From positions 30,276 to 94,275 of the forward strand of contig PUQB01000809.1 of NCBI GenBank assembly GCA_003024785.1: a stretch of 64,000 nt of DNA, given 5' to 3'. Within the stretch, counting starts at the first letter, position 1. The number at the start of each line of letters is the position of its first letter. The translations under genes were made by a program, and so were the position numbers. This DNA is from Selaginella tamariscina (lineage: Eukaryota; Streptophyta; Lycopodiopsida; Selaginellales; Selaginellaceae). Of this stretch, positions 1 to 64,000 are shown piece after piece. A model generated the notes under the pieces. The model made no database searches, had not been told where the DNA came from, and worked only from the letters and a program-made list of their open reading frames with translations.

Positions 1-47
1 GGGTTAGCGCGCGATCAACTCGATGGATAAGGCACACGGGGTGCGAA
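1..47. repeat. 45-bp direct repeat, copy 1
   Basis: About 45 bp from position 2 recurs at 6761-6806 with about four mismatches; both contain ATCAACTCGATGGATAAGG. Copy 2 directly abuts the left end of the MULE. The sequence after each copy differs. It may be the edge of a dispersed element lying mostly outside the window; no tRNA-like A/B box pair was seen, so I do not call it a SINE. Confidence 0.6.
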
Positions 48-99
48 GACCTGTTTAAGGGCCTTGCTCGCGTGCCCTCCGACGCCGGCTGATTTAGTG

Positions 100-390
100 T
101 TCATATTTTAGTTATTTACATTTCATTTTCATATAGCTATTTGTTTTATTATTATTATATTTTTATTCTAGTTATAATTTTATTACTTTGACTTTTTAAT
201 TTTTACACCTGTTTTATTTTATTTTATTTCTTGTTTTTGTTTTAGTTATGATTTTATTGCTTTAGTTTTATTCTACTTATAATTTATTATCTTAGTTATG
301 CTTTGGAGTTTTTTAATTTTAATATACCTTTTTAATTTTATTTAATATTATTTTATTTTATTTTATTTTATTTCTTTTAAAATTCCACAG
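100..390. other. AT-rich tract, probable intron of the RING gene
   Basis: The tract is dominated by TTTTA/TTATT runs and contains no recognisable coding sequence. It ends in TTCCACAG, a good splice acceptor, directly before the first recognisable exon of the sacsin-like gene, so I read it as the upstream intron. Confidence 0.5.
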
Positions 391-1896
391 GTAATGGGAC
401 TTATATGCGCTGAGAATCGCACAGCTGGGAAGCAGGAAAGCAACAGTATACATCTGGGATTGGATATTCTTCCTATAGACGCCAAGGCCCTGCAGTTTTG
501 CCCATTTTATGCTGGTGAAATCGTAGCATGGCACAGGTAATAACGCACGTGTGTATGTGTCACTGAGACGCAGACATACATTATACATCGAAGATATACA
601 TAACATTTGGCTATATATAGTTAATATTGTGGTATAGGAATGGAGAACCATCACAAAGGAGGTATGGTCGTGTTATGAAGGATATACGAGCTCCGGCTGG
701 ACAGCCATTGTTCCGTATAGAAATGGGGACAAATGCAGGATATTCTATCCTCGAATATGCTATCTTTTAAAAGCACGGGTGGCAGCTTGACTTCAGGTAT
801 GTTGTGTACTGTGTGCATATGCAAAGGATGTTTATGTACATATTATGTAGATATTCATTATGTTTTATCTTTATAAGGAGAACATATACAATCCGTATAG
901 ATATGCATATGCATGCATGTAAATGTTTACATATCGTGCAGAACAAGTTGATCTCTCAAGCCAGCTTGAGCTTCATGTCTCTGTAGCTGAAAGCAGCAAT
1001 GCAAGCGTGTCCAAAGAGGTATGTGTATTGCCTTCTTATATCCGCCTTGGATATGTATGTATGCACGCGCACATTGATTATATATATATATATATATATA
1101 TGCAATGCAGGAGAAAGTGAATGATCTGGGAGCTGTTGGATATATGCACAAGCTATTAAGGATATATTGACATCAATGGGTTTGCCTCCCAGTCTTGAGA
1201 AACAGTCTTTGCTGGAACACACACTCTCACTCCAACAACAGCTAAGTTCTACACACGGTTTTCTCCTCAAAGAACAGGTAACACATACGTGTGGGCGTGT
1301 GTTGACATTCATGTTTCAGCACAGCTATCTTCTGCGTGTGTTACGTATATACCTCCGAGTATAAATTATAAAATTTAGGGTGTGTGCATGTCATAGTGTT
1401 GTGTATATGGACAATATGTTATGGTGTGCATATGGATGTACGAATGCATATATATTATTATATGTATGTATGTATATGGACTTTCTTAGACTTCTTCACA
1501 CACACACATACACACACGTACCTATACATGTACACATGCACGTACTCTTTGCTTAACTTAATTTGACCCTGCTATTAAAATATCTGTTTGAATATAGTAC
1601 ATGTATAACGCGTTTGTGTGAAACTATGAGAAAATTATTACTAAACTCATCTCTCTCTCACGCGCGCGCGCGCACACACACACACACACTTATATGTATG
1701 TATATTGCAGGATAGGGCGGATTCAGCCACACGTGAGGTGGAGACGGTGAAATCTGCGTGGACGTGCAAAATATGCCTGAGTTCAGAAGTAGATACCTTA
1801 CTAGTCCCATGTGGCCATGTGACGTGTCAGAGGTGCTCTTCAGCAGTGTCCAGGTGTCCATTTTGTCGACGGACTCATAGAATGTATAAACCTTAA
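391..1896 (+). pseudogene. Sacsin-like RING-finger protein, 3' exons, frameshifted
   Basis: Five exons with GT..AG borders: 391-536, 638-796, 942-1018, 1111-1277 and 1711-1896 (TAA). The last exon encodes a C3HC4 RING (CKIC, CGHVTC, QRC, CPFC), expected to bind two zinc ions and recruit an E2 ubiquitin enzyme. Upstream exons read FYAGEIVAWHR, RYGRVMKDIRAPAGQ and SLEKQSLLEHTLSLQQQL. This order matches, as I recall, the C-terminus of the very long plant sacsin-like RING protein (Arabidopsis At5g23110 type). Only that end is inside the window. Two frame breaks are visible: near 750, before NMLSFKS, and near 1120-1155, before AIKDIL. The tail after the RING is a few residues shorter than I expect. 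The breaks could be real decay or assembly indels. RING identity is firm; the sacsin assignment is by recollection of the family. Confidence 0.7.
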
Positions 1897-2321
1897 TACA
1901 CCTTTCTTATTAAATTAAATTTTTGAAGTACATTAATATTTTAAAATATTACACATGATTCTCAGGGCGTTATGATGACTCATATGCGGTTTGAATAAAA
2001 TATTTAGCATTTTTATAATATTGATTTAATTAGTTTTTTCAATATACAAATGGCTTCGTATCATACAGTTTAGTTTAGATGTATATAAACCAACATATAT
2101 ATAATCAATTCGAAGGTCTCGTGCCTATAAGACGTATTGTTAAATTTAAACGCCGTAAATATTAAATAAAAATATAATAAATACTCGTATATAATAGGTG
2201 CCGGGATTTTGCAATTCCCACGCAGGCATGCATGAACAACACATGGTAACACATATTCACACGTTGTTGACGTGCATTAAAACCAAATATTATAATACGC
2301 GTGATCAAATGATCAAAAAGC
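1897..2321. other. Intergenic spacer
   Basis: AT-rich spacer between the RING gene stop and the TATA box of the LRR gene. No coding sequence, RNA gene or repeat family was recognised in it. Confidence 0.5.
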
Positions 2322-2328
2322 TATAAAA
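2322..2328 (+). promoter_or_regulatory. TATA box of the LRR gene
   Basis: TATAAAA lies 65-70 bp upstream of the ATG at 2393 and is followed by a pyrimidine-rich stretch (CTTCCTCCTTTTTTTTCTTC), a common layout for a plant core promoter with a short leader. Confidence 0.5.
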
Positions 2329-2392
2329 GAATCTTCCTCCTTTTTTTTCTTCGAAGAATCAGTTGTGTGGGTTTTTATGTGCTAGGTTCTCC

Positions 2393-3357
2393 ATGGCTAT
2401 GGCTATCAAGGTCCCTCTTTCTCTTGTTTTCTTGGGTTTCCTTCTTTCAGGATCTCATGCCACTCCAAACCAAGACGGTATACTCGCGTGCGTGTGTGTA
2501 TGTGCGAGAGAGACTGTGTGTGCGGTGCGTGTATGCAAGAGAGAGAGAGAGATTGACCTTTTGTATGTTTTTTCTTTTGTGTTTCAGTTGTTGCTCTTGC
2601 CACCTTCAAGGCATGTGTTGAGGATCCATCCAACGTGCTAAAATCCTGGGATGCCACATCCTTTGACGCCTGCACTTTTATCCACGTCACATGTGATGAG
2701 GACAACACAGTCGTAGGAGTGTAAGCGCTACAACAGTGTGTGTGTGAGAGAGAGATCTATATGTGTCTGTGCATGCATGTGTGTGTGAGAAAGAGAGAGA
2801 GGCATCTATATGTCTGTGCACTGCATGTGTGTGTGTATGTGATAGAGAGAGAGAGAAAGAGTGCTGTATGTGTCTGTGCACTGCATGTGTGCGTGATAAC
2901 TGTGTTTGTATGTGTGTGTGGTGATGTAGTACTGTGTATATTTACCAGGGCATTGCGGGATTATCAGCTTTCAGGGACTATACCATCTGAGCTAGCGAAT
3001 CTGCAGAATCTGCAGTCTTTGTAAGTATTATTTCTTTGTTTACATTCTCTCTCTCATATTTAATATGCAGGTACATTGGCAAGAATAATTTTTCTGGGTC
3101 AATACCACAATCCCTGACTTCACTCTCCAAGCTAGCCTACTTGTGAGTATACGCTTTCTTATTATATAATAATAATAATAGCATATATATTTACGTTCAG
3201 GGCCATCCATAATAATATATGTGTGAGCCGTATATAACTATAAAATATAATGATCCATGTTTGCAGTGATGTTTCGTTTAACAAGCTATCAGGTCCAATT
3301 CCCACCGGTGGTCCGTTTGATAACTTACCTGCAAGAAGGTCTAACCTAGTTATTATG

Positions 3358-3435
<78 letters not shown>

Positions 3436-3527
3436 ATGCATGTTCCTGCAGTTTTGCTGGGAACCCGGGATTGTGCGGAAAGAAGATTGGCAAGCCATGC
3501 CACAGCCGCCGACTTCTGGCTGAGTAG
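2393..3527 (+). CDS. Small secreted LRR protein, SERK-ectodomain type
   Basis: Six exons, 2393-2477, 2588-2720, 2949-3020, 3071-3142, 3267-3338 and 3452-3527, total 510 nt, giving an intact 169-residue protein. The order is signal peptide (residues 1 to about 23, MAMAIKVPLSLVFLGFL...), an LRR N-terminal cap (LKSWDATSFDACTFIHVTC), three LRRs, and a C-terminal cap with FAGNPGLCG and a final Cys. The three LRR exons are exactly 72 nt with phase-2 junctions, the gene structure known for SERK receptor kinases. SERKs have five such repeats followed by a proline-rich segment, membrane helix and kinase; here two repeats and everything after the cap are absent. It is expected to be an extracellular LRR protein that could bind peptides or receptor ectodomains. 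A TATA box precedes it and AATAAA lies at 3567. All introns obey GT..AG; the fifth contains a long (CT)n(TA)n tract. Confidence 0.85.
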
Positions 3528-4247
3528 TTAGATGTCTAGGTGATTATGGTTTAAGTAGCATGTGTTAATAAAGCATAATCCATGGATTAGTGGAGCACAG
3601 TTGTATAAACATTATGAGTATATATACATAAGTGTGTGTGTGTGCGATATCCAGTTGTTTACTCTTTTATACTAAAGAGAGCTGTTTCAAAATATGAAAA
3701 GTTTATTTACAACTAATAAAGTCGTTTAATAAGTTGACATATGCAAAAGTCAAATATATTATTTTTGTTAAAGTACAGAGAAAAATTCTTGTAAACTAAT
3801 AAGTTTACTTGAAATAAACTAAAATAAATAAAAATATTGACAAATTTCGAGGAATAACCAATATAATATTTTTATAGTACTATTGTTAACTTATTAATAA
3901 ATTGAACAATTTTACTAGAATATTATAAAAAGTAGTTTTAAATTACATAGTCTCTTGTCTGAAATATAATTTAATATACTGTCTCTCTCTCTCTCCACAC
4001 ACACATCTGTATACACTTACTGTTACAGTTAAATGTCTGCATCAATCGTGGCTAGCATGTTCAAGTAAATTAAGGATATGATGTAACATCTGTGAATAAT
4101 ATTGTACTTGATCAAAACTGCTTCCGTAGTTTAACTCTGTGTGTGTAAGACTTGGACAAAGCTAATTAAATAATGCCCACTTGTTTCCCAAATATATATA
4201 GAATGAATGGAGCTTTAAGTTTCATCAAAATTAATTAGTACAATTCC
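3528..4247. other. LRR gene 3' end and AT-rich spacer
   Basis: AATAAA at 3567-3572 is the likely poly(A) signal of the LRR gene. The rest is AT-rich with a short CT/CA microsatellite near 3980-4010. I see no gene in it. Confidence 0.5.
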
Positions 4248-4810
4248 ATGGGTATCAGATCTTGTATACTGGTTTTCCCCTTATTAGCAGTCAGTTATTC
4301 TTCAGCAAGCAATCATAGCGATCCTGCATGGCAAACATTTCAGATGTGGCTGCGTGAGAATGGCAAACTCAATGATAAGACCTATGACCAGGAGAAGAGG
4401 TTCCCTATCTTCAAGGTTTTCTCTCTTTCACTCTTTGTGTGTGTGTGTGCGCGGCGCGCGCGTGTGTCAGTGCTAACACACGTATGTATAGGAAAATCTC
4501 AACTACATAAACAACAAAAACTCTCAGAAGTTGACGTACACTCTTGGGCTAAACAACATGGCAGACTTAACTAATGCTGAGTTTAGAGCCATCTTTGCAT
4601 CTGTAATCAAACTCAATAGCTCCTCAGATATATCTTCTCCAACTGATAACGTAAAATTTACTCCCAATCGTGGACGTAAATGTTTCAGTTTTGATTGGGG
4701 AAATGTTGATGCCGTAACTCCTGTAAAAGACCAACGTTTTTGTGGTAATCATCTCTCTACAGTTTAAATAGACTACAATCCACTGCAGGAAGTTGTTGAG
4801 CATATGCATT
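4248..4810 (+). pseudogene. Papain-like cysteine protease (C1A), truncated
   Basis: Exon 1 (4248-4415) encodes a signal peptide (MGIRSCILVFPLLAVSYSSA) and the start of the I29 inhibitory prodomain. Exon 2 (4492-4744, phase 0 in) continues with ENLNYIN, the LGLNNMADLTNAEF motif, and the beginning of the mature enzyme, FDWGNVDAVTPVKDQ, where papains have DWR..GAVTPVKDQG. The exon ends in TGT G. The next acceptor (AG 4787-4788) restores C-G-S-C in frame but is followed by TGA where the family has the Trp of CGSCWAFS. About 15 bp later the sequence turns into LTR-like DNA. The catalytic His and Asn are absent, so no active enzyme is possible. Before decay it would have been a secreted or vacuolar endopeptidase. 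The last intron is only 44 bp, suspiciously short, so that junction is less sure. Confidence 0.75.
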
Positions 4811-5832
4811 TAAGTTGGTGAATCCATGCTTGGGAGGTCTTGTCGAAATGCATGTTTCAAGAAGCAGAGATTGAGGCTTGTCTCCAGCCTCCTCCTCCTC
4901 GTCAAGTTAGGAGCAACATTCACAACTAACCAGGGCACGTTCGTGTCCTTGTCCAACGGGTTCCTGATTGATAGGGTTTTCTTACCGAGTCTTGAGAGAT
5001 AATTGAGGGGTTCTAGAGTTGGCATTTAGGAGCCACGCTTGTGGCACTTGGTGCAATTCTCGAATATAAGGGATATAGCGTAATAGCCCACATTGGGGAA
5101 GGTAGTGTCACATGGAGATGTGACACTGGGCTAAATGTCACACGATACAACGCCCGAGGCACGCCCTTTGGGGTTGTGTCATGGGCTTGTCGCAAAGGGG
5201 TTGGATACTTTAATAAACAAACATGTTTGTGCTCGCACCAAGGTGCTAAGCCTTGGGTATTTGCTCAAGGGAGGTTAGGTCTCGTAACCAGGTGTGCTTA
5301 GGCACACTTAGCTAGGGGAGTGTCTTCATTGGAATTCAGGGGTTGAACAACCTAAGCTTGTTAGCATGAGCCTTTTCGTGAAGCACTCACAAGGTCATAT
5401 ACTTAAGGTAACCTTAAGGAGTTTACTTAATAGAATACTCGTGTTCGCCTACGGCACACACTTGTGTCCCACTAAGTACTAACCCTAGGTCTAGGGTATG
5501 ACGTGACCACCCAAATCCTCAAGGGGTAAGTGATGATGCCTTAGCTCTGTCATGGGGGTATGTGTGAGATACATCTTCTTTGTGGGGTTAAGGCATGATC
5601 TTGTCTAGATCTATTGGGACAAGATCCTAAGTCTTACTCGGGTTATTCTCTAAGGTTCAGGGGATGGTCATTCTAAGGGACTTAGGGTAGGACTCTAAGT
5701 CTTTTGCCTAATTGGGCCTTGAATTAGACTCTTAGGGTTATCTTAGAAGACTTAGCGTTGCTCACAAAGGGTGATGACGTTGAATGGTCACTTGGCAGCC
5801 ACGTGTTAGCCATTTGGGTTAAAACTATGACA
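4810..5832 (-). repeat. Truncated LTR, related to the solo LTR at 58220-59891
   Basis: The reverse complement of this stretch aligns throughout with about 58220-59260, including the segments around GTGCCACAAGTGTGGC and the block of repeated CCTTAGG words. On the right it ends in TATGACA (reverse TGTCATAG), a normal LTR 5' end. On the left it stops inside the LTR and abuts the broken protease gene, with about 630 bp of the LTR missing. No coding sequence in it is credible. Confidence 0.7.
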
Positions 5833-6760
5833 ACAAAGGACTTGATAGCAGTTCCATTCTGGTTAGCGTGCACTAAAACCCGTCCGCTGGTGCATTTATA
5901 TGGGATGTCGTGCCAATTCGCAAACCTTAAAGAACCAATCCTCTGCTCCCGTGCCTAGGGTTTTGTTTCGATCTACATGCACCAGACCCCAAACTCCAAA
6001 CCCCAAGCCCGAAACCCAAAACCCAAAACTTGAAACCCCAAACCCCAAACCCCAAACCATAAACCATAAACCAAATCCCCATCCTCCCATTTGAGCCGAT
6101 CAAGGTTGACTGCGTTTAAGCATTGTTATCTCGATATCTTGCTGTGTGATGTTAGTTTAGCAGTGGGAATGGTTGTTTAAGGGCATTGGAGCATGGCTGC
6201 ACGCACCCATGGCATCTATCTTCGCTTTGGAGCCTCCCTCCTCATGCGTGTGCGACCCTACATTTGTCTTGTGTGGGGTTCATGCGACGAGCGTGTGGGA
6301 GTTGAGTGACTTGTGCATGAAGGCTCCACATGTTGTTGTGCACAGGCCTGTGGCATCGGTTTTTGTGACGGAGCCTCTGTTCCTCTGCGTGTGTGAACGC
6401 TCTTCTTTTCTTGATTGGTTTCCCTTATAAATATTGTATATATAATTACATGAATATAAAGTAATAATAATTTATTATAGTGGCATAAAGTTGATAAGCT
6501 GGAAACCCATGTTGTATTATGCTTTCTTTATCTACTTTTTAATTCTATGTTTATTCTAAAGTTCACTTGCTGCCTCCACGGTTTGTTAATGTAGTATGTG
6601 ATATACCTCAGAGTTTATTTATTTTATATTTAAAGGCCTGGCACAATCTTGTTAAATCAATATATAAGGAAAATTAGATCAATTTAATTTAACACAAATG
6701 AATCGATTTAAAGTTGGGGTTTTCAGATGGATGGCCCAGATCAATCATGTTTAGGCCCTA
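5833..6760. other. Non-coding spacer
   Basis: It contains a degenerate telomere-like tract (5985-6085), an imperfect duplication of about 60 bp within 6190-6400, and AT-rich DNA from 6430. The duplication makes an open frame over 6173-6430 with two similar blocks (MASIFALEPP, VASVFVTEPL), but nothing supports it as a gene. Confidence 0.45.
5985..6085. repeat. Degenerate telomere-like repeats
   Basis: Runs of CCAAACCCCAAACCCC, AAACCCAAAACCC and CCATAAACCATAAACC resemble the plant telomere unit CCCTAAA with frequent T-to-C or T-to-A changes. About 12 units of 7-8 bp are visible. No perfect CCCTAAA array is present. Confidence 0.55.
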
Positions 6761-6806
6761 GGTTAGCGCGCAATCAACTCGATGGATAAGGCACGCGGGG
6801 TGTGAG
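6761..6806. repeat. 45-bp direct repeat, copy 2
   Basis: Near-identical to positions 2-47. It ends directly where the MULE left terminus begins. Confidence 0.6.
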
Positions 6807-6872
6807 TGTCGCCATTTTGGAGGCTTGGGGCCCAGGAGGCCTGGGCTCAAATATTCTAAAATATTCTAGAAT
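6806..6872. repeat. MULE left terminal inverted repeat
   Basis: GTGTCGCCATTTTGGAGGC, a G/C-rich block and TCAAATATTCTA correspond, imperfectly, to the reverse complement of 37585-37645 (GGAGGCTCC...TTTGAAATATTCTA). GAATATTC-type words continue to 6890. Similar AT palindromes sit inside the right end. Confidence 0.5.
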
Positions 6873-7089
6873 ATTTTAGAATATTCTTTCTGGTCCAGTC
6901 AACAAAAAAAAAATTCTAGTAAAACTGTTGTATTTCTACCTTATTCTTTTTTATATTAGCTTAATTTATTATTTAATACACATTAGCTAAAGTTTCTTCT
7001 TCATCTTAAGTAAAGCTGCAGTTCTCGAACCACCAGCTAGGCTTGGACGTGGAGGTGTTTGAGTAGGTATTTCCTATGGTCTAATTTCT

Positions 7090-10000
7090 CTACGAGCTTG
7101 TTTGTTACCAACCTAGAGAGTTCGAAACTCTTCTCGATTCCTATAATATTTCCTTCCGAGCTCGACAGCAGCTAACAACGATGATCCGGTTCTGGAACAA
7201 TATCCCAGACTAGGTCGCCATGTCTATTGAGACGCTCGATCAAAAGCTGCATGAGTCGAACACTTTCGGTTCATCATCCTGCACAAACTTCCATTAATAA
7301 ACAAAGTAAAGTACTTCCTTACCAAGCCTCCTGAAAACGGTCGACAGTATCGACGAGGATCGTGTTCGTCAACGCCAGAGGGTTTTGGCCTCTTCGACTT
7401 CTTCTTAGCACCAAGAGAACCAAACAAGTTATCCGCCACAAGTTAAACTTGAACATGAATAGCTAGCTTACCTTAATTAAGTGTAAGTCCCTGCAATCAT
7501 TGCAGCCGCCTGAATCACCGCTGAAACAGAAGGAGAACTCGCGAAGATGACCATGAAACACTCGTTACCAAGTGCATTCCACTGAACTACAAGGCCTCCT
7601 CAAACTTCATTGGATCTAGCGCACAATGTCCTTGTTGATGCTAGCACCTCCATATACAAGCTCATTGGGCAAGTCAAGGATGATGAGGTTGAAGCCGTAT
7701 TCACCTACCACTTCCTGGAACACCGTTTGTGACTCAGTCGTATGTAGTTTGTCAACCTGTTGTTGGAGCTTGGTGTACACCTCTGTTTGGGAAGCACCCA
7801 ACTCGAATGCTCCTCCTCCATATCGCACACAGCCAGTCGTAGGATCCACGGGATGTAGCCAGTGTCGGGATGAAAATCATTAGGTCGTCCTTGATGTCCA
7901 AACCAGCCACAAGTGGCTGCACCTCATTGATCGATTGCCGGCGGAGGTGTTGTAGAAGAGCTTGGTCCCGCTCCCGATCCTTTGCAAGTGTAGTTGTCTT
8001 ATGCACCATCTTCTTCATCTTGCTCTTCTTGATAGCCTTCATCCGGCTCCCAAACAATTGCTGGAAGATCATTGTCATGCACAACAGTGAGCTCTCCCAA
8101 GCTGGTGCTGTTGCGATGGACAGTCGAGCCAGAATGGAACATGCTCCCGTTCGAACGGTGTTAGAGCTCTCTGTTCTTCGACCACATGTGAGGCTCGCTT
8201 GTATGATCTGTCCACATCTTCATCGTCTGACGGTGCCATTTTCTTCTCCAGTATCAACCTGTAACAAAGTTAGTCAGTAGCAATGTTGGATGAAACTTAC
8301 CTCCATATCATCGACGCGCAGACTCCTCACGAGAAACTCATTCGCTCCATCGAATAAGTGAACCGTATGCAGTCATGGAAGGGCTGAAAGACCAGGCACT
8401 TGCTCCGAGTTCGCATCTCGTCAAACCAACTCATGAAGTCAACATCTGTTCCAACTTCTTCACCATCCTCTCACAGTCCCTTAAGGATCTAAATGGCTTC
8501 CTCGTGCACAACCTTCCAATATAAGTCCAAGGTGAACCACTTAATCCACTCTTTGTCCTGCATGCCTGGTAGCCCAAGTGTCTATTGTTCTACTTGGATT
8601 CAAGACGTGAGCTTGTTCAAGTATCTGAGTCACAGCATGTTTGAAATCTTCGCCTTTGACATCGCGTATAGCTTCTCAATGCCCATCCAACGACACTGCT
8701 TATGAGAGATGTTCGTCACCTTCTGGAACCACTCCTCCCCCAACTGGGTCTATGGTAGAGAGGAACTTGTGCATACGCTTGTCATGCTTCTTGTACACTA
8801 GCTGCTTCAGGTTCAGCTCAAGTTGTGGATTGCCTTTAGCACTGGTGACTGCTTTGTCGAGATCATCGTTGATTTCGTTCTGCACATAGAATAAGTTAAA
8901 AACTTCTTTCCTATCAATTAAATTGAATGTTACCTTGAAAAGGATCTTTGTGCAGATCAGGTTTGGAAGAGGATGCCAAGCGTCTTTCCTGTTGCACTCT
9001 CCTTCCACTTCCCACCTCAAGATGATCAACCTCTGTGAGTGACTCGAGAATTTCTGAGTTCCTTCGGTACTAGTGCAGACCGCCTTTACAGCGAGGAGAA
9101 TATGTGGTAGTGTTGTTTCCATAGATGTTGTTGAAGATCTGTTCATTGAAACCGTAAGTTTAGACCCTTAATAAAAAGAAAAAAATACTCACATGTTTAT
9201 CGATTGGAACATCAAAACCAGTTGAAGATTGTCGAGGTTTTCTGTGGAAATGAAACTTGATCAAAAGTGAATAGCCCATTGCTGGTTGTCCTCTACATCC
9301 CCCGGTAGAGCTTCTGCAAAGCTTGTAGCCTATGGTTCTCGTCCCAGCAGCTGAACTTCCGGTTTGAGAGCCTCGAAGCCCACTGTTTGTACTCTGGCTA
9401 AGTAAGAGCTTGCTCAAAAGATCGGTGCTGCTCGTACTGAACCGTGTCCTTCGACAGCTCTGATAGCTCCTCAGCAGTGAGTGGATCTCCGATGGACAGA
9501 ATGAACAAGGCCGTTTGCATAGATAACTAGCCTTCTTCAACGATGACACCAATGTCCAAGTCCTTGGGTTCACTTGTCGAACCACCTCGTTCGAATGCAT
9601 TCTACAGATTGGCACATCAAGAGGATCACCAAGTCCCTTGATAGTAATTTTGTCGAGTAGGTTCGCTTAGCTCTCCAAATGCAGGTTGGCCGGTATGTTG
9701 TATAACTCCTTTGGCTCCTTATCACTCTTCGCCTTCTTGCCTTTTGGATCAGCTCTCCTGCGGCCTCTCTTTTTGCTGACTACTCCTCCAAGTTGTCCTC
9801 GCTAGCTTCCACTGCCTCTATCATTTGCACTTGCTCGTTCAGGACTGTAACCTCAGCAGATGAAGGAGGCAACTGCGACGAGCTCTCCGGGAAATCTGTG
9901 ATGGTTGATGGAGGCTGCTCCTGCTCAACTGGTACTACTTGAGACTGATTCACTGGAGGATCCTCCTTTGCTACATTAAATGGTTCTCCTCTCTTTTCAC

Positions 10001-10331
10001 TTGTGCTTCGATATCCTCTTCTCTTCCCATGGCTCTTCATCAGGCGCAGTCTATAATAAACGTTTTGAAGCTCTCACCATTTTGTAAACTTTGGAAAGCA
10101 AACATACAATCAATTGATTAGGAGACAAAAGGAAAAATAAAAATCAAAGATGACTAACCTTGTGGCTGCCGACTCAAGATAGATGGTGCTGACCCTCTCA
10201 GTCGGCACAAAAAAGTAGAAGAGCAAATCCGAGATAGGTTGGTGGTGCGACCCTCTCAGATGGTATTGAAGAGATAATGTAAGAAGTATGCCGACTGAGC
10301 TAGGATGCGCCGTCCCTCTCAGACGGCACAA
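7090..10331 (-). pseudogene. DNA methyltransferase-like gene of the MULE, copy A
   Basis: Read on the minus strand. The N-terminal half (10040-9780 and further) is low-complexity and charged (KRRGYRSTSEKRGEP, QEQPPSTITDFPESSSQ) and not recognised. Further on are a conserved stretch with YKQWASRLSNRKFSCWDE (about 9400) and one with FYVQNEINDDLDKAV (about 8870). Near the C-terminus, 7690-7655 reads GFNLIILDLPNELVYGG, resembling methyltransferase motif IV (D/N-PP-Y/F; here DLPN). Around 7215-7100, across one frameshift, are RLNRHGDLVWDI, RTGSSLLAAVELGR and NIIGIEKS. This is a good match to the SAM-binding motif I of beta-class DNA methyltransferases, which lies after motif IV as expected for that class. 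Frameshifts and stops are frequent and there are probable introns. It is transcribed away from the transposase. I infer adenine or N4-cytosine DNA methylation of element or host DNA; the target is unknown. Confidence 0.6.
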
Positions 10332-10870
10332 ATGGGAAGACCTTTAACTCTAAAAAAAAAAAAAAAAAACATTGTGATATGGATACTTGAGCCGCAAAGT
10401 AAAAAATAAAGAAATTGAAAATACCTTGTGGTTACCAACTGGAAGGTGCGTCTCTCTCATTCAGCACAAATGGGAAGACCCTTTATCTCTGGAAAAAAAA
10501 ATTATGATATGGATATTTGAGCAAATCATAAAATAAAGAAATTGAATAGACCTTGTGGTGCCGATGGTGCCGTCTCTCTCACACGGCACAAATTCTAAGA
10601 CCCTTTAACTCTAAAAAATAAATTATTTGAGCTGCAAATCATAAAATAAAGAAATTAAATAGACCTTGTGTCTGCCGATTGAGCCAGGATGGTGCCGTCT
10701 CTCTCACATGGCACAAATGGGAAGACCCTTCAACTCTGGCATAAAAAAAAAAACACATTGTGATATGGATATTTGAGCCACAAATTAAAGAAAGAAATTG
10801 CACAAACCTTGTGGCCGCCGATTGAGCAGGATGGTGCCAACAATCTAAATTAGCACAAAATCTCGATTGA
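10160..10870. repeat. Hairpin repeats between the divergent MULE genes, copy A
   Basis: At least seven copies, about 55-140 bp apart, of a unit with an inverted repeat whose best form is GTGCCGTC, a 7-nt loop, GACGGCAC. Copies sit near 10187, 10243, 10303, 10445, 10567, 10691 and 10834. Full units also share TTGTGGCTGCCGACTGAGC before the hairpin and AAATGGGAAGACCC plus an A-run after it. The array lies upstream of both MULE genes, where binding sites for element proteins or a bidirectional promoter would be expected. Confidence 0.7.
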
Positions 10871-11315
10871 TTTACTTGAGTGTTGCACAATCGACTCGAA
10901 ATGGATGGCGCCGCTCCTCAAGCCCTTTGGAGGAGATTTCAGATATCAGATCTGTGATAAAAAAACTTCTAGCAGCAATGGAAATAGTAAACCCTATCTA
11001 CCAAAAAAACCCTAGCCGCAATGAAAAAGTGAACCCTACGAATAAATGTGACATTAATATTTAGGTAATATTAAATATGTGAATAATTGGTAAAGTGAGA
11101 TATTTTCAAATTATAAAGGGTAGTAATTAAATTAAATCGGTGATACTAGAGAGGACAGCATTAAGAACACTGTGAGTTGGGCAGCGTAGAATTAATTATA
11201 TACAAAAGTGTATTCACATTTATTATCAATGATTATAATTTTTTTTGGCGAACGAGAATGTGTTTAATCTTTTGCTTTGCTTTCTTAAACCACTGAGCTT
11301 TCTCCTTGTGTTGTC
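10871..11315. other. Leader region between hairpin array and transposase
   Basis: Contains GATGGCGCCGCTCC, several AAAACCCTA-like words and AT-rich DNA, all conserved at 33901-34323 in copy B. It probably includes the transposase promoter and 5' UTR. No separate gene seen. Confidence 0.45.
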
Positions 11316-13731
11316 ATTGCCAGAGTTACCTATGAAGGCATTGACAAAGATTTCCTAGTCGATGAAGATGGAATGCTTTTGTGTTTGAACATGATTTTCA
11401 CTTTGCTTTCAACATTCCTTGTTAGTTCAGTATACATGTGGTTCAATTGATGTCAGTTTCTTGCGAGTTTTGGAGAAGATGTGGAGTTGTTACCAGAAGG
11501 CAATGCATCAAACTAGTTTGTTTTATACATTGTGCCCGGCAAAGGGCCGTTGTTCAAGTTGCGGACAAAGGAGCATGAGAATCCATGCTGGTGTGTCTTC
11601 TAAGAGCAGACAAATGTAGGATAGGGAAGGATCTCATTGGTTCGTTTGAAGTTAATGAGTCTCTGAACTATCGCAGATATACAATGAAAATGTCATTTAT
11701 GAACTTCCTACAAAGAAAGAAAGCACAGAGAAGTACTTGGGAATGAATCGCAAGGATGGCTGCTACCATTGGACACACCCGAGCACAACACACTGGCATG
11801 TTCTGGTGCGAGTCAGTCGAAGTTCATATGTCGGACATCTCAAATGCATCAATCCTACCTGCCGCTACTTGGCTTTTGAGAAGAAAGCAATGAATGTCAC
11901 TTCAAGGGTGCTGTGGAGAAGGCAAAGACAAATGAGTCAGGTAAAGTAAAAAGGCATGAAATGTAAGCATTGTGGAGAGGAGCCATTGCTAGTGCACACT
12001 TGTCCGGCTTATGTGTACTACATTCTGCCATACAACATTTCTTTTACAAGGTTGTTCATTCATAGAGGTGTTCATCAGCATCCAGTCAGCCCCTCATGTC
12101 AGCTTCAAACGTTCAGCATGCCAGATCTAGTGTCAGCAACGTGGTAAAGAGCAATCCGCAACCAATCAACGAGTGATTCAGTTTCAAGTGCACGTGAGCT
12201 CATCTTTGAAGAACTTTTCAAGGAAGGAGGAGAAGTCTCGTACACTGGTTTACTCTCAAAAACTTGAACCTTTAACAAACCATCAAGGTATTTTTCTTTA
12301 GATCTCTACACACTAACATGACCTTTCTTTAAGACTCAGGGACTAGATTACACAATCAAGACAGAAGGAGACACACTTTAGAGAGGGTTACAAGGGTCTT
12401 CTAGCTGAAGATAAAAGTTGCCAATACCTTTCATTCACATCATACATGTTCCAAATGGAGCTGCATGGTGCTGAGGAGCAGCTCTGATCTTCAAAATGAC
12501 AGTTGAGGGACCGGGTTCAGGAGTTGACTACATCAGAAGGTGTCAAAGTGGAGGAGACCTTTATGATCAATGGGTTGTTTTGGACCACACGCACCGTATA
12601 CAGACTAGGCGACAATTGGAATACACCTTTATGACCCATTGTAAGTTGTAGAACTCTTCATAACACTTTTCTAATCTTTGTTATTTATGCTCTCTTACAT
12701 GTCAGATCCATGGTCACTATAGCTTATGCAAATATGTGCCGCGAAGATAATGTTGCAGTGCTGAAGTTCTTGAACACATGCTAGAGGTTTGTAGAAACAG
12801 GGTTTGGAGAATGTCAACTTTGCTGGTTTCATGTCGGATGAGGTTGGAGAGATATGGATAACCTTGCACCAAGTATTCAACAACGGAGAAAAGATGAAAG
12901 GGAGGGAAAGAAGCTGTCTATTTCACTTTATGCAATCCGTGCATCAGGTGACAAAGAAATGGATTGCAAAAGAACATCGCGAAGAACACATGAAGCTTGC
13001 TCGTGCTTGGCCTGCAGCATTGAATGAACAATCTAAGAACAACTAGCAATTCTCGAGTCTTTTTGGGAAGGACGAGCGTCAAACATTCGTGCTTTGAAGA
13101 CATGGTTGTCTTGATGGATCATGCATGAGGACCACATCTCCATGGCGGAACTAGGAGACATGACAGAAGAAGGACTCGCGAGCGTTTCAACTACAAACAA
13201 TGCTAAAGTGATTCACGCGAGATGTAGTGCGAAGGTGAAAGCGGCAATATAAGGGAGGTATACAAGGTTAGGTCCTCGAAGGAAACTCTGTTGAAATGAG
13301 TGCAACGCAAACTCTCTGAGGGAAAAGTGTATCTCCATCAACAATTATCAATCTGGTGGAAGACAAGGAACACTTGACCAGCTCGGAGTTCACGAGTACC
13401 ATAACGTTTGAGTGCAAACTATTAGGAGAACAGTCACAGGAATAGAACAGTCTGATGATGTAGAGTACACATAGCGGTGGTCCAAACAACATGAGAAAGA
13501 GGTTAAGGTTCGAAGGGTTTTGGAGAGAGAGATTGCACAAACAGAGTGGTCCATCAAATGAATCAGAGCATCCAATAAGGTTAAGTGTTTTGGGAATGAA
13601 TCAGGAAAGAACTACTCTGTGTGGAAAACCAATCGGTTATCCAAGCAGAGTGCCAGCACCAGGATTCTATGGAAAACGAATGTACAGTGATGCCTTGGGG
13701 AATGAGGATGTTAGAGGCCAAAAATATAGCA
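11316..13731 (+). pseudogene. MULE transposase, copy A, start codon lost and truncated
   Basis: Homologous along its length to 34324-36790. The copy B start ATGGCC is ATTGCC here (11316), so the start is lost, and single-base shifts break the frame repeatedly. Visible pieces are an N-terminal zinc-binding-like region (KCKHCGEEPLLVHTC then LFIHRGVHQHPV, about 11960-12110) and a transposase-core-like stretch, NFAGFMSDEVGEIWI ... SCLFHFMQSVHQVTKKW (12810-12960), with the D and C/H spacing seen in MULE-type transposases. The C-terminal SWIM finger found in copy B is missing because the 5' LTR at 13732 starts here. It cannot make a working transposase. Confidence 0.65.
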
Positions 13732-14240
13732 TGTAGGATCTGCATATATAGGACTTTCCTACGGTGGAGAAGTAACTTGTAGGAAAGTAGTAGTAGGAAA
13801 TATCCTGTGTACAGGAAAAATCCTACGGCAGTAGGAAAAATCCTACAGGGTAGGAAGGATCTCGGTTGCAGGAAGCAACAGTTATGATGGTTGGAGGAGG
13901 ACAAGATTTGGTTAGGGCAAGGAAGGGCAAGAGGAGAGAGAGACTATGGAGAGCTATGGAGGGCAATGCATGAGAGAGAGAGTATCTTAGGGAGAGAAGT
14001 AAGTCTCCACACTTGCTATCTCTTTGTATTCATATAGTAATGCAAGTGCATATTTATGGTGTATTGTGAATGCTTATACATGGCAATGGCCAAAGCAAAA
14101 TCCTATCCTTGACCTTAGAGACGAGATAAGTGTATATATAAGAGCTCTCTATTGGACGAAATCCCTACACTTTAACGTACAAAGCTTTTCCTGCGCTATG
14201 AACAGTGTTTTCTGCACACAGGAAAGTTTTGTATGTTAAC
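13732..14240 (+). repeat. 5' LTR of Ty3/gypsy element 1
   Basis: It begins TGTAGGATCTG right after MULE DNA and ends near TGTTAACA, just before a TGGCGAC primer-site motif. It carries several copies of AGGAAAAATCCTAC-like inverted repeats (13780-13850), a TATA box at 14133 and a GA-rich stretch near 13930-13990. With no partner LTR, both ends are estimates. Confidence 0.6.
14133..14142 (+). promoter_or_regulatory. LTR TATA box
   Basis: TATATATAAG inside the LTR, about 110 bp before its 3' end, is placed like a retrotransposon U3 promoter. Confidence 0.45.
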
Positions 14241-14243
14241 ACA

Positions 14244-14260
14244 TGGCGACACGGAGGGAT
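14244..14260 (+). promoter_or_regulatory. Primer binding site
   Basis: TGGCGACACGGAGGGAT follows the LTR end by about two to three bases. TGGCGAC is the start of the primer site used by many plant Tat-type elements, where it pairs with the 3' end of a tRNA (tRNA-Arg as I recall). Confidence 0.45.
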
Positions 14261-14366
14261 TTCGCCATTGTTGTGGAGGAATTTGTTGAATTCCTAAGTG
14301 AGAAGTGATATAGCTCTAAGAGAAGTAGAGCTTAAGTGAAAAAGAAGTGTGTATATATGATGATGG

Positions 14367-15913
14367 ATGGAGCCTTGGAGGCAACATAATCCTAACTCGT
14401 CTCTAGCAAGAGAGAGAGATAATAGGCAGGCCGAGAGAGAGGCTGCCCGAGCTGAGCAAATAGAGCTTGCTAATAGGCAAGAAGCTCTTATAAAACTCAT
14501 TGATCAGATAGGAGAAAGTGCTGCTAAAGGTGTGGAGGATATACAATACGGTGACTATCAAACTGCAGGAGAAGAGGAGTATATGACACTTTCCCGGAAT
14601 GTTGGGAGGCACATTGATGTTCCCAATATTTTCCGCAGGAAAGAAGGAAAATCCTAAAAGACATTTATTGCAGTTTGAGGAAGTTGTAAAGTTGTATAAA
14701 GTAAGCAATGCAGATAAGTTGCTTATATTTCCTCACACATTAAAAGGAAATGCATCTGATTGGTATTATGAGTTGGAGAAGATGTGAGAGAAGATTATGA
14801 GAAAGTTACAGAAGCTTTTAAAGAATACTTTAAAAAGGAAGAGTTGCCTGAAGAGCACTTAGAGAAGCTCAGAAATATCCTACAAGGAAAAACTGAAACT
14901 CTAGAGGAATATACACACCGTTTTAAAAAGCATGAAAAGAAATGCTCACTATATGTTAAGGAAGAAGCTTTGCTTCAATGGTATAAGCAAGGATTGCAGA
15001 AGCCATATAGGCATTATGCAATGACAATTGAGGAAGTAGACAGGAAAGATCTTGTAAAGCATCTTAAAGATTATGAGAAGAAGAGGAGACAAATAGAAAA
15101 CATAGCAGAAGGAAAGATAAAATCCTCAAGGAGAAAGGAGGATAGTTCAGATGATGAGGATGAACCTATCAAAGTTCGGGATTATAAGGCTGATGAGAGA
15201 ATGTTATTACAGCTAGTTAAGTCCTTGAAAGGTAATCCTGTGTATAAGGAATTAGATGCCAAAGTATGGTGTGCCAAGTGTAAAAATCCTGGACATACTA
15301 AGGATGAGTGTAGACTACAGTTGCCAAAATGTCAAATATGTGATAAAGAAGGACATTCGGCAAAAGACTGTAAGTATTTTATTAATCAAAATGTGGCACG
15401 TGTGGAAAAAGAAAGGAGAAAGAAGGAAGAAAGGAAGGCTGGTATAACAGGCCGTTTCCTGTGAGACAACCACCTGTTACCACATTCCCATCTCGAATAG
15501 GAAACTCTATTATGAGGAACAGCCTGGGAGTTGGGAAGAAGGAAGAAACAGGAATCCTTTTGATAACAGAAGGAATGTTCCTTATACAGGAGGAGATGAT
15601 AGGCTGTATGAGGGGAATCAAACTAGATATGCTCCACCATATAAGCCTAATATGGGAAGGAAGGAGACGTCCTATAGAGGACCAGAAAGATATCCAAGAA
15701 AAGAAAGTTATGAATCAAAATAACTATAGACAAAGACAAGTACAAGGAAGGAATTCTATTAATCTTACTTGTTATACATGTGGAGAGAAAGGACATATTT
15801 CTCCAAATTGTCCTAAGAATCAGCCTTCCACCTCAAACAATGCTCCTAAGAGAGAGCTTGGAGCTCGGTTCATTGATGTGGACGAGAATGAGCTGAAAAC
15901 CATCCTGCCGTGA
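14367..15913 (+). pseudogene. gag polyprotein, frameshifted
   Basis: Pieces at 14367-14657, 14599-14787, 14784-15464 and 15461-15913 join through single-base shifts. The capsid region reads HLLQFEEVVKLYKVSNADK and GNASDWYYELEK, the retrotransposon gag fold with its conserved W-F/Y. Three CCHC zinc knuckles follow: CAKCKNPGHTKDEC (about 15270), CQICDKEGHSAKDC (about 15331) and CYTCGEKGHISPNC (about 15770), which would bind genomic RNA. A K/E-rich segment precedes the knuckles. It would form the intracellular virus-like particle. Confidence 0.85.
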
Positions 15914-16389
15914 GAGCAGTAATCTGTACAAAAAGAAATATATGTCAGAAACAGGAAACCTTCCAGCAGAAGAAGGAAATTCTGTGTATCCATTGCGGGA
16001 TAGTACGCAAACAATGGAGAGATGACACTCATCTCCAAGAACGAGATCTCCCTGAGTATATCTCGGATGATGATACACAACCGACGGATATACCTAAAGA
16101 TCTAAAAATAACTGATTCTATTTTAGGGAAGAATATTCAAGAGAAAAAGAATATTCCTGTAAAACAGAGTAACCCTAGAAAACAGAGCATTCCTGTGAAA
16201 CGGATTCAGGATGACGTGGCAGAATCAATGGCTCAAAGTGCATTGAGCCAAGAAATTACAATCACGTTGGGACAATTAATACATATTGCCCCATATATTA
16301 AAAATCAAATCTTGGAAATGTTGAACATTGTTCCAAAATCCTTACCTGCATATACAGGAAATGAAATTCACCGAGTAGAAAAATTATGA

Positions 16390-16655
16390 AAAAGAAGGTG
16401 ATTATGATGGGTATGTGCCCAGCATTACTGTATATATTGGTAAAACAAGATAAAAGAAGTCCTTATAGATGGAGGCTCAGGAGTTAATTTTATTGAGGAA
16501 CATGCTTGTAAGAAAATGGGTTTAGGACCCATTGAGCCTGCTCCTTTTAATTTAAAAATGGCAGACCAGAGAAGTGTCAAGCCTACAGGTATAGTGAGAG
16601 GAGTGACTATATCTATAAAGGGTCTTAAATATAAGTGTCCCTTATTGTCCTCCAA
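16390..16655 (+). pseudogene. Aspartic protease domain of element 1
   Basis: VLIDGGSGVNFIEEHACKK (about 16455-16510) is the active-site loop, with DGGS in place of the usual D-S/T-G. This variant is common in plant Tat-lineage elements as I recall. It cleaves Gag-Pol. The frame is interrupted just after gag and again before the RT frame at 16635. Confidence 0.7.
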
Positions 16656-17950
16656 ATGGAAGGAAAAGATACTGTATATACTATGTTATTAGGTAGGCCT
16701 TGGCTGAAAACTGCTAAAGTTATACAGGATTGGGGAACAGGAAAGATGACGCTGGGAGAAGGAGAAGGAAAACCGGTGATATACAATCATAAAAGGTATG
16801 TTAAAAAGGAAAAGACTCTTATTTTAGAAGGATATGACTGGTTTAATGGCTTAGACGATCAGGAAGAAGTAGAAATCCTGAAAGCATATCCTGACTTAAA
16901 AGTCCTGACGGATATAGACTTAAACGTAGTGCTGAAAGGAAAGAAAACTGTTCAGCAGAAGGAAGAAGATAGGCCCGGATTGCAGGAAAAGTTCTATAAG
17001 GCAATCCCATATGAGATTGATTTACAGGAACAACCTGCAGAGTATACATATGTGTATACTACAGATCCTTTGCAGCAAGTGAATATAGGTACAGAAAATG
17101 AACCTAAAAACCTATTCATTGCTCAGGAATTAGATAAAGAATTCCAGGAAAAAGGATTGAATTTGCTTCAAAAATATCAGGATGTTTTTGCCTGGTCCTA
17201 TAAAGATCTTAAAGGCATACCTCCTGAATTGTGTACACACACTATACAATTATTACCAGGAAGTGAGCCTGTGAAACAGAGAGCATATAGGATGAATCCT
17301 AATTATGCACAGCTTGTGAAGGAGGAGATAGATAAGCTGTTAAGTGTAGGTTTTATTTATCCTATACAGGGTGCACAATGGTTATCACCACTTGTGATTG
17401 TTCCTAAAAAGAATGGAAAGTTGAGAGTATGTGTAAACTATAAAAGTTAAATGATGCCACAAAGAAGGATGTTTTTCCTATCCCATTTACAGAAGAAATG
17501 TTGGATAGTGTGGCCGGACATGAGATGTATTCCTTTATGGATGGATTCTCAGGATATAATCAGATTCTAGTAGCTCCGGAGGACCAACATAAAACAGCTT
17601 TTATAAGTCCATGGGGTGCATATGCATATAAAGTTATGCCATTTGGCTTATGTAATGCACCTTTTACTTTCCAAAGGATCATAACTGATACCTTTAGGGA
17701 ATATTTATTGGATTTTATGAAAGTTTTTATGGATGATTTTAGTGTATATAGTGATAAAGAGAATCATCTTTATTGTTTAGAAAGGTGTTTTCAGAAATGT
17801 AAGCAAAATCAGGTTGCTTTAAATCCTGAGAAATGTAATTTTTTTGTAAAATCAGGAGTTCTCTTAGGACATGTAGTATGTAAGGAAGGAATCCTGTGGA
17901 TCAGGATAAGGTTAAAGTTATACTTACCTTACAATCACCGCAGGATCTAA
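16635..17950 (+). pseudogene. Reverse transcriptase domain of element 1
   Basis: The first piece (to 17450) ends in the RT N-terminus: VKEEIDKLLSVGFIYPIQ, SPLVIVPKKNGKLRVCVNY. One missing T at about 17448 converts SLND to a stop. The second piece (17498-17950) continues with FMDGFSGYNQILV, the MPFGLCNAPFTFQR motif and the catalytic VFMDDFSVYS. Apart from that break, the core motifs are all present. It copies element RNA into DNA inside the particle. Confidence 0.9.
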
Positions 17951-18549
17951 AAGAATTAAGGCGGTTTTTAGGAAAGATTGGCTATCATAGGAGGTTTATT
18001 AAGGATTATGCCCAAATAGCCAGACCTTTAACTGACCTTTTAAAGGCAGGAAAATCCTATGATTGGACTCCTGCATGTCAGGAAGCTTTTGATACATTAA
18101 GGAAATCTTTAGTAACAGCACCTATATTAGTGAATCCTAAATGGGACAGGGAATTTCATGTGCAGGTTGATGCCTCAGACATCGCAATAGGAGCTATCCT
18201 TACGCAGACGCAGGAAGATGGAAAGGACCGTCCTATCTACTATGCAAGTCGCAGGTTAACACCGGCAGAGGTAAACTATACTACCACAGAAAAAGAAGCT
18301 TTAGGAATGGTATATGCAATTCATAAATTCAGACACTATTTATTAGCTAATAAAGTCAAAATCTTTGTAGATCATAAGGCTTTGTTACATCTTTTAAATA
18401 AGCCAGTCCTAACAGGACGTTTAGCTAGATGGTTTCTCCTGTTACAGGAGTATGATTTTCAAATCATACATAAACCTGGTAGACAGCATGAACAGGCTGA
18501 CCATTTAAGCCGCATTAAAAGGAGAAGTTCCAATCCAGTACATGGATGA
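17896..18549 (+). pseudogene. RNase H domain of element 1
   Basis: The open segment covers the RT tail (LRRFLGKIGYHRRFIKDYA) and the RNase H domain: FHVQVDASDIAIGAILTQ, then YTTTEKEALGMVYAIHKFRH, then KIFVDHKALLHLL and EQADHLSRI. The acidic residues D (VDAS), E (EKEAL) and D (VDHKAL) are the expected metal ligands. It joins the RT frame by a small overlap and the integrase frame by a shift near 18540. Confidence 0.9.
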
Positions 18550-19847
18550 CTTTCCTGATGCACACTTGTTTCATGTGCACATTCCTCCTACATGGATGGA
18601 GGACATAAAAGTTTATTTGTCGACTGGACTAGTTCCACCATCCTATGAGACTAATGATCAGAAAAAGTTATTTGTCGTGAGGACACGACGTTATTCTTTG
18701 GTGGGAGGAAAGTTATATAAGACGGGTCAGGATGGAGTGTTAAGACGTTGGGTGGAACCTTTTGAGGTTATGGATATCCTGAAAGAGGCCCATGCGGGTC
18801 TAGCAGGAGGGCATTTTGCAGAGGAAATAACTGCAAGGAAAATATTACAGGCTGGGTTATGGTGGCCTACATTATGGAAGGATGTAGGAGATTTCTGTAG
18901 GAAATGTGATAAGTGTCAAAGAGCACATATACCACCTAAGAAACAGGTATATCCTTTAAATCCTATCCTACCACTAGAACCTTTTCAAAGGTGGGGAATG
19001 GATTTTATAGGACCTATAAATCCTTGAGTACAAAAAGGAATCAATATATTCTGGTACTTACGGATTATATGACTAAGTGGGTAGAAGCAGAACCTATGAG
19101 GAAAGCTGATGCTTATAATACAGCCCGTGCTATATATAATATGATTATAGTGCGGTATGGAATTCCTAAGGAAATCATAAGTGATAGAGGAAAACACTTT
19201 ATTAATGAAACAATTCAAACACTTATGGAAGAATTTGTTATAAAACATAAGAAATCTACACCTTATTATCCTCAAGGGAATGGTCAAGCTGAATCTACAA
19301 ATAAAGTCCTTAAGAATGTTTTAAGGAAAGTGATTCAGGAAAATGGAAAAGACTGGGATGAAAGACTTCCTGAAGTCTTGTGGGCTTACAGGACAGCCTA
19401 TAAGGTTGTAACAGGAATGACGCCTTTTAAGTTAGCATATGGACTTGAGGCAATAACTCCTGTTGAATATATTGTGCCATCTTTAAGGATTGCTGTAAAG
19501 CATAATTTAGGTGAGCAAGAATCCTTACAACGTAGGTTACAGGATTAGAAAAACTGGATGAGATAAGATTACATGCTTTATGGACTGTACAGGCAATTCA
19601 GAAAAGAAGGAGAGCCTGGTATAATAGGAAAAGAAAGAAGCATGATATAAGAGAAGGAGATTTGGTCTTGTGGTATAGAGGAAGTGTTGATAAACCACAG
19701 GATAAATTAAAAATGAAATGGTTAGGTCCATTCAAAGTCAAGGAGATAAGTGAGGAAGGTGTGGTAAATGTTGAAACCCTAACAGGAGACGGAATGCAGG
19801 AAAGGGTAAACATAAATAAGTTGAGAGGTATGAAGTATCATTTATAG
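18542..19847 (+). pseudogene. Integrase of element 1
   Basis: Three pieces. 18542-19027 contains the HHCC zinc domain (HAGLAGGHF ... CRKCDKC) and the start of the core, WGMDFIGPI. 18991-19548 holds the DDE core, LVLTDYMTKWVEA, IISDRGKHF, and YYPQGNGQAESTNKVLKNV with the catalytic E. 19548-19847 holds the C-terminal domain (LGPFKVKEISEEGVVNVET). No chromodomain is present. Breaks lie near 19024 and 19548. Confidence 0.9.
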
Positions 19848-19936
19848 ACGTTGAGATATATTCTATACGAATATTCCAATACACTTGGAAATCAGCGCCA
19901 AACCTAGATCTAGGGTTTGTAGCTTCTTTCGCGGAT

Positions 19937-20863
19937 ATGGCAGGAGGAAAGAATACTCTTGTGGTGAAAAATTGCCGATCTCTGCATAAGGCGGCTGAGG
20001 ATCTGGCATGTGGCCATTTTACAGTCATGTTGACGGGATGGGAGATCAATCCAGAGCTGGAGAACGCTCTTCAGGGATTGGGTCTTGAGAAGTATGCTCA
20101 CCTTCTAGCGCAGGTAAATCCTGATGCGCTACAGTGCTATCATTTCATCATGATGGCGAAAAGATGGTTGGGGATAATTTCGTTGCATATGCCGAAGGGA
20201 GAAGGATGTTGATTAATGAGAAGGCAATCGCGGAGGTATTCGGCTGCCATTAGGAGAAGGAGAGTTGGAGGTAGATAAGAAGAATCTAGATATCTATCTG
20301 AAAGAGGGGAGGCAATACAATAGCAAGCTTGGCTTGCGTGTGGCGGATCTGGAGGAAGAAGTGGAGCTTGTGGTAATTTTCTGGTGAACTCTTTTGAGTT
20401 CAGACTTTCTTCCACTACAGCCTCAAAGACAGTTATGTCGCTGTATGACGCACTTAAGACGGGGAAGTGTGCAGGAGTTGCACGTTATCTCCTCAGGAAA
20501 CTGGGTGAGTATGTTTTTACTGCTCAGGAGAAGGAGATACAGCAGAAGGAGTCTCCGATGATGGCATTGGCGTGGATACAGACACTTGTGAATCATGTGA
20601 TGGAGTGTGGAGAGGAAGTTGAGGAGCAGGAGTATGCTAGTAAGTTGCAGAAGGTGCTCACACCTCAGAACAGGCTGATAGGAAAGAAGGTACAGGAAGT
20701 GACTAGTGGGAAGCGTCAGGAGAGTACCAGTAAGGTGATGAAGACACCACCGAGGAAGAAGCAAAAGATATCACGGGTGATGCCGATGCGGAAGGGAAAG
20801 ACAAAGCCCGCGACGGAGAGCATCTATCTCTTTCTCATACATACACAGTGTCACCATGCATAA
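19937..20863 (+). pseudogene. Extra ORF downstream of integrase
   Basis: Two open parts, 19937-20212 (MAGGKNTLVVKNCRSL...) and 20384-20863, separated by a broken middle, are read in the same direction as pol about 90 bp after integrase. The protein is charged and mostly helical in appearance with a basic tail (PRKKQKISRVMPMRKGKTK). I recognise no domain and see no signal peptide or membrane helix, so it does not look like an envelope protein. Plant Tat/Athila elements often carry extra ORFs in this position. Function unknown. Confidence 0.5.
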
Positions 20864-21719
20864 TCCCTTCTCTTATACATAACACCATGCATGATCATGA
20901 TCCATAATATGTAGTTCTCTCCTACATACACACCATGCATGATCCATAATATGTACTGATGTTACAATATTATGTAATATGTATAATGTATTATCTGTGT
21001 ATAACACTCACTCTTCTCATACATAAACACCATGCATGATCCATCCTAACCCTAAAACCCTATGTAACACATTGAATTTACATGTAATATGTATGTATGT
21101 CTGTGTGTATACACATGTGTATGTATATGTGTGTACTAATATATACAATGTGAATTTAATTTATTAACACTCTTTCTCTTCTCTCATACATACACACCAT
21201 GCATGATCATGTACTCTGTCTCTCTAATATTAATATGTATTAATATGTATGTATGTCTATGTGTATAATACTATGTGTGTATATATGTATCGCTGCACGT
21301 GAAACTTTAACACTCTCATGGACACACACATGTTAACCCCTGCATGATTTTATTATTGGGGTGTATGTGATACGCACACGCAACGCACACGCTGATAATA
21401 TAATGAAAGAATATTGTTTAGGGTGAATCTATAGTTTATTCTTTTTAGGGTTTAAGTATATTCTTAAAAGGAATATTCAATTAGGGTTAATATATATTCT
21501 ATTCCTTTTAAGGTTTAGGTATATTCCTAGGGTTTCAAGAAGTAAGGCGGCAACTATGAAATCTCCTTCTCTCTCACACACATGTGAGATCTCTCTCTCT
21601 CACGCTGTGCACTCCTGAGTTTATTTATTATTTTTTATTCACATATATATTTATATGTGTGTGTATCTTAATAATATAATTTAGATCTCTATCTCTCGCA
21701 CAAACACGCACACTCGTAT

Positions 21720-21799
<80 letters not shown>

Positions 21800-22231
21800 G
21801 TGTGTGTGTGTATCTATAATAATTTTTTGATTTGTTAATTGTATCTCTCGCACACACACGCACACTCCTGCATATATATTATGTGTGTGTGTGTGTGTTT
21901 GTTTATCTGTATGATTTTATTTGTTCACACACGCATACACACGATATACATATACACACATATATATATACCTATGTACACATATACATACATATATTAT
22001 GTGTACCAGTATCTGTTAATTTTCTTATTTATCTATCTTTCTCACACACACGCACACTCCTGTATATACATATACATATACACATATATGTGTGTGTGTG
22101 TGTGTATCTGTATAATTTAATTTATTTAGCACACATACGATATACATATACATATACATATGTGTGTGTTATCAGTAATAATTTTATCTGATTTGTCTAT
22201 CTCTGGCACACACACGCACTCTCCTACACAC

Positions 22232-22271
<40 letters not shown>

Positions 22272-22285
22272 TATACATATATGTG
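20864..22285. repeat. Microsatellite region of unit 1
   Basis: Several tandem-like copies of a block with CATACATACACACCATGCA and long CA/TG and TA runs. Embedded at about 21410-21560 is a conserved stretch with AGGGTTTAAGTATATTC and GGAATATTC words, found again at 60240-60390. Open frames here are only YIYI/VCVC-type translations of microsatellites. Confidence 0.7.
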
Positions 22286-23225
22286 TGTAGCGGTGGGATT
22301 AATCCCGCCGCTATATGGTGAGACGTGTGTAACGGGGGATTAATCCTGCGCTATATGGTTAGACCTTGGCGGTGGGATTAATCCAGGCTATTCAGTTAGC
22401 CTCATGAGCGGCGGGATTAATCCTGCTGCTATTTCAAGTAGGTTATTTGGTTAGCCTCATGAGCGGCGGGATTAATCCGCGCCTACGGATGCTACGCGGA
22501 ATCCAGCGGGATTTATCCACCACATTGGCCTGTCTGAAAGGCCTAGGTGGTGGGATTAATCCTGCCGGATTCCGCACAGGGCATTGGCGTCCAGCGGAAT
22601 TAATCCCGCCGCGTACGCATGCCCTGCGCGGAATCAGGCGGGATTTATCCCCGCCAAAGGCCTGCCTGAAGGGCCTAGGCGGCGGGATTAATCCCGCCAA
22701 TTCTGCGCAGGGCATTGGTCCGGCGGGATTAATCCCGCGCCTAGGGCCCAAGTGAAGGGCCTGGCGGCAGGATTAATCCCGCCCGCATAGGGCATTGGCT
22801 TCGGGGATTAATCCCGCCTAGGGACCGAGTGAAGGCCCTGGGCGGCGGGATTAATCCCGCCGAGCCTTCAATGCCTGTTGGAGGAATGAATCCCGCCACC
22901 CTTCCTTTTTCTCCATTGGTGAGTCGGACCAATCCCAAACGTTTCTGTCTGAGACGTAGAAGGTTTACAACATACCAATGGAGGACTGGGAAGTGGCGAG
23001 ATTCATTTACCATCCCTTACATGGTGGGCGAGATTAATCCCGCCGCCTTTCTGGAGTCACTGAAGGGGTGTGCCAAATAAATCCTGCCAAGTTCTCTCTG
23101 AGACCGAGAAGGGTGGCAAGATTAATTCCACTCCCGTTCAAGGCCTCCAGAAAGGTGGCGAGATTAATCCCGCCCACTCTTTCAGGAGGCATTGAAGGGT
23201 GGCGAGATTAATCCCGCCGCACCTT
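22286..23225. repeat. Palindrome array 1 (GGCGGGATTAATCCCGCC)
   Basis: About 20 copies of an 18-bp perfect palindrome or close variants, spaced about 40-45 bp centre to centre between 22290 and 22890, then more loosely to 23210. Constant core GATTAATC; the outer GC arms vary, often symmetrically. Spacers are different but share words such as GAAGGGCCTAGG and CCTGCGCGGAAT. Array lies about 300 bp upstream of the ParB-like gene. Confidence 0.9.
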
Positions 23226-23512
23226 CCATGTGAATATATATGTGTATTAGTATATATAAGTTGCATATTCATTTTATTTACTTTTATCATCATAAATCGA
23301 GTAAAAGCTAGGAATCTATGTAAAACTGTCCAGAGCTCACATTTGTGGTGGTTCTAAAACGAAATGTTATCTTTCTTTTGCACTAGCACAAATTGAGCTT
23401 TGGACAGTTAATTCCGTCCACTTCTCTCTGTGTATTATTTTTGTATATTCGGGTTTATACAAGTGTGTGTGCGTTTTTATATGATTTGTATTCATAGTGT
23501 ATTATTTTGCAG

Positions 23513-26500
23513 AAGGACGATTTAATTAAACAAGGAGATCGAGTCATTAGTATGGAGTCGTCGTCAAATTCTGGGTAAGAATTAAAATAAAATCTGTTAT
23601 ACTCGGATATGTGCTTGAACTAATCATTTTTATTCAGATGTGGAATTGAGGTGACATTAAAGACGAGAGCAGGAGAAGAGATGGGCAGGGGGATTCTGGA
23701 ATCAACTTGGCCATATTTCAAACTAAACGGGAAGCGCATTGGAACAACCATGGTTGCTGTCAAACTAACCTCTGTCACATCGCATGGACAAGCAAAACAA
23801 TGGAAAGTGGGTGTGCTAGTCAAGCATCCGAAAGCATGCTGAACCCAGATTGAACGATGCTCGACACATATGCCTTGTTCCATCCAATGTCACGTTCTCG
23901 GATCCAGAGGTCGCCAGTTACAACATTAATTTCGGGTGGTTTTGTCGACTTGTGGATAATGACGTTCACGTGTTCACTAATGATGTTGACCGTGGAGTTC
24001 TTCTTCAACTCAACGAAAGCCCATCTATGGAGGGGATCCAACTGGATGTCTACTTCGAAGATCTTCAGACTCATCGAGTAGGTGTATTCTCAGGAGATAT
24101 TGCTTCACAATACAGAAAATCCACAAGTGGAGCAATCGTCCCTCTTCACATTGAAGAAGAACACAGCGACATCATAAAGGAGATTGAGAGGGTGGCTTGG
24201 TCTCAGGTTCTTTACAGATCACGTTCAATTTGCTTAGAAATTTCGGGAGCTGGAAAGTGTGCCGAGAACATTAGAACAGCATCAATCGGGGATCACACAT
24301 GTTGATTCGGATCGTAAAAGAAAATCATCATCGTTTTGTCAGCTGCACCTGTGGCATTCCATGCTGCAATAAGCACAAGGAAATGATGTTGGATGATAGG
24401 ATTTACGAGTGTAGGGTTAAGTATTGCAGCGTCAACCCAAACTTCAATTACAGGCCACTCAACCAGGAACGTGTAGCTGAGCTCATGGAGAAGATGAAGG
24501 ACGACAATTCTTACACCGTTCCACATAATGCTGTTTTGTGCGCATACTACGAAGAAACAAAGGCGCTGACAAAGTGTGGATCACAACACCGAACAAATGA
24601 GGAAGGTTCAGACGGAGAATAGAAAATCAGTTAAGTACTACATCATTAGTGGCCAGCACACAATAACGGCAGCCCAACGACTTCTCGACGAACACAACAA
24701 AGGAACGATGGCAACAAAACTTTCCGAGCATACCCGTGAGAAGCTGACGAAAAGATCGGCGTTTTTAGCGAAGCCGAATCTCACAATCGAGCAGTACCAT
24801 AAGTTATCGGCGGAATGGGACGCTGCAGACACCAACCACTACAACAGCAAAATATGGGAGAAGTTCAAACACACGCGAGCCGTGTGGGAATCTCTTCAGC
24901 GACCACAAAGAGCTACCGCAGGAATACACAATCTGCGGACTACCGGGTAAGCAAATTGTTTGGGCGGGATTTATCTCGCCGGTATATTAATCTGTCTTTT
25001 TTCAGAGAGTTGAAGAAATTGTAGCAGTTGATTTTGCCCAGGTGGGCGGGAAGGAAACATCCTTTTTGATGATGTTGATTTCTTGTCCGAGGATAGGATC
25101 TTTGCCAAATGGTTGGGGATTATGGAATCCTTTGCAAAAGGAACACTGAAGAAGAAGCAGACAAGTGAAGGGAGCCCTCAGAGAAGTCTGCAAAGAAACC
25201 CAGTAAGACGCCGAAGGCTAAGTCTGTTCAATCTATAAAGGATGTAGACAACGATTTCAAGGAACAACGATGGAGGAGATGGAAGTCTTGGCTGATTTGG
25301 TGATTGATGGCAAATTACAGATTAACAGCAGAGCCCCACCTCTCCTTTTCATCTCAAGGCAATGGAGTTGAAGACGGTCAGGCACTTCAAGGAGTGGTTG
25401 GGAATACACTGCCACAAACTGGGTTGGACCTCGGCTTCAACATACGAAGAGGTCAAAATATTTGCATGTGACAAACGATGATATGCTTGTCGAATGGGTG
25501 AATCAATCGGAAGATCTGGGCAAGAATCTATTGCACGCCAACGCCAAAAAGGAGAACATTGCGATGACGCCTTCTCTTATGGCAGTCCTTCAGCAGCGGA
25601 GAACCGAGTTGAACCTTATAAAGGAGGATGCTACGAATCACGACAAGCCCTACAGATGTTTGTTGTTGGATTCGGAGACTTTATGGGGTACCATCACTGC
25701 TTGTAGGAAACCGTTTCAATTGTTCGTGATGGATCGGCGGGTGTCAAAAAATCCTTCGACAGACAGGACTAGAGGATTTGGTGGAGAAACTTAGCCGTGC
25801 AAGCATGTACAAGAAGGTATTTATTATTGAATTCATACTTGCACTCTTGACTGATATCTACGTTTTCAGGTATTTATTTCTTGATTCTTGCTCATGTCAC
25901 CGATACCTTTGCCTTCGCCTTTGCCAAGAGGAATAAACATCGTTGGACAGGATTTTATATGAATGATGCTGATCCGAAGTGCATTGATTCGGTTGTTCAC
26001 TTGGTTGTTAGGAATGCGCCAAACAATTTCAAACTTCCAAATGACTGGCAGGCATCTGTTTGCACTCCAACGGCCCTGAACCTCCATCCGATACACCGAT
26101 AGTGAGAGTGACGTATTCGGCAATGTACGTTATCCAAACATTACAAGTCAAGCGGCACGGAGCATCGTCAACTTGATCAGGGGTCCTCACAGTGATGCGT
26201 GGGTTTTTGACTACTGCACTAGGGGGTCCGTCTTGAAGGAGTGTTACCTTCGGCATACATGTGTGTTTGCCGTTGAAAAGGATAAGACCATGGTTGAGGA
26301 CCTGAACAAGTGGATAGATAGGTTCTCAACTGATACCCCAACGAATCCATAAAGGAGTATTTGAGAAAGTTCCCTCCCGATAAGTGCGATAGCTCTGAAG
26401 ATGAATCTGGTTCAATGTCGGAGTCTGAGGACGAACTTCAATCAGATATTAGACCGGAAGTTATCTCGAGGAGTACAGAACATTCACACACTCCATTACC

Positions 26501-26603
26501 CATGGAAACATCAATAGAAGATACGAAGATCTTGAACCATCTCACAAGCGGCTTAGACCTTCTTCGCCTCACTCAGAAGGTAATAGCGAAGAAGAATTGT
26601 TAA
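23513..26603 (+). pseudogene. ParB-like plus DNA methyltransferase-like gene, copy 1
   Basis: Spliced gene, with exons at 23513-23574 and from 23638; an intron is likely at 24950-25006. The N-terminal part is unrecognised. From about 24447 it has QERVAELMEKMKDD and, at about 24630, KYYIISGQHTITAAQRLL, matching the ParB/Spo0J nuclease-fold pattern (helix, then a strand with GQHR-like motif and a following helix). The C-terminal part includes NAPNNFKLPNDW (about 26010), RYPNITSQAARSIVNLIRG (about 26135) and DAWVFDYCT.GSVLKEC ... CVFAVEKDKTM (26194-26290). I read the last as methyltransferase motif I with the first Gly changed (CTRGS). An acidic tail ends at 26603. I could not find a firm motif IV, partly because of frameshifts. 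ParB followed by methylase is a known bacterial/phage arrangement. Role inferred: DNA binding and methylation. Not functional as written. Confidence 0.5.
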
Positions 26604-26866
26604 TGAGTTCTTAGAGTGATGAATAGTTGTAAATGAGTGTAACATAAGGCATTTTTGTATATTTCGTTTATATTTGTACAGAAAATAAATTCTCAAGGAT
26701 TAATGAAGCTTTTAGTTCAAACATGGGTCACACATTAACAAGGTAAATAATATACCTTGATAATTTTAAGGTCAGCTAATTATCATTTTGCAGATGTAAT
26801 GAAACAGTTGAAACATGGATTTTCAGCATTGCATGAGGTAAGAGAGGGGTTTGGCAAAAATTTCTT

Positions 26867-27900
26867 GTGCCACATGTCAGAATGACAGAGTTCATGCAGG
26901 AAATGGATAATAATGCAGCTCAAAACATCGTTACCATGGGGGCCACTTTAGTTTTTTCATCATCATTTCTATTGGCTTCAGTTCCGAAATCAATTTCTTC
27001 AGCGCCTGCAATATCTGAATCTTGTAAGGATGATGTACAATTAAATGATAAAGGGATAGGCAACTAGATAGTGTCAACAGATAAATGTGAAAGGGAGCAA
27101 ACAAGTGATTTGCAAAGTATTCAAGAGGCAACGCTATCCCATGTTACTCATGGCCATATTGTGTTGTTGGATGTCAATGGTGTTCTGCTTCATCGACAAA
27201 GGCCCAAGGATAGGAAAAAAGAAATCAAACAAGGAGATTTCATTTCTTGTCATGGTAAATTTTGATATGATATTATTTTTCGTCCAGGGTTGGATCGTCT
27301 CTTTCAAAAGCTTAAGGAGATGGGTGCGCTTGTGGGGATTTGGTCATGCATGCAGATTCACAACTTAACATCGTGTTGAATTTGCTTAAGAAACATTGTA
27401 GTGTTACAGAAGAGGTGATTCGTAAAGATTAGATTTTTGACCAACGAATATGTTATAAACTTCTTGAATTTTACAATATAAAAAAAAAAGCAAGCCATAC
27501 TTCTTCAAGAATGAAAGAATCATTGGGACTCATGGGGAGATCAGTCGCTTGAACGCACAGATGTTAGTGGTAGACGACTCTCCTCAGAAGGCTATGCTTA
27601 ACCAAAAATTGCTTGTATTCATCCAATCACTTTCGACCCATATTCTGATACCGATATCATGGATGAGCTAGTGAACTACTTGGATACGTGCCTCAGAAAG
27701 AAGAATCTTGAAAACTTTTGTGAGTAGTATCCACCGTATTAAACATTTCCTAAAGCTTTTCTTTCTCGTGATTTTGAATTTTATAAAATGAAGGATAGCA
27801 ATCGGGCGCTTTAGAATATTATTCTTAAGGAACGTCAATTTTTAGATGAGTCTTTATGCAGACCTTCTCTTATCACATCTTATGTATTAACAAGGATGGC
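26867..27900 (+). pseudogene. FCP1/NLI-type HAD phosphatase-like gene, copy 1
   Basis: Motifs in order: VLLDVNGVLLHR (about 27157), where HAD phosphatases have DxDxT/V and many plant FCP1-like proteins DLNG; MGALVGIWSCMQ (about 27320); YFFKNERIIG (about 27500); MLVVDDSPQKAMLN (about 27563), the conserved VDDSP loop; and a C-terminal YLDTCLRKKNLENF. This is the order of the NLI-interacting-factor (FCP1 homology) family, which dephosphorylates Ser/Thr residues. The first Asp loop has Asn in place of the second Asp. The frame is broken several times. Probably a host gene captured by the element. Confidence 0.65.
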
Positions 27901-28320
27901 AACTCCCAATTGCATTTGTGAGAGTGTTAGGTGGTGGCAATAATCAAGATATTGACCAAAATGATTCGATTAATCCGAGAGATGATTTAGAAGATTTCTT
28001 TGTATGATAAGAAGAAAGTATTTATAAAAAAATTAACATGTTGATAAGAAAATGATTTCATTTGTAATTATGTTTGATAGTATTTCTTAATTATTGTAAA
28101 CTATTTTTAGAATAATATGAATATTCTAAGATATTTTAGGAATATTCCTTACTACGTAAGGTTATTGAAGGATTAATTTATTAATTAATTAATATTTAAG
28201 GCTTAATTACATATTAATTAAATAATTAATTAATAATTAAAACTTAAGTATTAATTAGTAATTTATTTTATATTCCCATTTTCATGTATCATGCCCACTT
28301 TAGTTACAACGTGCATATTT
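27901..28320. other. AT-rich tail of unit 1
   Basis: Contains GGAATATTCC words and runs of TTAATTAATTAA, then CATGCCCACTTTAGTTACAAC. The same stretch ends the duplicated unit at 31720. No gene. Confidence 0.5.
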
Positions 28321-28607
28321 ATTTCTTACACACACACAAAATATATGTGTATGTACCTATGTATTTGTATATATATATATTACTTTATCTCTCTTTTGAA
28401 TGTATAGTATGTGTGTATTTGTATATATGTAATTTCTTTATCTCTCTCACACACACAATTGTATGTATATATACATGTTTATATGTATTTTATAAGTTTT
28501 TATATTTTTTTTATTATCACACACACACATGCTTGAAATGGTGGCAGGATTAATCCTGCCACACTTTTATATATATACATATACAAATATATATGTGTGT
28601 TTATCTG

Positions 28608-28651
<44 letters not shown>

Positions 28652-28774
28652 CACACACACACTCATGTATATACATATACATATATATGTGTGTGTATGT
28701 ATACTATATGTATAATTTAATTTATTTATTTTTCTTACACACACACACACAAACTGTGTGTGTATGTACCTGTG

Positions 28775-28810
<36 letters not shown>

Positions 28811-29071
28811 CTTTATTTCTCTCTTGAATGTATATGTATGTGTGTATTTATATATGTAATTTCTTTATCTCTCTTACACACACAATTGTATGTATATATA
28901 TATGTTTATATGTATTTTATAAGTTTTTTATATTTCTTTATTTATCACACATACACATGCTTGAAGTGATGGTGGGATTAATCCCGCTACCTTTTTAAGA
29001 GGCCTAGAAGGAGTGGCCGGATTAATCCAGCCACCCTTTTAAGAGGAGTGATGAGATTAACCCGCCACACT

Positions 29072-29124
<53 letters not shown>

Positions 29125-29424
29125 ATTTATTTGTATAATATAATATATTTATCTATCTCTCTTTCACACACACACACTCATGTATATACATATATATATG
29201 TGTGTGTATTTGTATAATATAATTTATTTATTTATTTCTTACACACACACAAATTGTGTGTGTATGTACCTGTGTATTTGTATATATATATAATTACTTT
29301 ATCTCTCTCTCTTACACACAATTATATGTATATATACATGTTTATATACATTTTATAAGTTTTTTTATTTCTTTATTTGTCACACACAACATATGCTTGA
29401 AGTGGTGGCGGGATTAATCCCGCC
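28321..29424. repeat. Microsatellite block in about three copies, with isolated palindromes
   Basis: Roughly 430-500-bp units, each with TTACACACACACAAA, GTATGTACCTGTGTATTT, a TA run, and CACATGCTTGAAGTGGTGG leading into the palindrome. Palindromes stand near 28545, 28975, 29015, 29055 and 29408. Confidence 0.7.
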
Positions 29425-30030
29425 ACCCCAATGATGCTGATTTCAAATGTATTAATATGGTTGTTTGCTTAGTTATTAGGAATACACCAAATAATTTCAA
29501 ATTTTCAAATGACTGGCCAGGCATTTGTTTTCACTCCAATAAGCCTGAACCACCATCAGAGGAACGTATTCAACAATGTACGTTATCCAAACATTACAAG
29601 TCAAGCTGCATGAAGCATTGTCAAATTGATTAAGGGTCCGCACGATGATGCATGGGTTTTTTATTACTGCACTAGGGATCTGTCTTGGAGTGTTACCTTC
29701 GGAATACATGTGTTTGCCGTTGAAAAGGATAAGACCATGGTCGAAGACTTGAACAAGTAGATAGAGAGATTCTTAACTACATGAGTATTTAGGAAAGTTC
29801 CTTCTTGAGAAGTGTAATAGCTTTGAAGAGGAATTTGGTTCAATGTTGGAGTCTAAAAATGATCTTGAATTAGATATTACACTAGAAGTTATCTCAAGGA
29901 GTACATAACATTCACTTACTCTATTGACCATGGAAACATCAATAGAAGAAAGGAAAATGTTAAATGATCTTCCAAGCAGTTAAGACATTCTTCACCTCAC
30001 TCAAAAGGTAACAGCGAAGAAGCATTGATA
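29425..30030 (+). pseudogene. Methyltransferase-like C-terminal fragment, duplicate
   Basis: It corresponds to about 25958-26605 of copy 1 with several deletions: NTPNNFKFSNDWPG-like, the YVIQTLQVKLH frame, and FAVEKDKTMVEDLNK near 29730. The ParB-like part is missing. A palindrome copy directly abuts its left edge at 29408-29425, so the deletion joined array to gene. Confidence 0.7.
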
Positions 30031-30289
30031 ATGTGTTGATAGAGTGACAAAAATTATAAATGAGTGTAACATAAGGCATTTTTGTGTATTTCGTTTATAT
30101 TTGTACAGAAAATAAATTCAAAGATTAAAAAGGTAAATAATATACCTTGGTAATTATAAGGCCAGTTAACTATCATTTTACAAATGTAATAAAACGGTTG
30201 AGAACATGGATTTTCAGAAATGACATGAGGTAAGAGAGAGGTGTGGCAAAAATTTCTTATGCCACATGTTAGAATGATAGAGTTCATAT

Positions 30290-31290
30290 AGGAAATATAA
30301 TAATAATGCAGCTCAAAACATCATTACTATGGGGACCACTTCAGTTTCTACATCACCATTTTATTACCTTCAGTTCCTAAATCACTTTCTTCAGCACCTA
30401 TAATATCTGAATCTTGTAAGGATGATGTACAAGTAAATAATAAAAGGATCAATAATAATATAGTATTAAAAGATAAATGTGAAATGAACCAAACAAGTGA
30501 GTTTCAAACATTCAAGAGGCAACATTGCCCCTTGTTACCCATGGTCATATTGTGTTGTTGAATGTCAATGGTGTTTTGCTTCATTGACAAAGGCCTGAGG
30601 ACAAAGAAAAAAAATCAAACATGGTGATTTCATTTGTTGTCATGGTAAATTTCAATATAATATTATTTTTCGTCTGGGGTTGGGTAGTTTCTTTCAAAAG
30701 CTTAAGAAGATGGGTGCACTTGTAGTGATTTGGTCATGCATGTAGTTTCACAACTTGACCCCACTGCTGAATTTGTTTAACAAACATTGTAGTGTTGTAG
30801 AAGAGGTGATCGTAAAGATTGGATTTTTGACCAGTGAATATATTATAAACCTCTCAAATTCTATAATGTAAAAAAGGAAAGTAAGCCATACTTCTTCAAG
30901 AATGAAAGATTAATTGGGCTTTATTGGGAGATCAATTAGTTAAGGATAATGAAGAATGTACATATCTTAGTGGTAAACGACTCTCCTCAAAAGGCTATGC
31001 TTAACCAAAACATTGCTTGTATCCATCCAATCACTTTCGACCTATATTATGATATTAATACCATGGATGAGCTTGGATACGTGCCTTAAAAAGAAGAATC
31101 TTAAAAACTTTTGTGAGCAATATCCACTATATAAAACATACCCTGATGCTTTTATTTCTCGTGATTTTGAATTTTATAAATTAAAGAAGAGCAACCGGGC
31201 GCTCTACAATATTATTATTAAGGAACATCATTGTTTAAATAAGTCTTTATGCACTCCTCTTCTATCACAGCTTATGTATTAACAACGATG
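30290..31290 (+). pseudogene. FCP1/NLI-type phosphatase-like gene, duplicate
   Basis: A diverged copy of 26867-27900. The nucleotide-binding Asp loop reads LLNVNGVLLH here (Asp to Asn), and MLLVVNDSP-like replaces VDDSP (near 30970). The C-terminal piece 31013-31282 is still open: DTCLKKKNLKNFCEQYPLYK. Loss of the key Asp and the internal stops exclude phosphatase activity. Confidence 0.65.
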
Positions 31291-31734
31291 GCAACTCCTA
31301 ACTGCATTCGTGAGAGTGTTAGGTGGTGGCAACAACATAAAGATATTGACCAAAATGATTTGATTAATCAAAGAGTGATGACTTAAACAAAATGAGGAGA
31401 TTTCTCTATATGGTTAAGGCAAAAGTAATTACAAAAAGATTAACATATTGATAAGAAAATGATTTCATTTATAATTATGTTTGAAAGTATTTTTTAATTA
31501 TTGTAAAATATTTTTACAATGGAGATTAATATGAATATTTTCAGATATTTTAGGAATATTCCTTACTAAGTAAGGTTAATGAAGGATTAATTTGTTAATT
31601 AATTAATATTTAAGATGTAATTATATGTTAATTAAATAATTAATTAATAATTAAAACTTAAGTATTAATTAGCAATTTATTTTATATTCTTATTTTCATG
31701 TATCATGCCCATTTTAGTTACAACATGCATATCT
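31291..31734. other. AT-rich tail of duplicated unit
   Basis: Parallel to 27901-28320, with GGAATATTCC and TTAATTAATT runs. It ends CATGCCCATTTTAGTTACAAC, then jumps into MULE copy B in the middle of its minus-strand gene. Confidence 0.5.
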
Positions 31735-33375
31735 AAATGGCTTCCTCGCACACAGCCTTCCAATACAAGTCCAAGGTGAACCACTTGATCCACTCTTTGT
31801 CCTGCATGCCTGGTAACCCAAGTGTCTGTTGTTCTGCCTTGGATTCAAGATGAGTGAGCTTGTTCAAGTATCGGAGTCGCAACATGTTTGAAATCTTTGC
31901 CTTTGACATCGCGTACAGCTTTTCAATGCCCATCCAGCGACACTACTTATGAGAGATGTTTGTCACTTTCTGGAACCACTCCTCCCCTAACTCTGGGTCT
32001 ATGATAGAGAGGAACTTGTGCATACACTTGTCATGCTTCTTGTACACTAGCTGCTTTAGGTTCAGTTCAAGCTGTGAATTGCCTTTAGCACTGGTGACTG
32101 CTCTGTTGAGATCATCGTTGATCTCATTTTGCACATAGAATAAGTTAAAAACTTCTTTCCTATCAATTAAACTAAAGGTTACCTTGAAAAGAATCTTTGT
32201 GTAGAAGAGGATGCCAAGCCGCCTTTCTTGTTGCATTCTCCTTCCACTTCCGTACCTCAAGATGATCAACCTCCGTGAGCGACTCGAGGATTTCTGAGTT
32301 CCTTCAGTACTAGTGCAGACTGTCTTTATAGCGAGGAGAATATGTGGTAGTGTTGTTTCCATAGATGTTAATGAAGATCTGTTCAATGAAACTGTAAGTC
32401 TAGACTCTTAATGAAAAGAAAAGAAAGTACTCACATGTTTATCGATTGAAACATTGAAACTAGTTGAAGATTGTCGAGGTTCTCTGTGGAGATGAAACTC
32501 AATCGAACGTGAATAGCCCATTGTTTGCATCCTCCCGGTAGAGCTTCTGCAAAGCCTGTAGCCTATGGTTCTCGTCCTAGCAGCTAAACTTCTGGCTTGA
32601 CAACCTCGAAGCCCACTATTTGTACTCCGGTTGAGTAAGAGCTTGCTCGAAAGACCGATGCTACTCATACTGAATCATGTCCTTCGACAGCTCATATAGC
32701 TCCTCATCAGTGAGTGGATCTCCAATAGACAAAATGAACAAGGCTGCCTTCTTCAATGATGACACCAGCTTGTCCAAGTCCCCTGGGTTCACTCGTCGGA
32801 CCACCTCGTTCGAATGCATTCTACAGATTGGCACATTAGGAGGATCAACAAAGTCTCTTGATAGTAATTTTGTCGAGTAGGTTTGTTGAGCTTTCCAAAT
32901 GCAGGTTGGCCGGTATGCTGTATAACTCCTTCAACTCCTTATCACTTTTCACTTTCTTGCCTTTTGGATCAGCTTTCCCACAGCCTCTCTTTTTGCTGAC
33001 TGCCTTCTCCAAGTCATCCTCGCTAAAAGAAGAAAGAGCTTCAACTACCTCTGTCATCTGCACTTGCTCTTTCAGGACTGCAACCTTAGCGATGAAGGAG
33101 GCAACTGCGACGAGCTCTCCAGGAAAGCTGTGATGGTTGATGGAGGCTGCTCCTGCTCAATTGGTACTACTTGAGGCTGAGTCATTGGAGGATCCTCCTT
33201 TGTTACATTAGATGGTTCTCCTCTCTTTCCTTGCTTGTACTTCGATATCTTCTTCTCTTCCCGTGGCTCTTCATCAGGCACAAGCTCTTGTAGACGTTTG
33301 AAGCTCTCACCATTTTGCAGACTCTGGAAAGCAAACACACAAGTCAATTGATTCAAAGACAAAAGAAAAAACAAA
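31735..33375 (-). pseudogene. N-terminal part of the MULE minus-strand gene, copy B
   Basis: Parallel to 8490-10100 in copy A. Visible on the minus strand are FKRLQELVPDEEPREEKK, an E/P/S-rich segment (QEQPPSTITAFLESSSQLPP) and FYVQNEINDDLNRAV. The part coding for the methyltransferase-like motifs lies beyond the break at 31735 and is absent. The remaining sequence has no domain I recognise. Confidence 0.55.
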
Positions 33376-33394
33376 AACCAAAGATGATTAACTT

Positions 33395-33870
33395 TGTGGC
33401 TGCTGACTCAAGCTAGATGGTGCCGACCCTCTCAATTGGCACAGAAAAGTCGATGAGTGAAACCTGCCGACTAAGACCGGTTGGTGCTGATCCTCTCAAA
33501 CGGCACAAATGAGATGATGTATGATGTATGCCGACTGAGCAAGATGGTGATGTCTCTCTCAGACGGCACAAATGGGAAGACCCTTTAACTTTGGCATAAA
33601 ATAAAAAACACATTGTGATATGGATACTTGAGTCGCAAATAAAAAAAACAGAAATTGAACAGACTTTGTGGCTACCGACTAAGCTAGGATGGTGCCGTCT
33701 CTCTCAGATGGCACAAATGGGAAGACCCTTTAACTCTAGCATAAAAAAAAACACATTGTGATATGGATACTTGAGCCGCAAATTAAAGAAAAAGAAATTG
33801 AACAAACCTTGTGACTGCCAACTGAGCAGGATGGTGCTAACAATCTAAGTTGGCACAGAAATCTCGACTG
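33395..33870. repeat. Hairpin repeats between the divergent MULE genes, copy B
   Basis: Five copies near 33419, 33482, 33545, 33690 and 33834, of the same form as copy A (GTGCCGTC, 7-nt loop, GACGGCAC at its best), with shared flanks AAATGGGAAGACCC and GATATGGATACTTGAG. Confidence 0.7.
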
Positions 33871-34323
33871 GTTTATTTGGGCGCCACACGAATTAACTCG
33901 AAATGGATGGCGCCGCTCCTCTTAGGCCCCTTGAAGGAGATTTTAGATATCAGTTCTGAGATAGAAAAAACCCTAGCCACAATATAAATAGTAAACCCTA
34001 TTTACCAAAAAACCCTAACTGCAATGAAAATAGTAAACCCTACGGAATAAATGTGGCATTAAAATTAGGGTTAATATTAAAATATATGAATAATTGATAA
34101 AGATGAAGATATTTCATATCATAAAAGATAATAATTAAATTACATCGGTGATACTAGAGAGGATAGCATTAAAAAACACTATGAGCTGGACATTGTAGAA
34201 TTAATTATATACAAAAGTGTGTTCACGTTTATTATCACGATTATAATTTTTTTTGGCAAACGAGAGTGTGTTTAATCTTTTGCTTTGCTTTCCTAAACCA
34301 CTGAGCTTTCTCCTTGCGTTGTC

Positions 34324-37318
34324 ATGGCCAAAGTTACCTATGAAGGCATTGACAAAGATTTCCTAGTCGATGAAGATGGAAATGCTTTTGTGTTTGAACA
34401 TGATCTTCACATTGCTTTCAACATTCCTTATTGGTTCAGTATACATGTGGTTCAATTGATGTCAGTTTCTGCGAGTTTTAGAGAAGGTGTGAAGTTGTTA
34501 CCAGAAGGCAATGCATCAAACCAGTTTGTCTTTTACACATTGTGCCTGGCAAAGGGCCCATTGTTCAGGTTGCAGACAAAGGAGCGTGAAGAATCCATGT
34601 TGGTATGTCTTCTAAGAGCTGACAAATGTAGGATAAGGAATGATCTCATTGGTTCGTTGAAGTTAAATGAGTCTCTGAACTACCAAATATATACAATGGA
34701 AATGTCATTTACGAGCTTCCTCCAAAGAAAGAAAGCATAAAGAAGTACTTAGGGATGAATTGCAAGGATGGCTGCTACCATTGGACACACCCAAGCACAA
34801 CACACTGGTATGTTTTGGCGCGCGTCAGTCAAAGTTCATGTGTCAGACATTTTAAATGCATCAATGCTACCTGCCCCTAGGCTTTTAAAAAGAAAGCAAA
34901 TGAATGTCACTTAAAGGTGCTATGGAGAAGGCGAAGACAATTGAGTCAGGCAAAGTAAAAGGCATGAAATGTAAGCATTTATGGAGAGGAGCCATTGCTA
35001 GTGCACACTTGTCCGGCTTATGTGTACTACATTCTGTAGACAACATTTCTTTTACAAGGTTGTTCATTCACAGAGGTGTTCATCAGCATCCAGTCAGCCC
35101 TCAGTGTCAGCTTCAAATGTTCAATGTGCCAGAGCTAGTGTCAGCAACATGGTAAAAAGCAATCCCGAACCAATCAATGAGTGATTGAGTTTTAAGCTGC
35201 ACGTGAACTCATCTTTGAAGAACTTTCAAGGAAGGAGGGGAAGTTTCGTACATTAGTTTACTCTCAAAACTTGAACCTCTTACAAAGCATCGAAGGTATT
35301 TTTTCTTTAAATCTTGGCACATTGACGTGACTTTTTCATTAGGACTGATTACATAATCAAGACAGAAGAGACACACTTTAGAGAGGGTTACGAGGGTCTT
35401 TTGGAGCTAAAGACAAGTTGCCAATACCTTTCATTCATGTCATACATGTTCCAGGGATGGAAACTGATGGTGTTGAGGAGCAACCTTTGATCTTCAAAAT
35501 ACAATTGAGGGACCGGGTTCAGGAGTTGACTACATCAGAAGGTGTCAAAGTGGAGGAGACCTTCATGATCAATGGGTTGTTTTGGACCACACACCGTATA
35601 CCAGACTGGGCGACAATTGGAATACACCTTTATGACCCATTGTAAGTTGTAGAACTCTTCATAACACTTTCTAATTTTTGTTATCTAATGCTCTCTTACA
35701 GTGTCAGATCCATGGTCACTATAGCTTACGCAGATATGTGCCGTGAAGATAATGTTGTGTGTTAAAGTTCTTGAACACAATGCTAGAGGTTTGTAAGAAA
35801 CAGGGTTTGGAGAATGTAAACTTTGCTGGTTTTATGGAGCAATATGGATAGCCTTGCGCCAAGTATTCAATAATGGAGCAAAGATGAAAGGAAGGGAAAG
35901 AAGTTGTTGTTTCACTTTATGCAATCCGTGTGTTAGGTGACAAAGAAATGGATCGTAGAAGAACACCATGAAGAACACATGAAGCTTGCTTGTGCCTAGC
36001 CTGCAGCATTGAATGAACAATCTAAAAAAAAACAACTAGCAATTCTCAAGTCTTTTTGGGAAGGACAAGCGAAAACATTCGTGTTTTGAAGACATGGCTG
36101 TCTTGGTGGATCAGGCATGAGGATCACTTTCCATGGTGAAACTGGGAACATGACAAAAGAAGGACTCAGAGTGCTCCAACTACAAACAATGCTGAAGTGA
36201 TTCACATGAGAGAAGATTGGCCAAAAGAGTACCACTATTGGAGGCGACAATGTTAGACCTCACCAATGTAGTTCTGCAGAGTGCAAGGTGAAAGCGGCAA
36301 TAGAAGGGAGGTATATAGGGTCAGGTCCTTCGAAGGAAACTCTGTTGAAATGAGTGCAACGCAAACTCTCTGAAGGGAAAAGTGTATCTCCATCAACAAT
36401 TATCAATCTGGTGGAAGACGAGGAACACTTGACCAGCCTGGAGTTCACAGTACCACTAACATTCGAGTGCAAACTGTTAGGAAAATAGTCACAGAACAGA
36501 ACAGTCTGATGCTCGACGTTCACACAGACATGATGTAGAGTACACAGAGCGGGTGGTCCAAAACAATAGGAGAAAGAGGTTAGGTTCGAAGAGGTTTTGG
36601 AGAGAGAGATTGCACAAACAAAGTGGGCCATCAGATGAATGGGAGCATCCAGTAAGGTTAAGTGTTTGGGGATGAATCAGGAAGGAATTGCTCTATGTGG
36701 AAAACCAATGGTTATCCAAGCAGAGTGCCAGCACCAGGATTCTACAGAAAACAAATGTATAATGATGCCTTGGAAATGAGAGAGTATGTACAACAAATGA
36801 TGTGGTTCTGCCCAAGAGATTCAAGGTGTTTCACGCGGCCAAACGGTAAAATTCTTCAGTCAAGAATTCCAACACCACCAATGATTTGGCCTATGCTCAA
36901 GGAAACGAAGCTGACAAGTGAGGAGGTCAGAGATGGAAGGTTTGCAGGGGACGACAGGAAGAGTAATGAGGGTCAGAAGGACAAAACACCATCATCACCA
37001 CATGGAGCTGGATCTAAGGGCGCATGGTCCAGACTCCAACAAAAATGTCTAAAGAATAGAGAGAATTTCTACAAGGCCAAGACGTGTTTAGGTCGAGTGA
37101 GAAATGTTGAAGTGACAATTAGAGGACGGAAGGAGGCTTTCGTTGTGTCGGTAGGAAATGACTCTACAAAGGTGACTATCAGTACTTATCCTACATGCAT
37201 TGTTCTACCTTTCAGAAGAGCAAAAGTTGGAGCCCATGTGTACACATGTACTTCATTTACATCCGTGTGTTTGGCTTGAACTCGGACGTCACATATTTTA
37301 CAAAGGCAATTGCTCAGT
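34324..37318 (+). pseudogene. MULE transposase, copy B
   Basis: It starts ATGGCCAAAGTTACC. The first open part, 34324-34740, is unrecognised; it is followed by GMNCKDGCYHWTHPSTTHW and a CKH/HRGVHQHP zinc-binding-like region (34960-35100). RVQELTTSEGVKVEETFMI (35510) and SMVTIAYADMC (35705) precede the core (parallel to the copy A segment ending SVHQVTKKW). The end contains WSPCVHMYF preceded by YPTC and CSTFQKS (37180-37240). Together these give a CxC...CxH SWIM zinc finger, the usual C-terminal module of MuDR-type transposases, with one frame slip between the first two cysteines. About ten frame breaks make it non-functional. DDE residues could not all be placed. Confidence 0.65.
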
Positions 37319-37519
37319 GAGATGGAGGTCCACCGTTTGCTAGTGAATTGCAGCAGAGTTCATGACCACCGGTGCTACAAGGATAAATGTATACATAAAA
37401 ATGCTTTGTTTGAATAGTAACTTATTGAACTTTCTTATAAAGTATTCAAAAAATTCAAAAAATTTAAATGATTTATTTGTTGGTCAGCAATATTAAGCCA
37501 GTCGGATATTAAAAAACTT

Positions 37520-37645
37520 ATATCAAAAAATATTCTTGAGAATATTCTAGAGTATGCTAGAATATACTTGGAATATCCATGAATATACTAGAATATTTCA
37601 AAGCCTTCTGATCCGGAGCCTCCTTTTTGCCGAGACCTAGACACA
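37520..37645. repeat. MULE right end with GAATATTC repeats
   Basis: AATATTCTTGAGAATATTC, then TAGAATATAC, GGAATATCC and TAGAATATTTC, followed by GGAGCCTCCTTTTTGCCGAG. The last part is inverted relative to the left end at 6806-6872. Element boundary uncertain by about 20 bp. Confidence 0.5.
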
Positions 37646-37814
37646 TGACACTATACCAGCTACACACATAAAGCATACGCATTATAGATTTAAAAGAAAT
37701 AAAATATTAGTGTTGGAGATACAGGTGTGTTGGAGTGGAACCGTTAGAATGAAAATAATTATCATCATTGCTAACTACACAATAAAAATTTCATAACTAT
37801 CTATAAGCCTAGGC

Positions 37815-38160
37815 CTAACATGGCTTATTGATCTTGTTGCCACACAATTCTGGATTACTTTCAAAGCTGCAAAATTAATTATGTGTTAGATATACAGTAT
37901 ACACTCTATTTGCATGCTTATACTATTACCCTTGGAAGTGAACTTATCAAATGACCACCATTAGGAATTTTGCCAGATAACTGGTTATAGACAGGTCACT
38001 GCAAGCGTGATGAATAAACATTGCATATGTGTGTGTAATGGGACTACATATTTATTAGGAAGACTTGCCATGAGACAATGCATACTTACAGGACAACTAG
38101 CTTTGAGAGAGAGTTAATGAGTCTGGCAATGCCCATACAGCTGATTTTCTTCAAAGAGTC
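37815..38160 (-). pseudogene. SERK-type LRR gene fragment
   Basis: Three exons on the minus strand with GT..AG borders: 38160-38100 (about ENQLYG...LPDS, shifted), 37998-37930 (QLSGKIPNGGHLISSLPR after a one-base loss) and 37866-37815 (SFESNPELCGNKINKPC, stop). It matches the last three exons of the LRR gene at 2393-3527 in order and splice phase, with exon lengths 61 and 69 instead of 72. Upstream exons are not present. It lies just outside the MULE right end. Confidence 0.75.
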
Positions 38161-38439
38161 CTGTAAAAATTGTATGAAATTACCCTATATATATATAAAG
38201 CACGATTGTAATTAGTTACAATTTTTGTAAACTAATTTGTCAACATCAGTCAAATCTTTTATAATTATAATTATTATCATAATTAAATTTTAAATATTCT
38301 GATAGAATATTATTTTACCGGTTTAATCTAAGTTAAGCCATGGCGAATCTTTGTCCCCATGGTTGTCAAGGGCTTAAAAAAAAAATATGGCTAATTGATC
38401 GTTATCACTGTCATTATTCATATGGATAAATCTTGCTGC

Positions 38440-39000
38440 TATTCCAGAAGGCTATAAGCATTTGTTTTGTTGTCTCTACTGCTATGCTCAGACTCTTGGT
38501 TTGCAAAGGCCTCAAGCTATTAGAAAACATATTTTGAAAACCCATCATGTGAAAAAAAATTGTTATGCCGTGGGTCTCGAGAAGTAGGTGTTGCTTATAG
38601 TTTGCTTGGAAAAAAGAACTGGAAAAGTATATATGCTGCTTCAGTCTCAATGTTTCCAAAAGATGACAAAGAGGCACAGAAAAAGAAACAATGGCAGATC
38701 CTTCATCTTCTACTAGAATGGCCGCTGGCACAGGTGTTGAATGTGGTAGGGCTAGTTCATTGACTTCTTGTCCTTCACGACTTGGGCATGCTCCAGCTTC
38801 TTTGGATGCTTCCGCTTCACATAGCCCATGCATTCTCCATCACCATCACCACTTGGAATGGAAGAGTTGCTGGAAGGGGCGGCAATCGAGGAAGGTCCAC
38901 TTCACCATCTTCAAGTGGAAGCGACACTGGAAGAGGAAGAAGCATGTCACGCTACAAGCCCATCTTTAGATTGTCTTTAGAATATTCCGATATTTATGAA
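38440..39000 (+). pseudogene. Unrecognised fragment with a C2H2-like motif
   Basis: 38463-38555 reads KHLFCCLYCYAQTL and RPQAIRKHILKTHHV, a possible C-x2-C...H-x4-H zinc finger. Later (38850-38980) a basic GRVAGRGGNRGRSTS segment follows in another frame. Several stops. It could be the N-terminus of a transposase or of a host protein; I cannot assign it. Confidence 0.3.
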
Positions 39001-39550
39001 GAATATACCAACTAGAGATTTAGCTAAGTGTAATGTAATTAATAATAACTCATTGAGACGCTGATTCCACGTGTCATACTTATTCCATGAACATTGGACC
39101 TCCGGCTGTCCCATGTGGACCTTCAACTGCCCCCTGTGGACGTCCACCTTGTTGCTAAGGAGCACCTAGCCATCAACCAAAATTGTAACTTTTTCCATCC
39201 GGAGTCTTGATAACCATATTCCTAGTGTATGGAACAGTGATAGTGCCATCCTAATAATGTCTTTGGCCTGGTAGTGAGCATAAAATAGATGTGTGTGCAA
39301 CACATATGCTGGGATGATATTAACAAGTGGGGATTTGTTTTCTTGAAGCATGTACTTATGTGTTAAGTTCTCATAACATTTATGAGCCATAAAATATGCA
39401 GAAAAATGGGCTTAATATTTTGAGATCTTAAAATTTGCGAAAATATCATTGAGTGCAGTAGCAAGCTAGCAAAGCACTTGAAAAGAAGACCACGATGAAT
39501 GCGGACCAACGGACCTTGTGCAGTTAGTGAAGGAGAACTTCATGCAGGGC
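39001..39550. other. Unassigned sequence
   Basis: A minus-strand open stretch, 39390-39166 (YAHYQAKDIIRMALSLFHTL), has no recognisable domain. Inverted half-similar words TGGACCTCC, TGTGGACCTTC and TGTGGACGTCC lie at 39095-39145. Nothing else seen. Confidence 0.3.
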
Positions 39551-39679
39551 AATGCTAGAAGTGGAAGAGATGTTAAAGATGCACCAAAAAGCGATGCTAG
39601 AAGTGGAAGAGATGCTAACAGATGCACCAAAGAGCGATGCTAGAAGTGGAAGAGATGTTGAACAGATGCACCAATGAGC
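39551..39679. repeat. 43-bp tandem repeat, three units
   Basis: Units at 39551, 39593 and 39637, each with ATGCTAGAAGTGGAAGAGAT followed by GATGCACCAA. Over 90% alike. Confidence 0.85.
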
Positions 39680-39766
39680 TTGCCCTTGTCACCTTTGGAG
39701 ACCTGCCGGTTCAGAGTGAAAACTTTCAAAATATCTGTTCTCCCATTGCAATTAAGATTCAACCAG

Positions 39767-39959
39767 NNNNNNNNNNNNNNNNNNNNNNNNNNNNNNNNNN
39801 NNNNNNNNNNNNNNNNNNNNNNNNNNNNNNNNNNNNNNNNNNNNNNNNNNNNNNNNNNNNNNNNNNNNNNNNNNNNNNNNNNNNNNNNNNNNNNNNNNNN
39901 NNNNNNNNNNNNNNNNNNNNNNNNNNNNNNNNNNNNNNNNNNNNNNNNNNNNNNNNNNN
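39767..39959. other. Assembly gap (193 N)
   Basis: A run of N of fixed position. Nothing can be said about its content, and any open frame crossing it is meaningless. Confidence 1.
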
Positions 39960-40189
39960 AACCAGGAAAGCAGCAAATCTAAACATAACAAGCAGAACGA
40001 CCAAGAATTTCATCTTCATTTGAATGTAGGAATGGAGAGATCTGAAAAAGGCATGTGTGTGGGCATGTGTGGAACCTTAAATTATTAAATTTACTACATT
40101 TACTATTAATATTTACCACCGACCAGTTGAGTAAGTTATACTGCCCTTAAGGACAAGGACTTGCCCTTAAGGCTATGATAGTTGTATCA

Positions 40190-40990
40190 GTAGCCTTGAA
40201 GGATAAAGCTGTGAGGTGGTGGATACGCATTCGAAATTAGTGCCAATTAGCTCACCAAGAGATGATTGAACTTGGGAGGAGTTCTCTGAGCTATTTAAGA
40301 AAGTGTATGTTCCTTGATTTGATGTGTCTCATGTGAGGCGTGAATTGCAACACTTAAAGCAAGGGAAGATGACATTGGATGACAATTACTTTGTTGTGTA
40401 CCTAACGTGTCTATCAACCAGCAGAAGAATTATTTTATAGATGGGTTGTGAAGTGCTAATTTGAATAATCTTAACTCGGTGATTCAGTCCAAGACTTTGA
40501 AGGAGCTATTCAAATATGCCCCTTGCTAAATGAGGAGGATAAGGTGTTTAGGGAGAATGAGCAACATGGCAAGAAGCATGGTAGGAGCACCTCTCTGAGT
40601 CCTTGTGAGCACCAGGAGTACAGAGGGAATAGCCATTGTGCTAGGCCAAAGTCCAAGATGGTAGCCTCTAGTTCTTATTGCTTCAACAACTGGCCTAAGA
40701 AGATTGTTAAGGTATTTGATAGTGAATGTTGCCACCTATGTGGAGAGGTGGGACAATGGAAGGCAAATTGTCGAAGGAGGAACAAGCCCAAGGGCAAGGG
40801 TTTCAATGTGACAAGGACAAGGAGATGCCTAAGAAGCTTCAGGAGATGGAGCGTGGAGAGGAACACAAGGGAGATAGTTTTAAGTCACAAGGTAAATTTC
40901 TGTCTGTTCTTGCTCGAAAGGTAAATTGCATGGCATCGGAGGAGCCACATGCACGTGCTATTGTGGTGAGGGATGACTTGGTGAACATCT
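40190..40990 (+). pseudogene. gag of element 2
   Basis: ALKDKAVRWWIRIR (about 40195) is the capsid W motif; FDSECCHLCGEVGQWKANC (about 40718) is a zinc knuckle with Gln in the His position, so metal binding would be impaired. At least five stops or shifts. Confidence 0.7.
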
Positions 40991-42330
40991 AGTGCAAATC
41001 CTTTTGGATAATGGTAGTAATAACTTTGTATTAGCAAAGTTAGTGTAAGAATGTAGCTTACCCATGAAGATTATGCCTTAATACAAGATTGAGGACTCAG
41101 CTATTGTCACACAGAGCTAGAATGCTTGTGTGGAGGAGTTACAACTGAAGGTTGGCAAAACTCAATTGGTAGAGACTTTCTTTTTTGCGGAGCTAGCACG
41201 TGTGGACCTCATCCTTGGGATGAGCTGGCTGGAGTGTGTGGATATTGAGATCAAGTGGAGCATCAAACAAGTGAAGCTTGATTATAGTGGAGTGAAAGAC
41301 ACTTGGTTTGGAACAAAGCTTGAGTCTCTAAACAAGTATCTTTTTATTATGTCTTTGAGGAAATATCTTCGTAATAAAGAAGATCAAGTCTTTCTGATGT
41401 ATATACATGAGTTCGATTCTTCTAATGTCACCTTGGGCGAAGCTGCTGTGCAAGTTGTCCTTGAGGAGTTTGCTGACGTCTGCCCTCCCGAGCTATCTCA
41501 TGGCTTACTACCTGCAAGAGGTGTGGAGCATGAGATTGTGTTGGAATAGGGTATGAAAGCCATTTACCGTAAGCCGTTCCAATTGAGCCATGTTGAGGAG
41601 CAAGAAGTTAAGAAACAAGTGATGGAGCAATTGAAATAAGGCTTCATACAACTAAGTAAGTCTTCATTTGGTGCACCAATATTGCTTGTCAAAAAGAAAG
41701 ATAGCACCATGAGGATGTGCATAGACTACAGAGCTCTCAACAAGCAAACAGTGAAGAACAGGATGCCCATGCCACGTGTGGATACTATCATGGATCATCT
41801 TGGTGGAGCCAAAGTGTTCACCAATATAGATTTGCACAGTGGGTATCATCAGATTTTGGTGAAGGAGGCAGATATCTACAAAACTGCTTTTAACACTAGC
41901 TTTGGGCATTTCGAGTTCACTGTTATGCCCCAGCCACATTCACTCAGTTGATGACTGAGGTGTTTGGTGACTTGCACGACTTTGTGGAGATCTTCCTCGA
42001 CGATATTCTTATTTACAGTAAGAATATGAAGAAGCATGTGCAGCATTTGTGAAGAGTCCTTCAGTTGTTGAGGGAGAACAAGCTCTATGTAAAGAAGAGC
42101 AAATGTGCATTTGCTTAGTGCGAAGTGGAGTATTTGAGTCACAATGTGATGCTAAGTGGAGTGAAGATTGATCCATAGAAGGTGGAAGTGGTGGAGCAAT
42201 GGCCAATTCTAGCAATGCAGAAGAGTTACGGAGTTTCTTGGGCATGGCTGGTTATTACCGGCGGTATGTCAAGGATTATGCCAAGAAAGCTTCTCCATTA
42301 ACTAAGTTGCTGAAGAAGGACATTCCCTTT
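40991..42330 (+). pseudogene. Protease and reverse transcriptase of element 2
   Basis: LLDNGSNNFVLAKL (about 41000) is the protease active loop with DNGS. VDLILGMSWLE and VLEEFADVCPPELS follow. RT motifs: [50 protein letters not shown] (FG lost to a one-base shift), VEIFLDDILIYS with intact DD, and [19 protein letters not shown]. Frameshift at about 41935. Confidence 0.85.
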
Positions 42331-42419
42331 GCATGGAGTGCTTCAAAGAGAGTAGTTTCCAAGCTTTGAAACAAGCTTTAGTACATGAGTTTTATGTATT
42401 ACAAATCTTTCTAAGCCTT

Positions 42420-43980
42420 ATGAGGTATCGTGTGATGCAAGTGGAGTGGCCATTGGAGTAATGCAAGAGGAAAGGCATATTTCTTATGAGAGTCGTACTT
42501 TGAATCTTGTAGAGCAATAGTACTCAACGTATGAGCAAGAACTATTGGCTATTGTTAATGCATTACGAGTTTGGAGGCACTATCTTTATGGTGCAAGTTT
42601 CAAGGTGTTTAAAATCATAAGCCTTTGGTGTATCCGTTCACACAAAAAGAGTTAAACTGTCGGCAAGCTCATTAGATGGTTAAGCTCATGGAGTTTGGCA
42701 AATTTCCTATTAAGCATCGTGTGGGGAAGGCTAACGTGGTGGCAAATGCTTTGTCATGTGTTAGGAGAGCCACAATAGTTGGAGAATTCCAAACATGCTT
42801 ATGTAATGCATTAACAAGGACGGTCAGTGAATTTAGCTAGGTAATTCAACATGCTCAAGCACAAGACACCGAGGTGCAAGAGCTTAGAGGACAGCTAGAG
42901 CCACCATTCTCATTTCAGGATGGAGTTTTGTACTACAATGGCTGTGTGTATCTTTCTCGTGTGGCCCATTTGATCAAGAGAAGGTTCTACTTCAGGAATA
43001 TGAAAGATGATATCATAGAGTATTGCAGGACTTGTGACAAGTCAGCAAGTAAAGGTGCTCAGGGAGAAACCAGGTGGGCTATTAGTACCATTGCCTATTC
43101 CTGACAAGCGATGGGGCAGTATCTCTATAGACTTTGTCACCCATTTGCCAAGGACACAGAGGCAGAATGAACAGGTGTGGGTCATTGTGGACAGGTTGAC
43201 AAAGTTTGTCAAGTTATTTCCCTTGGGAAAGAATGTGAATGCATCCGAGCTGGCTATGATGTATTTACAACATGTATTTCCTATCCACGGATTTCCATAT
43301 GATATTGTAAGTTATCGGGACTCCAAGTTCACTTCTAGCTTTTGAAGAGGCTTTTCTAAGTGCATGGAAGTGAAGCTTAAGCTGTGTAGTGAAGATCATC
43401 CCGAAATAGATAGGCAAACAGAGAAGGTGAACCAAGTTCTGGAAGATATGCTAAGGTGCACTGTTAACCAGAAGGAAGGCCAGTGGGATAAGTATATTCC
43501 ATTACTTGAGTTTGCTTATAATAACAACCAGCACAATGGCATTGGAAATGAGTCCATACTATGCTATGTTTGGACGGCATCCCAAAACAGCTTTTGAGCT
43601 AGGTTTAACAAGTAAGAAAGGTCAAGGCAATATGGATGAGGAAGCTAAAGATCTGAGTGTTGAGCTTGGAAACATTCAGAGTTTGAGCAAGAAGAACTTA
43701 CAAGCAGCTTAGAGCCGAGCTATCAAGTTTGCTAATGAGCACAAAAGCTTTCAAGAGTTCAAAGTGGGAGAGTATGTATATCTCCAAGTGGTATTTGTTG
43801 TGTGGCCTTACTGAAGGGACACAATAATAAGTTTTCTCCCAGGTACTCAGGTCCTTATGAGATTCTGGAGTGTATCGTAAAGTGGCATATTGACTATGGT
43901 TGCCAGAAGGAGTGAGGGTGCACCCAGTGTTTCATGTTAGCTAGTTAAAGAGAGTACTCACAAGGAACAAGTCTTGGGTA
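42420..43980 (+). pseudogene. RNase H and integrase of element 2
   Basis: RNase H: VSCDASGVAIG, STYEQELLAIVNALRVWRHY (about 42520). Integrase: CRTCDKS (about 43025), the core start RWGSISIDFVTHLP, VDRLTKFVKLFPLGK, and later VNQVLEDMLRCTVN and NNQHNGIGNESILCY. C-terminal region reads KFSPRYSGPYEILE and GVRVHPVFHVS (43840-43945). Numerous stops. Confidence 0.85.
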
Positions 43981-44070
43981 GATTCTGTGGATGTACAAAG
44001 CTAATGATACAGGATCAGTTGAGTAAGTTATACTACCCTTGAGGACAAGGACTTCTAATGAGGGAAGGAT

Positions 44071-44326
44071 TGTTATGACCCGTATAACAAATCAAAGAAT
44101 ATTCCCCATAAAGGCATAGGCCAAATATTCCCAAAAGGTTATACATATATATAGAAGAATCCAAAAAGAATATAGATATAAGGTATAAAAGGGAATTAGG
44201 AGAATCAAGAAAGGCACTCTAATATTGGAAGCCTTTTTGAAGAGCAACATGTGGAAACTAGAGACAGCTCGGGGGAGGTTGGGTGGTTTTGTGAAGGTCT
44301 CTAGTTTGTATGTAGTGGTGCCTAAC
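44071..44326 (+). repeat. 3' LTR of element 2
   Basis: It starts TGTTATGACCCGTATAAC after a purine-rich GAGGGAAGGAT and probably ends at GTGCCTAACA. The first 80 bp recur at 49792-49870. Right end uncertain. Confidence 0.6.
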
Positions 44327-44329
44327 AAT

Positions 44330-44650
44330 TTTAGGTATGTTCAGTTCTCTTAAGTACCATAGAAATTAATTGTTTGTTATTTTTTTAAAGTTTATAAATA
44401 AATATTTAAAATATTTTTAATATTTTTAAAGAATCTATTCTATACTTAAATATGCTATAGTGAGAATAATTGAGATAACAACACTCAAAATAAGAGCATA
44501 AGTAACAAATATATTACAAAAAAAAATTAGAAAAATAGTAAGATTAAGACAAGTAAATATAATAAATTTATAACCAAAAAAGATTAGGATAAAATAATAA
44601 CATTAAATTTATTACAGCATTAATAATATTACTCTCAATTTTAAATTAAA
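44330..44650. other. AT-rich spacer
   Basis: A/T-rich DNA with many AATA and TTAA words between two LTRs. Nothing recognised. Confidence 0.5.
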
Positions 44651-44653
44651 TAT

Positions 44654-45400
44654 TGTCATGACCTTGTGCAAAGGGCGAAACTTTTAAAACAAGGATAGAA
44701 CCTTTGAGCTGAAAGGAGGAGATTGTATTCAAGAAGAATAAATACAAAATGAAACACAAGGCCGAAGATTAGTGTTGAATGATTCTGAAAAATCTGGAAC
44801 TGGAACCCTATTTATATATTTGAGGTCCTGAGAATTGTGTGGTCCATAATTGGTCTGGAATGTGTGGTCCACAATTGGTCTGGAACATGCTACGCCTTGC
44901 TGTTGATAGTGTAATTCAGCATCTAAGATCATATGGATAAGTTGGCACGTCATCCATCACATCATCATTTGCGACGTGGCAGATGACATGGCGATGACGC
45001 AACAGATGACGTGGGTGGTGAGGTGGGTGATGAGGTGGCAGCTGATGTGGGTGATGACATGGCGACTTACGTGGGTGATGACATGGCTATTGATGTGCCT
45101 GCTAACATGGGTGATGATGTGGCTGCTAACGTGGGTGATGACGTGGCAGCTGACATGGATAATGACATGGCGGTTGGTGTGGGTGGTGATGTGGAGGCCT
45201 ATGTGTTAAGGTGTACATAGAATTCTTGAGGTATCTAGCGAGGTAGTTAGACGGTGGAACATAGGAGAGAAAAACTTGGAATTGTTGGTTGTATTTTTGC
45301 CCCATGAATAAACTTTAAGTTGGCTAACACATATGTGTGTTAGTGGAATGGTCTCGCGTTCAAGTTCTGTGAAAGGTAAAAAATAATTGATGATTCTTAC
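44654..45400 (-). repeat. 3' LTR of chromovirus element 3
   Basis: On the minus strand it runs from TGTAAGAATCATC, just after the purine tract GAAGGGGGAGATAG, to GGTCATGACA, giving TG...CA ends and 747 bp. It contains a minisatellite at 44965-45205. There is no second LTR in the window to confirm the borders. Confidence 0.65.
44965..45205. repeat. About 30-bp minisatellite with TGACGTGGC words
   Basis: Around eight degenerate units of GTGGGTGATGACATGGC plus a variable 12-13 bp. ACGTGG/TGACGTGG words recur in many units. Two long plus-strand open frames here are repeat translation. Confidence 0.75.
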
Positions 45401-45700
45401 ACTATCTCCCCCTTCGATGATGAGCACCACGTGTCATTAGTCCATGTTTTGCAGGATATCGATGATGGAACTCGACAACAAGATCAGGAGCATTAACAAC
45501 ACTAATCAGTCCACGCTATCTCCCCCTTCGATGAGCACTGTGCATCATTAGTGGACTATCTCCCCCTTCGATGATGAGCACCGCGCGTCATTAGTCTATG
45601 TTTTGCAGGATATCGATGATGGAACTCGACAACAAGATCAAGAGCATTAAAGATCAAGAGCATTAACAACACTAACCCAGTCCATGAAATAGTGAAGCTG
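45401..45700 (-). repeat. Polypurine-tract region, triplicated
   Basis: CTATCTCCCCCTTCGATGA (reverse strand GGGGGAGATAG, a polypurine tract) occurs at 45401, 45507/45520 and 45558. Each is followed by related sequence including GATATCGATGATGGAACTCG. Only the first abuts the LTR. Confidence 0.65.
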
Positions 45701-45704
45701 TCAC

Positions 45705-46990
45705 CTCGAACTCAGCTTAGAGTCAAGAATTGCAGCAACCTCGAACTCAAGTTCACCAGCAACCTCGAACTCAAGTTCACCAGCAACCTCAAACTCAGGT
45801 TCACCAGTCCATGTTTTGTAGGATATCGATGATGGAACTCGGCAACAAGATTAGGAGCATTAACAACACTAACCCAGTCCACGAAATAGTGATTGAACTC
45901 AGCTTAGAGTCAAGAATTGCAACAACCTCGAACTTAAGTTCACCAGTAACTTTCACCAGCAACCTCGAACTCAGCTTGGAGTCAAGAATTGTAGCAACCT
46001 TGAACTCAGTTCACTAGCAACTATAATTGGACTCAAGTTCACCAGTAACCTCGAACTTAGCTTGGAGTCAAGAATTGTAGCAACCTCAAACTTAGCTTGG
46101 AGTCAAGAATTGCAGCAACCTCGAACTTAGCTTGGAGTCAAGAATTGTAGCAACCTCGAACTCAGGTTCACCAGCAACTGTAACCAAAGGCATGAACTCA
46201 GCTTGGAGTCAAAAATTGTAGCAACTTCGAACTCAGGTTCACTAGCAACTGTAACCGAAGGCATGAACAAAATGAGCAGCAGGCTCCCAAGTGTGGTCGT
46301 TGGGCGGATAACTGACCTAGTCCACGAAATAGTGAAGCTAACCACGAACAAGCTTGGAGTCAAGAATTGCAGCAACCTCGAACTCAGGTTCACTAGCAAC
46401 CTCGAACTCAGGTTCACTAGCAACCTCGAACTCAGCTTGGAGTCAAGAATTGCAGCAACCTCGAACTTAAATTCACCAGCAACCTTGAACTTAGGTTCAC
46501 TAGCAACCTCGAACTCAAGTTCACCAGTAACCTCAAACTCAGCTTGGAGTCAAAAATTGTAGCAACCTCGAACTCAGGTTCACCAACAACTGTAACTAGA
46601 GGCATGAACAAGATGAGCAGCAGGCTCCCAAGTGTGGTCGCTGGGCGGATAACTAACCCAGTCCATGAAATAGTGAAGCTAACTATGAACAAGCTTGGAG
46701 TCAAGAATTGCAGCAACCTCAAATTCAGGTTCACCAGCAACCTCGAACTCAGCTTGGAGTCAAGAATTGCAGCAACCTTGAACTCAAATTCACTAGCAAC
46801 CTTGAACTCAGGTTCACTAGCAACCTCGAACTCAGCTTGGAGTCAAAAATTGCAGCAACCTCAAACTCAGGTTCACCAACAACTGTAACTAGAGGAGGTG
46901 CCAACAACCTCAAACTCATCTTGGAGTCAAGAATTGCATGGAGTCAAGAATTGCAGCAACCTCGAACTCAACTTCACCAGCAACTATAAC
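45705..46990 (-). repeat. Minisatellite derived from a chromodomain start
   Basis: Dozens of 24-bp units CAGCAACCTCGAACTCAGGT plus TCAC, alternating with AGCTTGGAGTCAAGAATTG. On the minus strand they read VAGEPEFEVAAILDSKLS over and over, i.e. the conserved opening of chromovirus chromodomains (GE.E.EVE.ILDSR). A higher-order unit of about 340 bp with GCATGAACAAAATGAGCAGC repeats at 46260 and 46600. Confidence 0.8.
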
Positions 46991-48150
46991 CGGAGGAGGT
47001 GGTGGAAGAAGTTAGCCGGGTTCAGAAGGAGCATGATAAGGCTCCCAATAAAGAAACATGGAACACGGGATGGATCCGAATGGTTGGTGGAAGTTCGAGA
47101 TGAAACGTCACATTAGAGAATCTCTCGATGATGCGAAATGGGCCCAAGCGTTAATAGTCCAGCTTGTCACAGGGACGTGTGGTTGACCAATGACGCTGAA
47201 GAGCCACACTTAGTCACCAACTATGAATGCTGGAGGAGAGAAACAGGAACGATCAGTAGCTTGTTGTTGCAAATCTCGAGCGTGTTAAAGATGATGCTGC
47301 ACTTCTTCATGGACCTGTTGGAGATGCTCAACACGATCATCGGCAGCAGTGGTAAGGCCAGGAACCATGGACAAGCTATAGGACCAGTGAGGTGAACACC
47401 AGAGAACGCGAAAAATGGCGACACACCTATGGATGAGTGTGCCATGTTGTTGTATGCAAACTTGGTAGCAGGAAGGAGATCGACTCAATCATCTTGCAGA
47501 TGAGAAATGAAACACCAGAGATATTATTCCAAAGTTTGAATTGTGCACTCCATTTGGCCATCTGTTTCAAGATGATGTGTAGTAGACAACTTCTCGATGA
47601 TACATAGCCGATCTAAGAATCTTCGCTAGAATGCTAAAGTGAACTGGGGACCTTGATTAGTGACAAGTTCATCAGGAAGACCATGAAGAAGGAACACCTC
47701 CCGGTACACTAGATCTATAGCATTAGGATCTAAGTTGCAAAGGACAAAGTGCGCCATCTTAAAAGAATTGATCAACAATGACTAAGACAACATCAAACCC
47801 TCTAAAAGGCGGTAAATCAGTGAGGAAATCCATAGTGATGGAGGACCATGGCTGTTGAGCAATAGGAAGAGGCTGTAGTAGTCCAACCAGTCGATGACGA
47901 GGAAGCTTTGTACGCTGGCACGTGTCACAAAATTGCACAAATTTTTCAACATACATGCAAAGCCGAGGCCACTAGAACACACGCTGTACCAACTTGATCG
48001 TCTTTTGAATGCCAAAATGTCTTGTAGCTGTGTTGTCATGGCAATGTTGGACAGCTCGCAACCTTAGTTCTCCATCCGGAACATAGATTTGGATGTGGTG
48101 GTACAACAACCCATTATGAAGATGAAAAGCAGCATAATCTCGTAGTTATG
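46991..48150 (-). pseudogene. Integrase of chromovirus element 3
   Basis: On the minus strand: FVQFCDTCQRTKLPRH (about 47930, the CC of the zinc domain), ITMDFLTDLPPFRGFD (about 47830, core start), NMAHSSIGVSPFFAFSG (about 47440) and [18 protein letters not shown] (about 47080), then PPPPVIVAGEVEFEV entering the chromodomain. Frameshifts throughout. Confidence 0.8.
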
Positions 48151-48194
48151 ACCATGAAGACAATGATTGAACTCATTGAACATGTGCAAGGACA

Positions 48195-48858
48195 TCACAA
48201 GCAAACTTGTCTTGAGGAAGACTTTCTCGGATTAAATCCAAAAACAAAGTGTTGACTAGAGCAGAAGAACGACAAAGCACGTTCACCAACAACTAGTCGG
48301 AGCTCAGGATGACTTGTTTCTTGTTGATCAAATGGGATTTCACCTAGTACTAGAAGTAGGTAACTACGACAAGATAAAGCATCTACTTTGCCATTTAGAT
48401 GATCAGGACGATGAATAATCATATATCGGAACCGGGACAAAGACTATGCCCATTGCGCTTGACGCTGATTGAGAACTCGTGCTGTTGCCCAGTACTGGAG
48501 GTTCTTGTGATCACAATACACCTTAACCACATGCGGGGAACCTCCAAGGAATCTATGCCACTCCTCAAAGGCATCGATGATGCCAAAATATCCTTATTGT
48601 AGACATTGTAGTTGATCTCAGATGCAGTGAACTTGTGGGAATGGAAAGCAATGGGATGGAGAAGATGATCTGGACCTTCCTGGGATAGCACTCCACCAAT
48701 AGCAAAGTCAGAAGCATCAGCTTCCACAAAATATGGCTTCGCAGGGTCAGGATGGATAAGAACAGGTGCGAGGTGAACGCCTTCTTTAGGAATTTGAATG
48801 CCTCCAGCCTCAAAGGACCAGACAAATGGAACATCTTGGCCAGTCAACTTTGTCAATG
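48195..48858 (-). pseudogene. RNase H of chromovirus element 3
   Basis: On the minus strand: PYFVEADASDFAIGGVLSQE (48740-48680), HKFTASEINYNVYNKDILA, and the tail MIIHRPDHLNGKVDALSCR (about 48400). It begins KLTGQDVPFVW directly at the TRIM insertion point; the preceding residues are on the far side of the TRIM. Confidence 0.8.
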
Positions 48859-49554
48859 TGTCACAACCTTTCCCTCTCCCTTTATGCCAACTAGGCAAAG
48901 GACCAATTGGTGTTTATGAGAGGGCCCCTGGTCATGATGACTCAGTTACGCTTGAGTCTTTTTGCCCAATATCCCACAATCTTTACCCAGGTAGTCAACT
49001 CACCAGGTTAGAACTATGACTCTCCACCCATTTGAGAAAGTGGATGATTGAGAAAGTGGATGCCCTCATCCACAAACTTCAAGGGGTTGCTACTATGCCT
49101 TCCTCCAGAAGGCAACCAGAGGCGTTGCTACTCATGCCCTTCCTCTAGAAGGTGCAGCTAGAGGCGTTTCTACTCACGCTTAGCTCTACTTACGCTTGGC
49201 CCGCAAGCTGTACTCGCATCACATGTCAATCGGGCTAGAGGCGATCACAGAGCCGCTTAGTTGTACACATGTGATCGAGGGTTTAGTTAGGCAAGGACAA
49301 GTGCGCCAACCTTAGTGGCTTGAGCTTTACTCAAAGTTCATCCCCTGATGAGAATCAAACCTAGGACCGCTCTGATACCAAATGTAAAACTTTTCCCTCT
49401 CCCCTTATGCCAACTAGGCAAATGGCCAATTGGTGTTTATGAGAGGGCCCCTGGTCATAATGACTCAGTTACGCTTGAGTCTTTTTGCCCACATATCCCA
49501 CATATCCCACAATCTTTACCCAAGTAGTCAACTCACCAGGTTAGAACTATGACA
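48859..49554 (-). mobile_element. TRIM element, complete with 5-bp TSD
   Basis: 696 bp. LTRs at 48859-49021 and 49383-49554 are about 90% alike (each contains GAGAGGGCCCCTGGTCAT). Flanks are CAATG at 48854-48858 and CAATG at 49555-49559, a perfect target duplication. The minus-strand primer site TGGTATCAGAGCG (49380-49368) lies two bases from the LTR and pairs with initiator tRNA-Met; the polypurine end GGGTGGAGAG abuts the other LTR. The 361-bp interior has no coding sequence, so it depends on another element. Confidence 0.9.
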
Positions 49555-49690
49555 CAATGGCAATGCAATCTTGGAGAAATCTCGAACAAAACGTCAATAG
49601 AAGTTCGCAAACACGAGGAAACATCGAGCGTCATGAACATTTGATTGTTTCTCCCACCCAAGAGCATGCTTGGACATGATTATTTGAATA
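49555..49690 (-). pseudogene. RT-RNase H junction of element 3, right of the TRIM
   Basis: Minus strand VHDARCFLVFANFYRRFVRD-like, then FSKIALPL, continuing into TKLTGQ on the other side of the TRIM. The homology ends at about 49690 at an A-rich run. Confidence 0.7.
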
Positions 49691-49785
49691 AGAAAATCAA
49701 AAAAAGAAAAAAAAAAGAAAGAAAAAAAAAATGAGATTGATGACAAGCGGGAGCAGAAGCTTGTCATTACCTCAGTATCATTCAA

Positions 49786-49960
49786 ACTGTCACTATTATG
49801 ACCCATATAACGAATCAAAGAATATTCCCTAGAAAGGTATAAGCCAGAATATTTGTGAAGAGATATACTAGAAGTACATGCATGAAATATGATTAGAATA
49901 CACATATGCTTTCTATACCTTACGTCAAGGTTACTCAATATTACTTAACAAAAATGCAAG
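49786..49960 (+). repeat. LTR fragment of the element 2 family
   Basis: ATTATGACCCATATAACGAATCAAAGAATATTCCC matches the LTR start at 44071 closely for about 80 bp, then diverges. (Sequence given over 49792-49826.). Confidence 0.6.
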
Positions 49961-52260
49961 GATAACAATCTATTTTTTTTAAACACCTTGGTGCACCTGG
50001 CACTGAGGTTGCTGTGCACATTAATTTGTCATTCTGCTAGGCTCATATTTTAACTACACTTTCTAGTTTCCCTAGTTTCCCTTAGTGCCAAGGTTGGAGC
50101 GTGTCCCCCTCCATACTGAGGTTGGATCAACCTTGGTGTCCAACCTTAGTGTTGAGGTGTGACGGTCCACCCTATGTGCCGTATTTCCGCACCAAGGCTT
50201 TACACATCTATTTCATTGACTTGTTTATTTCATGTCAGAATGCTTAAAAGACACAACTAACATGCTACACAAACTGTTGCATCACATCCCCTTGTCCCTC
50301 AAGATGGACGAAGAACCTAGACTGAACCAACAACTTCTTTTGACAAATTTTTGTGCGGACACCTTTGTCCAACATGCTTGACGGCTTGGAGAAGAAGGGA
50401 GGAGAAAATTTGTTACATATCCCACTTATATTATTGAAGGAGAATAAGAAAGTGTGATTGATTGCAAGGAATATGAGCAATCTAATACATTCCTTCACAC
50501 AAATAGCTACATAAGCATGGCGTAAGCTTTTGGGTTACAGTGAGAAGGGAACTAAACTTACAGAAAAGAAGGCCATTGAAGAATACAAGTTATTGGGAGA
50601 TGTGTGCAAGTCTTTTAAAAACAATGCAAACAGCTGCATGATCTAGCCATCCTAGTAAACAAAACATTCGAGGTTTGGGATGTAATAATTGCCTCATGGC
50701 TGCACATCATTAATGATGAGGAACGTTATTACAATGATAGAACACACCATGTGTTTGTCAAATCCACTTGTTAGAAATAATGAACTATTCATAAACTATC
50801 CCACTCATATAGGTTATAAAGATAACTAATGAGTAAGTATGTACATATATCTCATATATTAAACATGTGTGTCTTAGAGTTTTGTCCAGCATTTTTACGG
50901 AGTTATCTCAAAGATTTAGCTATGAGGTAGTGCAAGAGGTATAGCAACTTCGAGTATTACCTACAATCCATCTCATTGGAAGACAAAAGAATCATTCATA
51001 AAGAGAGGCTAAGATTGTGGGAACTAACGGGATACTATCGAAGTAACACATATATTCATTTCTAGGGAAAATTTATTTGCTCTTTGCATTACTTAGAGAT
51101 AATCATCGGTGTTGAGGATTATCTCTTCTTCTTCTTTTCAACATAATTACCTTGGTATTTTATGCAACCCAAATACTAAAAGAATGAAAAAAGTAGAATT
51201 GATTCACTAATATCAAAGGTATGGGCATCGGCCAACATACAAAAAAGCTAAGTAGAACATAAGAAACAATCAGATGATAACAATGGGCAAATACTTCTTT
51301 ATCATAAATGAAGATTGAATGGTGTGGACTTTGTGATAAATAAATTTCAACTGGATGGAAGCTAACATCAAATGCCTGGCATGGAGAAATGGACTTCACT
51401 ATTCAGGCTGTCATTGGATGGACAATTCTAGAGTTTCACATTTAAGATGAAGGTCATGAATAAGTTATTTAGTGTAGCTATTATCCACTTCAAGAACATT
51501 GTTATTCCTAGGGTGGCAAAGAATTCGAACATTGGCTCATTATATGGTGGATGAATTGGATGATAAAGGGCGTGTGCGCAGAGAGTGTGGCAAAAGTTGT
51601 AAAAGACAAGAATGAGGTTGATCACTACGACTACTCATGTTGACCTTTTTCATGGAGACCTTTTTCAAGAGAAGGAGGCCCTTGTGGATGATTGATATCC
51701 ATACATAGCAAATAAAGATAACTTATTTAAATACCATGTTCAACAAATTATAGATCACATGCTTCTACAATAATTCTTCTTCTTTTTGTCCTACCTCAAT
51801 TATAAGTTCGATCTAATTTATAGGTTTGTAGAAGCAAACTAGAGGTTCTCAACCTTTGTTGTAGTTAAGAATGAATAGACAAACAAATTATTTTATTCTC
51901 AATTCAGAACTGTATTGGAAGTTTCCTCACAAAATCCTCTAAATAGAAAAATACATCTTTAATCTCTATCTCGGTCTAGGTTGTGTACTAAATGATGAGA
52001 TGCACAATGAAGTCAGATTGCGGAAGGTTAGCAAGCAAGGACAAAGAAGAGGAAGCAGTGAATCTACTAATAGCAGTGGAATTGAAAAGGACAAGGGAAA
52101 AGGGAGGAAATTTTATGTTGAGGACAAGTTGTCTTGGCTAAAGCTCTTGGAGTCCAAAATATATATGGGACATTCCCAAACTAAAAAAATTCAAAAGATT
52201 GTTCAGTTCTTACAAACTAGCAATGTACAACCAACATTGTCATAAGGGTGGGGTTGTGAT
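49961..52260. other. Decayed, unassigned transposon-like sequence
   Basis: Short plus-strand stretches such as RLWELTGYYRSNTYIHF (about 51000) and IYMGHSQTKKIQKIVQFLQ (52165) suggest remnants of a coding region. The longest open piece is 52000-52245 (81 residues, basic). No domain could be named. The region 50000-50200 has repeated ACCTTGGTG/CCTTAGTG words. Confidence 0.3.
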
Positions 52261-53035
52261 CTCATAATATGCAAGTTGTAACTAAAATGGGCATAGTTAT
52301 AGTCTCATTTTTTAATAATTAACAATTTTAGCTATTAAATTAACATTTTCTAATATTAAAGGAATATTCTTTAAAATATATGTTTGAAAACAGAATATTC
52401 TATTTTGTAATCGACCCTTTAATAAATTATAGCATTCATTAAATAGAAATTAATAACATTATAAAAGTAGAAGGTATTAAATTATATAATATATTATATT
52501 TAAGATTGTATGAGCCTAATATAATAATTAAGGAAGAGACATTATATAAATATTGATGTTGTTATTAAAATAATAATATTTAAATATAACATTATTAAAT
52601 ATAAATTTGTAATAATAATAATATATATATATAATATACAAAATCCTATAATAATATAGTTAATCTTCCATATCGTTTTATAAATTTATATAGTTAAGTA
52701 AACAATTTGGTACTATTATTAAAGAGTTTATTAATTATGAATATTAAATATACGAGATTTTATAATTTTATAATTGTTTAAGCTTCAGAAAACATACATT
52801 CTCTTGCACTTTTGTTAATCATGACTTTATCAACGCTTTTTGACATCCACCCATATCAAATGGATTTAACATTTATAAAACTTGTTGGGTCTTTTTGATT
52901 AAGAGACCATGTTTTCTCTATGCATCCATTATATCTTTTACTCTCCTTCTCGTGTGCCTTTTTTGTGGTTTGAACTATGTAACCTTAACCATACTATTTT
53001 TTGTGATTACTTCAGGTGGGTCGATAATTTGACCC
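52261..53035. other. AT-rich spacer
   Basis: Very AT-rich DNA with ATAATA runs. No gene seen. Confidence 0.5.
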
Positions 53036-53037
53036 AT

Positions 53038-55464
53038 TCAAATAAGCTGATTATATGACACATATGAAGTAATGAGAACCATCATTAGTTTTTGAAGATC
53101 CTTGCAGCAATCAAAGTATGCTTTAAGTTTTTTGTTCCTTTGTCCAACAAAGTGTGGGGTTTGCATTTCCACATCACTACTGGCTTCTATGTCGTCTGTG
53201 CTCAGTGATGTCATTTTAATCTCCTCTCGCCACCTTGTTTTAGGCGAAAAAGGGTGTTGCAATTCTGTATTTGTAACAGTAGGCCCTTCTAACTCTCGAA
53301 CAACAATCTCCCAATAGTCGACCACATGCTTATATAGTTTTGAGTAACCAATTGCCTTATCAGAATTCTTTTGCATCAATTTTTGAACCTATGCCACATA
53401 TTTTTTGATGTCATTAATAATAACCTCTTGTTCCTTGAGCTTGGCACTCAATGGAATAGGGTAACCACTCCTGCTCTGATGGCCGTAATTTGTACTGCAT
53501 AATAGGTATATCATCTCGTATGGAGAAAAAGTATTGTATGACACAAGGTGACCAACTAAAGAATCACTCCCCTCTTTTATATACTCGAGAAATATTTTGA
53601 AGTCTGGCACCTTAATCACAAGCAAAGCACAACTTTTTTTGGAGATGCAGTTTTCAAAAAGATTCATCATATGTGGTAAGGTAAGTGTACTTATCCTTTT
53701 TATAGAGTTGGAGACCTTGTTAAGAACGCATCAATATCTTCATGAGTGTGACCAACCATAAGGAAACTGAGCGTGATTGTCTCAAACACACCTTTGCAAC
53801 AAGCATTGACAAGTATACTAGCACATATCTAGAAAATAAAAGTAAGTATGAGCTTGAGAAACCCTCAAGTAAAATGATTTACTTATTTTGTTCTCACATG
53901 CACAATTATCCATCTGTAAAAGCAAATGACGAGGAAGCTTATTTGATGTTGAGGACACATGTACACTATTTGAGCTAAATCCCTCCACTGAACCTAAACT
54001 CTCAATAGGGCCATCTATTTTTTGTGCAGGCTGTTGACAATGCCTCTCATATTCTCAAGTAGCCTCAAGTGCAGACGTGTTCATGAAAGCATTATGTAAA
54101 GGTTGAAAGTGTTGTTTCTTCACTTTGAGATCACTAATAAGACTTGTTTGTGAGTGGGATTCAAAGTTTCTGAAACACATGGCCAACGACCCAATAATGA
54201 AATTGGAGTTGCTAGACCAATGTGGAAGTGAAAAGTGTTCATATGACTCACAACTGTGTCCATGTGTTAGCACACCTGTCAATGAAATTGAAAGTTTCAT
54301 GACATTTCCAAGGCACTTTGATGTTGCAATGAGCTTTAAAATGCTGGTCTTTGAATGATTCATCTTCCCATGGATCAAGCACAGGTACTCTGATGGGTGT
54401 GACACAAAAAGCATGCGGTGTGCATAGTACTGAGACAGACAAATTTATTGTGTAATCATGTGGGCCTCCATCTTCTTTTTAATGGTAGTGATCTCCACGA
54501 AGGTTTTTGCACAAGCCTCTGCAGCCTTCAATGATGTACAAGTGTCACACTTGGAAAAGCTAGAATGTTTTGCAATCTCCACATCCTTAAAATGAGTATT
54601 CCATATATTGTTGAAGGTACCAGTGAAGATTGCTTGGAGCCCTATCAAACTGAGGCACTTGTTCACATGTTCACACAGTTTCAATTGAGTGTAGATTGAA
54701 GCAAAACCTTGAGATTTTCCCTGACCCCTACATTTGTGGCTCGGCATTTGTGAGGCATCCTATCTGCATTTGCTTCCACAAAAGCCTTGAGTATCTTTAT
54801 GGCTGCCATAATGTGAGAGCGGGTTTTGACCAAGCGAGTGTTCCTATGTATTGAGGTTCGCGCTCTATCTAGCCACTCATCCCTCTGACGGTAGAACATG
54901 GTCTTTGGGATCCTGTATATATTGTACCAAGCTTTGAAGTAGATGGCCACCTTATTAAATACCATGGATGTACTCTAATCAGATGTTCGCCACCTCAAGA
55001 GGAATCCAAGATGCAATGTGCCATTAGGTGAAACCTCTGTCACTAACTACACCCACGAAATCGGACCCTAGTTTCTCTTCTGACACTGCTTCCATTGGAT
55101 TTATAACTGTGACGATGCCTCTCCCAACCTCAATCTCATAAAGAAAGAGAATCACCTCATCCATCACAACAGGCAAGCCATCATCTGGTAAACTCATGTT
55201 ACTATTTGTTTCTGACTCTGCATATTCTGTGTCAACCTTGACTTCATCCAAATTCCACAATACATGAGAACCCTCCTCAAATTCCATTCTCGGAACCTCA
55301 ACATGCTTGTAAATGGTGTTCACCCATATGTACACACAAGATCCTTGGGCAATATTGTGACATGATGCATTATCATCTCGAACTTCCACAGTTCCAGTGC
55401 CAACTATCTCGTTGTTCCGAAGAAGACATACTTTATCTTCAATATTAAATATATTGTCCTGCAC
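53038..55464 (-). pseudogene. Unclassified transposase-like gene
   Basis: Pieces on the minus strand in order: 55464-55024 (KVCLLRNNEIVGTGTVEVRD; beta-rich, like the C-terminal domain of plant Ptta/En/Spm-type proteins), 54965-54681 (WYNIYRIPKTMFYRQRDEWL; helix-turn-helix-like, then ADRMPHKCR), 54747-54445 (FSKCDTCTSLK; zinc-binding-like), 54414-54055 (YLCLIHGKMNHSKTS and ISLTGVLTHGHSCESYEHFS; likely the start of an RNase H-fold core with D replaced by G), 53670-53389 (VPDFKIFLEYIKEGSDSLVG) and 53379-53038 (basic tail). I know this pattern only from large transposon-like families in non-seed plants and algae and cannot name the superfamily. The palindrome array at 55600 lies just upstream. 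Confidence 0.45.
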
Positions 55465-55599
55465 ATAAATAATTGTGTTATTTACGATATCTATTTATGC
55501 AATATTTCTAAGAAATCTGAACTACGGTTGCTTAATAATATGCATGTGCAATAATACATAATTATGTAAAGAGATAATATCTCATGCTTGATTAATACA

Positions 55600-56460
55600 A
55601 CTGATGGGCGGGATTAATCTCGCCACGACTCCCTTCGATGAACGGTGGTGGGATTAATCCCACTACCGACTCTACCCTTTCGGAGAGAGTCGGCGGGATT
55701 AATCCTGCCGTCGATTCTACCCCTTCAGAGAGAGTTGGCGGGATTAATCCCGCCGCCGATTCCCTCCAAATCGACAGAATTAATCCCGCCGCCGGATCTT
55801 CCTAATCGGAGAGAGCGGCGAGATTAATCCCGTCACGGACTCCCTTTGATGAGGAAGAAGTGGCGGGATTAATCCCACCGCAATTCCCTCCGACGAGGAA
55901 GAGGCGGCGGAATTAATCCCGCCGCCGGATCTTCCTTGTCGGAGAGAGGTGGCGGGATTAATTTTGCCGCAATTCCCTCCGACAAGGAAGAGGCAGCGGG
56001 ATTAATCCTGCCGCCGGATCTTCCTCGTCGAAGAGAGGTGACAAGATTAATTTTGTTGCAACTTCCTCCAATGAGGAAGAGACGGCGGGATTAATCCCGC
56101 CCACAACTCTCTCTAAAACTATGATTTCAAAGAGATATCGGGATAAATCATGCCCACATATCTTTAAAATAAAGAAGTGGTGGCGAGATTAATTCCACCA
56201 TCCCTTCTTTGCCTCCTAGAATGGTTGGCAAGATTAATTCCGCCGACAACTTTTCTAATAAATTCAGGTAACTCTTTATCAATTGAGAGAGTTATCGGCA
56301 GGATTAATCCCGCTGCTCTTTTTTAAAGGTGGAGAAGCATTGCCCGGACTAATTCTGTTATGGCTATTAAAGAAATGGTGGCGGGATTAATCTCGCCACT
56401 TCTTTTAAGAGGCGAAAAAGAAATGGCCAGATTAATCCTGCCGCCTAGCTAACTGAGAAT
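55600..56460. repeat. Palindrome array 2
   Basis: About 19 copies of the GGCGGGATTAATCCCGCC family with 43-46 bp spacing (centres near 55613, 55657, 55701, 55747 and onward). The spacers share TCGGAGAGAG and CCTCCGACGAGGAAGAGG, and they are partly complementary to each other. Core GATTAATC is constant; arms decay toward the right end. Confidence 0.9.
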
Positions 56461-57031
56461 ATTAAGTTAAAAGGATATTTAAATGGGATAAATCCCTAAT
56501 AGAATATATTGTAATCCTAATGCATTCCTAAACCCCTAAATTTTAATTTTAAGAGAGAATGTAAGAGAGTGAATCTTTATAAGTATATCAAAATTTGTTT
56601 ATACTTACTTGTAAACAGCACTGAAGACGTTGTGCTTTCCTATAAACAATAACACCCAATTTAATGTTGCTCCTGAGCTGATCATTATGAAGAAAAAAGA
56701 AGATCTGAAGAGTGAAAAATACAAAAATGAACAAACCCTTGCCAAAGAAAGAACCATATCTGAATTTGAGTGAGAAAATTAAATGCATTTTCAAATTTAC
56801 ATGTCAGATCGACAATACTTATGTTAGAAATTCAAAATTGTTAAAAAGAACAGAAAATTAAATTTAAGATGAGTTGACACAAATAACGACACTTTGACAT
56901 ATATACTTTCCAATTCCAATGAGTGTTATAAAATTGCATTTAATGTTATTCAAGTGATTCAAGCTGTTTAATATTACAAAATTTTAGTAATTATTCTACA
57001 TTTTTAATATTCAAGTATATATTATTAAGTT

Positions 57032-57080
<49 letters not shown>

Positions 57081-57099
57081 TTATACAATAAATAAATTG
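56461..57099. other. AT-rich region
   Basis: A/T-rich DNA with a long TA run at 57033-57072. A minus-strand open stretch at 56794-56588 has no recognisable domain. Nothing else seen. Confidence 0.4.
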
Positions 57100-57820
57100 A
57101 TATATTATTATGTATCATTTAAAATATATTCATAGTCTGTTTATTAATTTTCTTTTCTTAATTACTCTAGTAATTAATTTACATTTCCTACTATTAATGG
57201 GATATTCTTTATTATTTTCTTAATATTCAAAGAATATTCCAATATTAAACCAGATTATCATAATTAAATTAGTCTTCTTAATTATTTCAGTAATTATTCT
57301 ACATTTGTATATATTAATGAGATTTTCTCAATTAATTTCTTATTATTTCAAGAATATTCAAATGTTAAACCTTATTATCAATATTAAATTAATATATTAT
57401 TAAAACTATATATGACTATATATTAGATAAAATAATGTATTATTATGTATAATTTAAAATATGTTCATAGTGTGTATATTAATATCATTTTCTTAATTAC
57501 TTGAGTAATTAATCTTCTTTATATTAATGGGATATTCTTTATTATTTTTTATTATTCCAAGAATATTCCAATATTAAACATGATTATCATAATTAATTTA
57601 GTTAATTATTTAGTACTTGATTACATTTGTATATATTAATGGGATTTTCTCAATTAATTTCTTATTATTTCAAGAATATTCCAATGTTAAACCTTATTAT
57701 CAATATTAAATTAATATTATTATAAAATTATATATGCCTATATTAGATAAAATCATATATTATTATGTATAATTTAAAATATGTTCATAGTATGTTTATT
57801 AATATTATTTTCTTAATTAT
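57100..57820. repeat. About 330-bp AT-rich tandem repeat
   Basis: TAATTTAAAATATGTTCATAG recurs at about 57115 (variant), 57445 and 57770. Between these, TTAATGGGATATTCTTTATTA and CAAGAATATTCCAATATTAAA blocks alternate. Confidence 0.75.
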
Positions 57821-57899
57821 TCGATGTTTGTTTTGCACACATATATAAACACAATCATAAATCTATATATACACATGCACACGCATTAGAAGCACTTAC

Positions 57900-58032
57900 A
57901 GAGACACATATGCACATTGCCTAAACCAAACTGGAGAAATATGTTGCTTCTTTATTGAAAAACACATATGCACACACATGCACAAGCCCTAAACCAAACT
58001 GGAGAAATATGTTGCTTCTTTATTGAAAAACA
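57900..58032. repeat. Tandem duplication of about 67 bp
   Basis: CTAAACCAAACTGGAGAAAT followed by ATGTTGCTTCTTTATTGAAA occurs twice back to back. Confidence 0.85.
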
Positions 58033-58219
58033 TCATGTTGAACACATGTATGATCTATATGTACTCAGTCTGTATGTATGTAACACATTGAATTTACACA
58101 TGTAATATGTGTGTATACACGTGTGTATGTATATATATGTACTAATATATGCAATGTGTATGAATTTAATTTGTTAACACTCTCTCTCTCTCTCATACAT
58201 ACACACCATGCATGATCCA

Positions 58220-59891
58220 TGTTAGAGTTTAACTAAAGGGCCAACACGTGGCAACACATGGCTGTCAAGTGGCCATTCAGTGTCATCACCCTGTGTGAGC
58301 AACGCTAAGTCTTCCAAGATAACCCTAAGAGTCCGACTCAGAGGCCCAATTAGGCAGAAGACTTAGAGTCCCACCCTAAGTCCCCTAAAATGACTATCCC
58401 CTGAACCCTAGAGGATAACCTAAGTAGACTTTAGGATCATGTCCTACTAAAGCATCGTTACTTACCCTTTGAAGAATCACCCTCATCCAAGAGTACAACC
58501 CTTTTAGGGCGACAAGGGGTACCTTGAATCACAACTAACCCCTAAGGGTTTGAGTGGCCAAGTCATACCCTAGACCTAGGGCTAATACTTAGTGAGGACA
58601 CGAGTGTGCGCCGTAGGCGAACATGAGTGTTATGCTAAGAAAACTCCCTAAGGCTAGGTTTGGATAACCCTAAGTACACGACCTTGTGAGTGCTTCACGA
58701 AAAGGCTCATGCTAATAAGCTTAGGTTGTTCAACCCCTAAATTCAAAGGAGAGCACTCCCCTAGCCAAGTGTAAGCACACCTAGTTATGAGACCTAACTC
58801 CCTTAAGCAAATGCCCAAGGCTTAGCACCCTAGTGTGAACACAAGCATGTCTGTTTGCTAGAGTATCCAACCCCTTAGCGACAAACCCATGACAACCCCA
58901 AAGGGCGTGCCTCATGCATTGTATCGTGTGATGTTTAGCCCAATGTCACATCTCCATGTGACACTGCCTTTCCCGTGGGCTATCATGCCATAGCCCTAAG
59001 ATTCAAGAATTGCACCAAGTGCCACAAATGTGGCTCCTAAATGCCAATTCTAGAACCCCTCAATTATCCCTTAGGACTCGGTAAAGAAACCATGTCAATC
59101 AAGAACCCACAACCATAGTTAAATAAGGACATGAACGTGCCCTGCTTAGCTGTGAGTGTTGCTCTTAACTTGACGTGGAGGAGGAGGCTGGAGACAAGCC
59201 TCAACCTCTGCCTCTTGGAACGTGCATTCCCACAAGACCTCCCAGGCATGGATTCGCCAATGTTAAGGGTAAGCTACCCCGAAGGTGGACGTACCCGTAT
59301 CATCTGGAAGTGAGGGTGGCACAACAGAGGGTTGTGCCTTGATGACACAAGCTAGAGCTTGCACCAGGAGAAGAGTAATGAGCTAAGTCATGAACTCAGG
59401 AACCCTCACTCCTACATACTCTACCTTATTTATGTGATAGAGCCCCCCCCTCTTTTCCTGAATGTGTATGTGGGCTAGCACGAATTTAGCTAGCCCCTTA
59501 TTAAGTTAATGAGAGAGTGCTTAACTTAGCCTAACTCTAACCCTAAAACCCTACCCAAGGGGTGGGGGTTTTTAGGGCATGGGTTAGGGCAATCCTGGGG
59601 TTAGGTCAACCCTAGGGGTGTTCCTAACCCTATTAAACATGCCAAACTCATCTACATTAACCAATCAGCCTATGGGACATCAAAATTGGGGTGGGTTTTA
59701 AAAGGTAAGTTCTAACTTTGCTTAGAGTTTCTTATAAATACCTAATGACACCCGACTGGACCATCACCATATACCCAAGTGCACTAAGTGGGCCTGTTTC
59801 CTACTACATCTAGGGTCCATCAACATAGTACAATAAGTAACAACAATCAACATCCAAAGTAAAGGGTCAAGTCGTTGTAAAAACTATGACA
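58220..59891. repeat. Solo LTR with perfect TSD ATCCA
   Basis: 1672 bp, from TGTTAGAGTTTAACT to AAAAACTATGACA, flanked by ATCCA at 58215-58219 and 59892-59896. It contains no coding domains, primer site or purine tract, so it is a product of LTR-LTR recombination. About 1 kb of the same LTR, inverted, lies at 4810-5832. Open frames within it are fortuitous. Confidence 0.85.
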
Positions 59892-59896
59892 ATCCA

Positions 59897-61105
59897 TGTT
59901 AATATGTACTGCCTCTCTTCTCTCAAACATACACAACATGCATGATCCATAATATGCACTGTCTCTCTTTCTCATACATACACACCATGCATGATCCATA
60001 ATATGTACTGTCTCTCTTCTTTCATACATACACACCATGCATGATCCATAATATGTACTTTGTCTCTCTAATATTATGTACTAATATGTATGTATGTCTA
60101 TGTATATAATACTATGTGTGTATATATGTATTGCTACACGTGAAACTTTAACACTCTCATGGACACACACATGTTAAACCCCTGCATGATTTATATTTTT
60201 GGGGTGTATATGATACACTCACGCACACGCTGATAATATAATGAAAGAATATTCATTTAGGGTGAATCTATATTTTATTCTTTTAGGGTTTAAGTATATT
60301 CTTAAAAGGAATATTCGATTAGGGTTAATATATATTCTATTCCTTTTAGGGTTTAAGTATATTCTTAGGGTTTCAAGAAGAAAGGCGGCGGAGGCGGCGG
60401 CTGTGAAATCTCCCTCTCTCTCACACACAGGTGAGATCTCTCTCTCTCACAAGTTTATTTATTTATTTTTATTCACATATACATTTATATGTGTGTATCT
60501 TAATAATAAAATTTATTTATCTATCTCTCGCACACACACACACTCCTATACATATATACATACATATATACACACACACACACACACATGTGTGTGTGTG
60601 TGTGTGTATTTGTATAATTTTATTAATTTATTAATTTTATCTTTCTCACACACAGCACACTCCTGTTTATCTATATGAATTTATTTGTTTCACTCACACA
60701 TGCATACACACGATATACATATACACATATATATATACCTATATACATATATACATATATATATATATTATGTGTACCAATATCTGTATAATTTTATTTA
60801 TTTATCTATCTCTCGCACACACATGCACACTCCTGTATATATATATGTGTGTGTGTTTGTTTATATGTATGATTTTATTTGTTTTGCTCACACACGCATA
60901 CACACGATATACATATACACACACATATATATATATATACCTATATACCTTTATACATACATATATTATGTGTACCAGTATTTGTATAATTTTATTTATT
61001 TATCTATCTCTCGCACACACACGCACACTCCTGTATATACATATACATATACATATATATACATATATATATGTGTGTGTGTGTGTGTGTGTATAATTTA
61101 ATTTA
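59897..61105. repeat. Microsatellite region of unit 2
   Basis: It repeats CATACATACACACCATGCA blocks, then the conserved AGGGTTTAAGTATATTC/GGAATATTC segment (60240-60390), then CA/TG/TA runs. It is collinear with 20864-22285. Confidence 0.75.
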
Positions 61106-62165
61106 ATTTATAGCGGCGGGATTAATCCCGCCGCTATATAGTTAGGGCCTAGGTGGTGGGATTAATCCCGCCACTATATGGTTAGGGCCTCAGCGGCGGG
61201 ATTAATCCTGTTGCTCATCTGTCACCCTCATGAGCAGCGAGATTAATCCCGTCACCGAGGCCCTTCATGCAGGTCATGAGCGACGGGATTAATCCGCCGC
61301 CCTTCATGCAGGCTATTCGGTTAGCCTTATGAGTGGCAGGATTAATCCCGCCGCCCATGAGGCTAACCGAAGAGCGGTAGGATTAATCCCCCACCCATGG
61401 CCTACGTAAAGGGCCTAGGCAGCGGGATTAATCCTTCGCACACCCATCCCTGCGCGGAATGCGGCGGGATTTATCTCGCCACCAATGGCATGTGTGAAGG
61501 ACCTAGGCGGCAGGATTAATCCCACCGCCCATGGCCTGCGAGAAGAGCCTAGGCAACAGGATTAATCCCGTCGCACACCCATGCACTGTGCAAAAGCCAG
61601 CGGGATTAATCCCGCCTGCATGAAGGGCCTAGGTGGCAGGATTAATCTGGCCACACGCCCATGCCCTGCGCGGAGGGCAACGGGATTAATCCCGCCCCTC
61701 ACCCATCCCTTCTCGAAGGGCGAGGGGATTAATCCCACCACCCATATATATGTGTGTGTGCGCATGATTTACGAGAGGGCGCGGGATTAATCTCGCTGAC
61801 CCTTCTATGCCTAATAGCATGATGAATCCCGCCACCCTTCTTTTTTTCCTCCATTGGTGAGTCGAATCAATCCCGATCACCTCTGTCTGAGACGGAGAAG
61901 GTTTATAGCATACCAATGGAAGGGACTGAAAAGGGTGGCGAGATTAATTTCAACATCCCTTACATGGTGGGCGAGATTAATCCCGCCGCCTTTTGGAGCC
62001 CTGAATGGGTGTGCCAAATAAATCCTGCCCAGTTCTCTTAAGACCAAAAAGGGTGACGGGATTAATCCTGCACACCCATTTAGGGCCTCCAGAAAGGTGG
62101 TGAGATTAATACCGCCCACCTTTCAGGAGGCATAAAAGGGTGGCGAGATTAATCCCCCCCCACCT
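61106..62165. repeat. Palindrome array 3
   Basis: About 24 copies of the palindrome family; the first (61111-61134) is perfect over 24 bp including AGC/GCT ends. Spacing is mostly 40-50 bp. Collinear with array 1 at the right-hand end, where GTGGGCGAGATTAATCCCGC and CCAATAAATCC-like variants occur in the same order. Confidence 0.9.
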
Positions 62166-62484
62166 TCATGAATATATATGTGTATTAGTATATATAAGTT
62201 GCATATCTCATTTTATTTACTTTTATCATCTTATCATAATATTTTGAGTAAAAGCCAGTAAACTATATGAAACTGTCCAAAGCTCACATTTGTGGTGGTT
62301 CTAAAACCAAATGTTATCTGTCTTTTGCACTATCACAAAGTGACTTTGGACAGTTAATCCCATCCACTTCTCTTGAGACAAAGAGGGTGTATGTGAATTT
62401 ATTGTGTATTAATTTTTTTATTCGGGTTTATACAAGTGTGTGTGCGTTTTTATATGAATTGTATTCATAGTGTATTATTTTGTA

Positions 62485-64000
62485 AAAGGATGATTTAATC
62501 AAACAAGGAGATTCAGTCATTAGTATGGAGTCGTGTCAAATTCTGGGTAAAATTAAATAAAATCTGTTATACTCGGATATGTGCTTGAAGAACTAATCAT
62601 TTTTGTATTCAGATGTGGAATTGAGTGACATTGAAAACAAGAGATGGGCAGGGGATTATGGAATCAACTTGGCCATATTTCAAACTAAACGGGAACGCAT
62701 TGGAGCAACCATGGTTGCTGTCAAACTAACCTCTGTTACATCGCATAAACAAGCAAAACAATGGAAAGTAGATTTACTAGTCAAGCACCCAAAAGCATCT
62801 GCGAACCCAGATTGGACGATGCTCGACACATATGCCTTGTTCCATCCAATGTCACGTTCTCGGATCCAGAGGTCGCCAGTTACAACATTAATCTTGGGTG
62901 GTCTTGTCGACTTGTGGATAATGATGTTCACGTGTTCACTAATGATGTTGACCTTGGAGTTCTTCTTCAACTCAACGAAAGCCCATCTATGAGGGGATCC
63001 AATTAGATGTCTACTTCAAAGATCTTCAGACTCATCGAGTAGGTGTATTCTCAGTAAAGATTGCTTCACAATACAGAACATCCACAAGTGGAGCAATCGT
63101 CCCTCTTCACATTGAAGAAGAACAGCAACATCATAAGGGAGATTGAAGGGTGGCTCGGTCCAGTTTTTACAGATCACGTTCAATTTGCTTAGGAATCTTC
63201 AGGAGCTGGAAGAGTGTGCCGAGAACATTAAACAGCTGCAATCGGGATCACACATGTTGATTCGGATCGTAAAGAAAATCATCAGTCGTTTTGTCAGCTG
63301 CATGTGGCATCCCATGCTGCAATAAGCCACAAGGAAATGATGTTGGATGATAGGATTTATGAGTGTAGGGTTAAGTATTGCAGTGTCAACCCAAACTTCA
63401 ATTACAGGCCACTCAACAGGAACGTGTAGCTGAGCTCATGGAGAAGATGAAGGACGACAATTCTTACACCGTTCCACATAATGCTGTTTTGTGCCCATAC
63501 TACGAAAGAAAGAAAGGCGCTGACAAAGTGTGGATCACAACACCAGAACAAATCATGAAGATTCAGACGGAGAATAGAAAATCAATCAAGTACTACATCA
63601 TTAGTGCCAGTACACAATAACGGAGCCCAACGACTTCTCGATGAACACAACAAAGGAACGATGGCAACAAAACTTTCTGAGCATACCCGTGAGAAGCTGA
63701 CAAAAAGATGGCATTTTTACTAAGCCGAATCTCACAATTGAGCAGTATCATAAGTTATCGGCGGAATGGGACGCTGCCGACACCAACCACTACAACAGCA
63801 AAATATGGAAGAAGTTCAAACACATGCGAGCCGTGTGGGAATTTCTTCAGCGACCACAAAGAGCTACTGCGGGAATACATAATGTGCGATGTACCAGGTA
63901 AGTAAATTGTCTGGGCAGGATTTATCTTGCCGGTATATTAATCTGTCTATTTTCTTCTTCAGAGAGTTAAAGAAAATTATAACAGTTGATTTTGCCCAGG
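62485..64000 (+). pseudogene. ParB-like plus methyltransferase-like gene, copy 2 (partial)
   Basis: About 90-95% like 23510-25050 by eye. Where copy 1 is shifted, copy 2 is open and vice versa. 63420-63600 runs from QERVAELMEKMKDD through DKVWITTPEQIMKIQ to KYYIIS before a one-base loss at the GQH motif. The N-terminal part includes NINLGWSCRLVDNDVHVF. The window ends in the intron/exon after the ParB-like domain, so the methyltransferase part is not seen here. The intron at about 63897-63961 keeps a palindrome variant at 63914. Confidence 0.55.

Follow-up and report, generated by a model that had tools for sequence, protein, structure and literature searches.

Arrays of palindromes lie 5' of decayed element genes, one of which carries a methyltransferase-like motif I

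Introduction

Bacterial ParB proteins bind palindromic parS sites, and fusions of ParB with DNA methylases exist. In algae, genes that combine a ParB-like part with an N4/N6-methyltransferase are carried by transposons. The Ectocarpus element Sola1-1_Ec32 bears such a gene (1104 aa protein) on the strand opposite its transposase, and the passages of PMC12477816 that describe it also cite relatives from green and red algae and propose that accessory genes of this type may mark their own transposon. In Arabidopsis, VANC proteins lift the silencing of the VANDAL elements that encode them, by binding to closely packed motif repeats which lie 5' of genes and within introns; these repeats change fast and are private to families (passages of PMC5735166 and PMC10398659). 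The targets of VANC21 comprise both upstream regions and introns, and the motif, as described in parts of PMC5735166, is nine nucleotides long with all copies in the same orientation.

Here, we analyse a window of 64,000 nucleotides (the whole stretch of DNA under study) in which arrays of palindromes lie beside decayed genes. Judging by its ORFs and repeats, the DNA may come from a land plant, perhaps a fern. A literature search found no paper on this element, PMC12477816 being the one relevant report.

Results

The gene that we refer to as gene A is preceded by an array of 19 palindromes which resemble GGCGGGATTAATCCCGCC with five or fewer mismatches to the 18-mer (array A; Table 1). The first ATG of the gene lies about 330 bp beyond the array, in agreement with an earlier note on this DNA which had reported some 20 palindromes close to the gene. 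The palindromes are mostly spaced at 35-55 bp, with two wider gaps (88 and 147). The surroundings of the array are rich in simple repeats. Sites with four or fewer mismatches to GGCGGGATTAATCCCGCC number 60 in the whole window, and all of them fall into four groups (17 in array A, 21 in array B, 16 in array D and 4 in group C) or into a gene intron, which holds one in each of copies A and B; there are none elsewhere in the window. The 10-bp core of the palindrome, GGATTAATCC, has 35 exact matches in the window, whereas 100 dinucleotide shuffles averaged 0.05. Spacing in array B is again mostly 35-55 bp, and in array D it is 44-45 bp in 10 of 16 cases. The 18-mer stands out sharply from its flanks: the major-base average is 0.88, 0.89 and 0.85 inside the palindromes of arrays A, D and B, and 0.42, 0.52 and 0.43, respectively, in the flanking DNA. 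Counted by mismatches per position, the central ATTAAT varies least, less than the GGCGGG half-sites.

Table 1. Positions of the arrays, genes and element copies within the window.
Feature	Position	Strand	Remarks
Element X1 gene	7040..10090	-	broken; motif I at ~7223-7040
X1 hairpin array	10185..10859	.	6 scored copies, on the 5' side of the gene
Array A	22292..23218	.	
Gene A	23552..26600	+	frameshifted and intron-bearing; open segments shared with copy B
Gene A, first intron	23575-23637		GT-AG, by eye
ParB-like motif, gene A	24570-24947	+	
Gene A, second intron	24947-25005		GT-AG, by eye
Intron palindrome, gene A	24963..24980	.	in the second intron; counterpart in copy B at 63914-63931
Gene A, third intron	~25817-25869		GT-AG, by eye
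Motif I-like segment, gene A	26080..26349	+	
NIF/HAD phosphatase-like gene	26837..27724	+	broken; downstream of gene A in the same element
Copy C	28543..31735	+	four palindromes precede a 3' remnant of gene A, which the phosphatase-like gene follows
Element X2	31731..33867	-	partial copy of X1 without the methyltransferase 3' part; truncated gene at 31731-33390
X2 hairpin array	33419-33859		5 scored copies, on the 5' side
DUF7869 gene	53041..55494	-	broken
Array D	55607..56442	.	17 palindromes of the array A type, 5' of the DUF7869 gene
Copy B	61115..64000	+	22 palindromes (five or fewer mismatches), then the gene's 5' part, truncated at 64000 where the window ends

Some of the spacers also resemble one another between arrays. 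When compared to the spacers of array D, 4 of the 16 from array A, 9 of the 19 from array B and the single one from group C (1/1) match better than 95% of shuffles, and on this basis the arrays A, B, C and D appear to share descent. A candidate arrangement of alternating inverted spacers was dropped, as neighbouring spacers are no more alike in reverse complement than they are directly. The exact 18-mer also occurs in one viral contig stretch, where it forms a lone intergenic hairpin that looks terminator-like by eye, and this was judged unrelated. C>T or G>A accounts for 91 of the 133 changes away from the 18-mer across arrays A, B and D (a raw share, set against no neutral baseline), which would fit cytosine methylation in the past and suggests that the host had methylated the array copies and that they were not shielded. 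Among the mirror pairs of the A-type palindromes, 14 are altered on both sides, of which 6 are still complementary, and 117 are altered on one side only.

Array and gene together are the repeated unit of an element, and it is this recurrence, in copies A and B and in a truncated copy C, that makes the link between the two more than one coincidence. The pairing that the earlier note had seen again at 61106-64000 is copy B, in which 85.1% DNA identity extends over 61419-64000 (22463-25042 in A). Copy C lacks the stretch of A from the array to ~25962, and is then 81.3% identical (A 25962-28321 versus C 29430-31735) until the match ends at a common point, a shared right end at ~28321 in A. No terminal inverted repeats were seen by eye at the ends of A. 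With gap columns excluded, the gene parts of A and B are 94.1% identical and the leaders 91.9%, compared to 80.6% for the palindromes and 74.8% for the spacers. The array therefore diverges faster than the gene, with the palindromes only slightly better kept than the spacers, and the stronger sign of constraint is the contrast between the 18-mer and its flanks inside each array. Frame changes break the gene in all three copies. In 400 codons compared between A and B, mismatches at the three codon positions number 25, 18 and 33, and single changes are divided into 25 synonymous and 26 non-synonymous (4 to 12 in one of four segments), pointing to modest coding constraint.

Gene A was previously read as ParB-like with a downstream methyltransferase motif I. 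A ParB-like motif is indeed encoded (Table 1) and is followed by a lysine-rich part and then by a C-terminal, motif I-like stretch (VFDYCTRGS...VFAVEKD, read directly), but neither label was confirmed by family, protein-database, profile or structural comparison. Searches of Pfam, NCBIfam, PHROGs and PDB sequences assigned gene A to neither a ParB nor a methyltransferase family, the ParB profile PF02195, searched with the broken copies, giving no match, and the joined pieces (860 aa) have no homologue in the protein database at E<=0.01. Viral contigs yielded one pattern stretch and no relative, and tblastn against phages yielded no match. In hhalign comparisons with six ParBs, all of them plasmid-type (P1/F/N15-type only), 3 of 40 shuffles scored as high as the long piece of gene A; none of 40 did so for a 32-residue piece, whose alignment is out of register. 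A single-sequence AlphaFold model reached a mean pLDDT of only 43.6, and a fold search with it returned nothing at E<=0.001; its order of helix and strand may be compatible with ParB, but the quality of the model is too low for use. For the methyltransferase part we built a profile from eight of nine fetched loci of bacteria and phages (E. coli YhdJ and seven phage enzymes; the locus without an annotated gene was excluded). Against these eight, 35 of 40 and 20 of 40 shuffles scored as high as gene A, such that motif I was not recovered in the profile context of PF01555. Because neither set of tests gave a match, gene A is left unclassed, as neither a ParB nor a methyltransferase. The gene regions of A, B, C, X1 and X2 (B, C and X2 being partial) contain no canonical catalytic motif IV, [DNS]PP[YFWH], in any of their three coding-strand frames. 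The broken gene downstream of gene A matches the NIF/HAD phosphatase family (PF03031, E=2.1e-8, 34.5 bits versus a cut-off of 21.8, for X-joined pieces) and is repeated in copy C. The pieces of A that were scanned matched no family of transposases.

A second element, X, came to light in a PSSM scan for motif I, which ranked the X site first and 20 other places above the site in gene A. The X1 gene aligns with the methyltransferase profile in its motif I pieces at 92.6% probability (hhalign, E=4.6e-7; 0 of 40 shuffles as high) and with four methyltransferase families of PHROGs (E=7.1e-4, 0.016, 0.11 and 0.17), and is not reported by Pfam's own PF01555 model. We classify it as methyltransferase-like by its motif I, found here in its profile context; at motif IV the gene reads DLPN where DPPY is expected. 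Its joined pieces (741 aa) have no homologue in the protein database at E<=0.1. For gene X, Pfam and PHROGs returned no ParB family. In hhalign, the long piece aligns with the ParB profile outside the expected box (14%, E=0.002, 0 of 40 shuffles as high); when the box piece was aligned by itself, 2 of 40 shuffles scored as high. The motif I stretch of gene A scores above all 60 shuffles when aligned with motif I of X, at a probability of 15.8%; 2 of 60 shuffles score as high against the enzyme profile merged with X, and 11 of 60 against the trimmed enzyme profile alone. Any tie of gene A to methyltransferases would run through X, and is indirect and weak. The X methyltransferase gene is opposite in strand to a neighbouring broken plus-strand gene, recognised from open frames, which has no Pfam family and may, by eye, be transposase-like.

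Element X has its own array, made of hairpins close to GGTGCCGTC-TCTCTCA-GACGGCACAAA or GGTGCCGTC-TCTCTCA-GACGGCAC, and this palindrome differs from GGCGGGATTAATCCCGCC. The partial copy X2, which is 84.9% identical to 8487-10557, keeps an array on the 5' side as well. With up to nine mismatches the 27-mer has 11 sites, six in X1 and five in X2, and none elsewhere in the window; in 10 mononucleotide shuffles one site appeared once and none nine times. Across the 11 stems 87.4% of cells are paired, compared to 17-44% in slid controls. From 500 stem shuffles, the observed value was reached by 15 for pairing, 18 for the covariation score and 28 for cells changed on both sides, but by 274 for pairs changed on both sides and 388 for pair types. 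The dyad symmetry of the stems is clear, and their covariation is only suggestive. What is new here is a second element with a clearer N6/N4-methyltransferase motif I and a distinct hairpin array of its own. The earlier idea, a protein acting on the array beside its gene, finds partial support in that X pairs a methyltransferase motif I with a palindrome array, and falls short in gene A, where the predicted folds failed the profile tests.

Array D adjoins a different gene, which matches DUF7869 (PF25273, E=1.6e-6, 28.2 bits versus a cut-off of 26) when its pieces are joined; a single open piece falls under the cut-off (7.4e-5, 22.9 bits). This gene may be transposase-like, and a literature search on DUF7869 found no paper. 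No ParB-like gene was seen next to array D. The gene-array link drawn in the earlier note stands as a recurrent pairing in A, B and the remnant C, but its exclusiveness is weakened because an array of the same type lies 5' of the DUF7869 gene, and binding by a transposase becomes a serious rival. Array D, the intron palindrome in both copies, and element X with its array had been overlooked at first reading.

Discussion

The closest mechanism, by analogy, is that of VANC and VANDAL as portrayed in the cited passages. Here too, motifs are found at high density upstream and recur in an intron (A and B), divergence is fast, and a different element (X) uses a different array. Unlike the one-orientation 9-mer, the motifs are palindromes, and that of A is common to the DUF7869 element. 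The algal ParB-methyltransferase proteins resemble gene A in being the product of an element-borne accessory gene read as ParB-like and then methyltransferase, and PMC12477816 proposes that they act on the transposon that carries them, through binding and modification; as in Sola1, the X methyltransferase gene runs opposite to its neighbour. Here, however, the ParB part is putative, X alone gives support for a methyltransferase, and the host lineage presumably differs; moreover, the excerpted text of PMC12477816 mentions no palindrome array for the algal proteins. Bacterial ParB-parS systems and ParB-methylase fusions resemble A in that the sites are palindromes and that gene A has a stretch taken as ParB-like, but the element gene has introns and its ParB reading found no match by profile or structure. 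With the beta-class N6/N4 DNA methyltransferases (PF01555), X shares a motif I that matches the profile of E. coli YhdJ and seven phage enzymes, but it has DLPN for DPPY, and gene A misses the profile.

We tentatively favour a reading which we would place a little short of probable: A and X may be transposons with element-encoded DNA-binding, perhaps DNA-modifying, proteins and family-specific motif arrays, in the manner of VANC. Both would be decayed DNA transposons, and an accessory gene in each would once have encoded a protein able to bind and modify DNA (N6-adenine or N4-cytosine methyltransferase-like), and the palindromic array in the 5' non-coding DNA of each would be recognised by this protein or by a partner from the same family. 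If it occupied a large number of sites together, the protein would be restricted to elements of its own family, where it would mark or shield the element's own copies against host silencing, or license transposition. Such self-marking is plausible by analogy and has already been proposed for algae. The palindrome in the gene intron of both copies resembles the layout of VANC21 targets and is consistent with this reading, as are the joint recurrence of array and gene in A and B, the contrast of the 18-mer with its flanks, the faster divergence of the array, the motif I and separate array of X, and the alignment of the motif I stretch of gene A with that of X. Array D, an A-type palindrome series beside a different gene, argues against it, and so do the lack of a ParB or methyltransferase match for gene A, the missing canonical motif IV, and the C>T or G>A changes that point to host methylation. 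A further proposal, which we consider unlikely, is that transposons of this host, probably a land plant, carry ParB/methyltransferase-type accessory proteins together with a private palindrome array as an address label, such that the protein would mark or protect its own family only and protein and palindrome would co-diversify, using bacterial-type methylation and not a VANC protein.

Alternatively, the palindromes could be binding sites of the family transposase, the DUF7869 protein, and be common to D, as the autonomous element, and to A, B and C, as non-autonomous ones, with the neighbouring gene A unrelated to them. We regard this as somewhat unlikely. It accounts well for the position of array D 5' of the DUF7869 gene, for the apparent common descent of the arrays (4/16, 9/19 and 1/1 spacers of A, B and C beyond 95% of shuffles against D) and for the absence of a transposase family among the scanned pieces of A, but less well for arrays that lie 5' of genes with an additional site in a gene A intron, for the lack of terminal inverted repeats by eye at the ends of A, and for a methyltransferase gene in X that is paired with an unrelated array; besides, DUF7869 is itself a transposase by conjecture.

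Two further explanations dispense with any element-encoded binding protein. The arrays might be neutral minisatellites, palindrome-prone repeats that expanded by slippage in the element flanks and have no function. That arrays A and B have diverged more than their genes, with palindromes barely better kept than spacers, is what such repeats would show, as are the simple-repeat-rich surroundings, the predominance of C>T or G>A among palindrome mutations (91/133), the 6 of 14 doubly changed mirror pairs that are complementary beside 117 changed on one side only, and the three X stem measures that are unremarkable or weak in shuffles (274/500, 388/500 and 28/500). We nevertheless judge it quite unlikely, since conservation is concentrated in the 18-mer in each of three arrays, the palindrome is found again in an intron, and the X stems are 87.4% paired versus 17-44% when slid, a value reached by 15 of 500 shuffles. 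It is in our view very unlikely that the arrays are promoter repeats which a transcription factor of the host, such as one of the E2F type, would use to drive the element genes in dividing cells. Arrays A, B and D do lie 5' of genes, and the facing GGCGGGA/TCCCGCC half-sites of GGCGGGATTAATCCCGCC resemble what we take to be E2F sites, but invariance is highest at the central ATTAAT and not in the GGCGGG half-sites, and X uses a different sequence.

As excerpted, PMC12477816 names no target site for the transposon-borne ParB-methyltransferases, and two element-specific palindrome arrays located 5' of such genes would supply candidates. Should the domain calls fail, the arrays would still be candidate sites for a DUF7869-type transposase. 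If the favoured reading is true, the self-binding proposal would become directly testable, and the VANC-like address-label strategy would be extended to DNA methylation of the bacterial type.

Other elements and repeats in the window

Two copies of a second methyltransferase-like element, which carries a hairpin array of its own, are present, and next to each lies a broken plus-strand gene in divergent orientation (~11280-13700 and ~34297-37276). Between the first of these copies and copy A, a palindrome array with its frameshifted gene, lies what reads by eye as a Ty3/gypsy-like retrotransposon (14364-19844), its open frames long.

Second methyltransferase-like element
Position	Gene strand	Array
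7040-10859	minus	own hairpin array, on the gene's 5' side
31731-33867	minus	own hairpin array

The 3' gene part of copy C, a truncated relative of copy A, is immediately preceded by a repeat of ~400-430 bp in which microsatellites and palindromes are intermixed (28316-29427). An assembly gap is present as an N run at 39767-39959. Elsewhere, a degenerate tandem repeat (45593-47001) has long open frames on both strands that encode repetitive peptide, and two ~1 kb repeats (4815-5812 and 58249-59260), inverted relative to one another, share 81% identity.
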